Of a stretch of 64,000 bases of DNA, positions 1-64,000 are shown piece by piece (position 1 is the first letter of the stretch; each line of letters opens with the position of its first letter). Below the pieces are notes generated by a model, which ran no database searches, was not told where the DNA came from, and was given only the letters and a program-made list of their open reading frames with translations. The translations under genes and the position numbers were made by a program. The stretch comes from Methanosphaera sp. BMS (lineage in GTDB: Archaea; Methanobacteriota; Methanobacteria; Methanobacteriales; Methanobacteriaceae): assembly GCF_003268005.1 (NCBI RefSeq), contig NZ_CP014213.1, forward strand, positions 1,798,001 through 1,862,000, given 5' to 3'.

Positions 1-431
1 GGTTTTCCATAATTAAGGTTTAATTTTTCTCTTGTTATGACCCAAACTTGTTTATCACTGTATTCTATATCAAATTCATCTTTAATTAATTTTTTTACTC
101 TTTTTAAGTCATAATTTTCTTCATTTCCTGTAATTTTATCATATAAAAATTGTTTTTGTTCATTAGACAATAATGATTTTCTTCCACAATTAGAATATTT
201 TGAAGTTAATCCATCAAAACCTGATTCATTATAGTCTTTTATCCATCTTTCACCGGTTTTACGAGATATATTTAAATTATCAGAAGCTTTAGATATGGTT
301 TCGCCTTTGTAAACCATTCTAATTAATAATAAATGTCTGTATATTTCATAGGAGTCTCTATACTCTTTTAATAAGTCATTCATTTCATTTAATGATAAAT
401 GATTTTTGACTTTTTTATTTTCAGTTTTCAT
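1..431 (-). CDS. IS630-type transposase, N-terminal part (cut by window edge)
   Basis: An uninterrupted reading frame on the minus strand starts with ATG at 431 and runs off the left edge of the window (about 143 residues seen). It reads as the DNA-binding half of an IS630-type transposase: a helix-turn-helix around 'GETISKASDNLNISRKTGERW', then the typical 'GFDGLTSKYSNCGRKSLLS' linker and a second winged-helix segment ending near 'KLNLNYGKP'. The catalytic DDE half would lie outside the window. I see no frameshift in the visible part, so the gene may be intact. Family membership is from motif resemblance; the exact IS name is unknown. It marks the left end of the window as a mobile-element border. 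Confidence 0.75.
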   Translation of the reverse strand, partial: MKTENKKVKNHLSLNEMNDLLKEYRDSYEIYRHLLLIRMVYKGETISKASDNLNISRKTGERWIKDYNESGFDGLTSKYSNCGRKSLLSNEQKQFLYDKITGNEENYDLKRVKKLIKDEFDIEYSDKQVWVITREKLNLNYGK

Positions 432-471
432 AGAAATATATATGTTCATAAAATGGTATATACTTTTGGTA

Positions 472-555
472 AAAAACTATATAATAAAGAAAATACAATA
501 AAACTCATATTATGAGTTTATTATTAGGGAGTTTTATTTTCTTTTTATAGTTTTT
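472..555. repeat. Long imperfect inverted repeat with inner palindrome
   Basis: Arms at about 472-506 and 529-555 are imperfect reverse complements (AAAAACTAT..AAGAAAAT..AAAACTC against GAGTTTTATTTTCTT..ATAGTTTTT). Inside sits a perfect 9-base-arm palindrome, AAACTCATA-T-TATGAGTTT (501-519). It lies just upstream of the transposase start, so it may be the terminal inverted repeat end of the element or a fold-back in its leader. The function is inference. Confidence 0.45.
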
Positions 556-710
556 ACAAGTTATATTATGTTTTTAATAAGGAGTGGTGAGTTTATATTA
601 GACAATTGTAGAATTTCTTTTTTATAATAGGTGATTTAATAATTTAACTATCTTATTGTAGGAGTAATAGTTTTTTAGATTTTCTTTTTTGTCTATGATT
701 TAACTCAAAT

Positions 711-748
711 AACTGATATAGATTTAGGTATTCCTAAACTTATCAGTT
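711..748 (-). terminator. Hairpin downstream of exonuclease gene
   Basis: AACTGATA and TATCAGTT form an 8-base outer stem; TTTAGG and CCTAAA form a 6-base inner stem around TATT, separated by a small internal loop. It lies about 60 bases past the stop codon of the exonuclease/BRCT gene. It may be a terminator or a remnant of mobile DNA; the lack of a following T-run keeps confidence low. Confidence 0.3.
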
Positions 749-809
749 AATAATATGTTGTACTCTATAGTATATAAAGGTTTTGGTATACCTAAAAATT
801 TGAAAAGAA

Positions 810-2153
810 TTATAAAGTGTCTAATTTATCAAATAATAACTCTTCACCAATAATTATTAAATTAGAATTTTTTTCAATTAGTTTTTTAGCTTCAAATATT
901 TTTTCACCCATTTTCCCTTTTTCCCAGGAAGGATTTCCGATATTTCCTACAAATAAATAATTCACATCATATGATAATGAATTTTTTCTAACCAGACCGT
1001 AGCCATCCAACACATATTCGATATCGTCCTTTGTTCCATGCTCAAACTCCCCCGTTAAGCAATAGGTTTTATTTTCAAAGTCAAAATCCCCATCTCTATT
1101 TGAATTGATAATTAGAAAATTGTCAAATAACTCAAATAATTCGTTTTGAGGATTATAGTCAACGGCATCCCCATCCAATGATGATTTGATTATTTGCAGA
1201 ATATTATCATAAATGTAATTTCCTTTTAGAATATTGCTTTCAAGCAACCAGTCATACAATATGTTTAAAGTATATTCATCCACATAATTATCAGACATGA
1301 TGACTTCAACCATACCACGTAAAATCTGTAGATGTAACGTTTTTGCAGAATAGATGGTTGAAGTAAGTACAGGTGGGGTTCTGGTAAGTAAAAACTTGAT
1401 ATCCATAGGAGTGATACTTTTTTTATGGAATATATCCTCAAACATCTTATTTAAATTATTAAAGACTGTCGTGTCATCATAACTTTTATTTTCCTCATGC
1501 CACTTTTTTAGTAATTCAATCTGAGATGGACTGATACTTTTATAATATCTTAAAAGATAGAGCATACCATATAACTCATTTAGATTTGTTGCCAAGTATT
1601 CGTCATAAGTTTTTTCAAATTTTAATCTATAATGATAATGTCGACAGTCATTTGAATCTATTTCATTTTCCTTATTGATATATTCCAATATTTCATAAGA
1701 AGCCTTGGCATCTTCAATAGCTATGTGGGGATTATAATCGAATTTGATGTGTTTGGAAACATTTGTCAGCTTATATGAATTTAAGTTAAAATGTTTTCTT
1801 GATAAAAATAAGGTACAGCAATAGTCAAATTCTGGAATTTCCATATCATAATGATTCAATACCCTTGAAACGGTACGCAGATCAAATTGTACATTATGCC
1901 CTACAACCATATTGGACGTTAGATAATCGCTGATTTTTGGCCAATATTCTTCAAATGTAGGGGCATTTTCCACATCTTCTGGAGTGATACCCGTTAGATT
2001 AATATTAAACTGTTCAAAATAGCTCTCCGGATTTATAAGTTGAGAAATACTTTTTACGACTTTGTTGTTTTTAACTATCAATAATGCAACAGAACTTATG
2101 GAATTGTTTGTCCTGTTGGGAGTTTCTAAATCAAATACCACGTAATTTTTCAT
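810..2153 (-). CDS. DnaQ-type 3'-5' exonuclease with C-terminal BRCT domain
   Basis: The N-terminal 165 residues form a DEDDh exonuclease domain like the proofreading subunit of DNA polymerase III: 'VFDLET' (first D and E), 'VGHNVQFDL' (second D) and 'HIAIEDA' (general-base His and last Asp). Residues from about 355 to the end look like a BRCT domain ('FENKTYCLTGEF...LFVGN..SWEKGKMGEKIFEAKKLIEKN'), as found in some DnaQ proteins and NAD-dependent DNA ligases. The central part, about 170-350, I do not recognise. A TTG lies one codon upstream, but ATG at 2153 has the better spacing from the ribosome site GAGGT. A role in DNA repair or exonucleolytic processing is inferred from the family; partners are unknown. 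Confidence 0.8.
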   Translation of the reverse strand: MKNYVVFDLETPNRTNNSISSVALLIVKNNKVVKSISQLINPESYFEQFNINLTGITPEDVENAPTFEEYWPKISDYLTSNMVVGHNVQFDLRTVSRVLNHYDMEIPEFDYCCTLFLSRKHFNLNSYKLTNVSKHIKFDYNPHIAIEDAKASYEILEYINKENEIDSNDCRHYHYRLKFEKTYDEYLATNLNELYGMLYLLRYYKSISPSQIELLKKWHEENKSYDDTTVFNNLNKMFEDIFHKKSITPMDIKFLLTRTPPVLTSTIYSAKTLHLQILRGMVEVIMSDNYVDEYTLNILYDWLLESNILKGNYIYDNILQIIKSSLDGDAVDYNPQNELFELFDNFLIINSNRDGDFDFENKTYCLTGEFEHGTKDDIEYVLDGYGLVRKNSLSYDVNYLFVGNIGNPSWEKGKMGEKIFEAKKLIEKNSNLIIIGEELLFDKLDTL

Positions 2154-2238
2154 CAAGAGACCTCGTTAGATATTTAATAATCGTTTTAAAAATTAGTGTT
2201 AAAAAGGAGGGAGTTTAAATAAAAAAATTAAAAACCGA

Positions 2239-2541
2239 TTATATGTCCAAGTTATGTAAAGATGATTTAGACATATTCTTTGACAATTGATATAACTCTT
2301 CTGCTTCTTCTTCTTTAGAATAGTAAATTTTGTCGTTTTGTGGATTATAGTATGGGTATTTTTCACGTACATATACTGTTATACCCTTATATGTTTCTTC
2401 AATATAATCTCCGGCTTCATCGGCCTGATAAACCTTATGTGTTTTACCTGAATTTTCATCAGAAGCCATGTTATGAACTGAAGAAGTGTTATTTAATGTA
2501 TTATTGAAGTTTTGAATAATATCATTAAGTATTGTTTTCAT
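2239..2541 (-). CDS. Hypothetical small acidic protein (100 aa)
   Basis: I do not recognise this protein. It has 100 residues, starts with ATG at 2541 after a GGAGAG ribosome site, and is hydrophilic with no membrane segment. The middle is rich in Tyr and Glu ('YIEETYKGITVYVREKYPYYNPQNDKIYYSKEEEAEELYQL'), and the first 40 residues are Asn/Ser-rich. The good ribosome site, the ATG and a plausible composition support a real gene. It lies alone between the exonuclease gene and a small membrane protein on the same strand. Confidence 0.6.
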   Translation of the reverse strand: MKTILNDIIQNFNNTLNNTSSVHNMASDENSGKTHKVYQADEAGDYIEETYKGITVYVREKYPYYNPQNDKIYYSKEEEAEELYQLSKNMSKSSLHNLDI

Positions 2542-2672
2542 TTGTATTACTCTCCGAATATGTTTTGTAATTTTTGAGCAGATACTTAAAGTGAGTATAC
2601 TTAATTATTTGTCATGAATAATATATAAATAATTGTATTGTTAATAAAAATAATAAAAAAATTAATATGGAT

Positions 2673-3095
2673 TCAATCTTCTAAAAACCGGACAATCGGC
2701 AGAGAAGAATCGCTTTGCTTATCATTAGATGAATCAGATTTATTGAGCTCATCCTCATATAAGTACTGTGCAATATATTCACTGTTACTGAAATTATAAT
2801 TAAAACTATCACGATTATGAACATCCTCCATCATACCTACCTCAAAAACTATTCTATATTTTTCGGCAGTCCTGAAATATGAATACACAAGATATAATAT
2901 ATTTACCAATCCAAATGACCACCAAATAGTAAATATGAACAATAAGAGATGATTTTTGAAAGAGCCATAATCATTTTTTTTAAGATAGACCGATTTTTCA
3001 TCATAAGAGACTAAAGCAAATCCCTTAGCCAAATAATCATGAATAATATCATTATAATCTGTAAAATTATCCACGATAACACTAATATATTCCAT
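2673..3095 (-). CDS. Small membrane protein of unknown function
   Basis: A protein of 140 residues if the ATG at 3095 ('MEYISVIVDNF') is used; the longer frame begins with TTG at 3134 and adds 13 residues without a ribosome site. Residues about 20-48 resemble the N-terminal part of small archaeal proteins that deliver '..GF..VSYDEKSVYLKK..' before a membrane hairpin. A hydrophobic stretch follows ('HLLLFIFTIWWSFGLVNILYLVYSYF'), which could form one long or two short membrane helices. The C-terminal tail is acidic, Ser/Asn-rich and probably cytoplasmic. Function unknown. Confidence 0.6.
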   Translation of the reverse strand: MEYISVIVDNFTDYNDIIHDYLAKGFALVSYDEKSVYLKKNDYGSFKNHLLLFIFTIWWSFGLVNILYLVYSYFRTAEKYRIVFEVGMMEDVHNRDSFNYNFSNSEYIAQYLYEDELNKSDSSNDKQSDSSLPIVRFLED

Positions 3096-3220
3096 AATAA
3101 CACATAACTTAATTATTAAAAGCAGATATATCAATCATACTATAAATATTTTTCACAAAAAAATTAAATGGTTAAATATTAAATTAAACAAATCATAATA
3201 TAGGTAAATGAGGAATTAAT

Positions 3221-3544
3221 ATGATAGAAACTTACGATTATATACTTAGCGATATTAATAACGACAACAACAGTATCCAATGTAAAATAGAATATGATAC
3301 TGAAAATACCTATAACAAAACATTTTACTTTTATGACGGAAAAAACTGGCAAAAAGACTTTATAGACTTAAACAAATTATCTCCAGAAAACAAAGAAGAC
3401 AAAAACGAATTCGATGACTTCGTAACAAAAGTACATGACTTTATGGTTCATGGTAATCTATGGGAACAATTAGAAGCAATGGATGATGGAGAAACTATCA
3501 CGAAAAAACAATATGAATTAGAAATTACCGCAAACAAAATATAA
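3221..3544 (+). CDS. Hypothetical protein, first of a tandem pair
   Basis: A soluble acidic protein of 107 residues with ATG at 3221 after TGAGGAAT. I do not recognise a family. It shares layout with the next gene: a beta-rich N-terminal half, a '(Y/W)DG.(N/E)W' motif (here 'YDGKNWQKDF') and a later '(F/Y)DDFV' motif (here 'FDDFVTKVHDF') at similar spacing. The two genes are 18 bases apart on the same strand and probably form one transcript. This suggests an old tandem duplication. Confidence 0.65.
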   Translation: MIETYDYILSDINNDNNSIQCKIEYDTENTYNKTFYFYDGKNWQKDFIDLNKLSPENKEDKNEFDDFVTKVHDFMVHGNLWEQLEAMDDGETITKKQYELEITANKI

Positions 3545-3562
3545 GGGAGAATACTGTTAAAT

Positions 3563-3889
3563 ATGAAAACAATCATAGATGCAATTATTTTAGATGGAAA
3601 ATATGAAACTGATGATTATAAGCTTAACGTAAAACTAGTCATTGACAAACTCAATCAATTGAAAATGTATGTATGGGATGGCTTGGAATGGAGTGACAAA
3701 AAGGGCCTTAATCGAGTTTATACTGATGAGACAAGCCAAATACAATATGATGACTTCGTTGATCGTTTAGTTGAGATTGAAAAAAACAGATTGTTATATG
3801 AAATTGCAAAAAGTATAGATGTGGATCAAAGTTATTATTTTGAAAAAGAAAGATTATATTTGTACATTGAAAATAAGACTACTGAATAA
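3563..3889 (+). CDS. Hypothetical protein, second of a tandem pair
   Basis: A soluble protein of 108 residues with ATG at 3563 after AAGGGAG. It carries 'WDGLEWSDKKGL' and 'YDDFVDRLVEIEKNRLLYEIAKSI' at positions matching the 'YDGKNW' and 'FDDFV' motifs of the preceding gene, so the two are probably distant paralogues. No catalytic motif or membrane segment is visible. It converges with aspS, with about 70 bases between the stop codons. Function unknown. Confidence 0.65.
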   Translation: MKTIIDAIILDGKYETDDYKLNVKLVIDKLNQLKMYVWDGLEWSDKKGLNRVYTDETSQIQYDDFVDRLVEIEKNRLLYEIAKSIDVDQSYYFEKERLYLYIENKTTE

Positions 3890-3962
3890 ATAACCCCCAT
3901 TTTCTTTTTAAAATCTTTAAGAATACTTATTTAAAAAAATAGTAAAAAAGAGTTAACTCTAT

Positions 3963-5282
3963 CTAAGGAGTTAATCGTCTTCTGTCTCTAGGGAATAAAA
4001 CCGTTTCCCTGATATTTTTAGCACCAGTGATGACCATTGTAAGTCTATCTACTCCTACTCCCCAACCGGAGTGTGGTGGCATACCATACTGGAATGCCTG
4101 TAGATATTTTGTAAATGAATCCGGATTTAAATCCTTTTTCTCAAATTGTTCTAACAGTAAATCATAACTGTGTATACGTTGTGATCCACTGGATAATTCC
4201 AAGTCACGATACATTAAATCGAATGCCGTACTTTTTTCTGGATTGTCACATAATGGCATTACATAGAACGGCTTGATTGCGGTAGGCCATTCGGTAATGA
4301 AGTAGTAACTACCCATGGTATCTCCCAATACTTTTTCAGCAGCTCTGTTTAAGTCTTCACCATATTCCATTTCAACATCATGACTGTTTACTATATCAAC
4401 TACTTCATCATATGTTACTTTAGGGAATGCTTCTTTTGGAATGTCAAGTTCATGATTTAAGTCTTCCAATTCACTTTGGCAATTGGCCTGTACATTAGCC
4501 AAGATGTTTTGAATCAAATCCTCGAGTAAATCCATCATGTCGTCATGACTTCTGAAGGACATTTCAGCATCCATGGATAATGCTTCATTTAAGTGTCTTA
4601 GTGTATCATGTTCTTCTGCCCTGAATATTTGACCTATTTCAAATACGCTGTCAAGACCTGTTGCCATCATCATTTGTTTGTATAGTTGAGGGCTTTGTCC
4701 CAGGAATGCTTCTTTTTCAAAGTAGGTTATTGGGAATAATTCTGTTCCACCTTCGGTAGCTGATGCTACTAATTTAGGGGTGTTTATTTCTGTGAAATCA
4801 TGGTCGTAGAAGTAATTACGTGCTGTGTGTAATATTTCATTTTTGATTTTGAAAATTGCACTTACATCATGTTTTCTTATATCCATGAAACGAGCATCCA
4901 GTCTTGTATCCATTTCCGCATCCACTTTTTCTGTAGGATCTAACGGTAATGGTAACTTGGATACGTTTATAACATCAATGTTTGATGGTATGATTTCAAC
5001 ACCGTTTGGTGCTTTTGCTGATTCCTGTACTGTACCTGTTAGTGTGATTATGGTTTCTTTTCTAGCTGCACGTACGTCAGCCATCATTTCTTCGGATAAT
5101 TTTTTACTTGGTGCTGTTAGTTGGGTAATTCCGTTTTTGTCTCTTATTAATACAAATACTATTCCACCAAGGTCACGAATTTCATGTACCCATCCGGTTA
5201 TTTTAACTGTTTGACCTGCTAATTCGGGACCAATTTCATTGGAATAATGTGTTCTTTTTGATTTTTCAAATATGTCTGTCAA
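3963..5282 (-). CDS. aspS: Aspartyl-tRNA synthetase (probably non-discriminating)
   Basis: A class II aminoacyl-tRNA synthetase of 439 residues, the usual archaeal AspRS length. An N-terminal OB-fold anticodon-binding domain (about 1-105) is followed by the catalytic core with 'GQSPQLYKQ', '[14 protein letters not shown]' (motif 2) and 'GVGVDRLTM' (motif 3). His33 in 'GWVHEIRD' and Pro92 in 'AKAPNGV' correspond, by my alignment, to the two anticodon-domain positions reported to relax tRNA choice in Methanothermobacter AspRS (Trp and Lys in discriminating enzymes). It therefore probably charges both tRNA-Asp and tRNA-Asn, the latter for repair by GatCAB. The start is TTG at 5282, fixed by AGGTGA five bases upstream; no ATG is close. 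Confidence 0.95.
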
Positions 5283-5430
5283 GTTTTCACCTATGTTATT
5301 TTTAAATTGAATGATTAAAATAAATTAATAATATATTAATATATATTTATGTTTCTTCTAATTGTTATATTTAATTAAAAAACAATTAAAAAATAAAAAA
5401 AGAATAAGATGGTTAATTCAAGTATACTGA

Positions 5431-6711
5431 TTATATATCCTCTAATCTTTTTTTAACTGAAAATGCATGGGCACATAAACCCTCAGCTTCTGCTAAGTTA
5501 ATAACCATGTCTTTTATATTCATTAAACCTTCTTTGTTTAATTCCTGTATTGTTGGCTTTTTAATAAATGATTCTGTTGATAGGCCGGAGTACATTCTTG
5601 CACCGCCACTTGTTGGTAAAACATGGTTTGTTCCGGATCCATAATCTCCGCCAGCTACTGGGGTAAGATTGCCCAAGAATATTGAACCTGCATTATTTAT
5701 TGATTCAAGTGTTTTATAATAATCTTTAGTTACAATCACCAGGTGTTCCGGTGCATATGCATTGGTAAATTCAATAGCCTCATCAATATTATCTGCTACA
5801 AGTATATGACAATACTTACTTAATGACTCTTCAATAATCTCTTTTCTTTCCTGCATTTTGAGGTAATTTAAAACGTGGTCGACACATTCCTGTGCAATTT
5901 TTTTGGATGTTGACACAAGAATAGTAGCGGCATTCGGATCATGTTCTGCCTGTGATAAAATTTCAGTAGCTATGTATTTGGGATTAGCACTTTCATCGAT
6001 TAATGCCAACATTTCTGAAGGACCTGCCGGAAACTCAATATCCACATCACCATATACCAGCTTTTTAGCGGTAGCCACGAATATATTTCCCGGACCCACA
6101 ATTTTATCAACGGATGGTATTGATTCTGTTGAATATGCCATGGCAGCTATAGCCTGTGCTCCACCGACCTTATAAATATCGGTCGCACCTGCAATGTATG
6201 CTGCAGCCAATATTTCATCACGGATATTGCCTTCCTTATCCGGAGGAGTACAGCAGATAATCTTTTTAACACCCGCAATCTTAGCAGGTATAACTGTCAT
6301 CAAAATAGATGATGGATATGCTGCACGACCACCCGGGATATAACAGCCGACCTTTTCCAGCGGACGTATAATTTGACCTGCCTTAACTCCATCTTTAACT
6401 GTCATTGTCCAATCGGATGGAATTTGAGCCTTGTGAAATGCGGCAATGTTTTCTGAAGCGTCAATTAAGGCCTGTTTTAATTTGGAATCAATATTGTTAA
6501 TACTGTTTTCTATTTCTTCCTGTGAAACTTTAAACTCCTTAATGTCTGCCTTATCAAATTTCAAGGTGTAATCATGTAATGCCTTATCTTTATTTGTTCT
6601 TACATTATTTATGATATCCTGAACAGGTACCAATACATCACTTGAATTCATCTCTATTCTTTTAGTGTATTTTGAAAATTCTTCTTTCTTTAAAGTTTTT
6701 ACTTCGAGCAA
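5431..6711 (-). CDS. hisD: Histidinol dehydrogenase
   Basis: This enzyme catalyses the last two steps of histidine synthesis, NAD-dependent oxidation of L-histidinol to histidine, with zinc. The length of 426 residues is typical. Visible family signatures are '[16 protein letters not shown]', '[13 protein letters not shown]', 'SQAEHDPNA' (Gln and His zinc ligands), 'APEHLVIV' (catalytic Glu-His pair) and '[15 protein letters not shown]'. The start appears to be TTG at 6711, preceded by GAGGGAT; the first internal ATG, about 20 residues in, has no ribosome site and would remove conserved sequence. It stands alone, not in a his operon, as is common in archaea. Confidence 0.95.
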
Positions 6712-6865
6712 ACTAATCCCTCAGATATAATAATATATTATAATTAGATATTTATTGTTTTTCAATAATAAATTTTGCTTTAATTAACGAGATAATTCTA
6801 AAAAATATGTTAAAAATAGATAATCAAAGAAGATTAAAATAAATAAGATAAATGAATTATCTTAT

Positions 6866-8473
6866 TTATAGGTAAGGATTTGGAGTTCCAGGCATATCTC
6901 CACCGACAGGAGTTTCTGGTTTGGATGCTAGAACTTCATCAATACGGAGTATTTCAAGTGCGATTTCTGTAGCAGAATCCACTATTAATGCTTTGTTAGC
7001 TTCTGAATCAAGGATATTTTCCTCTTTCATATCAGAAACTTCTCCTGTGAGTACATTAATACCCATATTTGTTGATTTTTCCTGTGCTGCTAATAAATCA
7101 GTTAATACATCAATTGTATCCAATCCTGCATTTTTAGCTAATGCTATTGGTAATTCCTCTAATGCATCAGCATATGCCAGGATAGCTAACTGTCTTTTAT
7201 CTGTGAATTTGTTAGCATATGATCTTAAAGCTTTTGAAGCTGCAACATCAGATGCTCCACCACCAGGAAGTGCTTTGGAATTTTTTCTAGTAGCGATAAC
7301 TGCACCGATTGCATCATTTACTGCTTGTTCTAATTCATCAGTAATGTGTTTAGTACTTCCTCTGACGATTATGTTTAATACTCCAGGATTTTTACATTCT
7401 TCTACGAAGATGTATTCCCTGTCTTCATAAACTTCACGTTCATATACGTGACCAGCTTCACCTAAGTCATCACTGGTTAATTCACGTATATTGTTTACTA
7501 TATTTGCACCGGTTGCTTTAGCTAATCTTTCTAAATCCCCAGCTTTAACTCTTTTTGCAGCCATTATTCCGGCTTTTGTTAGATAGTGTTGACCTAGGTC
7601 GCTGATTTTTTTATTGTTGAATAAAACATTAGCTCCAGCATCAACAAGAGTTTGAACTTCTTCTTCTAACATTTGAGCTTCTTTATCAAGATAGTATTGA
7701 TATTCACCAGGAGTAGTTAATTTGATTTTTGCTTCATTCTGTAATTCTCTTGCATCTATAGGATATTGTAATAATGCTATTTTAGCATTTTTGATATCGC
7801 GAGGCATTTCAGATTCTAAAACATTTTTATCTACTGTTACTCCTTGTGTAATTTCAGTATCTTCTGTAGCTTCACCGTGGATTTTTCTGATTTTTATCAT
7901 ATCCATGTCAATTTCGCCTTCTTCTTCGATGTCTAGTAATGCATCTACGATTTTGGTTGCCATTGAACGGATATTACCAAATGATCCTTTTCCGGACATT
8001 GATGTTTCTGCAACATCAATTAATTCTTCCCTATCAGCGGTTATTGCAATTTCATCCAATACTTCAAGTGTTTTCTTTTTAGCTTCTTCAAAACCTCTTG
8101 CTATTAGAATAGGTGCAACACCCTGATCAAATAATTTTTCAGCTTGTTTTAATAATTCTCCAACCAATACTACTGCTGTTGTTGTACCGTCTACATTTTC
8201 TTCTTCCTGAACTTTTGCTAAATCTACTATCATTTTAGCTCCTGGGTGATCAGGTTCGGTTTCTTTTAAGACGGTGTAACCATCATTGGTTATTTTAACA
8301 TCACCAATAGTGTTTATCAACATTTTGTCCATTCCACGTGGACCTAATGTTGTTTTTAATATGTTGGATAATATTTTTGCTGCCATTATATTGTTTCTTG
8401 TTGCCTGTGAACCAACGGTTCTTGTTGATCCGTCACCAAGAATTATTAATGGTTGTTGGTTATTCTGTACCAT
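6866..8473 (-). CDS. Thermosome (group II chaperonin) subunit, divergent paralogue
   Basis: A 535-residue group II chaperonin subunit that would form double-ring cages for ATP-driven protein folding. Conserved parts include 'TTLGPRGMDKML', 'TNDGYTVLKE' and 'DGTTTAVVLVGELL'. The nucleotide-site motif normally reading GDGTT is VDGTT (Val94, Asp95), so the glycine is lost while the aspartate remains. The stretch usually GGGAPE is 'GGGASD', and the C-terminus ends in 'GGDMPGTPNPYL' without the long Gly/Met tail. It is clearly less conserved than the second subunit at 26547-28163. ATG at 8473 follows GGAGGAT. It shares a promoter element with the other subunit. It may be a specialised ring partner. 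Confidence 0.93.
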   Translation of the reverse strand: MVQNNQQPLIILGDGSTRTVGSQATRNNIMAAKILSNILKTTLGPRGMDKMLINTIGDVKITNDGYTVLKETEPDHPGAKMIVDLAKVQEEENVDGTTTAVVLVGELLKQAEKLFDQGVAPILIARGFEEAKKKTLEVLDEIAITADREELIDVAETSMSGKGSFGNIRSMATKIVDALLDIEEEGEIDMDMIKIRKIHGEATEDTEITQGVTVDKNVLESEMPRDIKNAKIALLQYPIDARELQNEAKIKLTTPGEYQYYLDKEAQMLEEEVQTLVDAGANVLFNNKKISDLGQHYLTKAGIMAAKRVKAGDLERLAKATGANIVNNIRELTSDDLGEAGHVYEREVYEDREYIFVEECKNPGVLNIIVRGSTKHITDELEQAVNDAIGAVIATRKNSKALPGGGASDVAASKALRSYANKFTDKRQLAILAYADALEELPIALAKNAGLDTIDVLTDLLAAQEKSTNMGINVLTGEVSDMKEENILDSEANKALIVDSATEIALEILRIDEVLASKPETPVGGDMPGTPNPYL

Positions 8474-8700
8474 ATTAATTATCCTCCAATTTTTAGATTA
8501 TTTTTTAATTTTCTTGTTTAGACTGATTTGATTTAATATTAAAGAATAATAATCTAAAACCGTGTTTCATAGACTGATATAAATTGATAATTAATAAAAG
8601 TTTAATAAATATAATAATTTTTTTAAAATTATTTTTTCCAACTATATTATAATATATCAATAGTATATTATATACTTATGCTTTGAAGGGGTGCAAGAAG

Positions 8701-8721
8701 TTATATAAATACTTTGTGGTT
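8701..8721 (-). promoter_or_regulatory. Promoter element shared by both thermosome genes (copy 1)
   Basis: On the minus strand this reads AACCAC followed by AAAGTATTTATATAA: a purine-rich BRE-like part and a TATA box. The same 21 bases occur at 28300-28320 upstream of the other thermosome gene, in the same orientation. Here the box lies about 230 bases before the start codon, implying a leader of roughly 200 bases if it sets the main transcript start. A shared heat-shock or chaperonin control element is inference. Confidence 0.6.
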
Positions 8722-8747
8722 TAATATAAAAAAAATAAAAAAAAGGT

Positions 8748-10127
8748 TTAAGAGTTAAAATCCTCCACAGCCTCATGAACCAAATCCATTATAGCTTTAT
8801 CCAAGTCATAATCATCATTTACAGCTATAGGTATATTGTCACAGTATACAACTTCCAAGTTTTTATCCAATGCATCCTTGGTTGCCACGTCAATGGCTGC
8901 TGCCTTGATTTCAGTCAGCATGACATCAACATTGTCGATATTTCTCTCAATATCCTCCTGCAATAGTGGCCTATTGGATAAATGGGATGATATATCCACG
9001 ACGGTACACTTGAAGTTTTCCTCCAGATAATCCTTAAGCAAGTGCTGCACATTCTCAGGTGCCGTAGTTGCAAACAATACACGTTTACCCTCGATTGATT
9101 CAACAGGATATGGGCGGAAGATTGTTGGAATTATCTGAGCATCAGGATTTATTTGATGTATCTGTTTAATCAACATGTCAAGCTTTTCTTTAGGACAAAT
9201 CTGTTCATCACACATTGTAATGATAATCAAATCTGCCAGTTTAATTCTGAATGGACCAAAATACTCAGTTAATGTTTCAATAGGTTGATTTGCACCAACC
9301 AGTACTATCTGTTTATTCGTTTTGATTGGTGGGATTGCAGATCCACTGCCTTCTATTGCAATTAGATTTGTATCGAGTTCATTAGTTTTTTTAGCTCCTT
9401 CAATCATGTTCGTAATGTATACCTGACCTGCCATTCCACCGGCACATCTTCTGCAGCCGACTGTCAAAACCCTGCTTAAAAGAGCGTCTTCCCAGTGATC
9501 GGAAGCGGCATGTTTTCCAAGATTTGATTGTTCCATCAGATATTGCGGCGTTAACTTTATCTTATCTCCACGGACAACCTCAGGTATTTCAGGTCCTCCC
9601 CTTCCCATGGCAACTATACATGGATCGTATTTGTCCTCTTTGTTAATAAGACGAGCTGTATAAGCAGATACAGCGGTTTTTCCTATTCTTTTACCTGTAC
9701 CGAGTATTTTATATGACGGATTTTCCAGGACATCATATTCTTTTAAGGCCTTGAATTCAAAGTCAGGTCCACGATAGTTGACGCCCTGCTGAAGTACAAC
9801 TGTTGCAATTTTAAATCTTTTCTCATAATTAACTACCGGCTCATCGGATAAATCCATAACAACATCCACATCATATTCATTAATGAACTTTTCTATCAAG
9901 TCATAGGGGATTTTTGAATGATCCTCTCCGAATATGACCTTTTTATTAAAGAATTCTTCTATTTCATCGAGGTTCGTATTTCTTAATTTCTCTGTTCCAC
10001 CTATAAATAGCAATAACCTTACGTCATATCCCTTACTTTCAACCTTGTCAATGGCCGACTTAGTCACCGGGAAATAATGTTCTCCATCAACTAAACATAG
10101 CACCTTATTAGATTTTTCATTACTCAT
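8748..10127 (-). CDS. cpgS: Cyclic 2,3-diphosphoglycerate synthetase
   Basis: A 459-residue protein matching the length and sequence pattern of the methanogen enzyme that makes cyclic 2,3-diphosphoglycerate from 2,3-diphosphoglycerate with ATP. This solute is abundant in Methanobacteriales and serves as an osmolyte, protein stabiliser and phosphate/carbon store. Visible features are the start '[13 protein letters not shown]', a P-loop-like '[14 protein letters not shown]', 'AMGRGGPE', '[13 protein letters not shown]' and '[10 protein letters not shown]'. ATG at 10127 has only a weak ribosome site (AAGGTT). It is monocistronic and divergent from the small basic gene at 10431. Confidence 0.9.
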
Positions 10128-10430
10128 ATTTTAACCTTAAATTTTTTTATTGGTTAATTATATCTTTTTTAGTATAATTTAAAAAACTTATCTAAATATG
10201 TTGTTTATATCACATGAAGCATCGTGTAAAATCACATTTTCTGGATATATTCAGATAAAGTATGTGAACTTCAACATAATAATAAAATATATATTATTGT
10301 TTTTAGATATATTTATATATAATATTTCATGGATAGCTTAATTAGTTAAGTTTAGGATTTATATATTTTTTTAGCATAAAAAGATAAAAAGCTAAAAAGG
10401 ATTATTACAATAGTATAGGAGGGAAATTAC
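10128..10430. other. Divergent promoter region between cpgS and the 35-residue gene
   Basis: No gene is seen. TATA-like stretches on the plus strand lie near 10309-10322 (ATATTTATATATAAT) and 10358-10368 (GATTTATATATT). The second is placed to start transcription near 10385-10390, about 40 bases before the ATG at 10431. The left part should hold the cpgS promoter. I see no clear operator. Confidence 0.45.
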
Positions 10431-10538
10431 ATGGCAAAAGTCAAAGGAACAAACAGAAGAACCAGACCTAAATCTGGATACAAAAAACAAGGAAATAAAA
10501 AAGGAAGAGGAGTAAGAGAAAAAAGATACAGAGGATAA
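10431..10538 (+). CDS. Very basic 35-residue protein
   Basis: A short frame starting with ATG at 10431 directly after a strong ribosome site (GGAGGG, six bases away) and a TATA box at a suitable distance. It starts 'MAKVKGTNRRTRPKSGY' and ends 'GVREKRYRG'. Of 35 residues, 8 are Lys and 7 are Arg, with a single Glu. The composition is that of a tiny ribosomal or nucleic-acid-binding protein, similar in style to bacterial bTHX or the C-terminal part of S30e, but I cannot assign a family. A 61-residue frame on the opposite strand overlaps it and is very likely spurious. Confidence 0.75.
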   Translation: MAKVKGTNRRTRPKSGYKKQGNKKGRGVREKRYRG

Positions 10539-10670
10539 TCTCTTTAAACTCTTTAACCCTTTTTTATTATTTACCAAAAAACTATTTTTACATTACTGCC
10601 TTTTTAAGATTACACTATATAATCACCAATTTATTATCCGCATAAAATATAATGCTTCAAAAACTATTTA

Positions 10671-12872
10671 TTATAGCTGTATTAAATTATCCAGTCCATC
10701 CCAATGCCATTTTCCATCACGGGACCATCCGGTAGCCACATTCTGTATTTTAATATTGTCCTGGAAGTCACCCTTATATCCATCTTTCATACTGCTTAAG
10801 CCAACGAGAATCAATAGCCTTTTTGCACGCGTATAACTGACGAAGTAACGCCTTATCATGTCATTGAACGCTTCATCCCTGCCGGAAAGCTTGCTTGTGT
10901 AGGATAAGTCCATTGTATTGTTGATGTATTTTTCAAGATTATATGCCATTCCACCATCCTTTGGAAATCTTTTAAATGCAGAGCTTGATTGGTTGTTGTA
11001 TATGTCGGAACCGACATCAACTATAACCACGTCAAATTCGAGTCCCTTGGATTGATGTATGGACATGATATTGACGTTGTCCTCCAGACTAAAATCAAAG
11101 AGGTCATCGTCGACTTGTATTGCACCGGTAGCTATTGGAACCAGTATATGCCAGAATATCTGGTCAGTTGTAATATATCCATCAGTGTTTATGGCGGCAT
11201 TGGTTTGTATAATCGTATCCCTTATTATGTCATGATAAATCATGTTTTCATTGGATTGTTCCGTTAAAAATGATACTTCCTCACTTACCATGTTTAATAA
11301 CTCAACAAGGTTTATTTTATCATCATTTGTAGTTATTACTTCCGATTGGCTTTCCTCCATATATTCCATTGTATGTTTACGCCATGATCTTAATATTTTC
11401 TTGGTGTGGGGAGGGATGTTGTCTAATGATTCTTCTATCAAAGAGTTTGAATCTATATTTACAAGTAATAACCCACAAAACAATGACACTATCTCCGTGG
11501 ATTCAATGTTTTGTCCTCTTGGATTGAATACAACCAAATTTTCATCCTTATATTGAAGACTTTCACGTATATAAAAGGGTAGTCTTTTTTTGTTGAATGA
11601 ATTTATTTCCTTCGGTGAATTAGCAAGTAGAGCTAATGAGGGATTTTGACCTAAATTGATTACATATTCATTTCCATTTCTTTGCAGATATATTGTTTTA
11701 TCCGTTTTGAGTTCATAAATCAGGTTAGACAAGTCAGTTGATAGCTCTTCGATGTTATTTCTAAACATGCCGAATACGGGCAATTTCTCAGAGCTTTCTA
11801 TATTTACCGTTATCGGTGGCTTATCTGCAGTACGTGATTTTTGATATATGTTATCCAAGGATATGAATTCATTTACAAAATCAATTATATTGGATGTGGA
11901 CCTATAATTCTTTTGTAGGAAGATGGTTTTCGGTACAATGCTTAATGACTTTTCAATTCTATCTGCATATGAAGTGAATAAATCTATATTTGCACCACGA
12001 AATCTATATAAAGCCTGATCATCATCGCCAACTACGGTGATATTTCCTCCGTTACGTGTAGCACGACCTGCCAATTTAAAATAAATCTGCTCCTGTAAGT
12101 AATTAGTATCCTGATATTCATCTATTAAAACCACTTCTACATCATTCAATAATTCAGTTTGACTATTAGTTAACAAATCATAGAAGGTTCTTTCCAATAA
12201 TGAGTAGTCAAGCATGTTTCTATCAGACAACTGACTATAATAATCCGAGATGATTTCATAGATAATGGCTTCTTTAGTAGCATGTTTTTGAAATTCAGTA
12301 TAATCAATCATGTCATACATCAGTCTTTCCTTAAGATTCTGTATCTGACTGTTTAACTCGGATGTTGAAATTCCACCCTGATGATTTTTCATCATTTTAA
12401 AGAACTGCTTTAGTTTTCTGTCATTATTACGCTGATTTGTAAGCAATGTCTGCATCATAATGGCACTGGACGTGAATTTATCAATTACTTCAACATCCAT
12501 ATGCCTTGATACATACTCCTCGGCAATACTATCCAAAGTCCCTATGATAAGATCATTTAAATTAAACTTATAATCCAAATTCAAATAACCTATAATGGAT
12601 TCTGCCCATTTAACCGTCCTGTTTCTTAATTCGTTGGCGGCCTTGTTGGTAAAGGTAGTGACTACTATTTTTGAGGGTTCAACTTCATCAACAAAGATAT
12701 ATTTCAATACCTTCAAAACTATTACGGTTGTCTTTCCACTTCCGGGTCCGGCAACCAAATACTGACTTTCATCAACGGGTGCCAATATAGCTTCCTTCTG
12801 ATTCAAGTTATCCTCAATATTTCGATTCAATACATCAACAATCAAATTGCCAAACTCTTTCTTATCAATCAT
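10671..12872 (-). CDS. UvrD/Rep-type superfamily 1A DNA helicase
   Basis: A 733-residue ATP-dependent helicase. Ordered motifs: Walker A 'GPGSGKTT' (42-49), motif Ia 'TFTNKAANELRNR', Walker B 'LIDEYQDTN', motif III 'VVGDDDQALYRFRGA', motif IV 'KNYRST', motif V 'SIHQSKGLEFDVVIVD' and motif VI 'YVSYTRAKRLLIL'. This is the order seen in UvrD/PcrA/Rep enzymes, which unwind DNA 3'-5' in repair and replication restart. ATG at 12872 lies eight bases after AGGTAG. No nuclease domain or RecB-like partner is nearby. It is 30 bases from hdrA on the same strand, but a functional link is unlikely. Confidence 0.92.
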   Translation of the reverse strand: MIDKKEFGNLIVDVLNRNIEDNLNQKEAILAPVDESQYLVAGPGSGKTTVIVLKVLKYIFVDEVEPSKIVVTTFTNKAANELRNRTVKWAESIIGYLNLDYKFNLNDLIIGTLDSIAEEYVSRHMDVEVIDKFTSSAIMMQTLLTNQRNNDRKLKQFFKMMKNHQGGISTSELNSQIQNLKERLMYDMIDYTEFQKHATKEAIIYEIISDYYSQLSDRNMLDYSLLERTFYDLLTNSQTELLNDVEVVLIDEYQDTNYLQEQIYFKLAGRATRNGGNITVVGDDDQALYRFRGANIDLFTSYADRIEKSLSIVPKTIFLQKNYRSTSNIIDFVNEFISLDNIYQKSRTADKPPITVNIESSEKLPVFGMFRNNIEELSTDLSNLIYELKTDKTIYLQRNGNEYVINLGQNPSLALLANSPKEINSFNKKRLPFYIRESLQYKDENLVVFNPRGQNIESTEIVSLFCGLLLVNIDSNSLIEESLDNIPPHTKKILRSWRKHTMEYMEESQSEVITTNDDKINLVELLNMVSEEVSFLTEQSNENMIYHDIIRDTIIQTNAAINTDGYITTDQIFWHILVPIATGAIQVDDDLFDFSLEDNVNIMSIHQSKGLEFDVVIVDVGSDIYNNQSSSAFKRFPKDGGMAYNLEKYINNTMDLSYTSKLSGRDEAFNDMIRRYFVSYTRAKRLLILVGLSSMKDGYKGDFQDNIKIQNVATGWSRDGKWHWDGLDNLIQL

Positions 12873-12902
12873 AAAACAACTACCTAAACCATATAAACAT
12901 TA

Positions 12903-15218
12903 CTATGCTTCATTCAAAAGCCTTAATTCATCGTCGAATTCCTTAAATTGACTAGCCAATCCTCTGAAGTATGGGATAAATACTCCATGAATAAGTAATC
13001 TATCAGGATTGATTCCATCTTCTTTTAAATGTCTTTTCATTACCAGAACATTCTCCCTTATCTCATTATGTCTTGCATTATCAGGATATTCACCTAAAAA
13101 TACTCCATCGGCCCCATGAGTCAATGCATATTTTACATGACGATATTTGACCCTATTGATAAATGGAACGTTTATTATTCTCACACTGGATGGGCATTCC
13201 ACACGATTTATTCCCATGTTATTGGCTGAAACATTACCTATATCATCCAGGAATGCTATGATTATCTGTTCACCCGGATTCTTATTTTTAAGCATTCCTT
13301 TAATGCTAGCCTCCAACTTCTCATCACTTTGACCCAGTATACTTATGGCTTCCTGCGGACATGTTACAATACAATCACCACAGCCCGTACATGCTATTGG
13401 ACCAACACGGATTGATTGGTTATGCATACTAAGAGCCTGATACCTACAGTTATCAATACATTTACCACATAACACACATTTTTTAACATTAACCGATGCA
13501 ATAAATGGTTCAACCTCAAGACCACCATTTACAAGCTCCGATATTTTTGTTGAAGCCGTATTTGCCTGAATTATACTTTCAGTAATATCCTTTGGTCCCT
13601 GAGCGGTTCCACATACAAATATACCTTCGATATCTGTTGATACCGGCTGCATCTTAGGATGTTTTTCCTTGATAAACTTATCCTCCGTAAGTGGAATGCC
13701 AAGTACCTTCGCTGCCTCCATAGTACCCTCTGATGCCTCCAACGCTGCAGATAAAACTACCAAATCCGTGTGAATTTCCTTTTTGGTCTTTGTTAACGTA
13801 TCTTCAAGGCGTACAACCATGTGATCATCTACCCTGGCAACCTCACCGGGTCTGCCCCTTATATATTTGACACCGTTTTCCTGGACATACTTGTAGTATT
13901 TCTCGTATTCACCGGGAGTTCTGATATCCGTATAACATATTATTACCTCAGTATCCGGGTAATGTGAATGAATCAAGTTAGCATTCTTTGTAGCAATCAT
14001 ACAACATACCTTTGAACAGTACTTATGTCCGTCGGGCATTTGATCTCTTGAACCGACACATTGAATCATTACAACCCGTCTTGGAACCTTACCAGTTGAT
14101 GGAACCACTAGATGACCGTTGGTAGGACCATTTACCCCCATCAGTCTGGCAAGCTGCATCTGACTCAATACATCCTCATAGAATGGGTGTCCATATTCAG
14201 GTCTTTTTGCGGTGTCATATCTTTGATGACCTGTTGCCACGACAACCGATCCTACGGTTAATGATATGATTTCATCGATGGCATCTAAGTTAATTGCCTT
14301 TGTAGGACAGACATCTATACATTTGCCACATCTTATGCAGGACTCATCATCAAGGGTATATTGACTTGGCACTGCCTGTGGAAATGGTTTATAGATTGCT
14401 TTTCTATCAGTTAATCCTTCATTCCATTCATCAGGAGCATAAGTTGGACATACCTCAGTACACTTACCACAGCTGGTACATTTCTCAGGATTGATATAAT
14501 CCGGTTTTTTACGTAATATTACGTCAAAGTTTCCGGAGTTTCTGGTTGAACTTTCAAGTACTGTATTGGTAAGGAGCGTTATCTTTTCATTACGAACCAT
14601 TTCATCTATAACCGGATTAAGCAGACATGCCGCACAGTCTTCTGATAACTTACCGGGAGTGAATACTTTTCCCACCTGAATCATAGCCCCACCGACAGCG
14701 GGCCTTTTTTCGATTAACGTAACTTCCATACCCTGTTTTGCAAGGGAATTGGCCACTGTTATACCACTTATTCCTGCTCCGACTACAAGAACACTATTTT
14801 TGACCTTCGTTGGAATCTTTTTTAATGGCTCATTGTGTTTGACTGATTCGACACTGGAATTAATCAGGGATAATGCCTTGACTGTTGATTCATCCCTGTT
14901 TTCTGTTACCCATGAGCATTGCTCACGTATGTTTGGCATTTCAAACAGGTATGGATTTAATGGTTGTATATAATTTTGAAATGTATTTCCATGAGTTATC
15001 TTAGAACATGCTGCGATAACCACCTTATCCAATTTTTCACGAAGAATTTGGTCTTTGATGATGTTTTTTCCCTCTAGTGAACATAGGTTTTCATGATGTC
15101 TTACTACACATACATCATCCCCCTTTAACAGTTCACTTTCAACATAGTCCAAGTCAACGTTATCGGATATATTTCCGCCACAGTGACATAAGAATACTCC
15201 TATTTTCTCATCAGACAT
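12903..15218 (-). CDS. hdrA: HdrA-like heterodisulfide reductase subunit with degenerate MvhD-like tail
   Basis: The flavin subunit of an HdrABC-type complex, which uses H2- or formate-derived electrons to reduce heterodisulfide and, by bifurcation, ferredoxin. Seen: N-terminal 'FLCHCGGN', FAD motif 'VVGAGISGITVANSL', 'EDCAACLLNP', two internal ferredoxin motifs ('KCTSCGKCTEVCP', 'SCIRCGKCIDVCP') and two more near 580-640 ('KCVLCGKCIDNC', 'ACTGCGDCIVTCP'). The last about 140 residues align with MvhD, but the expected [2Fe-2S] cysteines are replaced ('AFLDDIGN', 'FINRV', 'GEYPDNARH'). ATG at 15218 follows AGGGGG; a frame extending to 15248 lacks a ribosome site. It overlaps the hdrB stop by 8 bases, so translation is coupled. 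Confidence 0.9.
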   Translation of the reverse strand: MSDEKIGVFLCHCGGNISDNVDLDYVESELLKGDDVCVVRHHENLCSLEGKNIIKDQILREKLDKVVIAACSKITHGNTFQNYIQPLNPYLFEMPNIREQCSWVTENRDESTVKALSLINSSVESVKHNEPLKKIPTKVKNSVLVVGAGISGITVANSLAKQGMEVTLIEKRPAVGGAMIQVGKVFTPGKLSEDCAACLLNPVIDEMVRNEKITLLTNTVLESSTRNSGNFDVILRKKPDYINPEKCTSCGKCTEVCPTYAPDEWNEGLTDRKAIYKPFPQAVPSQYTLDDESCIRCGKCIDVCPTKAINLDAIDEIISLTVGSVVVATGHQRYDTAKRPEYGHPFYEDVLSQMQLARLMGVNGPTNGHLVVPSTGKVPRRVVMIQCVGSRDQMPDGHKYCSKVCCMIATKNANLIHSHYPDTEVIICYTDIRTPGEYEKYYKYVQENGVKYIRGRPGEVARVDDHMVVRLEDTLTKTKKEIHTDLVVLSAALEASEGTMEAAKVLGIPLTEDKFIKEKHPKMQPVSTDIEGIFVCGTAQGPKDITESIIQANTASTKISELVNGGLEVEPFIASVNVKKCVLCGKCIDNCRYQALSMHNQSIRVGPIACTGCGDCIVTCPQEAISILGQSDEKLEASIKGMLKNKNPGEQIIIAFLDDIGNVSANNMGINRVECPSSVRIINVPFINRVKYRHVKYALTHGADGVFLGEYPDNARHNEIRENVLVMKRHLKEDGINPDRLLIHGVFIPYFRGLASQFKEFDDELRLLNEA

Positions 15219-16188
15219 GTAATTTATCCCCCTTATCATCATATTCAATGTTTAACTTATCAAGCAGAGGCTCTACGCGTACAGTATGTGTTTGAATACC
15301 TAAAACATTGTAAACATCAGCACCCATATATAACGCCAGTAACTGTGCAATGTTCATAACGGCAAAATAATGTTTACTTCCCGTTTTATCTTCCAGTACC
15401 TGTTCATATCTGTCAAACTGCAGTTGACAATTCGGACACATTACAAGCAGCACATCCACATTTTCCTTATGCAGGCTTTCAAATTTATCTACTGTCGCAT
15501 CCAATGACAATTCCCTGTTTGCATATCTTTGTCTGAATCCACCACCACAGTGTCGTGGCTTCTGATCATACCATTTGAGAGCTTTTGTTCCCATCGCTTC
15601 ACATATCTTGTCTATTATCTCGGGATTTCTATAACCACAGAGCGTATCGTTATAGTGTACCTTGCAGTAGTGACATCCGTGATGAGTCGCTATGGTTATG
15701 CCGGACAGGTCCCTTTTTTTATGTTTTGGAATTTCATCCTTCAGGTAGTACAACACGTCAACTACGTGGGTTATGTCATCACGCGGATTGATATCATCCT
15801 TGGTATACTGCAAATCATCCAGCCCGTTTTCCCTGAAGGATTTGTTGATTTTCTCTCTTACCTCATCGTTTTCATTCAATAGCTTTGCAGAAGTTTTAAG
15901 TATGGCATAACATGTAGCACACATTGGAACGTATTGTTTATGCTTGTTTTTTATAGCCAAACTAAAGTTTCTAGCCGCCAGTGCCGCCGTTGATAATTCA
16001 TCGAAGATATCATAGTAATGACCCAAACCGGTACAGCATGACTGATTTCTATCTATCACATATTCTATACCCAGCTTATCGAAGACATATTTTGTGGAAG
16101 ATTCAACTCCAGGGTATTCTGTTGTAACCAGACAACTTCTAAATAAGGTAATGTTACTTGTGGGAATAAACTTATCAATATCTGCCAT
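15211..16188 (-). CDS. hdrB: HdrB-like subunit with two CCG domains
   Basis: A 325-residue catalytic-type subunit that in true Hdr binds two non-cubane 4Fe-4S clusters and cleaves CoM-S-S-CoB. The first CCG domain is complete: Cys in 'RSCLVTTEYPG', the pair in 'QSCCTGLG' and 'MCATCY'. The second has 'GCHYCK', then 'PRHCGGGF' where the usual pair CC is His-Cys, then 'MCPNCQ'. This substitution at a cluster ligand is unusual for a standard HdrB and may mean a changed cluster or substrate. ATG at 16188 follows a perfect GGTGAT. It lies 4 bases after the hdrC stop and overlaps hdrA. Confidence 0.9.
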   Translation of the reverse strand: MADIDKFIPTSNITLFRSCLVTTEYPGVESSTKYVFDKLGIEYVIDRNQSCCTGLGHYYDIFDELSTAALAARNFSLAIKNKHKQYVPMCATCYAILKTSAKLLNENDEVREKINKSFRENGLDDLQYTKDDINPRDDITHVVDVLYYLKDEIPKHKKRDLSGITIATHHGCHYCKVHYNDTLCGYRNPEIIDKICEAMGTKALKWYDQKPRHCGGGFRQRYANRELSLDATVDKFESLHKENVDVLLVMCPNCQLQFDRYEQVLEDKTGSKHYFAVMNIAQLLALYMGADVYNVLGIQTHTVRVEPLLDKLNIEYDDKGDKLHV

Positions 16189-16192
16189 CTTA

Positions 16193-16807
16193 TCACCTGT
16201 TTCTTACATCCTTTATTTCTTGAACTCTTTTTTTAAATCCTATTGCATCCAATGTCTTGTCAATGGATTTTTTTGCCTCGGGCAGTAGATACATGCTATC
16301 CAAACCCAACTGTTCTCGGACTTCCTCCAGATTTTCCTGAAGATTTTCCCAGTGCTGACCGTAATCAATTTTTAACTGACCGTGATATTCCCTTGGAATG
16401 CTTCCCAATCCTTCCTTAATATAATTATCTGCAAAGCTAATGAAAGATTCTATTTTTTGTTTTCCAACATCTTCATCTATAGCCATCTGTCTTAATATTT
16501 GAGTTACCTGACATACACTATTGCCTACCGGACAAACGCTTTGACAGGTATAGCAATAGAAACAATTCCATATGATTTCATCCTGGATTATTGATTCATC
16601 ACCATCAAGAACTCTTTTAATGATTTCTCTTGCATCATAATCGGAATGTTTGCTGGCAGGACACATGGAGGTACATAATCCACATTGAACACACCTTAAC
16701 AATCCCAAATCTGATGAAGCTTTAATATCATTTAAAACTCTATGAGCCAAATCATCTCCCTGATTATCACTCATTTCCTGTTTTTTACTGGATTTCAAAA
16801 CAAACAC
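16193..16807 (-). CDS. hdrC: HdrC-like iron-sulfur subunit
   Basis: A subunit with two 4Fe-4S clusters that passes electrons from HdrA to HdrB: 'RCVQCGLCTSMCPASK' and 'NCFYCYTCQSVCPVGNS' are both complete. It is the first gene of the hdrC-hdrB-hdrA operon. The start is uncertain: the frame opens with GTG at 16807, while ATG at 16774 ('MSDNQGDD') gives 193 residues; both have purine-rich sites that sit too close (TAGGGA and CAGGAA). HdrC proteins are usually about 185-195 residues, which favours 16774. A TATA-like ATATATATA stretch lies near 16853-16862. Confidence 0.9.
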   Translation of the reverse strand: MFVLKSSKKQEMSDNQGDDLAHRVLNDIKASSDLGLLRCVQCGLCTSMCPASKHSDYDAREIIKRVLDGDESIIQDEIIWNCFYCYTCQSVCPVGNSVCQVTQILRQMAIDEDVGKQKIESFISFADNYIKEGLGSIPREYHGQLKIDYGQHWENLQENLEEVREQLGLDSMYLLPEAKKSIDKTLDAIGFKKRVQEIKDVRNR

Positions 16808-16995
16808 GTCCCTATTAAATTTAGATTATAACTCTAATTATTATATGTTTTTAATATATATATAACTTGTATTACCTAGTAGATAACTATAGTTATATTT
16901 AATCTTATTATTATATTAAGTCTATGGACAAAAGAGTAATTGAAAAATTAAATTAAGACTAAAAATAGAAAAAAAGAAAATTATTGAAGATAAAC

Positions 16996-18372
<1,377 letters not shown>

Positions 18373-18503
18373 ATAATTTTTACTCCTAATTATTAAAAAA
18401 TACTGATTACTATTATATTCTTTAAGTTATTTATTATTTGTTAAAACAAAATTACTAATTTTATTAAAATAAATGATATAAATAGTTATTATTATTAAAA
18501 ATA

Positions 18504-18574
18504 AGCCAAGAAAGGGATTTGAACCCCTGTGATATGGTCTGCAGCCACACACCTCGCCTCTCGGTCATCTTGGC
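18504..18574 (-). tRNA. tRNA-Cys (anticodon GCA)
   Basis: On the minus strand a 71-base cloverleaf can be drawn. The acceptor stem is GCCAAGA/TCTTGGC, the D arm has stem ACC/GGT, the anticodon stem TGTGG/CCATA holds loop CTGCAGA (anticodon GCA), the variable loop has four bases, and the T arm is AGGGG-TTCAAAT-CCCTT with one wobble pair. The discriminator base is U (18504), the known identity base for cysteine tRNAs. CCA is not encoded and there is no intron. It lies directly upstream of cysS in the same direction. Confidence 0.93.
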
Positions 18575-18604
18575 AATTGAAAAATAGATTTTTACATTGA
18601 GTAA

Positions 18605-18616
18605 TATTATATATCT
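18605..18616 (-). promoter_or_regulatory. TATA box for tRNA-Cys
   Basis: The minus strand reads AGATATATAATATTA here, centred about 36 bases before the mature tRNA 5' end. This fits a start about 10 bases upstream of the tRNA. A second TATA-like GTATATATATTTT lies at 18622-18634. The assignment is by position and sequence only. Confidence 0.4.
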
Positions 18617-18866
18617 CTTAGAAAATATATATACTTTATGGATTTGAGGTTCAATTAAAAAATAGTTTGATTAAAGAATAGTTAAAAACAGGAAGTTATG
18701 TATTTCATATTATATATTAACATATGTTTTTGGGTACATATGATTGACATAATTAATTCAAAGAGAAAAAAAGAATTCAGTGCATAAGTTAATCCATTTT
18801 TAAAATTTAATCAGGGAGTTTCATCCAAAAAAATAAAATTTAAAAAAATTAAAATTAAAAACCATT

Positions 18867-19070
18867 TTAATTTTTACGGGCTAATGCTATATCGGATGCT
18901 TTAACTGTTTTTCTACCAGCGTGTTTTGCTAATTTAACAGCATCTGCAGCGATGTCCATACCAATTTCTTCAAGAACATTTGCCAATTCCACTTTAGCAT
19001 CATCACTTATTCTGGTAGCACCAGCATTTTTTAATAGTCTTCCTACAGTAGCAAGTGGTAACTCAGTCAT
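18867..19070 (-). CDS. Archaeal histone (HMf type)
   Basis: A single histone fold of 67 residues, the normal length for Methanobacteriales histones, which form dimers and wrap DNA in stacked rings. It starts '[18 protein letters not shown]' and has the typical '[18 protein letters not shown]' and C-terminal '[13 protein letters not shown]'. ATG at 19070 follows a strong GGAGGTG. It stands alone and on its own promoter. Confidence 0.96.
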
Positions 19071-19106
19071 ATTTTCACCTCCATCAATAATATATAATGA
19101 TTATAA

Positions 19107-19119
19107 TATTATTTAAAGC
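19107..19119 (-). promoter_or_regulatory. TATA box for the histone gene
   Basis: The minus strand reads AGCTTTAAATAAT, a good archaeal TATA box about 40 bases before the histone start codon. This places the transcript start near 19085-19090 with a short leader carrying GGAGGTG. Assigned by position and sequence. Confidence 0.5.
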
Positions 19120-19277
19120 TATTGTAAAAAATATGCCATTTTTATTGAAAAAATGATGCAACGTTAACGCTTTATCATTGAAAAATAATATGAAAATTAA
19201 TTAAAAAACGATAACAATTAATAAGAAGATATGAATCAAAAAATTATTGTTGAAAAAATAAGTTAAAAAAAGGGAGT

Positions 19278-21722
19278 TTAAAAAATAGGATTTTTAACCC
19301 GGGCAATTCTAAATGAATTTAAAATTACCGCTAACGTTAATCCCATATCTCCTATACCTACAGACATCATTAAAGTGATTAAACCAAGTATTGCCAGTAT
19401 TACAAAGAGTACTTTAACAACTATTGAAGTTATGATATTTTGTCGGATAATATCCATAGTCTTGGTACTTAATTTAAACAGATATGGTAATTTGGACAAG
19501 TCATCCTGCATCAATGCAATATCGGCTGTTTCAATAGCCACATCAGAACCAACCGCCCCCATTGCTATTCCAACATTTGCCCTTGCAAGTGCCGGTGCAT
19601 CATTTATACCATCACCCACCATTGCGGTATCACCGAATTTGTTTCGGATGGTATCGAGAATGTTTAACTTATCTTCAGGCATTAAGTCAGAGAATACATA
19701 TTGCACTCCCACTTTCTGTGCAACTGCATTTGCGGATACCTTATTATCCCCAGTCAACATTATAGTGGTTACTCCATGGTCATTTAAGCTTTTCATAACT
19801 CCTGCAGCTTCATCCCTTAACTTATCTACAACAGTTATTAATCCAATTACGCCATCTTTATTTCCCACGAATATTACTGTTTTTCCATTTTCAGAATAAC
19901 GTTTTACATCAGCATAACTAATATTAGATGTATTTTCCCCAATTAGGGATTCATTTGCGGCGAAATACTCCATATCATCAATTACAGCAGTTATTCCTTT
20001 TCCGGGAACATTTTTGAAATTACTGACTTCAATCAGATCAATGCCTGATTCATTGGCCTTGTTTACTATTGCTTTGGCTATCGGATGGCTAGAGTTTGAT
20101 TCCAAAGATGCTGCAATTCTTAAGACTTCATCCTGGGAATAATTATCGTCCAATACATTTAGATCTGCCATTTCCAATTTACCTTCGGTAAGGGTACCTG
20201 TTTTATCAAATATTACTGCTTTGATGTTACGCATCTCTTCGACATGGGTACTACCTTTGATAAGTACACCCTGTCTTGTAGCAGAGGTAATTGAGGACAC
20301 CATACCTATAGGCGTTGATATAAGGAATGCACACGGACATGATATTACCATGATAGATAATGCCCTATATACCCATTCCACAAGGTTTTGTCCAAACAAT
20401 GGTGGGATAAATGCCACACAAGCCGTGATTATTATTATCAGTGGAGTATAATATTTGGCTATTTTTTCCACGTATGTTTCAGTATGTGAACGGTTTAACT
20501 GTGAACTTTTTACCAATGTCACAATCTTTGAGATTACACTGTTTTTTGAATTTTGACTTACTTCTATTTCCAGATATCCGTCCTCATTTACAGTACCCGA
20601 AAATACCTTATCACCGATATTTTTCAGTACAGGAACACTTTCACCTGTAATAGATGCCTGATTTACTGATGAGGAACCTTTTATGACTTTTCCATCCAAT
20701 GGGATTTTATCCCCCGGTTTAACTATTGCCACTTGTCCAACTTCAACATCATCAACATTGAATGTTTCTACATTATCCCCTACTTTTATTTGGGCAGTTT
20801 CTGGAGCTATTTCCACTAGTGATTTGATTGAACGTTTTGCTCTCTGTTCTGCGTAATCCTCCAAGAATTCTGCTATATAGTATAAGAATGTAACGGCCGC
20901 ACCCTCTTCGGGATGTCCTATTAAAAATGATGATACACATGCAATACACATTAATAATGCGGGACTGATTGTGTGTCTTTTAAACAATGATTTATATGCC
21001 ATTATCGCTATTTCATAACCTGCTATTACGGCACCTACCATGAATACTATTTCTGCTGCTAATCCGTTGTATACATTGAAGTGTTCAAGGATATGACCTA
21101 ATACAAATAGGATTCCACTTGATACTATTATTTGAACTGATCTATTTGCCAGAAGTGGTTTTCCTTCTGCTATTACATCTTCTTCCCCTTCATCGTCATC
21201 TGTACAATCATCACAACTACATATTTTTATATCCACATCATCATGATTGTGACTTGAGCAGCTTTCATCATGACAACCACAGGAATCCTCTTCATGTGAA
21301 TGATGATGTCCTTCATGTGAATGATGATGTCCTTCATGTGAATGATGATGTCCATGATGATGCTCCTCATGACACTCGCAGGAATCCTCACCATTATCCC
21401 CCTTATGTTCATGAGAATGACATTCACATGATTCATCTTCACATGATTCTTCTTTTTCATCTGTACAATCCGCACAGCTACATATTTTAATGTCTACATC
21501 CTTATCATAGTCAATTTCTTGTCTATGATCGAATTGTGAAAAATCTGCGTGTTCCTGATACTCCGTGAGTAATTGTTTATTGTAGTGTTTATGATTTTCA
21601 CAATGCTTATCTTGACAAGATGGATCCAGACATATGAAATTATAATGATCCGGGTTGAAACATTTTTTCATGTCACACTCGGAATCATAACATTCATTTA
21701 AATTATTATTATCTTCTACCAT
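19278..21722 (-). CDS. Heavy-metal P1B-type ATPase with His/Cys-rich N-terminus
   Basis: An 814-residue metal-exporting P-type ATPase. The core has 'TGESVPV', the membrane 'SCPCAF' motif (CPC), 'FDKTGTLTEG', 'SHPIAKA' (HP locus) and 'VGDGINDAPALA'. CPC with this core is typical of the Zn/Cd/Pb (ZntA/CadA) group. The first about 185 residues contain no ordinary metal-binding ferredoxin fold. Instead they are rich in Cys and His, with two copies of 'DVDIKICSC.DCTD' (near 77 and 163) flanking a His-rich run made of three 'EGHHHSH'-like repeats. This region probably binds or senses metal. ATG at 21722 follows GTGAT. It is the second gene after an ArsR/SmtB repressor (25 bases), which probably controls it. 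Confidence 0.93.
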   Translation of the reverse strand: MVEDNNNLNECYDSECDMKKCFNPDHYNFICLDPSCQDKHCENHKHYNKQLLTEYQEHADFSQFDHRQEIDYDKDVDIKICSCADCTDEKEESCEDESCECHSHEHKGDNGEDSCECHEEHHHGHHHSHEGHHHSHEGHHHSHEEDSCGCHDESCSSHNHDDVDIKICSCDDCTDDDEGEEDVIAEGKPLLANRSVQIIVSSGILFVLGHILEHFNVYNGLAAEIVFMVGAVIAGYEIAIMAYKSLFKRHTISPALLMCIACVSSFLIGHPEEGAAVTFLYYIAEFLEDYAEQRAKRSIKSLVEIAPETAQIKVGDNVETFNVDDVEVGQVAIVKPGDKIPLDGKVIKGSSSVNQASITGESVPVLKNIGDKVFSGTVNEDGYLEIEVSQNSKNSVISKIVTLVKSSQLNRSHTETYVEKIAKYYTPLIIIITACVAFIPPLFGQNLVEWVYRALSIMVISCPCAFLISTPIGMVSSITSATRQGVLIKGSTHVEEMRNIKAVIFDKTGTLTEGKLEMADLNVLDDNYSQDEVLRIAASLESNSSHPIAKAIVNKANESGIDLIEVSNFKNVPGKGITAVIDDMEYFAANESLIGENTSNISYADVKRYSENGKTVIFVGNKDGVIGLITVVDKLRDEAAGVMKSLNDHGVTTIMLTGDNKVSANAVAQKVGVQYVFSDLMPEDKLNILDTIRNKFGDTAMVGDGINDAPALARANVGIAMGAVGSDVAIETADIALMQDDLSKLPYLFKLSTKTMDIIRQNIITSIVVKVLFVILAILGLITLMMSVGIGDMGLTLAVILNSFRIARVKNPIF
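21291..21353 (-). repeat. Three 21-base tandem repeats encoding His-rich motif
   Basis: Copies at 21291-21311, 21312-21332 and 21333-21353 share the plus-strand unit TTCATGTGAATGATGATGTC plus one base. They encode repeated Gly-His-His-His-Ser-His-Glu in the N-terminal metal-binding region of the P-type ATPase. The copies look identical apart from the last base or two of the third. Such a repeat could expand or contract by slippage. Confidence 0.85.
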
Positions 21723-21747
21723 TTTATCACTGATTATACTGTTTATC

Positions 21748-22125
21748 TTATTCTAAAACATGTTCAATCCCAATTTTAAGAATTTCTACAACATGTCTGT
21801 CAGATAATGAATATCTTGCTTGTTTTCCTTCTTTTTTGAATTTTACTAAGTTTTGTCCACGTAATGTTCTTAATTGATGGGATACCGCAGATTGACTCAT
21901 TGAAAGTGCTTCTGAGATATCACATACACATAAATCCTCTACTGCCAATAATGACATTATTTTCAATCGAGTTGGATTTCCAAAGATTCTGAATGTATCA
22001 GATAAGTCAGTATAAACATCTTCCGTAAGCAATGCTTTTTTTGCATTTTTTACTGATTTTTCATGTACTAAATTTATACTGCAAACGTCTTCCCCAACAT
22101 TGAAAATATCTTTTTGGTTATCCAT
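21748..22125 (-). CDS. ArsR/SmtB-family metal-responsive repressor
   Basis: A winged-helix repressor of 125 residues: 'DTFRIFGNPTRLKIMSLLAVEDLCVCDISEALSMSQSAVSHQLRTLR' is the family core. Two metal-site signatures are visible: the 'LCVCD' motif as in CadC/ArsR (alpha-3 site) and a complete alpha-5 site D-x-H-x10-H-x2-E in 'DRHVVEILKIGIEHVLE', as in SmtB/CzrA zinc sensors. An extra Cys lies near the N-terminus ('GEDVC'). ATG at 22125 follows AGTGAT; the frame opens at 22158 but without a ribosome site. It precedes the metal ATPase gene and probably represses this operon until Zn, Cd or Pb binds. Confidence 0.92.
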   Translation of the reverse strand: MDNQKDIFNVGEDVCSINLVHEKSVKNAKKALLTEDVYTDLSDTFRIFGNPTRLKIMSLLAVEDLCVCDISEALSMSQSAVSHQLRTLRGQNLVKFKKEGKQARYSLSDRHVVEILKIGIEHVLE

Positions 22126-22151
22126 TTTAATCACTTCGATATATGATAATT

Positions 22152-22172
22152 TGTTCATATGTACATATAAAT
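22152..22172 (-). promoter_or_regulatory. TATA box and palindromic operator before the arsR-like gene
   Basis: TGTTCATATGTACA (22152-22165) is a 14-base near-palindrome with one mismatched pair, resembling ArsR/SmtB operators. It overlaps the downstream side of a TATA-like box, ATTTATATGT on the minus strand (about 22163-22172). A repressor bound here would block TBP or the polymerase. Assigned by position and sequence only. Confidence 0.45.
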
Positions 22173-22253
22173 GTTATGTATATTTTCCTAAAAAATTAAT
22201 AAAAAATAAATATGAAAAATATCGTGCAAAAAATAAAAAAAGAAAAAAATAGT

Positions 22254-23177
22254 TTAATCCACTTCACTGACGTTACCATTACCAGGTATTGTTGGATTGG
22301 TTATGTTAGATTCGTTATTGACAGTTGAATCATTTGTAGATGATGAATTATTCGATACCGCATTTGATGATTGTGGATTGCTGTCGGAATTATCCTGAAC
22401 ATTGAATGCGAAATTATCGATAGCCGATATTATTTCATTAACCTCATTAGATACACCATTTGAGAAGAATTCATCAGTAACATACACAATTGAAGGAATA
22501 TTGCTTTCAAGTATAGGCAGTGATACTGATTCAGTATAGGTAGCTGTCTCCGGCGTATATATACCAACACTTGTCGTATTGGCTATTTGATCGATTAAAT
22601 TTTTAGAGGTGACTGTATTATCCGAAGCCACAAATACATATGAATTTGAATCATTTGTACTATGGATATCTACACAACAATCATACTTCTTGTTAATGAT
22701 ATCTGGGGTAGCAAATTCTTTAGCTAATAGCTGAGACTTATCATTTACTGACATATTACTTGAAGTATTCACATTGTTATTATTTACTTCATCATTTGAA
22801 GCATTGACCATGTATATGTCATATGAATATTTTAATTCATTTTGACTTTCCATACTTGGGATGATGGAATTGTTAGATAAATCCTTTTGATTGACACCTA
22901 CAACAAATGCAATTTTAGTATCCGAGGAAGTGTTACCATAAGGCCCCATCTTAGTGACGGTACCCCAACTAGTGTTACCTAAAAGGGTAGAGTTTACAGT
23001 ACTGACATTAGCCGTAGCCGTCTCGTTTTCAACAACATCCTCTGTAGTATTATTTTCAATCTCTGTAGAAGTTCCTCCATTTAGCAGAATAGTTCCTCCA
23101 ATAACCAGAATCAGTGCAACCAACAAAATGATTAATAATCTCTTAGGATCAGAAGAACCTCCCGAATCGTTATACAT
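22254..23177 (-). CDS. Membrane-anchored Asn/Ser/Thr-rich protein of unknown function
   Basis: A protein of 307 residues with ATG at 23177 after a perfect GGTGAT; the longer frame to 23213 lacks a ribosome site. After a short cytoplasmic start comes one membrane helix ('LLIILLVALILVIGGTILL', about residues 14-34), so the rest is probably outside. The external part carries many Asn-x-Ser/Thr sites for N-glycosylation and a globular section beginning 'GTVTKMGPYGNTSSDTKIAFVVGVNQ', a pattern I associate with conserved Methanobacteriales surface proteins of unknown role. The last 50 residues are low-complexity Asn/Ser/Thr. No function can be given. Confidence 0.7.
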   Translation of the reverse strand: MYNDSGGSSDPKRLLIILLVALILVIGGTILLNGGTSTEIENNTTEDVVENETATANVSTVNSTLLGNTSWGTVTKMGPYGNTSSDTKIAFVVGVNQKDLSNNSIIPSMESQNELKYSYDIYMVNASNDEVNNNNVNTSSNMSVNDKSQLLAKEFATPDIINKKYDCCVDIHSTNDSNSYVFVASDNTVTSKNLIDQIANTTSVGIYTPETATYTESVSLPILESNIPSIVYVTDEFFSNGVSNEVNEIISAIDNFAFNVQDNSDSNPQSSNAVSNNSSSTNDSTVNNESNITNPTIPGNGNVSEVD

Positions 23178-23548
23178 TTTATCACCATCAAATATTTCAT
23201 TATAATGTAACATTAAACATTATCCGAAATAGAAACATCCAGATAAATATTAAATATTATTTTTATTAATTAATAATATATTATTTGGAATATTTAACAT
23301 ATACTATAAATTTGCCATGGTAGAATATTTCAAGACATATATCCTACAAACTAACATATAGAAAAAAATTCGACTAAAAAAATCTGAAAAATAATAGCTA
23401 AATATATTAATTTGAATAGACTAAGAATTAAATAATATAGATTGTTTAAAAAAATAATCTTTAAAAAAAATAATTTAATTATTGATAACATGACAATATC
23501 TGTAAAAACAGATAAGAAAAATCATTTTTAAAACATAAGGGTGATAAA
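23178..23548. other. Divergent intergenic region before HMG-CoA synthase
   Basis: No gene is seen in this 371-base, very A+T-rich stretch. It must hold promoters for both divergent genes; several TATA-like words occur (for example TTAATAATATATTA near 23268-23281) but none stands out. The region ends with the ribosome site GGGTGAT of the next gene. Confidence 0.4.
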
Positions 23549-24589
23549 ATGACAGGAATTGTTGGATATGGAGCTCATATTCCTTCTTACAGAATAAAAG
23601 TAGAAGAAATAGCTAAAGTTTGGGGAGATGATCCTAAAGCTATTTCAAAAGGATTAGTTATTAATGAAAAATCAGTGCCAGGTCCGGATGAAGATACTGT
23701 GACAATTTCAGTAGAAGCCGCGAGACGAGCACTTAAAAGAGCAGAAATTGACCCACAAAAAATTGGAGCAATTTATGTAGGTTCAGAATCACACCCATAT
23801 GCAGTTAAACCAACAGCTACAATAGTAGCAGATGCAATCAGAGCATCACCTGATTTAACAGCAGCAGATTTAGAATTCGCATGTAAAGCAGGAACTGCAG
23901 GTATTCAAGCAGCATACGGTTTAGTAAAATCAGGAACCATAGAATACGGGTTAGCAATAGGAGCAGATACATCACAAGGAGCACCAGGAGATGCACTTGA
24001 ATATACCGCATCAGCCGGAGGAGCAGCATACATAATCGGAGAAAAAAACACCATAGCAGATATTGAAGAAACATGCAGTTTCACAACAGATACACCTGAT
24101 TTCTATAGAAGAGAAGGTCAAGCATACCCATCACACGGAGGAAGATTCACTGGAGAACCAGCATACTTCAAACATGTACTCGGTGCAGCACAAAGAATGC
24201 TCGATAAAACCGGTACTACAGCTGAAGACTATGATTACGCAGTATTCCACCAGCCAAATGGTAAATTTTACATCAGAGCTGCTAGAAAATTAGGTTTTAC
24301 TGAAGAACAATACAAACAAGGATTATTAACACCATTTATAGGAAACACATACTCTGGAGCAACACCACTGGGACTATCATCAGTACTTGATATAGCAGAA
24401 CCAGGAGACAAAATATTCGCAGTATCCTATGGTTCAGGTGCAGGTAGTGATGCATTTACAATCAAAGTAAATAAAAGAATCAAAGAAGTACAATCCAAAG
24501 CCAAAACTATCGAAGAACTTCAGAATAACCTTACATATGTGGATTACGCAACCTATGCAAAATTCAAAGGAAAAATTAAAATGGATTAA
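23549..24589 (+). CDS. mvaS: Hydroxymethylglutaryl-CoA synthase (archaeal type)
   Basis: Condenses acetoacetyl-CoA with acetyl-CoA in the mevalonate pathway leading to archaeal isoprenoid lipids. The 346 residues match the archaeal enzyme length. Visible: Cys112 in '[16 protein letters not shown]' as nucleophile, 'FHQPNGKF' with the catalytic His, and '[14 protein letters not shown]'. ATG at 23549 follows GGGTGAT. The thiolase gene follows after 18 bases on the same strand; archaeal thiolase and HMG-CoA synthase form one complex in which the intermediate is channelled. Confidence 0.95.
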
Positions 24590-25765
<1,176 letters not shown>

Positions 25766-25826
25766 TTAATCTTTCTTGTCACCACCCTTAAATCCTTTTT
25801 TTCATTTAAAAAAAAATTTTTATAAA

Positions 25827-26330
25827 TTACTCGTGTAATTTAATGAAGTAATCCTTATGTTCATCAAACTTAATGAAATACTTGTCTAATTCCTTATCGT
25901 ATTCATCAAGTACATGTTGGGGAGCTTCTATTTCCAAATTACATCCGTCAAACAATAGCAACTTAACCTCCAACAATGTGAAAAAATCTGAAAACAATGT
26001 GATAGCGAAATTGAGATATTCATCCGAATCAAATATTGGATCAGTGAGTAGTATTTCAATCATTTCCTTTGTTTCGACAAAAATTGGAAATTCATGTGCA
26101 ATTAATTTATTGGTGTATAAATTTTCAGATATCCTTTCCATGGAATCCAATATTATCTCCATTATATCCATAGTTACAATTGTTGAAAGCCCTTTTGGAG
26201 TGTCTTCGGTTATACTCCATAAAGTTGTAGCTGAAACTACTTTTAAAGATTCGAGAAGGCCTATTATTAACTTTTTATACTCTTCCAAATCACCAAAAAA
26301 TAATTCATTAAAATCTAATATTTTATCCAT
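25827..26330 (-). CDS. Hypothetical helical protein (167 aa)
   Basis: I do not recognise this protein. It is acidic, mostly helical by composition and has no signal peptide or clear membrane helix. ATG at 26330 follows AGGGATT. A 156-residue frame runs on the opposite strand but lacks comparable start signals. It converges with the thiolase gene. The C-terminal part ('YDKELDKYFIKFDEHKDYFIKLHE') may form an amphipathic helix. Confidence 0.65.
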   Translation of the reverse strand: MDKILDFNELFFGDLEEYKKLIIGLLESLKVVSATTLWSITEDTPKGLSTIVTMDIMEIILDSMERISENLYTNKLIAHEFPIFVETKEMIEILLTDPIFDSDEYLNFAITLFSDFFTLLEVKLLLFDGCNLEIEAPQHVLDEYDKELDKYFIKFDEHKDYFIKLHE

Positions 26331-26546
26331 AAATAATCCCTAAACTAATTAGTATAATATATTTCTATTGAAAATAAGATATAATTTTTACTCTTGAAAA
26401 ATAATTAATGAATGAAGATTAAAAATAATAAAAAAAAGAAAATAATAATCCCCTTTGAGGGATTTCCTTATTTTTAAATAACTAAAATTTATTGTAAGTA
26501 ATTTAAAATGTGTAAAAAAGATAATGAAGATGAGTTTAACTCATAC

Positions 26547-28163
26547 TTACATTGGAGGCATTCCGCCCATATCTCCACCAGCTGCTGCAGCTGCTGCTAC
26601 GTCACCTTGGCTGGATGAAGAAATAACATCGTCAATTCTTAAAATCATTTCAGCTGCTTCTGCTGCTGATTGAATAGCTTGTTTTTTAACTCTTTGTGGT
26701 TCGATTACTCCAGCTTCTTTCATGTCAGCTACTCCACCTTCAAATACGTTTAATCCCATGTATATTGAATCTTCGTGTGCAGCTCTGAGGTCTACTAATG
26801 AATCGATACTGTCAAGTCCAGCGTTTTCTGCGAGTGTTTTTGGAACAATTTCTAATGCTTGTGCAAATGCGGATACAGCTAATTGTTCTCTTCCACTTAT
26901 GGTTTCAGCGTAGTCTTTTAATCCTTTTGCAATAGCTATTTCAGGTGCTCCTCCACCAACAACAACTTTTCCATCTTCTACGGTTGAAGCTACTACTCCT
27001 ATTGCATCTTCTACTGCTCTTTCAATTTCATCTACTACGTGGCTGGTTGAACCTCTGAGTAATAATGTTACTGCTTTTGGATCTTTACATTCTTGTACAA
27101 AGATCATGTCGTCACCGGATACTTTTTCTTGTTTTACTGATCCAGCATCTCCAAGGTCTGCTTCAGTTAAGTCTTCGATGTTTGTGACGATTTTACCATC
27201 GGTTGCTTTTGCTAATTTTTCCATGTCTGATTTTTTAACCCTTCTTGCTGCGATTATGCCAGCTTTTGAGAGGTAGTGTTGTGCTAAGTCATCAATACCT
27301 TTTTGACAGAATAATACGTTTGCACCTGCATCTACAAGTTTGTCAATCATTTCTTTGATCATTTTTTCTTCTTGTTCAATGAATGCTTGCATTTGTGCTG
27401 GGTCGGTAATTCTTATTTCTGCATCTACTTCTGTTTCTTTAACTTCTATTGCACTGTTTACTAATGCGATTTTAGCATCTTCGATAGTGTTAGGCATACC
27501 TGGGTGTACTTTTTCTTTGTCGATGATTACACCTGATACTAATTTTGATTCTTCGATTGAAGCTCCGTCTTTAGATTCAATTTTTATTTGTTCGGTGTCT
27601 ACTTTTCCATCTTCTACTACTTGTTGTACAGCTCCAACGATGAGTTCTGCTAATGGTTCTCTTGCTTTTTCTGAACCTTTACCTGTCATAGCAGTCATTG
27701 CTACTTTCATTAATGTATCTTTATCGGATATGTCTATGGATAATCCTTCTAAGATTTCTTGTGCTTTTTCTGCAGCTTGTCTATAACCTAATGCGATGAT
27801 TGTTGGGTGGATGTCTTGATCTAATAATTCTTCTGATCTTTTGAGTAATTCACCAGCGATGATAACTGCTGTTGTTGTTCCGTCTCCAACTTCATCTTCT
27901 TGGGTTTTTGCTACTTCAACTAACATTTTAGCTGCTGGGTGTTCAATGTCCATTTCTTTTAATATGGTTACACCGTCGTTTGTAACTACTACATCTCCAA
28001 GTCCGTCTACAAGCATTTTATCCATACCTTTTGGACCTAGTGTGGTTCTAACGGTTTCTGCTAATACTTTTCCAGCTAATATGTTATTTCTTTGTGCATC
28101 TCTTCCTAAAGCTCTTGTTGTTCCTTCAGGTAAGATGATTAATGGTTGTTGTTGTTGTGCCAT
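26547..28163 (-). CDS. Thermosome (group II chaperonin) subunit, canonical
   Basis: A 538-residue group II chaperonin subunit with all usual motifs intact: '[12 protein letters not shown]', '[11 protein letters not shown]', GDGTT at 93-97, '[13 protein letters not shown]', and a C-terminal Gly/Met tail ending '[10 protein letters not shown]'. It should form the ATP-driven folding double ring, possibly mixed with the divergent subunit at 6866-8473. ATG at 28163 follows GAGGTAAT. Codon use looks strongly biased (highly expressed). Upstream, at 28300-28320, lies the promoter element it shares with the other subunit. Confidence 0.96.
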
Positions 28164-28299
28164 ATATATTACCTCTATAATTTTATCGTATTTTAATAAT
28201 AGAAAAGATTTTTTATCTTTTCATAAATATTTTTTAGTTTGAATTATTTTTCATTAATATCATTTTATAATCAGTCTATATTCATTAATGGGTTTAATC

Positions 28300-28320
28300 T
28301 TATATAAATACTTTGTGGTT
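28300..28320 (-). promoter_or_regulatory. Promoter element shared by both thermosome genes (copy 2)
   Basis: This is identical over 21 bases to the element at 8701-8721 and has the same orientation relative to its gene (AACCAC then AAAGTATTTATATAA on the minus strand). It lies 137 bases before the start codon. The BRE/TATA reading is my inference; sequence conservation outside the 21 bases is low. Confidence 0.6.
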
Positions 28321-28439
28321 ATTTTAGTGTATTAAATACAGAAAAAGATGAAAGTAATTAAATTAAATTTAAGAATTAAAAATAAGAAGTTATTTAACAA
28401 AAATAAGAATATAAAAAAAGTTAAATTAAGAATAAAAGA

Positions 28440-31400
28440 TTATTCTTTAATTTTTACCCAAATAATACGGTCTCCTTCTCTTGCACGTTGATAATATCCA
28501 CGTTTTTCAAGAGCCTTGAGGGTCTTAGCGAAATTCTCTTTTTCAAGTTCCGTAAATCCTAACTCAATCAAGTAGTCATAAAGTTCACTTGCCGTCTTAG
28601 CATCAGGCAACAATTCAAATATCTGAGATTGGAAACTGGTTAATCCAGGTCTAGGTTTGTTAAGCATAGCCAAGAATAAATCCTTATATTTCAATGCATT
28701 TTCAACCTGAATATCCTTATCCTCTATTATCTCACCTAAATTCTCCATTTCCTTGTTTGTTTTTTCAAGATCTTCTTCGGCTTTTTGGATATCGGCTTTG
28801 AGAGAATTAATCTCTTTTTCATATTCAGTTTTTTGATCGGCTTTTTCTAATTCCAAGTCACGGATACGTGGCTGAAGATTCTTAAGTTGCTCCAATTGTT
28901 CATTCTTATCATCAAGCAACTTTTTATGATTATCAATATCCTGATTTTTACGTTCGAGAAGTTCTTTCAGTTCTTCTACACGAACCTTGCTTAAATTAGC
29001 AGCTTTTGACTTTTCTTCCAATTCTTTCTCTTTAGATTCCAATTCAACTGTTGTTTCATTAAGTAAAACATCCTGTTTACTTAATTTATTTTTATATTCA
29101 TCCAAATCTTTAAGTTTTGAATTGGATTCATACAGTTCTGATTTTAATGACTCAATTGTATCATCTTTTTCAGCTATTGAATTATTCAATTCTTCAATAT
29201 CATCATCTTTTAATCGGAGTTTGTTTTCAAATCTTTCTATTTGAGTATCCTTATCCTCGATCAATTCATCTTTCTTGATTATGGTATCCTCTTTGGATTG
29301 AGCAATTTCCTGTAATTCATCATATTGATCCATTTGATTTTTATAATCCGCCTTAAGATTATTCATTTCACTATTCAATGATTCAATATTTTCCGTCAAT
29401 TCTTCAATCTTGTATTTTCTCTGGTTAAGCAGTGAAGTTAATCTTTCAATCTCCTGTTCATTAACCTTTTGGACATTGCTTGCATTTTCCTTAAGTTTGA
29501 ATATTTCATCATCCTTGGATTTGAGTTTATCATCAACAAATGATGAATTTTCAGACAGATTATCCTCTAGTTGTTTGATTTTTTCTTGAGATACCTGTAA
29601 ATTATTTCTTAAATCCTTAATTTCATCTGTTTTAGATAAGGATTCCTCTTCACGAGATTTCAACAGCTTATTTAATTGGGAAATTTCAATATCCTTTAAT
29701 TCAAGTTTTTGTGGTAATGAGGACAGCTTATCAGCTTTTTCTTGAACATCTTTTTTAAGTGTATTGATTTTTTCAGCACTATCCTGTTTAATATCAAGAC
29801 AGTCCTGTCTTAATTTTTCATAATCGGAATCCATCTCTTTGATTTCATTTTTAAGTGAATCGTTTTCTTGTTCTAATTTGCTTAATTTGGTATTTGTTTC
29901 ACTTAATGTACTGTTGAGATAATCATTTTCCTTAGTTAACTTCTCGTTATTATTGGTAAATTCCAATAATCCCTCATTCAAGTCATCTATCTGAATTTTT
30001 GTAGATTTTTTAAGTTGATTATATTCGAGTTTTAATTTGTCAAACTCCGCATCCTTATCATATAATTGTTTTTTAGTATCTTTAAGTTCATTTTTCAAAT
30101 CATCTGCATCAGCATCACTGTTTGATGATTCGAAGTTAACTGAATCCAATTGTACTTTTAAGTCAGCAATTTCTTCATCTTTTGAATCTATTACATTTTC
30201 TAATTCGGAAATCTTATCTTCAAATATGTTATTGTCAGAAGTTAATGAATTTAATGATACCTTCTGTTTGTTGTTTTCTTCTTTTTGTAATGACAATTCT
30301 TCTGAAATATCGTTGTTTTCTTTGAGAAGTTTATCATATTCTTCCTGTAATGAATCATAGTTTTCTGTGAGAGTATTTAATTCTTCCTGTAATGAATTAT
30401 CTTCCTCATCATCACTACTTGTACTATTTTCCTGTAAGGATTCTAATTGATCTTTAACTTCTGCTAATTCTTCATCTTTAGCTATTAAATCTTGTTTTAG
30501 AGTTTCGTTTTCATTGATTAATTCTTCATTGTTATCTGAAGATCCTTCACCATCCACTAAAGAATCTTTTAATTTGGCGTTTTCATTTTCTAATTCTTTT
30601 AATTTATATTCATTGATTTTAGAAGAATCTAACAATAATTGATATTCAGATTTAATTTTTACTAACTCTTCAGATTTTTTACTAAAGTCCTCCAATAATG
30701 AATTAAATGTAACATCATCAGAAGTTGATACTACCTCTTTATTGGTTTTTAATTCACTATTTTCCTGTTCCATTTGTGAAATTTTCTCATTTAATTGCTC
30801 ATTTTCTTCTTTTAAGTCTGCAACCTCTTTACTGAGTTCGTTAATTTCATCTTCAGTTCCAGTAGACAATAATTTTTGAGATAAAATATCCAATTCTTCC
30901 TTCAAATGAGTATTATTAGTGTTAAGTTCAGATACCTGACCTTTAGCTTCCTCCAATTGATTTTCAGCATCCTGAAGTTTTTCTTTATATTCATCTAAAG
31001 ATTCCTGCTGTGTAATTTGTTCTTTTAGGGAATTGATTTCTTCATTACACTTCTTAATCTCTTGATCTTTTTCACCGATTTCCCTAGTCAACTGATTTTT
31101 TAGATCAGGGATTTGTTTTAATTCCTCAGTTTGTCTGTCAATTACAGCTTTTAATTGGGTAACCTGAGTATCTGAAGAACCTGCCTTAAATGCATTGTTT
31201 TCTTCTTTTAATCTTTCGATTTCCAATTTTAACTCTCTGTTTTCATCATCAATGCCTTCTTTTATAGAGGATTTGAACTCTTCATTTGCTGTTTTAAGTT
31301 CATTAAGCTCATTATCCTGAGTTTTAACCTTAGCTCTTAATTGAATGACTTCCTCTTTGTATTCATCGATTAATTTTTGAGTTTCTTCTGAGTTAACATT

Positions 31401-31718
31401 ACTGGTATTTGCCAGTGTTTTAATTTCTTTAATTTCCAAATCTTTTTCTTTGATTTTTGTATCTTTTTCCTGTAATTGTAAATCTTTTTCTCTAAGTTTA
31501 GTCTCTTGTTTGTTTATTTTGTCATTTAGTTCATCAATTTTTGCATGTAAATTAGTATTTTGATTTTCATTTTGTATCAGAACATTTTTGACAGCTTTAT
31601 CGGATCTAATGTCTTTGTTTTCTTCTTCAAGTTGTTCTTTAAGACTGTTTATTTCCTTAAAACAAGATTTTACTAGTTCTCTTAAATCTTCTGATTCAAC
31701 ATCCTTTAAAAACGCCAT
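28440..31718 (-). CDS. Large coiled-coil protein with C-terminal winged-helix-like domain
   Basis: A protein of 1092 residues, almost wholly made of heptad-like Glu/Lys/Leu-rich coiled coil from about residue 10 to 990 ('EINSLKEQLEEENKD', 'KDEELAEVKDQLESLQE' and many more). There is no Walker A motif, so it is not an SMC or Rad50 ATPase. The last about 95 residues ('LNKPRPGLTSFQSQIFELLPDAKTASELYDYLIELGFTE..', then 'LEKRGYYQRAREGDRIIWVKI') look like a winged helix for DNA or protein binding. ATG at 31718 follows GTGAT; a GTG three codons upstream is less likely. It may be a rod-like structural or DNA-organising protein; the function is unknown. Confidence 0.8.
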   Translation of the reverse strand: MAFLKDVESEDLRELVKSCFKEINSLKEQLEEENKDIRSDKAVKNVLIQNENQNTNLHAKIDELNDKINKQETKLREKDLQLQEKDTKIKEKDLEIKEIKTLANTSNVNSEETQKLIDEYKEEVIQLRAKVKTQDNELNELKTANEEFKSSIKEGIDDENRELKLEIERLKEENNAFKAGSSDTQVTQLKAVIDRQTEELKQIPDLKNQLTREIGEKDQEIKKCNEEINSLKEQITQQESLDEYKEKLQDAENQLEEAKGQVSELNTNNTHLKEELDILSQKLLSTGTEDEINELSKEVADLKEENEQLNEKISQMEQENSELKTNKEVVSTSDDVTFNSLLEDFSKKSEELVKIKSEYQLLLDSSKINEYKLKELENENAKLKDSLVDGEGSSDNNEELINENETLKQDLIAKDEELAEVKDQLESLQENSTSSDDEEDNSLQEELNTLTENYDSLQEEYDKLLKENNDISEELSLQKEENNKQKVSLNSLTSDNNIFEDKISELENVIDSKDEEIADLKVQLDSVNFESSNSDADADDLKNELKDTKKQLYDKDAEFDKLKLEYNQLKKSTKIQIDDLNEGLLEFTNNNEKLTKENDYLNSTLSETNTKLSKLEQENDSLKNEIKEMDSDYEKLRQDCLDIKQDSAEKINTLKKDVQEKADKLSSLPQKLELKDIEISQLNKLLKSREEESLSKTDEIKDLRNNLQVSQEKIKQLEDNLSENSSFVDDKLKSKDDEIFKLKENASNVQKVNEQEIERLTSLLNQRKYKIEELTENIESLNSEMNNLKADYKNQMDQYDELQEIAQSKEDTIIKKDELIEDKDTQIERFENKLRLKDDDIEELNNSIAEKDDTIESLKSELYESNSKLKDLDEYKNKLSKQDVLLNETTVELESKEKELEEKSKAANLSKVRVEELKELLERKNQDIDNHKKLLDDKNEQLEQLKNLQPRIRDLELEKADQKTEYEKEINSLKADIQKAEEDLEKTNKEMENLGEIIEDKDIQVENALKYKDLFLAMLNKPRPGLTSFQSQIFELLPDAKTASELYDYLIELGFTELEKENFAKTLKALEKRGYYQRAREGDRIIWVKIKE

Positions 31719-31745
31719 AGTGATCACTATTTATATATATAAAAT

Positions 31746-32294
31746 TTAATCTTTTAAAGTTTTTCTAATTTTTTCAAATAATATTTTATCAAATATTTTT
31801 TCAGATAATATTACAATAAAAATTCCCAATATAAATCCACATATTATATCTGATGGATAATGTACTCCTATATAAATTCTAGATAATCCCACAAATAATG
31901 GAATTAACATGAAAATTTTCTTATTATATTCTTTCGTTAATGTATACGCCAATACAGTAGAATTTACCGTGTGACCTGATGGAAACGAAGGATCCAACTC
32001 CACGGCCAACAATATCGCATTATCTATTAATGTATAAGGTCTTGGTCTGAGTACCGTATACTTAAATAAAAAAGTTAGACAGACCGACAGTATTACTCCA
32101 ATAATTAATAATGATGCTACTCTTTTTCCCTTCTTTTTATCAAAATAGGCTATTAAAATTGCTATTATAAGTATTGTAGTTATAACACCCAAATAACAAA
32201 TCAGTAATGATAAATTATCTAAAAAAGGATTATGATAAGACAAATTTATGAATTGATAAATTTGACTATCCAATGACAATAAAAATGAATTCAT
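31746..32294 (-). CDS. PAP2-family membrane phosphatase
   Basis: A membrane phosphatase of 182 residues with the three-part PAP2 signature: 'KYTVLRPRPY' (KxxxxxxRP), 'FPSGHT' (PSGH) and 'SRIYIGVHYPSD' (SRxxxxxHxxxD). About five or six membrane helices are seen. Family members dephosphorylate lipid phosphates such as undecaprenyl or other polyprenyl diphosphates; in this organism recycling of a polyprenyl carrier for cell-wall or glycan assembly is plausible. ATG at 32294 follows AGTGAT. It is the last gene in the direction of the lysC-dapA-dapB-asd run, 33 bases after asd, and may be cotranscribed. Confidence 0.88.
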   Translation of the reverse strand: MNSFLLSLDSQIYQFINLSYHNPFLDNLSLLICYLGVITTILIIAILIAYFDKKKGKRVASLLIIGVILSVCLTFLFKYTVLRPRPYTLIDNAILLAVELDPSFPSGHTVNSTVLAYTLTKEYNKKIFMLIPLFVGLSRIYIGVHYPSDIICGFILGIFIVILSEKIFDKILFEKIRKTLKD

Positions 32295-32327
32295 CAAATC
32301 ACTCTTTTAAAAAAGGAAAAAAAGAGG

Positions 32328-33380
32328 TTATAGATATAATTTTGAGATTAGTTGAGCATTCAGTATGGAAGCTCCTGCAGCCCCACGAATAGTATTATGT
32401 CCTACCAAAGTATATTTGAAACTGTTTTCAAATACGTCTTCACGGACACGTCCTACACTAACACTCATACCATGACCTGAGTCACGATCCATACGAGGTT
32501 GTGGTCTATCCTCTTCTTCACGAACAATAACCGGTTTTTCAGGTGCAAAAGATAATTTTTCCTTCTGAGGCAAACCAACAAAATCATTCATTGTGGACTT
32601 AATGTCATCTACTGTTATGTCATCTTCTTCAAATTCAATAGCTACACTTTCGGTGTGTCCATCTACTACTCCAACACGATTACATGAAGCACTTAATGGG
32701 AAATTTGCCTTATCTACAAGTCCACCATTTACCTTTCCAAGCAAGTGTAATGTCTCTGATTGCATTTTTTCCTCTTCACCACCGATGTATGGAATTATAT
32801 TATCTAAAATTCCCATGGATGGAACACCGTTATAACCTGCTCCACTGACTGCCTGCATAGTGGTTACTGATACTCTTCTAAAAGTGTATTTGTCAAATAA
32901 AGGTTTGAGTGTTAATGTTAAAGCTATTGTTGAACAGTTTGGATTTGTAACTATGCATCCTTCCCATCCGTTTACATCCTTTTGTGTTTCCATCATCTCT
33001 AAATGTTCCGGGTTAACTTCAGGTATGACCAGTGGAATGTTTTCTTTCATACGGTTAACACTTGCATTACTTGCAACTATGAACTTTTCTGCAAATGCTG
33101 CTTCAACAGGTTCGGCAAGTCCTGCCGGAAGGGATGCGAATACAAAGTCCACATCATCACTAACTTCATTCGGATCGGTATTTACTATTTTCATATCCTT
33201 TATTTCATCCGGAATAGGTGTTGTTTGATGCCAATTTACTGCATCAGCATATCTTTTTCCAGCTGATTTTTCACTAGCTGCTATGTCAACAATGTTAAAA
33301 TCCGGAATCTGACTTAACAGTTGGATAAATCTTTGTCCTACCATACCGGTAGCACCGAGTACACATACATTTCTTACCAT
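32328..33380 (-). CDS. asd: Aspartate-semialdehyde dehydrogenase
   Basis: Reduces aspartyl phosphate to aspartate semialdehyde with NADPH. The 350 residues match the archaeal/fungal type. Seen: Rossmann start 'VCVLGATGMVGQRFIQLL', the catalytic Cys in 'VTNPNCSTIALTL', 'AVSGAGYNGVPSM' and 'CNRVGVVDGHTESV' with the catalytic His. ATG at 33380. It is the fourth gene of the lysC-dapA-dapB-asd operon, which supplies lysine, methionine, threonine and the diaminopimelate route. Confidence 0.96.
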   Translation of the reverse strand: MVRNVCVLGATGMVGQRFIQLLSQIPDFNIVDIAASEKSAGKRYADAVNWHQTTPIPDEIKDMKIVNTDPNEVSDDVDFVFASLPAGLAEPVEAAFAEKFIVASNASVNRMKENIPLVIPEVNPEHLEMMETQKDVNGWEGCIVTNPNCSTIALTLTLKPLFDKYTFRRVSVTTMQAVSGAGYNGVPSMGILDNIIPYIGGEEEKMQSETLHLLGKVNGGLVDKANFPLSASCNRVGVVDGHTESVAIEFEEDDITVDDIKSTMNDFVGLPQKEKLSFAPEKPVIVREEEDRPQPRMDRDSGHGMSVSVGRVREDVFENSFKYTLVGHNTIRGAAGASILNAQLISKLYL

Positions 33381-33393
33381 AACTAATCACCAT

Positions 33394-34215
33394 TTATAAA
33401 CCTAATACGTCAAACATATCTGCAATGTTTTTATCTTGTTTGTCGTGTTGATAATTTATTGCTCTTATTACTCCATTGACAAATGCCTGTCTGGTTGATG
33501 CCCTGTGAATAACTTCTATTCTTTCACCGTCACCACAGAACATTACTGTATGATCACCGACAATGTCCCCACCACGAACAGCATGAATACCTATTTCATT
33601 TTCGCCTCTTTCTCCTACCATACCTTCTCTGCCGTAACAAGCCTTTTCTTTTAAATCCAAGTCAAGGTTTTCTGCTACTATTTGAGCGGCCCTTACTGCT
33701 GTTCCGGATGGTGCATCCTTTTTATGATGATGATGAGCTTCTATAATTTCAACATCATATTCATGTCCCAATATCTTAGCTACTTGACCTACAATTTCAA
33801 AGAATACATTTACACCAGTAGCCATGTTAGGTGATATGACCGCTTTTATATCATTGTCTTTTATTGCCGTGTGAATTACATCCAACTGTTCATCAGTTAG
33901 TCCGGTTGTACCAACCACTACATTTACTCCGCATTCTGCACAAATTTTAACTGTTTCTACTGCTGCAGATGCGATTGTGAAATCCACCAATACATCAGGT
34001 TTTATTTCAAGTAATGTTTCTTTTAAATCATTTGATGCTATTATTGGAACGTTCATTGTTCCAATACCGATTTGTTCACCCAAATCTTCACCTGCTAATG
34101 GGCTGTTAGGCATTTCTATACCAAGTACTACTTTCATATTTTCTTGCTCGGTGATGGTTCTTATAATTCTTGAACCCATATTTCCGACACAGCCTGTAAC
34201 TGCTACTTTAATCAT
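33394..34215 (-). CDS. dapB: 4-hydroxy-tetrahydrodipicolinate reductase
   Basis: The second committed enzyme of lysine/diaminopimelate synthesis. It has 273 residues with the NAD(P)-binding 'VAVTGCVGNMGSRI', 'DFTIASAAVETV', 'GTTGLTDEQ' and the substrate signature 'EAHHHHKKDAPSGTA' with the catalytic His/Lys. ATG at 34215, 12 bases after the dapA stop. In Methanobacteriales lysine is also a component of pseudomurein peptides, so this pathway probably feeds the cell wall. Confidence 0.96.
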   Translation of the reverse strand: MIKVAVTGCVGNMGSRIIRTITEQENMKVVLGIEMPNSPLAGEDLGEQIGIGTMNVPIIASNDLKETLLEIKPDVLVDFTIASAAVETVKICAECGVNVVVGTTGLTDEQLDVIHTAIKDNDIKAVISPNMATGVNVFFEIVGQVAKILGHEYDVEIIEAHHHHKKDAPSGTAVRAAQIVAENLDLDLKEKACYGREGMVGERGENEIGIHAVRGGDIVGDHTVMFCGDGERIEVIHRASTRQAFVNGVIRAINYQHDKQDKNIADMFDVLGL

Positions 34216-34227
34216 TATTTCACATCC

Positions 34228-35118
34228 CTATATTAATTCATATTTTTTGAGAACTTTCTGTAATATTTCATCGTTTTTATCACTGATAGGATTAATTGGC
34301 ATTCTTAATCCGCCAACATCCATACCCATCAAGTTTAACGCTCTTTTTGTAGGTGCAGGACTAGCTTCTATGAATAGGACATCCATCAGTTCAAACAGAT
34401 AATTTGACAGTTCACGTGATTTTTCATATTCTCCTTCCAATGCAAAATTAACCATCTGGGACATTTTATCAGGAAGAACATTAGCCGCTACACTTATTAC
34501 CCCTCGAGCTCCCTGAGCTATCATAGGTAATGTTAATGAATCATTACCTGACAATACTATAAAATCATTTAAATCATTATTATTTAATTGATTGAATAAT
34601 GATGCTAATTTATTCAAATCAGGATTTGCCTCTTTGATTGCTACTATATTATCCAACTTAGCTACATCAACGATTGTATCTACTGCCAAATCCACACCTG
34701 TTCTTGAAGGAACATTATATGCGACTATTGGTATGTTATGGGAATCATTCAATAACTTGAAATGATCATATAATCCGCTTTGTTGAGGTTTATTGTAGTA
34801 TGGAGTGATAACCAATGCTGCATCTGCTCCGGCATCCTCTGCATATTTTACAAGGTTTTGTGCTTCAACAGTTGCATTGCTTCCGGCTCCTGCTATTGTT
34901 GTTACACGACCGTTAACTTGGTCAATCATTATGTCAATGACCTTTTGTTGTTCTTCATGTGTTATTGTAGCTGATTCTCCAGTTGTACCTGCTGCTACTA
35001 CTCCATCAACATTATTTTCAATTAAGAAATCAATTAAATTTCGATATTTTTCTTCATCAATATTTCCATCTTTATCAAATGGTGTAATCATTGCAACATG
35101 TGTTCCATTTAAATTCAT
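34228..35118 (-). CDS. dapA: 4-hydroxy-tetrahydrodipicolinate synthase
   Basis: Condenses pyruvate and aspartate semialdehyde, the first committed step to lysine. It is a TIM-barrel Schiff-base aldolase of 296 residues: '[15 protein letters not shown]' substrate loop, '[15 protein letters not shown]' with the catalytic Tyr, '[10 protein letters not shown]' and '[11 protein letters not shown]' with the Schiff-base Lys. ATG at 35118 overlaps the lysC stop by four bases (ATGA), indicating translational coupling. Confidence 0.97.
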
Positions 35119-36341
35119 TGTAACGTCTCCTTAATTAATTCATATGCTTTTTCACCATCATCCCATTCAACAAATACTACAACAGCAGTTTGGCTTGATG
35201 AGACTTCAACTATATTTATATCATTATCATGTAATGGATTGGTAATATTAGCAATTATACCAGGTGTGTCTATAAATTCGTGGCTAACAACTGAAATCAT
35301 TGCTATTTCTTGACCTAAAGATAAAGAACTTAATTCATCCCCTTGAATTACCAAGTCATGTAACACTTCATGGGCTTTATCAGCATCTTCTTTTTTAAAG
35401 AATAATGTTATTGAACTTTCACCTGTTGAAATGCCATATAAACTTATATCATTATCGGATACCTTTGAGGTGATATCCGCAATGATTCCCTTCTTTGACA
35501 TTAAGTTTTCGCCAACCACTGCAATAACAGATAGTTTATCAGGCAACATGGATATTGTTACCACATTATCATCAGGATTTGCCGGTCCAATAATATCAGT
35601 TCCTTTTACGCGTAAATCACCATATTCAAAACTTATTATCTTAGCCTTTATATCAGGATCTTTATATCTTAGTGCATTAGGATGCAATACCTGTGCTCCA
35701 TAATTAGCCAAGTCAATCATTTCTTCAACGGTAATCTTATCCAATTTACGAGCTGTATTCAATTTTCTAGGGTCTGTTGACATTACCCCTTTAACGTCGG
35801 TAACTATTATTACTTCATCAGCATTTAAACAATGCCCTATTAAAAATGCTGAAACATCACTACCCCCTCTTCCAAGTGTGGTTACACAGTTATGTGAATC
35901 TCTTCCCAAGAATCCGCATATTACCGGTATAACACCTTGATCAAGAAGTGGCATGATATGTTCCTGTACTCGTTTTTTGGTTTCATCCTTATCGATTTTA
36001 GCTTCCAAATAATTACTGTCAGTAATTACTGGCCATTTTTCACTAAATGGATCGATATACTCTGATTTTACTCCGAGTGATTCTATTGTTGCAGACAGTA
36101 TTCTTACACTTTGCATTTCACCCATTGATAAAATACCGGCCAATTGTTTTTCAGTAACACTATCGCCAATAGACTCTTTAACTAGTTTTATTGATTCATC
36201 GGTAGTTTTGTTGATTGCTGATACAACCACTACAACTTTATTTCCTTTCATGTATTCATTAACAACAGAGTTTGCTGCTTTATGAATTCTTTCGCCCATA
36301 CCTACTGAGGTACCTCCGAATTTAGCCACGACTATTCCCAT
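35115..36341 (-). CDS. lysC: Aspartate kinase
   Basis: Phosphorylates aspartate, the entry step of the aspartate family. It has 408 residues with the start '[11 protein letters not shown]', 'GFLGRD', '[14 protein letters not shown]' and '[13 protein letters not shown]'. The last about 140 residues hold two ACT domains ('[17 protein letters not shown]', then '[14 protein letters not shown]'), so feedback control by an end product such as lysine or threonine is expected. ATG at 36341 follows GGTGAAG. It is the first gene of the operon with dapA, dapB and asd. Confidence 0.96.
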
Positions 36342-36679
36342 AACTTCACCTTTTAATTATTTATAAGTATAACAATATAGAATATAGTTATTCATAATTA
36401 AATATATGATTAATATACTATTAAAATTTTTAGTTGGAAATAATTTATCAGGAAAATATATTTTCATGATATTGAATTATCAAATACATATATTTGAAGA
36501 AAATCATGCAAAAAACTCATATAAGTTCATTAGTTAGATACAAAGCCCCACTTTATTTAAGGGTCATATTCTTTTTGAGATAGTCTTTGCTGTAAGTTGA
36601 TATTAAGAAAAATGTCAACAAGATTGTATTCCCTTAATTATTGAAAAAAAAAGATAATTACTATTATCCTATATTGGAT
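36342..36679. other. Intergenic region upstream of lysC
   Basis: No gene is seen. TATA-like A+T runs near 36400-36425 (minus strand, for lysC) are plausible promoters. No attenuator, riboswitch or operator could be recognised. The right part merges into the decayed end of the ABC-transporter pseudogene. Confidence 0.4.
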
Positions 36680-37190
36680 TATACTATCATATCACACTGA
36701 ATTTCATCAGTTAGTATTATGGTTTCTTATTTTCCATAAGTTTTCTTAAACTTTAATAGACTTTTTGTTTAGTTATCCGGTCTATGTTTGATGGGACATT
36801 ATCTATTATTAATATCCAGGATTCTTTAACATATGCTCTTGTCAAAAGAATTAATTAACGTTCTCCCTGATTGAGATGGTTATTTTCATCAGATATTATT
36901 GTATCATGCTGTTCTGGTAGTTTCATTATGAATTCATGACTTCCCCCTTCTTTTGCTGCTTTAACTATATCTTCATGACTAATATTATCTGTTAAATAAA
37001 CAATGTTGTCTTCGACACTTGCATTATACAATTGATTATTCTCGGAATGATGGTACATGAATCCATGATATTCTTTTGGGGCATCATGTTTATATTCTTT
37101 CCATCCACCAGTATTTCTCCGGAATCAATTTCATGGAACTTTGTTAATAGATTTATTAATGTTGATTTTCCGCTTGCTCTTTAGCTTTAA
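36680..37190 (-). pseudogene. Decayed ABC-transporter ATPase domain
   Basis: Translated pieces on the minus strand join into an ABC exporter nucleotide-binding domain when frameshifts are allowed. In order they are: Walker A remnant 'SGKSTLINLLTKFHEIDSGEILVDGKNIN' (about 37085-37175); then after a frame change 'YNASVEDNIVY..HEDIVKAAKEGGSHEFIMKLPEQHDTIISDENNHLNQGER' (36855-37058, where Q-loop and signature region lie); then after another shift 'LILLTRAYVKESWILIIDN' (Walker B region, its Asp-Glu damaged) and 'SLRKLMENKKTIILTDE'. In-frame stops separate the last pieces. The membrane domain is missing. This is a dead remnant of a multidrug-type exporter next to the NRPS locus. Confidence 0.8.
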
Positions 37191-37328
37191 CTAATAATTT
37201 TGCTTTTGTCATATTTTAAAGTTTAAATTTATTTGCAAATGATAATGTCCAAATTGAAAAAATAGAAAGTTATGGAGAATTTAAAAACTTTTTAACATCT
37301 AGCGTTAATGGAGTTAAAGGAGATAAAA

Positions 37329-37745
37329 TCAATGTAATTTTTTCAGTCCTCGGATTAATTTTTTATGAGTAATCAGTAAATGTAATACCAAAAAGATTAG
37401 ACTGATTATTGAAGAGGACTTATGGATATCTGACATTTTATTATTTCCAATTTTTATGTTTTTTAATGATTTTTGGCTGATAAAAATTCCTGTAAGGATA
37501 GTTATTAATAGTGAAATCAGTAATCCTATGTTTATAATGAGATTTATTGTTCTTTTGAGGGTATATTTTCCCTTGGTTATTGCTTTAAAATACTTTTCAT
37601 TTAGTTTTAAATGTGCTAATATCAAAAATAATAATCCTATACCCACCAGTTCATGTATTAAAATTGGAAGACTAATAAATTCCAACATAATTGCAACAAT
37701 CATTAATAGGTCTACACTTATTCTTTTTTTAATCTTATTTTCCAT
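37329..37745 (-). CDS. DUF4405-like four-helix membrane protein
   Basis: A membrane protein of 138 residues with four predicted helices. Histidines sit at helix borders: 'LIHELVGIGLL', 'LAHLKLNEKYF', 'DIHKSSSIISL' and 'LHLLITHKKL'. This spacing resembles the cytochrome b561-like DUF4405 family, where such His residues could bind heme and which occurs next to flavinylated redox proteins. No redox partner gene is nearby in the window. ATG at 37745 has no clear ribosome site. The family call is from pattern only. Confidence 0.6.
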   Translation of the reverse strand: MENKIKKRISVDLLMIVAIMLEFISLPILIHELVGIGLLFLILAHLKLNEKYFKAITKGKYTLKRTINLIINIGLLISLLITILTGIFISQKSLKNIKIGNNKMSDIHKSSSIISLIFLVLHLLITHKKLIRGLKKLH

Positions 37746-38047
37746 ATTAATACTATGAACATTAATTAATTTATATTTTGCTTCTGGTTAAAGACATGTT
37801 CTTCATTGCCTAGTAAAAGAGTTAAATCTGCTTTCTTAATTTTTTAGGCCCTGTAGAAAACCCCTATTATTTTTTCATTTTTTGAAAAAAATACTAATTA
37901 AAATGTAATTTTTTAAAAAATAGGGCAATAGTTCAAAAAAATATAATTCATACAATAATTAAAGTGTAAAAAAAAGTTAATGGAAAATAATTTTCATCAA
38001 AAAGTCCATACAAGACAAATACCAACAGTTTCTAAAGGATAATAATA
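37746..38047. other. Intergenic region between the DUF4405-like gene and the MATE gene
   Basis: About 300 bases with no gene. It contains poly-A/T runs (for example near 37869-37920) downstream of the NRPS-MATE unit that may end its transcript, and the promoter region of the DUF4405-like gene. No distinct hairpin was found. Confidence 0.4.
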
Positions 38048-39736
38048 TTACCATTTAACTTTATCAAATACGTATTCAATATTGTTGAAATCCAATACTT
38101 CACTGACTTTAACGTTCTTTGATGAAAATGTTTTTTCAATATCGGCCATTACTTCCCTTTTTCCTTCATCTTTCATGTTAACGACTATCCTGTCATCATA
38201 ATCAATGAGCAATACCTCTATTGATATATTATCATCGTTTGATTCAAAAATGAAGTTAATTATCTTTTTTAAAGTTTCACAATATGCCTCATCAACGTTC
38301 AAACTTTTCAGATGATTGAACATTTCATTTTTCACATCGTCATTTTTATCCTGGATAGTATAATTTCTAGATTTTTCAATCAATCCCTTTTTAACGAAAA
38401 AGAGTCCCGAATATTCTTTCTCTTTTCTTTCAACAAATTTTACATAAATTGCAACAGCCACAATTGATAAAGTAAATCCCAATAGGAAGGATATCCAAAC
38501 ACTGGTAATACCTATAAATGGATATAATGCGAATGTAAATATTAACGGTCCTCCCAACTCTGAAATGAATGTAATAATTCCTGATTCAACAGTCCTTTCA
38601 ATTCCTTCATAATAAAATATCAATGTGGTTGAAATTGCCATAGGAATAAATGCTAATGAATATAATCTAAGAGCATTTTCCACCATCGTATCGTTAGGCA
38701 TATGGGCAAGGTTAAAAAACATCAACATTCCATCAGGATAGATTAATAGGAATGCGGTGAATGCTATTGAACATATTAACGACAATACAAGCGATTTTCT
38801 TACAATATACTGTATATTATAAAAATCATTTTGCGAGTAAAATATAGGTACAATAGACGATAATGTTTCCGAAAATCCTACCAGAAAGATACTTATGACC
38901 AGTAATGCATTCATACATACATTAAATATATCCAAACCAAATTCACCCAAAGATGCACTGAGGATTAAATTAAGCACATAAATCAATATTATATTGAAAA
39001 CACCCATACTTGCACTTGGAAGGCCTATTTTGATTATTTCCATTGCTGAAGTAATCCCTGTTTTGAGTTTAACTTTGGACCAGACAAATTTGAAAGTCCT
39101 TTTTGAATCGAAGATATATTTAAAAGCACAGATGAATCCAATTACATATCCTATAAGCATTGCAAGTGATGCCCCTTCAATTCCCGTGTGAAAAACGGCC
39201 AGGAATAAATAATCCAAGACTATATTGATGATGTTTACAAGAACAATTAATGCTGATGCAAAGTTTGGCTGTCCATCCACACGAATGAATTGGGTTAACA
39301 CTCCCAATAGGGTCACTATTGGGAAACATATAAATAAATATGTTCCATATGCTTTTACATACCCAATTGAACCAGGTGTCGGATGTAATATGGCAATCAA
39401 TGTATCTTCAAATAAAAAACATGCCAAAAATATCAAAATCGACAAAATTATTGTTGAAAGCATTGCTACTGTGAAGTAAAAATTGCTTCCATCCTCATCA
39501 AATTCTGCCTTCTTATTTAATGACAATATTTGGCCGCCTAAACCAAATAACCACTCAAATATTGTAACCAAGAATATCAATGGTGATAAAGTCTGCAGTG
39601 CAGCCTGCCCATTATATCCAATGAATGTTGCAATAAAACTTGAATCGACAATTGAAGTAATGTTTAAAGCCATTGCTATTAGTAATGATGGCAACAGCAA
39701 TTGTTTAAATTTATGATATATTATTTTATTTGACAT
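38048..39736 (-). CDS. MATE-family exporter with fused C-terminal ATPase-like regulatory domain
   Basis: A 562-residue protein. Residues about 1-430 are a 12-helix MATE/NorM-type antiporter ('FKQLLLPSLLIAMALNITSIVDSSFIATFIG', 'VDGQPNFASALIVLVNIINIVLDYLF', 'EGIERTVESGIIT'). About 445-562 form a soluble cytoplasmic domain ('VDEAYCETLKKIINFIFES', 'IEVLLIDYDDRIVVNMKDEG', 'VSEVLDFNNIEYVF') that resembles a degenerate GHKL/RsbW-type anti-sigma ATPase fold. This extra domain is absent from ordinary MATE proteins. ATG at 39736 follows GAGGTG and lies 9 bases after the NRPS stop, so it is very likely cotranscribed and probably exports the NRPS product. Confidence 0.88.
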   Translation of the reverse strand: MSNKIIYHKFKQLLLPSLLIAMALNITSIVDSSFIATFIGYNGQAALQTLSPLIFLVTIFEWLFGLGGQILSLNKKAEFDEDGSNFYFTVAMLSTIILSILIFLACFLFEDTLIAILHPTPGSIGYVKAYGTYLFICFPIVTLLGVLTQFIRVDGQPNFASALIVLVNIINIVLDYLFLAVFHTGIEGASLAMLIGYVIGFICAFKYIFDSKRTFKFVWSKVKLKTGITSAMEIIKIGLPSASMGVFNIILIYVLNLILSASLGEFGLDIFNVCMNALLVISIFLVGFSETLSSIVPIFYSQNDFYNIQYIVRKSLVLSLICSIAFTAFLLIYPDGMLMFFNLAHMPNDTMVENALRLYSLAFIPMAISTTLIFYYEGIERTVESGIITFISELGGPLIFTFALYPFIGITSVWISFLLGFTLSIVAVAIYVKFVERKEKEYSGLFFVKKGLIEKSRNYTIQDKNDDVKNEMFNHLKSLNVDEAYCETLKKIINFIFESNDDNISIEVLLIDYDDRIVVNMKDEGKREVMADIEKTFSSKNVKVSEVLDFNNIEYVFDKVKW

Positions 39737-39745
39737 GTTACACCT

Positions 39746-42700
39746 CTATTCAAAGTAATTTAATTTATTTAAGTAATCTATTAATCGTTTAAGATAGTTT
39801 TCATCTGGTACAGGCCAGTCAAATCCTAAGGAATGAAGAATTTCAGTGGTCTGATCCAATTTAATATTTTCCTCGAAGTCATCTTCTTCATCAAGCTCAT
39901 CGACTGTAATATCTGCAGTGATTATGCCCCGAATATTTTCGTTCATGTTTTGTTCATAAATTTCCTTAAATTCAGACCCGTCAACCTCCTCAATTCCATT
40001 GCCGTATGTATTCAACACGTCAACTATGTTCCTAATAGGAATGTAGCGGTTATTCATACAATGGAATACTCTGCATTTTTCCGGAGTCTTAGACAGTTCA
40101 AGAATTCCTTTTGCAACACAATCTATCTGGCTCATATCTGTCTGTGAATCGGCCATGACATTATTGATGGCTTTCAGTTTATTAATGGCTTTTAGGTTGT
40201 TCAGGAATGCATTGGTATCATAGTTTTTCTGGAATACTCCATCTGAATAACGACCCATCAGGTTTCCAAGCCTCATAATTTTCACTGAAAGACCCTTGGT
40301 TGCAGCCTCCAGCACCATTCTTTCAGCCAAAAATTTACTGCATATGTATTTATTTTCCATGGACTGTTCATAGTATAATGTCCGTTCATCATATCCAGGA
40401 TTTGGATATTCATCCTCATTTAAGGAGTATGATGAAAGAACACTTATTGTGGATGTCTGTATGTATCTGATATTATTTCTTGTCTGGGCAAATTTGAGTC
40501 CATTAATTACCCCGTCGACATTAACCTTAAATATATAATCATCAGCAGTGTAATGTTTTACAATAGCTGCCGAATTAATTATTGTATCAATCGGTTCCCC
40601 TTCAAGTTTTTTAAAGTCATCAACTTCTGTAATGTCTCCTTCACTTAGAATAATGCGTGAACCAATCAGTCCTGTCAGGTCTTCATCGAAGTAATACTCC
40701 ATTAAATCGATTAAACGTTCTTCACAGGAATCAAATTCACCTTTTCTCAACATACAATAGATTTTTCCATCTTCATTCTTGAGGAATTCATATAGTATAT
40801 GTATTCCTAAAAATCCGGTAACTCCCGTCAAGAGAACGTTACCCAGTTCAAGTTTTTCACCCTCCATGAAGCTTTCTATAGTATTTTCTTCGAGAAGCTC
40901 ATTGATTTGGTCATAGTTGTAGTTTTTGACAATGTCCTCTTCAACGTTCAACTCGACTTCAGAATCTGCTTCACCAGATAATACTTTTGCCAGTGCTCTA
41001 GGAGTCTTTTTCATGAAAATATCATCATATCTTACAGTATATCCCTGTTTAAGCAATTCAATAATTAATTTTGAAGCAATAAGAGATGTTCCCCCGATTT
41101 CAAAGAAATTATCTTCTGCACCAACGCTTTCCACATTCAATATGCTTGAATATATTGCACAGATTTCCTGTTCTAGTTTTGTTTTTGGAGCCACATAATT
41201 CATTTCCAGCCTTGGCTCAGGAAGTTTTTTAGTATCTGTTTTACCGTTAGGAGTTTGTGGCATTTCATCCATCTGTATAAATACTGTTGGAATCATATAA
41301 TTGGTAAGATGGTCTTTTAAGAACTCTTTTAAATCACCAGAGTCAATTGCCTCATCGGCAACATAGTATGCACATAAATGGTCAACGTTGTTAATCTTTC
41401 TAATTACTACAGCCGCCTGTTTTATATTCGGATATTTACCTATGTTAGTTTCGATTTCTCCAATTTCAATTCTTAATCCCCTTAACTTGATTTGATTGTC
41501 AATTCTTCCCTTAATGTCAATTTCACCATTTGGAAGCTTAATGGCATAGTCACCACTTCTATAATATGGAATGCCATTGATAGTCAGGAAGACCTCTTCA
41601 GTTTTTTCAGGCATATTATAATATCCTTTTCCTACACCAGTTCCCCCAATATACAGTTCGCCCATGATACCTTCAGGCAATAATTTGCCGTCAATATCGC
41701 GAACTTCAGTAACATAGTTAGCTAAAGGAGGCCCTACAGTCAGGTCATTTACATCGGTTACTTCCTTGTTATTTGAAGTGATTGTTGTTTCGGTTGGACC
41801 ATAACTGTTATAGACAATTGCATCGCTGTATTTTCTTAAATTCTCATAAACTTTTGCTGAAAACTGTTCTCCTCCAAGGAAAATACATTTCAAGCAGGAT
41901 ATTACGTCACAGAACTCATCCAGCTCAGTATAGGATGCAAGTCTTGAAGGAGTAATCTCCAATACTTCAGGCTTATTCTCATCAATCAACTTGATAAGCT
42001 CCGGAACATTTCTTATTTGAACATCATCAGCCAGTACTAACTTCAATCCATTTGAAAGTGATGTTAGAATATCATCGACAGACACGTCAAAAGAGATTGT
42101 TGTAATACAAAGCAAGCTTTCGTAAGTTGATTTAGGGTTTTGAGCCTGATTACAAATGTTTTTATGTGATATCATCACTCCCTTAGGTTTGCCTGTAGAT
42201 CCTGAAGTGTAAATCATATATGCAAGGTCATCAGGAAGAACATTGACATTAGGATTAGTAACGTTTTGTTCTTCAAGAAGTTCTTCAACGTTAAGCAAAT
42301 TACTTGAAGTTTCATTGCTTATTATGTAATCTGCCTGACTGTTTTCATATATGTAATTGATTCTTTCCTGAGGATATTCCGGATCAATAGGAATATATGC
42401 ACATCCTGCCTTTAGAACTCCCAGTATGGAAGCTATCAAATTACTGTTTCTGTTAAGCATTATAAGAACATTACTTTTTGGCTTAACGCCCCGACGGATT
42501 AATGCGTTTGCTATCCTGTTACTTTTCTCGTTAAGTTGCTGGTAAGTTAGTGTAGCGTCACAGGCAACCAATGCCACATTATTGGCTTTTTTAATGGCCT
42601 GTTTTTCAAAGCGTTTGTGTAGAATTGGAGTGTCAAGTTCTTCAAATACAGGAGTTTCACCTTCTTCCAATTCAATATCCTTAATTCTTAATTTATCCAT

Positions 42701-45700
42701 ATCATTTACAAAGAACTGGAATAAAATGTATTTGACGGAATAGAGGAACTTTTTAATATAATCTTCAGTATAAAGCTGGTCGTTATATTCAATATATAAA
42801 TTGATTATTTCTCCATCATCATAAATGTCAATGTTTATCTTATAATCTGTTGAAACTGTACCGTCAAGGTCAATAGTTTTATATTTGGTACCGTCAAGAT
42901 CCATCTCATTAACTAATGCTTCATGATATGAATAGAAGAATTCCGGTTTTAACTGATAGTCCTGTGAAAGTTTTGTATAAGGATAATTACTGTGAGTCAA
43001 TGCATCTTTCCATGATTTGTCGACTATTTTTATGTAATCTTCAACCATCATCTCACGATTTTCAGCATTTACAATAATAGGCAATGTTTTTACCAGCATT
43101 CCCTGTGTATTGGAATAACTGGAGTTTGCCCTACCGTTAAAGATTGTTGTAATTAATGATTTGTCACTGAATGTGAATTTATTAAGGCCTATGAGTATAG
43201 CCGTCATGAATAAAACGTTTGGACTTATTGAATGATCCTGACAGAAGCTTCTGACAAAACTTGAAGTCAATTCGTCGGAAACAAGTTTTATATTTCCAAT
43301 ATCCGGATTACCATTTATATTTGGAGTTAAAACAGTTGATTCGATTCCTTTGGAGAATTGATTTTTAAAGAATTTTTCGGAAACTTCATTAATGGCTGTT
43401 TTTTCTTCAATTAGGCTGTATGCGTATCCGTCAATTCTTTCAGGTTCTATTTCCTGACCTTCATAGGCTTTGACCACATCTTTAAAGAAATTGTCCAGTG
43501 ATACACCATCGGTAATAATATGGTGGAAATCACTGAATAACACGGTTTGTGATGGTGTCTTGTAGATTTTAAATCTGAATAACTGATTATCATCCAAAGG
43601 AATAGGTTTTATGTCTCTTTTCATTAGTTCCTTGTTGCTGATGGAAGCTATTTCTTCTATTTCTATGTCTTCAATTTCTACATCATCACATCTTTTTTGC
43701 AATATTTCTCCATCATCCCTATTGATAATTCTTGTTTTAAGATATGGATGTGCCTCAATTGTTTTAATAAGCGATTTTTTGAGCTTATAAGAATCAACAG
43801 TGTTGTCAAATCGTATTCCCATAGGCATTGTATATTTGATTTTTTCTGTTTGCATACATTCATAGTAAATTCCCAATTGATTTGGAGTCAATGGGAAATA
43901 TTCCATATCTTTTGCAGTTTCAATGATTTCATCAATATCTATATCTGTTTCAATATGATTGTCAATCTTATCTGCAAGGGATTTGATTGTCGGATTTGTG
44001 AATAATGAAGTAATGTCTATATTTACATTGGTTTCATTGAAAATCATAGAGTTTAGTTTCATCAGTGATAATGAAGTGAATCCAAGTTCATATAAATTGT
44101 CAGTTATTCCGAATCTGCTTGTATCTGCAATGGATGATACAAATTCCACCAATTTTTTCTCGGTTTCATTTTCAGCTTCAACATAATCAAAGTTTAATTT
44201 AGGTTTTGGAAGTCTTTTGACCTCTGTTTTACCATTTGGAGATATTGGCATTTCATCCAATTGCATAAAGACTGTTGGAACCATATATTCTGTCAGTTTA
44301 TTACCCAAATACCTTTTCAGAAGATTCATGTCTATCTCTTCATCAGCCGTGAAGTAAGCACATAAATGTTCAACATCATTGATTTTCTTAATTACAACAA
44401 CAGTCTGTCTGATATGTGGGAATCTGGCTATGCTTGATTCGATTTCTTCAATTTCGATTCTCAATCCTCTTAACTTGATTTGATTGTCAATTCTTCCCTT
44501 AATTACAAGATTACCATTTGGAAGTTCAATTGCATAATCCCCACTTCTATAATAGGGAATGTCATTGATACTTAGGAAGACCTCCTTGGTTTTTTCTTCC
44601 AGATTGTAATATCCTCTGGATACACCATTTCCTCCAATATACAGTTCCCCCATAACTCCGGTAGGCAGTAATTTTCCATCAATATCCCTTACTTCAGTTA
44701 TGCAGTTGTGCAATGCTTTTCCAATAGTAACCTCTTCCCCTTTAAGCATTTTATGAGCATTACTTAAAACGGTTGTTTCGGTCGGACCATAACCGTTATA
44801 TATCTCCAATTCAGGATATTTATGGAGTTTGGAAATCAGATCCTGTGGCACCATTTCCCCACCAATTGCAATATACCTGAGATTAGGAATTTGTTCGGCA
44901 AATTCTTCATGTTCCATATATTGCTTGAATCTTGATGGTACGGTGAACGTAAGGGATTCCGGTTTTTCACGTTTAATTAATTCCGTTAATTCCTCAATGT
45001 TTTTAATTTCAGTGTCATTGGCTAATACCATTTCCAAACCGTAGGTCAATGTCATGAAATCAAGTAAAAATGCATCAAATGATACTGTTGAAATTGCAAG
45101 TGTCCTCGTCATATTTGAGTATGCCTGATAAATTATGCTGTCTTCACTTTGAGAAAATAGGTTAGTAATGTTTTTATGGCTGGTCATTACTCCCTTAGGA
45201 TTTCCGGTGGAACCTGAAGTATAAATCATATATGCCACATCATCAGGACTGATTTCAACACATGGATTATCAATATTTTCCTCTTCAAGCAACTTTTTAA
45301 CGTCAATTGAATTTTCATTGGCTTCATCTGCAATAATATAGTCTGCATTACTGTTTTCAAAAATATATTCAATCCTACCTTTAGGATAATTTATATCCAT
45401 AGGTATGAATGCACAACCCGCTTTCAGTACACCCAGTATTGTCGCAATAAGATTACTGGTTCTTGAAAGCATTACCAGAACATTGCTGTTAGGTTTAATT
45501 CCCCTATTTATAAGGGCATTGGCTATACGATTAGCCTTTTTATTGAGTTGGCCATATGTTAATCTGGCATCGGATGCAATCAAAGCAATATGATCCGGAT
45601 TTTCATCCACCTGCTTTTCAAAGCGTTTGTGGATAAATGGAATTTTCACTTCAGTGAATTCATGCATTTCATCATCATCTTTAAGTCTTACATCACAGAT

Positions 45701-48700
45701 TCTGTATGTGTCAACATCATTTTCAGTTATTTGAGCTAAAATATCTTTCAATGATTTTATGAATGTTTTGATGTAATCTTCACTATATAATTCATCATTA
45801 TATGCCAATTCAATTCCGAACTCATCTCCATTATCATAAATGGATAACATGATTTTGGAATCAACTGCAACCTGTTCGGCACCGGCCAATTCCTCTGGAA
45901 TGTAAGATTTGTTGTTTATTTTCAACTCATCGGATTCTAAAAATTCATGATAAGCATAGAAAAATTCCGGCTTTAACTGATATTTCTCAGCTATTTTAGT
46001 GAATGGATAAACACTGTTTTTTAAGGTGTCCTTCCATCTTTGATCAACGGATTTGATGAAATTTCTGATTGAAGATTGTCTATCTTCATTATTGATTACA
46101 AATGGAATGGTTTTAACAAGGAACCCCTGGGTATTGAAATAATTCGGTGAAGTCCTACCGTTGAATATGGTTGTCATAAGTGTCTTATCGGAGAATGTGA
46201 ACTTATTTAACCCCAATATTGTACTTGAAATAAATAAAGTATTCTTACTCAGTGAATTATCATTACAGAACTCATTAATTAACTGTGAATCCATACTTTC
46301 AGTATAATATTTTATTTCACCGTCTTCAGGATTTCCATTGAGATTTGGTGTTAAAACAGTAGATTCAAATCCTTGAGTTAACTTATCGTCAAAGAATTCT
46401 TTTGCGGACTGATATCTTTGGCTACCTTCCATGTCTTTTTCAAGAATGCTGTAAGTGTAACCGTCTATTATCTCATCTTCAAGGTCCCTGTTTTCATAGA
46501 CATTTGCAATATCCCTGAAAAGATTATTCTGTGAAACTCCATCGGTAATTATATGGTGGAAGTTGGAGAAGAGCACAACTTCATCAGGTGTTTCATATAT
46601 CTTAAATTTAAATAATTGACCGTCCTCTAATGAAATTGGTGCAACATCGTTTTTAATTATCTCTTCATCGCTTATGGATTCAACCTTAACTATTTCAATA
46701 TCGTCAATTTCCGCATCATCACATCGTTTCTGCATCAATTCTCCACCATAAGTTACAATCCTTGTTTTAAGATATGGGTGAGATTCGATTGTTTGGACAA
46801 CCGCATCCTTAAGCTTAGATGCATCTACATCCGCTTCGAATCTTACGGTTGTAGGCATTACATATTTGACTACGTCAGGATTTTGCACACATTCATAATA
46901 AACACCCAACTGATTTTCTGTTAAAGGATAATATTCCCTGTCTTTTGCAGATTCAATAAGTTCGTCAAGACCGAATCCTTTTTTAGTCGAATTGTCCATT
47001 TCAATTGCAAAGTTTCTGATTGTTGGTTCATTAAATAATATGGAGATGTCCAATGTACATCCAAGCTCTTCATAGATTATTGAATTTAATTTCATTAATG
47101 TCAGTGAAGTAAATCCGAGAGCATACAAATCATCTGTTACACCAAATTCTTCAATATTTGTTAGAGATGAAACAATTTCATACAATTTCTCTTCGGTATC
47201 TGTATCAGGCATTACCAATTCCAATTTGAGATGAGGTTCAGGCAACTGCTTTAAGTCCGTTTTACCGTTTGGAGTGTGAGGCATCTTATCTAACTGCATG
47301 AATACAGTTGGAACCATATACCTTGTAAGGCGATCTTTTAAAAACTCTTTCAAGTCATCACTGTCAATTGTCTCATCGGCAACATAATATGCACATAAAT
47401 AGTCATTGTTGTTGATTTCTTTGATAACAACAACCGCCTGTTTTACGGATGGATATCTGCTGATGTTGGATTCTATTTCACCAATTTCTATACGTAGTCC
47501 CCTGAGTTTTATCTGGTTATCTATTCTTCCTTTGATGTCTATTTCACCATTTGGTTTTTTAATAGCATAGTCTCCACTTCTGTAATATGGAATACCATTT
47601 ATTGTCAGGAATACTTCTCTTGTCTTCTCAGGCATATTGTAGTAACCCTTACCTACACCCACTCCACCGATGTATAACTCACCCATTACTCCTTGAGGAA
47701 CTAATTTACCGTCAATATCACGTACATCAGTAACATAATTGTATAACGGATATCCTACAGTAATGTCGTTGACATCCGTTACCTTTTTGTTGTTGGATGT
47801 GATTGTTGTTTCTGTTGGTCCGTAACTGTTGTATACTATTGCATCGGAGTATTCTCTGAAGTTTTCATAAACTTTTGTTGAAAACTGTTCCCCTCCAAGA
47901 AATAAACATTTAAGACATTTAATTGCCTTGCAGAATTCTGATACCTCAAGGTGTGATGCCAGTCTGGATGGAGTGAAATCAGCTATTTCCGGTTGATGTT
48001 CCTTAATCAATTCCGTTAGTTCAGGAATATTTTTAATTTGGGTATCATCAGCAAATATCAGTTTCATTCCATTTGTAAGTGATGTGAAAATATCATCCAT
48101 AGCTACATCAAATGAAATTGTTGTAATACATAAGAGGCTTTCATATTGTGATTTTGGATTTTGTACTTCGTTACATAAGTTTTCGTGTGAAATCATTACA
48201 CCCTTAGGATTTCCGGTGGAACCTGAAGTGTAAATCATGTAAGCCAAATCATCCGGACTAATTTCAACATCAGGATTTGAGGAATCTATTTCTTTGAGCA
48301 ATTCTTTGACATTCAATGAATTATCCTTGTCTTCATCTGAAATGATATAATCTGCTTGACTGTTATCATAGATGTAGTCAATTCTCTCCTGAGGATATTC
48401 AAGATCTATAGGAATATATGTACATCCCGCTTTAAGAATACCCAATATTGACGCGATTAGGTCACTGTTTCTATGAAGCATTACCAGGACATTACTTTTA
48501 GCTTTGATTCCTTTTCTGATTAATGCGTTTGCAATTTTATTTGCTTTTTTGTTTAGTTCATCTGCAGTAAATATTGCATCGCCGGCAACAAGAGCAATTT
48601 TTTCCGGATTTGCTTCCACCTGTTTTTCAAAACGTTTGTGGATAAATGGATTTTCCACAGGGGTAAATTCCGGCAATTCATTTTCATTTTCTAGTTTTAT

Positions 48701-51700
48701 ATCCTTTATCATTATTTCGTTTATGTCACTTTCAATGAATTGATTTATGACTAGATTAAGTGAATCCAGGAATTTTTGTATATACTCTTCACTATACAAT
48801 TGGTCATTATAATCCAGTATGTATCTAATATTGTCTTCATAAATGAAAATATCAAAGTTAATTTTATATGCCGTTGTAGATAGATTATCAGAACTTAAAT
48901 CATACTCTTCATAAACCTTGTCGTTAATTGTTATTTCTTCTGATTTATAGAATTCCTGATATGAGAAGAAAAATTCAGGTTTTAACTGATAAGATTCTGC
49001 AATATGAGTATATGGATATTCACTATGATTTATTGTATTTTTCCATACTTCATCAATGCCATTAATAAAATCTTTAATTGTTATTTTCCTGTTTTCGTTA
49101 TTGAATACTAATGGAAGTGTTTTTACCAGGAATCCTTGAGTATTATAGTAATATGGATTGGATCTTCCATTGAATATGGTTGTTATCAATGTCTTGTCGC
49201 TGAATGTATATTTATTCAATGTCAATGTGAGAGCGGACATAAACAATGCATTTTGACTCAATGAATAATCATTACAGAACTCCCTGATTTTATCCGGACT
49301 GATTTCCTGAACGATAGTTTTCAAACTACCTTCATCAGGGTTACCGTTGAGATTTGGTGTAAGAACTGTTGATTCAATTTCCTGTGAAAGTACTTCATCA
49401 AAGAACTGCTTGGATTTTTCATATCTTTCACCATCTTTAGCATCTTCTTCAATAAGGCTATAGGTATATCCGTCTACAATTTCCTCTGACAACTCTTTAT
49501 CTTCATAGGCGTTTGCTATGTCTGTTAGGATGTTGATTTGTGATACCCCATCAGAAATGATATGATGGATATCACTGAATAATACTGTTTCATCCGGTGT
49601 TTTGTAGATTTTAAATCTGAACAACTGTTGGCTTCCGAAGGTATATGCTTTCACATCATTTCTTATTATCTCGTCATCACTTATTGAATCAACTTCAACT
49701 ATTTCAATTTCATCTATATCGGCATCATCATTTCTTTTTTGTTTTAATGAACCGTCATCTGCAGTTATGATTCTGGTTTTAATGTATGGATGTGCTTCCA
49801 CTGTTTTTATAATTGATTGTCTTAATTTTTCCGCATCCACATCACTGTCAAATCTTAAAACTACAGGCAGGGTATATCTTATTTCATCCGGACTTTGCAT
49901 ACACTCATAGTATACACCTAACTGGTTTTCGGTTAATGGGAAATAGTTGAGGTTATCTGCCAATTTATTAAATTCTTCCAAATCGGATTTTTCATCACCA
50001 TATTCTATTTGTGATGCAATTTTTCTGATTGTTGGATTATTGAATAATAGTGAAATATCCAGGTTAGCTCCTGTTTTTGCATAGATTAATGAGTTGAATT
50101 TCATTAATATCAGTGATGTAAATCCTATTGCGTATAAATCATCGGTTACACCGAATTTTTCAGTGTTTACGAGTTCTGCTGCTATTTCAAAGAGTTTTTC
50201 CTCTGTTTCATTTTCGGATTTGATGTTTTCCAGGTCAAGTTTGGGTTGAGGCAATGCCTTCAGGTCTGTTTTACCGTTTGGTGTTTGTGGCATCACGTCA
50301 AGCTGCATATACGCAGTTGGAATCATATACTTGGTTAACTTGTCTTTCAGGAAGTCTTTCAAACTATCTTTATCAATTTCATCATCTGCAGTATAGTATG
50401 TACAGAGATGGTCGTTGTTGTTGATTTCTTTGATAACAACAACCGCCTGTTTTACGGATGGATATCTGCTGATGTTGGATTCTATTTCACCAATTTCTAT
50501 ACGTAGTCCCCTGAGTTTTATCTGGTTGTCAATTCTTCCCAAGATTTCTATATCCCCGTCCGGTCTTGAGATTGCATAGTCTCCACTACGATAATATGGA
50601 ACATCATTTATAGTTAAGAATACTTCTTCAGTTTTATCAGGCATGTTGTAGTAACCCTTACCTACACCTACTCCACCGATGTATAACTCACCCATTACTC
50701 CGTAAGGCAAGATTTTACCGTCAATATCACGTACATCAGTAACATAATTGTATAACGGATATCCTACAGTAATGTCGTTGACATCCGTTACCATTTTGTT
50801 GTTGGATGTGATTGTTGTTTCTGTTGGTCCGTAACTGTTGTATACTATTGCATCGGAGTATTCTCTGAAGTTTTCATAAACTTTTGTTGAAAACTGTTCC
50901 CCTCCAAGATATAAACATTTAAGACATTTAATTGCCTTGCAGAATTCCGGTAGTTCAAGGTGTGATGCCAGTCTGGATGGGGTGAAATCGGCCATTTCCG
51001 GTTGATGTTTCTTAATCAGTTCCGTTAGTTCAGGAATATTTTTGATTTGACTGTCGTCGGCAAATATCAGTTTCATTCCATTTGTAAGTGACGTGAATAT
51101 ATCATCCATAGCTACATCAAATGAAATTGTTGTAATACATAAGAGGCTTTCATATTGTGATTTTGGATTTTGTACTTCGTTACATAAGTTTTCGTGTGAA
51201 ATCATTACACCCTTAGGATTTCCGGTAGAACCAGATGTGTAAATCATGTAAACCAAATCGTCAGCGTCAACATCAACATCCGGATTTTCTTTGTTGTTTC
51301 CTTCAAGCAAGTCGTTAATGTTTAACGTGTTTTCTTTAGATTCTTCACAGATAATATATTCCGCCTGACTGTTTTCATAAATATAGTTTATCCTTTCTGT
51401 TGGATAATCAGGATCAATCGGAATGAATGCACAGCCTGCTTTCAGAATTCCTAAAATAGCTGCAATCAAATTGCTGTTTCTTGAAAGCATTACCAAAACA
51501 TTGCTTTTAGGTTTGATTCCTTTTTCTATTAATGAATTTGCAATGATGTTTGCCTTTTCATTTAATTGACTGTAAGACAAATTGGCATCACATGCAACAA
51601 GGGCTGTTTCATCCCCATTTTCAATTACATGTCTTTCAAAACGCTTATGGATATATGGAAGCTCCACTTCACTGAAAGTGAATTCCTTTTCATTTATAAG

Positions 51701-52324
51701 AGCAATATCACAGATGTTTGATGCGTCAATATCTGCATTAATCGTCAAATCTATGATTTTTTCAAGGCTTGATAGGAATAAATCAATATACTCCTTTGTA
51801 TATAATTCATCATTATAAAATAAGGATAGTGAAAGTGTTTCATCATTTTCAACAATGCTTAAATAATTGGAATATTCAACAGTTGACTGCAAATCTTCAT
51901 CAAAAGCATAGTAGAATTCAGGTTTTAAAGGAAAATCCCCACTATCATAATATTCATCAAATTCCAAGGTAATCTTATAATTCTCATGAATTTGTTCTAA
52001 AAATGTCCTGAGGGATAGGTTTCTTTTTTCAAATTTGGTGGCGAATGGAACATTATTCTGATTGAATATTAATGTTTCATCTGAAAAATTAAATTTGTTG
52101 AGTGTTAAAGTTAAACCTGCCAATAAAAGAGCATTGATAGAAATTGAATTGGATTTAGCGAATTCTGTTAGTTTTTCTTTTTTAATTTCGTATTTTGCTT
52201 TCTGAGTTATGCCTTTTTCTTTTTCACCATTTAGATTTTGGGAAATTAATGTTGATTCATCAAAATTAAGCCATAACGTTGAGCAATATTCATTGAAAGA
52301 AGTATTTGTATTATCGTCCATCAT
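39746..52324 (-). CDS. Four-module nonribosomal peptide synthetase with reductase release domain
   Basis: A protein of 4192 residues in four C-A-PCP modules. Module 1 starts with only the C-terminal half of a condensation domain (about 1-220), then A (A3 'YTSGSTGNPKG' near 362) and PCP (Ser737). Modules 2, 3 and 4 have complete C domains with HHxxxDG at 920, 1923 and 2934, A3 motifs near 1365, 2368 and 3372, and PCP serines 1740, 2751 and 3747. PCPs 1-3 read 'GFTSL', the last the classical 'GGTSL'. From about 3825 to the end lies a thioester-reductase domain ('LLTGVTGFLGIHIL', 'YICSKFLAER' with YxxxK), which releases aldehyde or alcohol. No epimerase or methylase domain is seen. Two adjacent ATG codons are at 52324 and 52321, after AAGGTT. 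A MATE gene follows after 9 bases. Confidence 0.96.
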   Translation of the reverse strand: MMDDNTNTSFNEYCSTLWLNFDESTLISQNLNGEKEKGITQKAKYEIKKEKLTEFAKSNSISINALLLAGLTLTLNKFNFSDETLIFNQNNVPFATKFEKRNLSLRTFLEQIHENYKITLEFDEYYDSGDFPLKPEFYYAFDEDLQSTVEYSNYLSIVENDETLSLSLFYNDELYTKEYIDLFLSSLEKIIDLTINADIDASNICDIALINEKEFTFSEVELPYIHKRFERHVIENGDETALVACDANLSYSQLNEKANIIANSLIEKGIKPKSNVLVMLSRNSNLIAAILGILKAGCAFIPIDPDYPTERINYIYENSQAEYIICEESKENTLNINDLLEGNNKENPDVDVDADDLVYMIYTSGSTGNPKGVMISHENLCNEVQNPKSQYESLLCITTISFDVAMDDIFTSLTNGMKLIFADDSQIKNIPELTELIKKHQPEMADFTPSRLASHLELPEFCKAIKCLKCLYLGGEQFSTKVYENFREYSDAIVYNSYGPTETTITSNNKMVTDVNDITVGYPLYNYVTDVRDIDGKILPYGVMGELYIGGVGVGKGYYNMPDKTEEVFLTINDVPYYRSGDYAISRPDGDIEILGRIDNQIKLRGLRIEIGEIESNISRYPSVKQAVVVIKEINNNDHLCTYYTADDEIDKDSLKDFLKDKLTKYMIPTAYMQLDVMPQTPNGKTDLKALPQPKLDLENIKSENETEEKLFEIAAELVNTEKFGVTDDLYAIGFTSLILMKFNSLIYAKTGANLDISLLFNNPTIRKIASQIEYGDEKSDLEEFNKLADNLNYFPLTENQLGVYYECMQSPDEIRYTLPVVLRFDSDVDAEKLRQSIIKTVEAHPYIKTRIITADDGSLKQKRNDDADIDEIEIVEVDSISDDEIIRNDVKAYTFGSQQLFRFKIYKTPDETVLFSDIHHIISDGVSQINILTDIANAYEDKELSEEIVDGYTYSLIEEDAKDGERYEKSKQFFDEVLSQEIESTVLTPNLNGNPDEGSLKTIVQEISPDKIREFCNDYSLSQNALFMSALTLTLNKYTFSDKTLITTIFNGRSNPYYYNTQGFLVKTLPLVFNNENRKITIKDFINGIDEVWKNTINHSEYPYTHIAESYQLKPEFFFSYQEFYKSEEITINDKVYEEYDLSSDNLSTTAYKINFDIFIYEDNIRYILDYNDQLYSEEYIQKFLDSLNLVINQFIESDINEIMIKDIKLENENELPEFTPVENPFIHKRFEKQVEANPEKIALVAGDAIFTADELNKKANKIANALIRKGIKAKSNVLVMLHRNSDLIASILGILKAGCTYIPIDLEYPQERIDYIYDNSQADYIISDEDKDNSLNVKELLKEIDSSNPDVEISPDDLAYMIYTSGSTGNPKGVMISHENLCNEVQNPKSQYESLLCITTISFDVAMDDIFTSLTNGMKLIFADDTQIKNIPELTELIKEHQPEIADFTPSRLASHLEVSEFCKAIKCLKCLFLGGEQFSTKVYENFREYSDAIVYNSYGPTETTITSNNKKVTDVNDITVGYPLYNYVTDVRDIDGKLVPQGVMGELYIGGVGVGKGYYNMPEKTREVFLTINGIPYYRSGDYAIKKPNGEIDIKGRIDNQIKLRGLRIEIGEIESNISRYPSVKQAVVVIKEINNNDYLCAYYVADETIDSDDLKEFLKDRLTRYMVPTVFMQLDKMPHTPNGKTDLKQLPEPHLKLELVMPDTDTEEKLYEIVSSLTNIEEFGVTDDLYALGFTSLTLMKLNSIIYEELGCTLDISILFNEPTIRNFAIEMDNSTKKGFGLDELIESAKDREYYPLTENQLGVYYECVQNPDVVKYVMPTTVRFEADVDASKLKDAVVQTIESHPYLKTRIVTYGGELMQKRCDDAEIDDIEIVKVESISDEEIIKNDVAPISLEDGQLFKFKIYETPDEVVLFSNFHHIITDGVSQNNLFRDIANVYENRDLEDEIIDGYTYSILEKDMEGSQRYQSAKEFFDDKLTQGFESTVLTPNLNGNPEDGEIKYYTESMDSQLINEFCNDNSLSKNTLFISSTILGLNKFTFSDKTLMTTIFNGRTSPNYFNTQGFLVKTIPFVINNEDRQSSIRNFIKSVDQRWKDTLKNSVYPFTKIAEKYQLKPEFFYAYHEFLESDELKINNKSYIPEELAGAEQVAVDSKIMLSIYDNGDEFGIELAYNDELYSEDYIKTFIKSLKDILAQITENDVDTYRICDVRLKDDDEMHEFTEVKIPFIHKRFEKQVDENPDHIALIASDARLTYGQLNKKANRIANALINRGIKPNSNVLVMLSRTSNLIATILGVLKAGCAFIPMDINYPKGRIEYIFENSNADYIIADEANENSIDVKKLLEEENIDNPCVEISPDDVAYMIYTSGSTGNPKGVMTSHKNITNLFSQSEDSIIYQAYSNMTRTLAISTVSFDAFLLDFMTLTYGLEMVLANDTEIKNIEELTELIKREKPESLTFTVPSRFKQYMEHEEFAEQIPNLRYIAIGGEMVPQDLISKLHKYPELEIYNGYGPTETTVLSNAHKMLKGEEVTIGKALHNCITEVRDIDGKLLPTGVMGELYIGGNGVSRGYYNLEEKTKEVFLSINDIPYYRSGDYAIELPNGNLVIKGRIDNQIKLRGLRIEIEEIESSIARFPHIRQTVVVIKKINDVEHLCAYFTADEEIDMNLLKRYLGNKLTEYMVPTVFMQLDEMPISPNGKTEVKRLPKPKLNFDYVEAENETEKKLVEFVSSIADTSRFGITDNLYELGFTSLSLMKLNSMIFNETNVNIDITSLFTNPTIKSLADKIDNHIETDIDIDEIIETAKDMEYFPLTPNQLGIYYECMQTEKIKYTMPMGIRFDNTVDSYKLKKSLIKTIEAHPYLKTRIINRDDGEILQKRCDDVEIEDIEIEEIASISNKELMKRDIKPIPLDDNQLFRFKIYKTPSQTVLFSDFHHIITDGVSLDNFFKDVVKAYEGQEIEPERIDGYAYSLIEEKTAINEVSEKFFKNQFSKGIESTVLTPNINGNPDIGNIKLVSDELTSSFVRSFCQDHSISPNVLFMTAILIGLNKFTFSDKSLITTIFNGRANSSYSNTQGMLVKTLPIIVNAENREMMVEDYIKIVDKSWKDALTHSNYPYTKLSQDYQLKPEFFYSYHEALVNEMDLDGTKYKTIDLDGTVSTDYKINIDIYDDGEIINLYIEYNDQLYTEDYIKKFLYSVKYILFQFFVNDMDKLRIKDIELEEGETPVFEELDTPILHKRFEKQAIKKANNVALVACDATLTYQQLNEKSNRIANALIRRGVKPKSNVLIMLNRNSNLIASILGVLKAGCAYIPIDPEYPQERINYIYENSQADYIISNETSSNLLNVEELLEEQNVTNPNVNVLPDDLAYMIYTSGSTGKPKGVMISHKNICNQAQNPKSTYESLLCITTISFDVSVDDILTSLSNGLKLVLADDVQIRNVPELIKLIDENKPEVLEITPSRLASYTELDEFCDVISCLKCIFLGGEQFSAKVYENLRKYSDAIVYNSYGPTETTITSNNKEVTDVNDLTVGPPLANYVTEVRDIDGKLLPEGIMGELYIGGTGVGKGYYNMPEKTEEVFLTINGIPYYRSGDYAIKLPNGEIDIKGRIDNQIKLRGLRIEIGEIETNIGKYPNIKQAAVVIRKINNVDHLCAYYVADEAIDSGDLKEFLKDHLTNYMIPTVFIQMDEMPQTPNGKTDTKKLPEPRLEMNYVAPKTKLEQEICAIYSSILNVESVGAEDNFFEIGGTSLIASKLIIELLKQGYTVRYDDIFMKKTPRALAKVLSGEADSEVELNVEEDIVKNYNYDQINELLEENTIESFMEGEKLELGNVLLTGVTGFLGIHILYEFLKNEDGKIYCMLRKGEFDSCEERLIDLMEYYFDEDLTGLIGSRIILSEGDITEVDDFKKLEGEPIDTIINSAAIVKHYTADDYIFKVNVDGVINGLKFAQTRNNIRYIQTSTISVLSSYSLNEDEYPNPGYDERTLYYEQSMENKYICSKFLAERMVLEAATKGLSVKIMRLGNLMGRYSDGVFQKNYDTNAFLNNLKAINKLKAINNVMADSQTDMSQIDCVAKGILELSKTPEKCRVFHCMNNRYIPIRNIVDVLNTYGNGIEEVDGSEFKEIYEQNMNENIRGIITADITVDELDEEDDFEENIKLDQTTEILHSLGFDWPVPDENYLKRLIDYLNKLNYFE
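47705..47938 (-). repeat. Near-identical tract in A domain 2 (partner 50714-50947)
   Basis: This 234-base stretch in module 2 matches 50714-50947 in module 1 with two differences by my reading, including synonymous sites. Two further tracts match with the same 3009-base offset: 47402-47518 with 50411-50527 (one difference) and about 48060-48216 with 51069-51225 (two differences). The segments between are clearly diverged. This mosaic pattern suggests gene conversion between modules. Confidence 0.85.
50714..50947 (-). repeat. Near-identical tract in A domain 1 (partner 47705-47938)
   Basis: The module 1 copy of the tract described for 47705-47938. It spans the A5 region ('NSYGPTETTIT') and the loop just before it. 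One of the two base differences changes Tyr to Phe in the 'CL(Y/F)LGGE' segment, a pocket-lining position. Confidence 0.85.
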
Positions 52325-52733
52325 ATCAAACCTTATATTTATTTATTCTAATGATATATTACACGCATATACGATAAATATTTTTAGGATTCAAGAATAT
52401 TAATTTTTTAAAAGCCTTTATAATCATATTTTGTATTAACACATGTATTTATGAGTATATCCGATAATAATACAATCAGTGAGCTAATTTATTGTATTGA
52501 ATCACAGATATATTTATGCAGACGTTTAAAACATTCACCCCTCTGTTTAATAACTGTTCAGATGATAATAAAAATAAACCATATGTTCAAAAATAAGTTA
52601 TTTTTCTATAAACTTGAAAATATTAAAGAAAGATAATCTGTTGGCGATGTTCAAAAATAGAAAGTAAAATATTAACTTTGTTTAAAATAAATATTTTTAT
52701 AAAAAAAGAGTTAAAAATAAGAAATTATTAAAT
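52325..52733. other. Intergenic region upstream of the NRPS
   Basis: No convincing gene is seen in 409 bases. On the minus strand AAATATTTATCG (about 52372-52383) and TAATATATCA nearer the gene are TATA candidates for the NRPS-MATE transcript. A 61-residue plus-strand frame at 52451 has no ribosome site and is not accepted. No operator palindrome was recognised. Confidence 0.4.
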
Positions 52734-52916
52734 CTATTGATCTAATAAATGAGTTGCATAACCTGCAATTTGATTTCTTAAGTGTTTTGTTGAAACAGAT
52801 GAGTATTCAGCAACAACTTGTTTGTTGTTTTCAAAGTCGTTGTTAAATTTATCTCCGTGTAATTCAATTAATTCTTTTGCTGTTCTTTTTACAAATGTTG
52901 TTCTTATATTTCCCAT
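52734..52916 (-). CDS. rps17e: Ribosomal protein S17e
   Basis: A small-subunit ribosomal protein of 60 residues found in archaea and eukaryotes: '[32 protein letters not shown]' and '[16 protein letters not shown]' are typical. ATG at 52916 follows a strong GGAGGAT; a TTG two codons upstream is not the start. It follows aroK and aroQ on the same strand, a gene order I recall from other Methanobacteriales. Confidence 0.96.
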
Positions 52917-52953
52917 AATCAATCCTCCGATTTTTAAATAAATTATATAATCA

Positions 52954-53241
52954 TTATAAATATTTTTTTTGTTCTTCTTTGCTCATTGCAAATAATATAT
53001 TGAATATCTCAAACACGTGCTCCTTATTAATATCTTTATTTTCTATTAATTTAGAGATTCTTTCGTGAATAATACTTTCTCTTTCAGGGTCTGACAAATC
53101 CTTATTTAGAACTTTTTTTGAACTTGCTATATCACCTGCAAGTGATGTTCGTTCCACTATCAGATTTACCATTTTTTCATCAATAATATCTAATTTTTCC
53201 CTTGAGTTGTTCAATAAATTTTCAGCTTCAATTTTATCCAT
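52954..53241 (-). CDS. aroQ: Chorismate mutase (AroQ type)
   Basis: An all-helical chorismate mutase of 95 residues that converts chorismate to prephenate for Phe and Tyr. The family pattern is visible: '[34 protein letters not shown]' with the active-site Arg and Lys, and '[11 protein letters not shown]'. ATG at 53241. It starts 11 bases after the aroK stop, in one transcript with aroK and probably rps17e. Confidence 0.93.
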
Positions 53242-53252
53242 ATTATCACATA

Positions 53253-54170
53253 TTACCTTAAAACTACAGATCCTTCATTATCAGGACTTGTTTCAATCAA
53301 CCTACCCTGATAATCAGATAAGGATGATTTAATCATGTCTATATCACTATCATCATCCAATAAAATAGTAAATGCAGACCCAGTGCCTGACAACCCTGCA
53401 GCCTTAGCCCCTAATTTTAATGCATCGATAGCAATTTTAGGATTTATATCTAATGCGGCACAGTATAAGAAGCCATTTAAGGTTAGAGCTTTTTCAATAT
53501 TCTTTTTTAAAGCATTTTCAAATGCAATTTCCACAAGTGGTGCCAAAGTTTTCATAGCCTTGACATCTGACTGTGCAGTATATAAAGATTTGTTTGGTAT
53601 ATATATTAATACTTTCTGATAATCAACAGTAAAATCCTTCAAAATTTTTCTATCATAATTATCGGTTATCTTCCAACCTCCATAAAATGATGCTGATGCA
53701 TCATCATAAGCACCTGTAGCAGTAACCCCCACCTCCAAGGATGCATCAATTGCCATGTTTACAATATCCTCATCAGAAAAATCAATATCTTCACGCGTCA
53801 ATCCAGCCTCTTCAAGCAGAGCAAGAAGAGTTGCATATACTACCGAATTTGAAGCAGCACTGCTGCTTGACAAACCTGAACCCGGCGGTATATCCGATTT
53901 TGTCTTAACACTTACAACAATGTTCTTCAAGTTGAAGTCATCATAGCCTGAAAGCTTTTTGTAGACCATCCGTACACATAAGTCCATCAAAGATGTGTCC
54001 ATGTCAGGTTTATCTAAGCTTTCGGATATGACCTTTATATCATCATCTGTTTTTTCATTTAATACATTGACATCAGCGGTTATATATAATCCAATACCAA
54101 AAGCAGAACCCTTACCCATACTTATAGCATTTATTACAGTTGCTGATGCTGGAGAACGTACCTTTACCAT
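53253..54170 (-). CDS. aroK: Shikimate kinase (archaeal GHMP type)
   Basis: An archaeal shikimate kinase of 305 residues, unrelated to the bacterial P-loop enzyme. It belongs to the GHMP kinases: 'PASATVINAISMGKGSAFGI', the ATP loop 'IPPGSGLSSSSAASNS' and 'AAGLSGTGSAFTILL'. It phosphorylates shikimate in aromatic amino acid synthesis, matching the adjacent chorismate mutase. It is the first gene of the aroK-aroQ-rps17e run. Confidence 0.95.
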   Translation of the reverse strand: MVKVRSPASATVINAISMGKGSAFGIGLYITADVNVLNEKTDDDIKVISESLDKPDMDTSLMDLCVRMVYKKLSGYDDFNLKNIVVSVKTKSDIPPGSGLSSSSAASNSVVYATLLALLEEAGLTREDIDFSDEDIVNMAIDASLEVGVTATGAYDDASASFYGGWKITDNYDRKILKDFTVDYQKVLIYIPNKSLYTAQSDVKAMKTLAPLVEIAFENALKKNIEKALTLNGFLYCAALDINPKIAIDALKLGAKAAGLSGTGSAFTILLDDDSDIDMIKSSLSDYQGRLIETSPDNEGSVVLR

Positions 54171-54320
54171 AACATCACATTTATTAAAAATTATTTTATA
54201 ATATTATATATTATGAGAATTAATAATTATACTATAAGAAAAAAATATAAAATTCATATAAATATTTAAATTATTAAATATTAATTATATAATTTAGAAA
54301 ATTAAATGGAGAGATTTAGC

Positions 54321-54590
54321 ATGAGCGTAAAAGTAGAAGTATTCACATCCAAAACTTGCCCACATTGTCCTGGTGCAATCGCAGTAGCACAAAAAGTTAA
54401 GGAACAATTTGGTGATGAAATGGAGTTTGAACAGTTAGACGTTGATGAAAACATAGACAAAGTCCGTGAATATGGATTAATGTCTGTTCCAACAGTAGTT
54501 GTTGACGGTAAAGTTGAATTTATCGGAGCCCCTACAGAAGATGAATTAACAAGGAAAGTTAAAAAACGAATATTATTAAACTCCCATTAA
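54321..54590 (+). CDS. Thioredoxin/glutaredoxin-like protein (CPHC)
   Basis: An 89-residue single-domain disulfide protein with the active site 'TSKTCPHCPGA' (CPHC), the cis-Pro loop 'MSVPTVVVDGK' and 'FIGAPTEDEL'. Its size and motif match the small methanogen redoxins studied from Methanothermobacter and Methanocaldococcus. The frame opens with ATG at 54306, but that ATG forms part of the ribosome site GGAGAG for the ATG at 54321, which I take as the start. It diverges from aroK. It probably reduces protein disulfides in the cytoplasm. Confidence 0.93.
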   Translation: MSVKVEVFTSKTCPHCPGAIAVAQKVKEQFGDEMEFEQLDVDENIDKVREYGLMSVPTVVVDGKVEFIGAPTEDELTRKVKKRILLNSH

Positions 54591-54905
54591 TCCCCCCATT
54601 TTTTTAAAAAAAGTATGAATTCAAATCCAATACCCGATAAGATAAGGAATGACTATTTTTTAATTAAAAATAATACTTAAAACCAATCAATATTTTAGCA
54701 AATATCACCTGAATAGTATTGTTTATTTAGCTAAAAAAGTTATAACATAGCTTTGATAATTTTAAAAAGAGTTATGAAATAAAAGTAGGCAATTTCTAAA
54801 AACAACACCCCTATAATAATAGATGTTTCATATAGCTAATTTTAGAAAAAAAAGTCCCTTTGACTCCCATAATTGGGAGAAAAAGAGAAAAATACAAGGG
54901 GCAAT
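54591..54905. other. Convergent intergenic region between redoxin and adhesin genes
   Basis: No gene is seen in 315 bases. A T-rich run follows the redoxin gene (54595-54608). The right end holds the hairpin at 54864-54879 that probably ends the adhesin transcript. The middle is A+T-rich without clear structure. Confidence 0.5.
54845..54879 (-). terminator. Hairpin and T-run after adhesin gene
   Basis: On the minus strand CTCCCA and TGGGAG form a six-base stem with a four-base loop (54864-54879). TCAAAGGGAC follows and then a run of T (54846-54853). It lies about 27 bases past the adhesin stop codon and looks like a T-tract terminator. Confidence 0.5.
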
Positions 54906-57900
54906 TTAATTTTTCATTTTATAATAGTATCCAATACCTATACAAGCAAGGACGAAAAGAAGAATTAAAAGATGTTCCTTCAAATCATTCATGAATGTAC
55001 TGATCTCGGATAATTCATATGCTTTATTAACTGTTTCTTCAGCAGAGTCACTAACGACACTATCCACAACAGCATGATTGACAACATCTGCAAATGAAGA
55101 CACCATAAAAGATGAAACAGTATCACCAGTTAACACACTAGCGTCAGCACGAGTTTGAGAATCATCATTTGACTGACTATCTTCAACATTCTGACCATCA
55201 TCAGAATTCGAGTTGACACCGGCAGAATCGCCATTATCTGTGGAATTGCCCGTGTTATTTTCAACTATGGCAACATTCTCCGTATCATCATTATTATCAA
55301 CTGTGTCATTGACTGCAACATCATCACTATTATTTTCAACAACAGTATTGTTTTTATCATCCGTAGTTTCATTTATTGCTTGATTAACATCAGTTTGATT
55401 AACATCAGTTGAATTAGAATCAATATTTTGAGTATCATTGATGACTGTTTTGTTATCATTAACAGCATCATTCACGTCAGTATCATTAACGGATGATGTG
55501 GTGTTGTTAATATGGGTGTTGTTCTGATTTATTGAGGAATTTGTAATGTTTGTTGTTATGTTTGAATCTTCTATAGTGACATTGTCAACATTTACTGTAA
55601 TGTTAGTTGCATTGGTTGTTATGTTGGAGTTTGTTATATTACCGTTGGTAGTGTTTTCTATTGTACCGTTACTATTACTGGTCACGTTAGAACCTTCAAC
55701 ACTAGAACCATCAGTACCATTAACAACAACATCACTACCATTACCAGTCACATTAGAACCCTCAACACTAGAACCATCAGTACCGTCAACAACAACATCA
55801 CTACCATTACCAGTTATATTACTATTGTTAATATTGGTATTATTGGAATTAATATCTGTGTCGGTTACATTTCCAGTACTGTTTATATTGTCCTGTGTAG
55901 AGTTTGTAATGTTACTTGTTGTATTTGTAACGTTGCCTTCTGTATTTGTATTGTTTATTGTTGAATTTGTTTCAGTGGCATTTGTATTTGAAATATCTGA
56001 TGAGATGTTACTGTTTTCTATCGTGTCATTTGTAGCGTTGATATTTACGTTAGTTTCAGGATTGGTTGTGTTTGTTGAAGGAGTATCCCCCCCGGACTGA
56101 TTACCGCCGGCAGGAGTATCATTCCCCGTACCATTACTGCTATGATTGTTATCTTCAGGATTATCTTGATTTTCAAAGACTACTTCAAAGTTTGTTTGTA
56201 CATCTGTTGATGGATTATATTTATTATCTCCATTGAATGTAGCCGTGACACTTTTTATTCCTTCACTATCCGTTTTGTAATCATATTGATATGATCCATC
56301 TTCCCTGGTGGATATGTCATGAGTCATGCCATCTATTTCCAAGTTGATATGAGCCGACATTACCGGATTTGATAGTTCATCTGTTAATGTTCCTGATATC
56401 GTTGTTTGAGCAGTTGTCTGAGAGTAGCTAACCGGCGTATGAACTACGGTAAGTGTTGTGTTGTATTTGCTTACATTGAACGTGCCTTCTATTGTGGAGT
56501 CATTATAGAATTCATCATCATGTAAGTCTATCAATACATCATGTAAGCCCGCTATGATTGGTTCATACATGTAAGTGTAATATCCATTTTCATCTGTTTT
56601 GGTAGAGAATATCTCCCCATTAACCAATAGGTCTAGTTGAAGGTTAGAAATTGCCTTATTGTTTTCATCAGTTGCCATACCGGTTATTTCTTCGCTTTCA
56701 TTGATTTTTATTGGTTTTGTTGTTAGTGTTATGTTTGTTTGATGTTTAAAGACGTGGAAGTTAGCTGTTGAATTTGAAGTATTGTATTGCGTCGTTGAAT
56801 CATATGTGGCTGTGATGTTATTTAATCCTGGACTTGTTGATTGATAATATATCACCGCACATCCTTCGCCGTTGGTCTTTGTAGTATCTGTTTGATTGTT
56901 GATTATAACCGTTACAAATTGATTAGACAGCTTGTTTGAATTTTCATCAAGCAACGTTATTGTTATTGTAGCGTTTTGACCTACGGTAACATTTGTTGAA
57001 TTGATGTCTATTTCAGTATTTAATGCACGTACAGTGAATGTTAGATTCTTACTGCCCTCATAGTAGTAATAACTTTCAGGAAGTGTAACTGTAACATTGT
57101 TAGTTCCTACACTTTCCACTTTGTATGTAAGCAGATATTCTGCATTTTCATCACTTGCTACTTCAAATCTTTGATTATCCAATTCTATAATAAATGGATA
57201 GTTGTTTAATTTATTTCCTTTTTCATCTTCAAGACTTACTTTTATTGTGACGTTTGAGAATACTGCTACATCATCATCCAATACACTTGCATTTATAACT
57301 ACGGGCATTTTTTCAACTGTTATTGTAGTTGAATTTGCCGAATAAGTGTAGTTTTCATTATCCTTTGTATAAGCGGTTATATTATATCTTCCTGCAGGTA
57401 TTTGTGTAAATATCAAGTGATATGAATTTTCATCACGCATTACGTCATATGCGAATAATTCATCATCCACATCTTCACTTGTTATGTTAAATAGGATGAT
57501 ATCTGAAGCGTAATCATAATTATCGGCAGATAACTGTGCTATCATTTCCACCGAATCAACTATCTTGAAGTCTCTTATACCGGATAATGTTTTATCATCA
57601 AGTAATATGCTTGTTTTGATTTTTTCTGTTATGAATGTTGAATTAACAATATTTGACTGCAGATATTTGTCACTTGGACTGGTATATACACTCACGTGGT
57701 GTTGACCAACAGTTGATTCATAAGTATAACTGTAATTTGTCTGATTGGAAACTGTTAATGAATGATTTTTGGCATCAATGATAAGGTTGACTTCAAGAGT
57801 ATCATTACCTGATATGTTCAATAATTTTCCTCCAATTACAGTGGGACTGCCCAGTGTAACTGATTTGATTTCATCGAGTGTAATTACCGGAGTTCTTTTG

Positions 57901-59078
57901 AGCACTTCAATATTTAATGTATTGTTGGATGACTTAACAGTATTGTTTCCGGCATACCTGAAGTTTATGGTATGCTTACCGGCAATTGCAGTGAAGTTTG
58001 TAATACTTACCATTCCATTTTGATTCGTTTTAACCCCATAGTTATTTGAAGCGTAACGAACATTTATTGTTGCATCAGGGATTGCCTTTTTAGTTTCCAA
58101 ATCCCTTAAGGTCAGGTTAATTATTACATTATCCCCTACATATATGTCCTCTTCGAAGTCTTCGGAATTATCTATAATCAGTTCACTCTCATGTGCCTTG
58201 ACAATATAGTTCCATGACTTGCTTGTTGCATTGAAGTATTCATTACCTTCAAATATCAGGGATATCCTATTTGTTCCCATGACTTTAGGCATGTAGTTAT
58301 ATGATATTATACCGTTTTTTACAGGAATGTTGATTATCTCGTCATTTACGTTAAGTTTGACATTTACATTATCCTCAAAATCTTCAAAACCCATAATTGG
58401 ATTATCATATTGAAGTTTTGAATCAATTACAATATCTTCATCCACATATCCACTTGTCTTTTCATTCAAGTTGATTATCTGTGTATTGAAGCGATGATAA
58501 GTAAATGATACGCTTCCCTGACCATAAAATGGATTGACACTTGTATCAGTAACTACTGCTTTGATAGTATGTATTCCTTCAGTTGTAGGTGTGTAATTGA
58601 AAGTGTTTGTTCCATTTCCTTTAATTACAAAGGAATAATTATCATCGATAGTTATATTAATGTTTCCCTTATAATCCTTATCGCCATGTGTACCGGGAGT
58701 ATACTTTGCAGTAAACATCACATTCAATGGGCGATCAAAGGGATATTTCTCCTCACCCTCCTCAGGATCAAAAAAGAATATTAAAACTTCTTTATCACCC
58801 TGTGGATCATAACTAGGATAACGGGAATCTGATTTGATTTGCTTTGTTGTCTTTGTATAATTACTGTGATTAATTGCGTCATTGTTTATTGTGTTAGTAT
58901 TGCTAGATTGATTTACCTTTGAATCCATACCTACATTTTTTTCCATAGGTATGGAAGTAGAAACATTTGCATCATTATCATCAGTTGTGTCGTTTGTAGC
59001 CGATGCAGACATGACCATCACCAATGATATGAATAATGCGATTAATAAAAACATTTTTTTAACATTTTTATTTTTCAT
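54906..59078 (-). CDS. Large adhesin-like surface protein with Ig-like repeats
   Basis: A 1390-residue surface protein. It has a signal peptide ('KKMFLLIALFISLVMVMSASA', about 7-27), then about ten Ig-like repeats of 80-100 residues up to about 990 (recurring 'YNYTPTTEGIHTI', 'TDENGYYTYMYEP', 'AGKHTINFRYAGN'). A long low-complexity stretch rich in Asn, Thr, Ser and Asp (about 990-1290), packed with N-x-S/T glycosylation sites, follows, and one membrane helix ends it ('LLILLFVLACIGIGYYY') with a short Lys tail. Such proteins are numerous in gut Methanobacteriales and are thought to mediate contact with host or bacteria. The ribosome site is weak (GGTA). An ExbB/ExbD-like pair lies directly upstream on the same strand. 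Confidence 0.9.
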   Translation of the reverse strand: MKNKNVKKMFLLIALFISLVMVMSASATNDTTDDNDANVSTSIPMEKNVGMDSKVNQSSNTNTINNDAINHSNYTKTTKQIKSDSRYPSYDPQGDKEVLIFFFDPEEGEEKYPFDRPLNVMFTAKYTPGTHGDKDYKGNINITIDDNYSFVIKGNGTNTFNYTPTTEGIHTIKAVVTDTSVNPFYGQGSVSFTYHRFNTQIINLNEKTSGYVDEDIVIDSKLQYDNPIMGFEDFEDNVNVKLNVNDEIINIPVKNGIISYNYMPKVMGTNRISLIFEGNEYFNATSKSWNYIVKAHESELIIDNSEDFEEDIYVGDNVIINLTLRDLETKKAIPDATINVRYASNNYGVKTNQNGMVSITNFTAIAGKHTINFRYAGNNTVKSSNNTLNIEVLKRTPVITLDEIKSVTLGSPTVIGGKLLNISGNDTLEVNLIIDAKNHSLTVSNQTNYSYTYESTVGQHHVSVYTSPSDKYLQSNIVNSTFITEKIKTSILLDDKTLSGIRDFKIVDSVEMIAQLSADNYDYASDIILFNITSEDVDDELFAYDVMRDENSYHLIFTQIPAGRYNITAYTKDNENYTYSANSTTITVEKMPVVINASVLDDDVAVFSNVTIKVSLEDEKGNKLNNYPFIIELDNQRFEVASDENAEYLLTYKVESVGTNNVTVTLPESYYYYEGSKNLTFTVRALNTEIDINSTNVTVGQNATITITLLDENSNKLSNQFVTVIINNQTDTTKTNGEGCAVIYYQSTSPGLNNITATYDSTTQYNTSNSTANFHVFKHQTNITLTTKPIKINESEEITGMATDENNKAISNLQLDLLVNGEIFSTKTDENGYYTYMYEPIIAGLHDVLIDLHDDEFYNDSTIEGTFNVSKYNTTLTVVHTPVSYSQTTAQTTISGTLTDELSNPVMSAHINLEIDGMTHDISTREDGSYQYDYKTDSEGIKSVTATFNGDNKYNPSTDVQTNFEVVFENQDNPEDNNHSSNGTGNDTPAGGNQSGGDTPSTNTTNPETNVNINATNDTIENSNISSDISNTNATETNSTINNTNTEGNVTNTTSNITNSTQDNINSTGNVTDTDINSNNTNINNSNITGNGSDVVVDGTDGSSVEGSNVTGNGSDVVVNGTDGSSVEGSNVTSNSNGTIENTTNGNITNSNITTNATNITVNVDNVTIEDSNITTNITNSSINQNNTHINNTTSSVNDTDVNDAVNDNKTVINDTQNIDSNSTDVNQTDVNQAINETTDDKNNTVVENNSDDVAVNDTVDNNDDTENVAIVENNTGNSTDNGDSAGVNSNSDDGQNVEDSQSNDDSQTRADASVLTGDTVSSFMVSSFADVVNHAVVDSVVSDSAEETVNKAYELSEISTFMNDLKEHLLILLFVLACIGIGYYYKMKN
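55681..55812 (-). repeat. Two 66-base tandem repeats in the adhesin stalk
   Basis: Copies at 55681-55746 and 55747-55812 differ at only about five positions and encode a 22-residue unit containing 'GNGSDVVV.GTDGSS'. They sit inside the Asn/Thr-rich stalk. The repeat indicates recent slippage or unequal recombination that could change stalk length. Confidence 0.85.
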
Positions 59079-59276
59079 TCTACCATTTGTTCGTGTTTTT
59101 TTCTTAATTAATGCAATAGGGATTACTTCATGAAAAAATGAAGTTTTCCAAATATGATTAATTAATGATAATTATTTTATAAGTTATTAGTATTAAACTT
59201 TTAAATATTAATGAATCAAATGAAAAAATAGTTTAGTTAAAAGATTAATAAAAAGAATTTGAAAAGGAAGGATTAA

Positions 59277-59603
59277 TCAACCCTCAACCATAATCAACTT
59301 ACCTGAATCAGGGTCACGATAAACACTGCCCACCTTACTATATCCAGAACCTGTTTGTTCGGCTTGCTGGATAGTGTTAGGAACTTCTTTTCCTTGAGAA
59401 ACGTTTATGGCATCCTGTAATGGCATTGAAGAATTTTGACTATCGGGGTTATAGCTGATCTGATCAATGCCGACGGATGTTATTGCAAGAATCAGAAAAC
59501 CGACGGCCAATACCAGCATGATATCAACCATGTTTACAATACTGGTCATTGGATCAGCATCTTCTCCATCAGAAAAACTTGGTTTACCACTCTTTTTTAT
59601 CAT
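59277..59603 (-). CDS. ExbD-like / DUF2149 small membrane protein
   Basis: A 108-residue protein with one N-terminal membrane helix ('VNMVDIMLVLAVGFLILAITS', about 23-44) and a soluble outside part. The Asp in 'MVDIMLVL' matches the proton-carrying Asp of ExbD/TolR helices. The family is what is called DUF2149 in methanogens. ATG at 59603 overlaps the stop of the MotA/TolQ/ExbB gene by four bases, so the two form a pair. They probably make a proton-driven membrane motor; the driven partner is unknown. Confidence 0.82.
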   Translation of the reverse strand: MIKKSGKPSFSDGEDADPMTSIVNMVDIMLVLAVGFLILAITSVGIDQISYNPDSQNSSMPLQDAINVSQGKEVPNTIQQAEQTGSGYSKVGSVYRDPDSGKLIMVEG

Positions 59604-60235
59604 AATTTCTTCTCCGCGATTGCCTCTGCTATAACATAAACAGTAGCCATATCCTCATCATACCATGACCTGCGAATTTTACCCATTATGTATGCAATCA
59701 GTGATGAGGCCAGACCCACCGTCGTAGTGTTAAAAGCTATAATCAACTGAGCAGACAATGTTGCAATATCACCGCTACCGAGTGATGCAAGTCCCGGACC
59801 CAGAGGAATTAAAGTTCCCAATAGACCACATCCAGAACCTATCCTTGAAATGATATCGGTTCTTGCCAGAGTACGACCCAATGCAAACTCCTCTGAGTCA
59901 ATAGCCTTACGTGAGTATGCCTCCATTGTATTGTCACTGAATCTATGACCGCTTAAAACCTTAAGCAGTACATCAATATACTCCTTATTTAAGTTTGAGC
60001 CTCTTATAACCTCTTCAATTTGATTAGTAGTTTCTGCATTGGAAATAGCATCCACGATTTTATCTAACTGTTCATCAGTAAGCTTATTTCTTTTTGAATA
60101 TTCCGCAATGAGAATCCCTATTTCAACCAAAGTCCATATGACTATTATTACAAGAACAATAAGTACCGGTATTAGTAAACTGGTAGCAATGGTATTGATA
60201 AAATTCGTCAGTATTTCACCAGTAAAAAATGCCAA
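59600..60235 (-). CDS. MotA/TolQ/ExbB-type proton channel protein
   Basis: A 211-residue membrane protein with one N-terminal helix ('LLIPVLIVLVIIVIWTLVEIGILI') and two C-terminal helices around 'IGSGCGLLGTLIPLGPGLASLGSGDIATLSAQLIIAFNTTTVGLASSLIAYIM', the conserved TolQ/ExbB signature. It forms the channel with the ExbD-like protein. The start is TTG at 60235, fixed by a strong GGAGGAG seven bases upstream; there is no alternative ATG near. The adhesin gene follows the pair on the same strand with a gap of about 200 bases. Confidence 0.9.
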   Translation of the reverse strand: MAFFTGEILTNFINTIATSLLIPVLIVLVIIVIWTLVEIGILIAEYSKRNKLTDEQLDKIVDAISNAETTNQIEEVIRGSNLNKEYIDVLLKVLSGHRFSDNTMEAYSRKAIDSEEFALGRTLARTDIISRIGSGCGLLGTLIPLGPGLASLGSGDIATLSAQLIIAFNTTTVGLASSLIAYIMGKIRRSWYDEDMATVYVIAEAIAEKKL

Positions 60236-60584
60236 GTATAATCTCCTCCATTAAAAATTTCTTAAGATAATCACCCATAGAACTAAAGTATACAATAAAT
60301 ATTGAATAACTTTAATCTTTTACTTATATTTCCTATTTTTGAATATTTTTAGTATATATACTTATTGACAAATGTATTTTTGAAATTTTAAAGACTGAAA
60401 TGATATTCATAATGGATAAACAATACGTTGATTGTGAATAATAAGTAATTTATCACCCAAGAGGGATTATACAATAGTTCAGCAAAATCATTACCAATTA
60501 TCTGCTAGCACCATACCCGATAAGAAAAAAAATATTTAAAAAAAAGTATAATGTTAAATAAACTGGTTTTTTGAATAATGAAGA
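60236..60584. other. Intergenic region upstream of the ExbB-like gene
   Basis: No gene is seen in 349 bases. AGTATATATACTT (60350-60362) is palindromic and TATA-like. Near 60460-60480 lies AAGAGGGATT, without a following frame. The right part is the downstream end of the methyltransferase gene. Confidence 0.4.
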
Positions 60585-61202
60585 CTATTTTCCTGCAACG
60601 ATGACAAGAAGATAATCCTCTTTCCGATTAAATACGTCTACTTTTTTAAAACCTACATCTTTGAGTATTTTTACGAGTTCATCTTTCGAATAGACCCTGA
60701 CATCATCAAGTATATCAATCCACTTTTGATCATTTGGATTGTTGCCGTCTGTATCGCAGGCTATTAGAAAACGGCCGTCATCATTCAATATCCTGTAAAC
60801 CTCACCGAAAGCCTTATTCAAATTTTTCCAGAAGTAAATTGTTTCAAATGCGGATGCCAAGTCATATATCCCATCATCCAATGGAATATCAAGTACGTTA
60901 GCCTCATATACATGGCAACGTCCGCTGTCAACGGCTTCCTGATTACGCTTGATGGACTCGGATACCGACAGTTGTGAATAGTCCAATCCGTCAACAATTC
61001 CCTTCGGACATCTTTTTAGGAATTTTTCAATGTTTACTCCACCGCCACATCCTATATCAATAACCTTGGAATCCTCAGCCAATTCAATGGATTCCATAGC
61101 ATAATTAGATATGACTTCATGATGACTATTCATGTCACCGATTATTTCCAGCCCATATTCTCCATGGGGTTTTTGACATTGCTCCAATCTTTCTTTCATC
61201 AT
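60585..61202 (-). CDS. Class I SAM-dependent methyltransferase
   Basis: A 205-residue Rossmann-fold methyltransferase: motif I 'VIDIGCGGGVNIEKFL', 'GLDYSQLSVSESIKRNQ' (acidic residue after beta 2), 'ANVLDIPLDDGIYDLASAFETIYFW' and 'IYRILNDDGRFLIACD'. This is the UbiE/COQ5-like small-molecule group; the substrate is unknown. Two ATG codons (61202 and 61199) follow GGAGGAG. It follows the TMEM175-like pair on the same strand with about 30 bases between. Confidence 0.88.
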   Translation of the reverse strand: MMKERLEQCQKPHGEYGLEIIGDMNSHHEVISNYAMESIELAEDSKVIDIGCGGGVNIEKFLKRCPKGIVDGLDYSQLSVSESIKRNQEAVDSGRCHVYEANVLDIPLDDGIYDLASAFETIYFWKNLNKAFGEVYRILNDDGRFLIACDTDGNNPNDQKWIDILDDVRVYSKDELVKILKDVGFKKVDVFNRKEDYLLVIVAGK

Positions 61203-61233
61203 TTTAATAAACTCCTCCCGTTAATTAATCCAA

Positions 61234-61806
61234 TTATAAATATTTTTTAATCTTAGGCCATGACAATGATACTGCTACAGATAATACACATCCGACAAAT
61301 ATTGCCGGAGGATAGAACAGATAACCTATGACAAATCCCACTACCTGCAATAAAAATCCTATTATTGTAATCTTTTTCCTATCCTTTAAAGCCAACCTTA
61401 AAGCTATATTGGCCTTGTCGAATCTGATTAATAATAAATCTGCCACGTAAAAGTTTATGTTTGTTAACAGAAATACCAATCCAAACATTGCCTGAGCAGT
61501 AAAGGAATAGAAATCTGTTGAAATCATCGTCGTTACATGAGGAAGCAGACCCACTATCATAATAGCAATTGAACCAGTCCATGTGATTGAACTGTTTAAC
61601 TTATTTACTATGCTAAATAGATTGTGATGATAATTCCATACATTAAAGCATATGACAAAACTTAGTGCATATGATAAAAACTGTGGACTCAACTCCAGTA
61701 GTGAAGACAAGGTAGTAGTCTCGGGTAGCGGTATTTCCATAACAATAATTGTTATGATAATTGCCAGAATTGCATCTATCAATGCCTCAAAACGTTCAGT
61801 TTCCAT
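61234..61806 (-). CDS. TMEM175-like (DUF1211) potassium channel protein, copy 2
   Basis: A six-helix membrane protein of 190 residues beginning 'METERFEALIDAILAIIITIIVMEIPLP', the first-helix signature of TMEM175/DUF1211 channels (R-F-E-A-x-x-D-A-x-x-A-I-x-x-T), with Ile where the family usually has Ser before Asp. The start is ATG at 61806, which puts the ribosome site GGTGAT inside the last codons of the preceding gene; earlier GTG and ATG codons at 61809-61815 are too close to that site. It overlaps its upstream paralogue by 11 bases. Probably a K+ leak channel subunit. Confidence 0.82.
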   Translation of the reverse strand: METERFEALIDAILAIIITIIVMEIPLPETTTLSSLLELSPQFLSYALSFVICFNVWNYHHNLFSIVNKLNSSITWTGSIAIMIVGLLPHVTTMISTDFYSFTAQAMFGLVFLLTNINFYVADLLLIRFDKANIALRLALKDRKKITIIGFLLQVVGFVIGYLFYPPAIFVGCVLSVAVSLSWPKIKKYL

Positions 61807-62386
61807 CATCATCACCCAATACGTATGTTTTTTGAATATATGGTATAGTGTTCCAGGTAATTACCGTAAGTAAACAGAGAATCATCATACAAATAGGATA
61901 ACCCATCAGCGATACCACACAGCCTATTAGGAATATCGCACAATTTAACAATAAAACCTCTTTATAGCTGATACCGTTTATCTCATGATTATGCACATCA
62001 TGCTTTATGGCTACCTTGGTAGATAACACGAACAATACGTTGACCAAAACGAATATCAAACCATACATTAACTCGGGCAACAAATCATAAGGGTTATGTG
62101 CCACCCATGCCGTAAAGTATGGAACCAATGTAACAATGAAAATCAATACAGAATACATCCAGATAACATTATTGTTAATATCCTCAAGAAAATTGAATAA
62201 CTTCCGATGATGGTCCCATATGCTAAAGAGTATTATGAAACTTAGAAAATATGCAAAAAACATTACATGCAGATCCCATATCCCCCTCATGGTCATAGTT
62301 GTCGGTTGGGGAATCTTAAGTACCATAACAGTCATCATGATTGCAAGAATTGCATCAATAAATGTTTCAAAACGACCAGAATCCAT
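61796..62386 (-). CDS. TMEM175-like (DUF1211) potassium channel protein, copy 1
   Basis: A 196-residue membrane protein and paralogue of the following gene: it begins 'MDSGRFETFIDAILAIMMTVMVLKIPQP', with the same first-helix signature. About six hydrophobic segments are seen ('FFAYFLSFIILFSIWDHHRKLF' matches 'FLSYALSFVICFNVWNYHHNLF' of the other copy). ATG at 62386 follows GGAGGT. Prokaryotic TMEM175 channels are tetramers; a mixed tetramer of the two products is possible but not shown. Confidence 0.82.
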   Translation of the reverse strand: MDSGRFETFIDAILAIMMTVMVLKIPQPTTMTMRGIWDLHVMFFAYFLSFIILFSIWDHHRKLFNFLEDINNNVIWMYSVLIFIVTLVPYFTAWVAHNPYDLLPELMYGLIFVLVNVLFVLSTKVAIKHDVHNHEINGISYKEVLLLNCAIFLIGCVVSLMGYPICMMILCLLTVITWNTIPYIQKTYVLGDDDGN

Positions 62387-62886
62387 TATAAACCTCCATA
62401 AATAATTATTGTCACATTATGAAAATAAACAATAATCAAAATAATAATAACAAACAATATGATTTAATAATAATTTTGAGATTATTCCTATTTAAATTAG
62501 TAACATGAATACAAAATAGTGATAAACAGTGAAGAATTTAACCAAAAGATACCATGCTGAGAGAAAACACCGATCAAATCCTGCTGAGGCTTTTTATAAT
62601 GATTAACCAAGAAACACTTTTAAAAACGCTTGAACAAAAGAATATAGTATAATGATACATAATTAGAGTTCAACAATAGCTATTATCAATCACGTCAGTC
62701 TTAAAATTGTTTTTAGATGATTATAAGCAATAACTGTAAGGCAATGCTTATGATTGAATTACTGCCAGGTTGATATATTTTTAAGCAGATTTAAGTAAAT
62801 ATTATTGAATTAAAAAAGATATATAATATACATATAATAAATTATTCAATCAGTACAAGATGTAATGTATTAAGGAATGTATAACT
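62387..62886. other. Long leader/intergenic region before cbiD
   Basis: There is no coding frame of note in 500 bases. A TATA-like run lies at about 62817-62840 with the cbiD start 50-70 bases beyond. A hairpin ATAAGCA/TGCTTAT occurs at 62723-62751. A less A+T-rich stretch at 62519-62595 (GTGATAA, two CTGA words, then a T-run) could be a small RNA. I looked for a cobalamin riboswitch and did not find its conserved boxes. Confidence 0.4.
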
Positions 62887-63987
62887 ATGGAACATCATAA
62901 AAATTCGGAAGAGAAGTCAGGAATTACAACCGGAAGCTGTGCCACTGCGGCAAGTGTTGCGGCATTGCTGACAATACTCGACAAGTCACCTGCTGTAGTT
63001 AACATAATTGCACCGAATAGCCAGTTAACTGCAGAAATATATGATACGAAGAAGCTTTCAGATACACAGGCAGAAGCTATCGTTGAAAAGCCAACATATA
63101 ACGATCCGGATGTTACCCGTGGAATTAAAATTGTATCACAGGTTTGTTTGACGGATAATATAGGAGAAGTTGAAATAACGGCGGGTGAAGGTGTTGGAGT
63201 TGTTACAAAACCGGGTCTTCAAATACCTGTGGGTGAATATGCCATCAATCCCGTTCCAAGAAAGATGATTAAGGAAAATATTAAAAGGTTCTTACCTGAT
63301 AACAAGGGTGCGATTGTTAAAATCATAATTCCGGAGGGCAAAGAGATAGCACCAAAAACTATGAACAGCCGTTTAGGAATAATTGATGGAATATCCATAC
63401 TTGGAACTACCGGTATAGCCAGACCAATGTCCAATAAGGCATATACAGATTCACTCAGAGTACAGTTGGATGTGGCAAGTGCCAATGGATATGAGGAGCT
63501 GTTATTTGTACCCGGCAATATCGGTACAAGAATTGCCAATGAAAGACTCGTTATAGATGAGGATGCCATAATCGAGATGAGTAACTTTGTAGGTTATATG
63601 CTTGATGAGGCAGACAAGATGGACGCGTTTAAATCAATAACAATCTTTGGTCATGCGGGCAAACTAATTAAGATTGCCGCAGGAATATTCAATACCAAGC
63701 AGAGTGTGGCCGATGCCAGACGTGAGATTATGACTGCCTACAGCGGATTATGCGGTGCAGATACAAATACCCTGCAGAGGATATTTGATTGTATCACCAC
63801 GGAGGACGTCATTAAGATATTGGATGAAAACAATCTTACCACCGATGTATTCGAGTTGATTGGTGATAAGATAGAAGAGTTATGTGAGCTTAAGTACAAC
63901 ATCAAGTTTCATGCCATTATCGTGAAGATGAATGGCGAAATATTAAATCCATCCAAAACAGATACAATCCCATTTGAATGGAAATAA
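62887..63987 (+). CDS. cbiD: Cobalt-precorrin-5B C1-methyltransferase
   Basis: A cobamide-pathway enzyme of 366 residues that methylates C1 of cobalt-precorrin-5B using S-adenosylmethionine in the anaerobic route. Typical sequence: 'SGITTGSCATAASVAAL', 'GEGVGVVTKPGLQIPVGEYAINPVPR' and 'ISILGTTGIARPMSN'. Methanogens need corrinoids for methyltransferases, including Mtr and, in methylotrophs, MtaBC. ATG at 62887 is preceded by AAGGAAT at a somewhat long spacing (about 10). It ends 13 bases before the window edge; any partner genes lie beyond. Confidence 0.95.
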   Translation: MEHHKNSEEKSGITTGSCATAASVAALLTILDKSPAVVNIIAPNSQLTAEIYDTKKLSDTQAEAIVEKPTYNDPDVTRGIKIVSQVCLTDNIGEVEITAGEGVGVVTKPGLQIPVGEYAINPVPRKMIKENIKRFLPDNKGAIVKIIIPEGKEIAPKTMNSRLGIIDGISILGTTGIARPMSNKAYTDSLRVQLDVASANGYEELLFVPGNIGTRIANERLVIDEDAIIEMSNFVGYMLDEADKMDAFKSITIFGHAGKLIKIAAGIFNTKQSVADARREIMTAYSGLCGADTNTLQRIFDCITTEDVIKILDENNLTTDVFELIGDKIEELCELKYNIKFHAIIVKMNGEILNPSKTDTIPFEWK

Positions 63988-64000
63988 TCCCATTAAAATA

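Follow-up and report, generated by a model that had tools for sequence, protein, structure and literature searches.

The presence of a nonribosomal peptide synthetase (NRPS) gene in the gut archaeon Methanosphaera sp. BMS raises the question of whether such an enzyme works in this host, how it came to be there, and what kind of molecule it would release. Our analysis covered the 64,000-nucleotide stretch of DNA that carries the gene (hereafter the window), the remainder of the host genome and related Methanobacteriaceae. We consider it quite probable that this is a functional four-module synthetase of the mru_0351 type known from Methanobrevibacter ruminantium, which was gained together with its MATE-family exporter gene as a pair from a Methanobrevibacter-like donor, and was then remodeled by recombination. 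The features of the locus are collected in Table 1.

Table 1. Features of the NRPS locus and its borders (positions within the window; C, condensation; A, adenylation; PCP, carrier protein; R, reductase).
Feature	Position	Strand	Remarks
NRPS gene, (half-C)-A-PCP-C-A-PCP-C-A-PCP-C-A-PCP-R	39746..52324	-	4192 aa
Half condensation domain at the N-terminus (residues 1-215; only the C-terminal lobe)	51680..52324	-	HHxxxDG absent by motif reading; kept in orthologues
Adenylation domain 1 (A1), pocket code DVDFYGSITK	50225..51652	-	core recently homogenized with A2
PCP1 (GFTSL)	50000..50212	-	Pfam and motif
Condensation domain C2 (HHIISDG)	48731..49942	-	inside foreign segment
Adenylation domain 2 (A2), code DVDFFGSITK	47225..48643	-	Pfam and pocket code
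PCP2	47006..47191	-	Pfam
Condensation domain C3 (HHIITDG)	45719..46936	-	Pfam and motif
Adenylation domain 3 (A3), code DALTAGGVLK	44210..45622	-	residue 278 T or F, depending on gap
PCP3	43970..44182	-	Pfam and motif
Condensation domain C4 (HHIITDG)	42710..43897	-	motif
Adenylation domain 4 (A4), code DVDIFGSITK	41216..42607	-	Pfam and pocket code
PCP4 (GGTSL)	40970..41194	-	belongs to the didomain whose M. ruminantium counterpart is solved
Terminal thioester reductase (R) domain	39749..40843	-	TGVTGFLG, Thr, YxxxK
Foreign-clan segment, residues ~540-1400	48125..50707	-	A1 C-terminal part, PCP1, C2, A2 N-terminal part
A1 pocket core, residues ~366-560	50650..51230	-	near-identical to A2 core, residues ~1369-1563
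MATE-family exporter	38048..39736	-	562 aa; starts 9 bp past the NRPS stop
Small membrane protein, DUF4405/cytochrome b561-like	37329..37745	-	within inserted block
rps17e, core gene	52734..52916	-	upstream border of inserted block
Aspartokinase, core gene	35115..36341	-	downstream border of inserted block

The gene is a single open frame that runs for 12.6 kb without a stop, in which Pfam recognizes four AMP-binding (E 1e-303 in total), four AMP-binding_C, three Condensation, four PP-binding and one NAD_binding_4 domain, a set far beyond chance. Reading of the motifs located HHxxxDG three times, YTSGSTG, YGPTE and the NGK of A10 four times each, the serines of all four PCPs (GFTSL in three, GGTSL in one), and, in the reductase, TGVTGFLG, the threonine (STIS) and YxxxK. 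An earlier note on this DNA had described a complete NRPS of four modules that releases its product by reduction (four A, three C with HHxxxDG, four PCP, one R), and both Pfam and the motifs confirm it. The same note had named two findings that would speak against an active enzyme, namely inactivating changes in the A, PCP or reductase sites, and the lack of a phosphopantetheinyl transferase; the signature residues are all present, and a transferase gene lies at C1:304 kb (212 aa, Pfam ACPS and AASDHPPT_N). This gene adjoins one encoding a STAS-domain protein, a neighborhood that recalls the mru_0513/0514 pair of M. ruminantium (PMC2812497). The NRPS gene is under purifying selection, with dN/dS of 0.08-0.13 for its body and reductase and of ~0.2 for the N-terminal half-C, and the protein is apparently a working enzyme, as judged from its sequence.

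This half-C had been omitted from the earlier description. Aligned to the internal C domains of the same protein, it corresponds to their C-terminal half, and thus represents half of a fourth C domain. Relatives retain it at 64–71% identity, those of M. ruminantium M1 and of the genomes G019, G057 and G103 at 65–71%, and its start position is identical in the full-length relatives; because these four share the same start, we regard it as genuine and conserved, and not as the result of a wrongly called gene start. An AlphaFold2 model (pLDDT 68), for which the best Foldseek matches listed were all C-, E- and Cy-type domains of NRPSs, is of moderate confidence and supports the fold class, nothing finer.

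The relative in M. ruminantium M1, mru_0351, likewise has four modules (4187 aa from its ATG) and is 74.4% identical globally. It has been described in strain M1 as being followed by the MatE gene mru_0352 (PMC2812497), and by their module numbers and MATE neighbors the two NRPSs that we found in M1 correspond to mru_0068 and mru_0351. The Methanosphaera and M1 enzymes share the half-C, the terminal reductase, a MATE gene directly downstream, and the X-X-Y-X order of pocket codes, those of M1 being DVDIFGSITK, DVDSFGSITK, DALSGGIVTK and DVDIFGSITK from A1 to A4 (for the Methanosphaera codes in Table 1, position 278 of A3 was corrected for a gap). They differ in residues ~540-1400, which in Methanosphaera come from another NRPS clan, so that the two are not orthologous along their whole length; in the A1 core, which is near-identical to that of A2; and in the host genus. 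A search of the PDB with the PCP-R end retrieved 6VTJ/6VTZ as the best match (E 3e-257, ~80% identical), with homology extending throughout the didomain. These are crystal structures of the PCP-R didomain of mru_0351, ascribed to Deshpande et al. 2021. The enzyme is therefore not a previously unseen one, nor the first of its kind, its type having been described in 2010 and partly crystallized by 2021; what is new is the Methanosphaera host, to which the crystallized type now extends, and a well-marked recombinant history.

Two further groups of enzymes resemble it in part. The long archaeal clan of 5–8 kaa (e.g. G062, 8210 aa; G064, 7216 aa; and a 5208-aa NRPS of the host genome itself) has a reductase that is 63–67% identical, a MATE partner that is 45–48% identical, and a donor-like PCP1-C2 stretch (best 76–80%), but has more modules and other codes, e.g. 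DTEFVGSIAK, and is a separate enzyme. AusA of Staphylococcus aureus (PDB 4F6L/4F6C) was the top reductase match in the PDB from outside the archaea and is also an NRPS with a terminal SDR-type thioester reductase, but it has two modules, and the match (4F6L) is far weaker than that to 6VTJ/6VTZ. The score against the aureusimine synthetase family (NF047350), 1999 bits, stays below the curated cut-off of 2500.

Such genes are not rare in this family, since 79 of the 139 Methanobacteriaceae species searched carry NRPS condensation domains. The rarity that the earlier note had assumed for archaea is thus not borne out for this family, and 687 NRPS clusters have been counted in 125 archaeal genomes in a survey of rumen archaea that reported them in Methanobrevibacter only (PMC8241843). 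Matches of the MATE search adjoin reductase-terminated NRPSs in 13 genomes, and each of the three NRPSs of the host genome has a MATE gene of its own (in the window, at C1:548-567 kb and at C1:2703-2721 kb). The latter two loci (L067 and L068) hold frames of 5208 and 3212 aa, respectively, both with reductase ends, and the DTEFVGSIAK pockets of the 5208-aa enzyme are repeated. NRPS genes are common in gut methanogens, yet no product of any archaeal NRPS, this enzyme included, was found in the literature searched.

The order of shikimate kinase, chorismate mutase, rps17e, aspartokinase and dapA on the minus strand is conserved, and the NRPS and MATE genes lie within the gap between rps17e and aspartokinase. 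This gap spans 16393 bp in Methanosphaera sp. BMS, 211–561 bp in five of the seven congeners checked, and 2.2 kb (G005) and 3.8 kb (G010) in the other two, both of which lack an NRPS there. Because the gap differs in this way among congeners, we interpret the NRPS block as an insertion at a variable site. Base composition carries no signal of foreign origin, the GC content of the NRPS gene (~34%) being like that of its surroundings, and an Rfam scan of the window returned tRNA-Cys only.

Several results point to transfer between genera. In a tree of the PCP-R region the Methanosphaera and Methanobrevibacter copies are intermixed, and the AU test rejected a single Methanosphaera clade (p-AU 0.00115, at a cost of 61 log units) for the twelve closest rows with three Methanosphaera copies constrained, a group that was chosen with a first tree already in view. 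Among full-length relatives, that of Methanobrevibacter G103 is the closest (83% in PCP-R); the NRPS dN to this genome, 0.093, is below the value of 0.160 for the thermosome of the same pair, whereas that to the intact copy of the congener G019, 0.160, exceeds the thermosome value of 0.060. G019 carries, at another genomic site (G019:C42, L073/L004), the closest copy, reduced to a broken relic of which the R domain (90%) and the MATE gene (86%) persist with one stop while the remainder is missing, and on the basis of this 90% identical relic, loss within Methanosphaera also occurred. We infer that the NRPS-MATE pair entered Methanosphaera from a Methanobrevibacter-like donor, and take this direction from the far greater number of Methanobrevibacter copies.

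The history of the gene after its arrival is mosaic. In 30-codon windows, the DNA of A1 and A2 is 90–99% identical over most of residues 366-560, where third positions agree at 80–100%, as compared to ~30–60% outside, and a further near-identical patch lies at residues ~599-637. The N-terminal part of A1 is nearest to A1 of G103 (84%), the core is nearest to A2 of the same protein (95%; next best 78%), and the A1 pocket of G103 is unlike (NMH...), which together favor a transfer of the core from A2 to A1 rather than the reverse. In addition, residues ~540-1400, with breakpoints taken from sliding identity, are more similar to long NRPSs of other species than to enzymes of the mru_0351 type, PCP1-C2 being 76–80% identical to the best-matching internal modules of 7.2–8.2-kaa NRPSs versus 50–58% to the latter type. 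One way in which bacterial NRPSs are known to evolve is by swapping the cores of their A domains (PMC9205934), and the present gene displays natural exchange of both modules and sub-domains in an archaeon. We give roughly even chances to the fuller account, in which the archaeon reprogrammed its own NRPS through exchange units of the bacterial type, the A2 pocket core overwriting that of A1 and a module-sized block arriving from another archaeal clan; if so, the tetrapeptides of Methanosphaera and of the Methanobrevibacter donor lineage would have different first residues. A1 in two Methanobrevibacter orthologues (L077, L078) lacks Asp235 (NMH.../NME...) and has YGQSE replacing YGPTE, pockets that suggest an unusual substrate.

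This same history could be read as that of a selfish or passenger insertion in decay, with catalytic parts that look intact and yet yield no product: recombination at modules 1–2 is recent and could have reduced activity at the A1-PCP1-C2 junction, the closest copy is a relic in G019, and most congeners do without the cluster. We consider this improbable, as every motif is intact across a stop-free 12.6 kb, dN/dS is low, and the MATE and phosphopantetheinyl transferase genes are intact as well.

A functional enzyme would be expected to operate as follows. The Sfp-type phosphopantetheinyl transferase of the genome would arm the four PCPs, and A1 would begin the chain, with no N-acylation by the NRPS itself because no full C domain precedes A1. 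C2 to C4 would then form three peptide bonds, giving X-X-Y-X, in which X denotes the near-identical pockets of A1, A2 and A4, and Y the different pocket of A3. Release by R domains as an aldehyde or alcohol is established for the domain type; here, reduction with NAD(P)H would free the chain as a C-terminal aldehyde, which might be reduced further to an alcohol, and the MATE protein would export the product. This product would thus probably be a linear tetrapeptide that ends in an aldehyde or alcohol, and in the rumen or gut it would most likely serve as a small secreted inhibitor or signal. A search of the literature on gut peptide aldehydes found nothing.

The amino acids selected by the A domains are not confidently predicted, because a literature search on the exact pocket codes found no match. 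The codes DVDxFGSITK and DTEFVGSIAK resemble what we take to be a lysine code, which serves as a lead only. DVDIFGSITK agrees with the ornithine code DVGEIGSIDK (PMC3992020) at six of ten positions, a likeness that weakly suggests that X may be basic (Orn/Lys-like), and a basic X might fit a protease inhibitor of the leupeptin type. With its matched pocket codes, the set of orthologues makes the question of the product testable domain by domain.

The aldehyde released by AusA cyclizes to aureusimine, and AusA is a family-level relative (NF047350 and 4F6L matches). A cyclic imine or a pyrazinone/pyrazine-type compound, formed when a free N-terminal or side-chain amine attacks the released aldehyde, is a possible but rather doubtful alternative for the product: the N-terminus would be unblocked, with no acylating domain, and the ornithine-like codes would allow side-chain amines, but the dimodular AusA yields a six-membered ring, whereas a tetrapeptide needs a strained or larger one, and the NF047350 score falls below the cut-off. 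The siderophore that the earlier note had suggested is very unlikely: no tool result supports it, and the open reading frames of the inserted block include no hydroxylase, dihydroxybenzoate pathway or iron-uptake gene, while the exporter belongs to the MATE family.

Other features of the window were noted on the minus strand. Within the inserted block, the intergenic stretch 36700-37220 resembles, by eye, remnants of an ABC-type ATPase gene. The stretch 54906-59078 encodes a large adhesin-like protein that is repetitive and contains bacterial Ig-like domains (Big_3_5), and at 59277-60235 a MotA/ExbB-like gene precedes one for a DUF2149 protein. Two tandem small membrane proteins are encoded at 61234-62386, of which the first matches TMEM175-type potassium channels and the second appears similar by eye.
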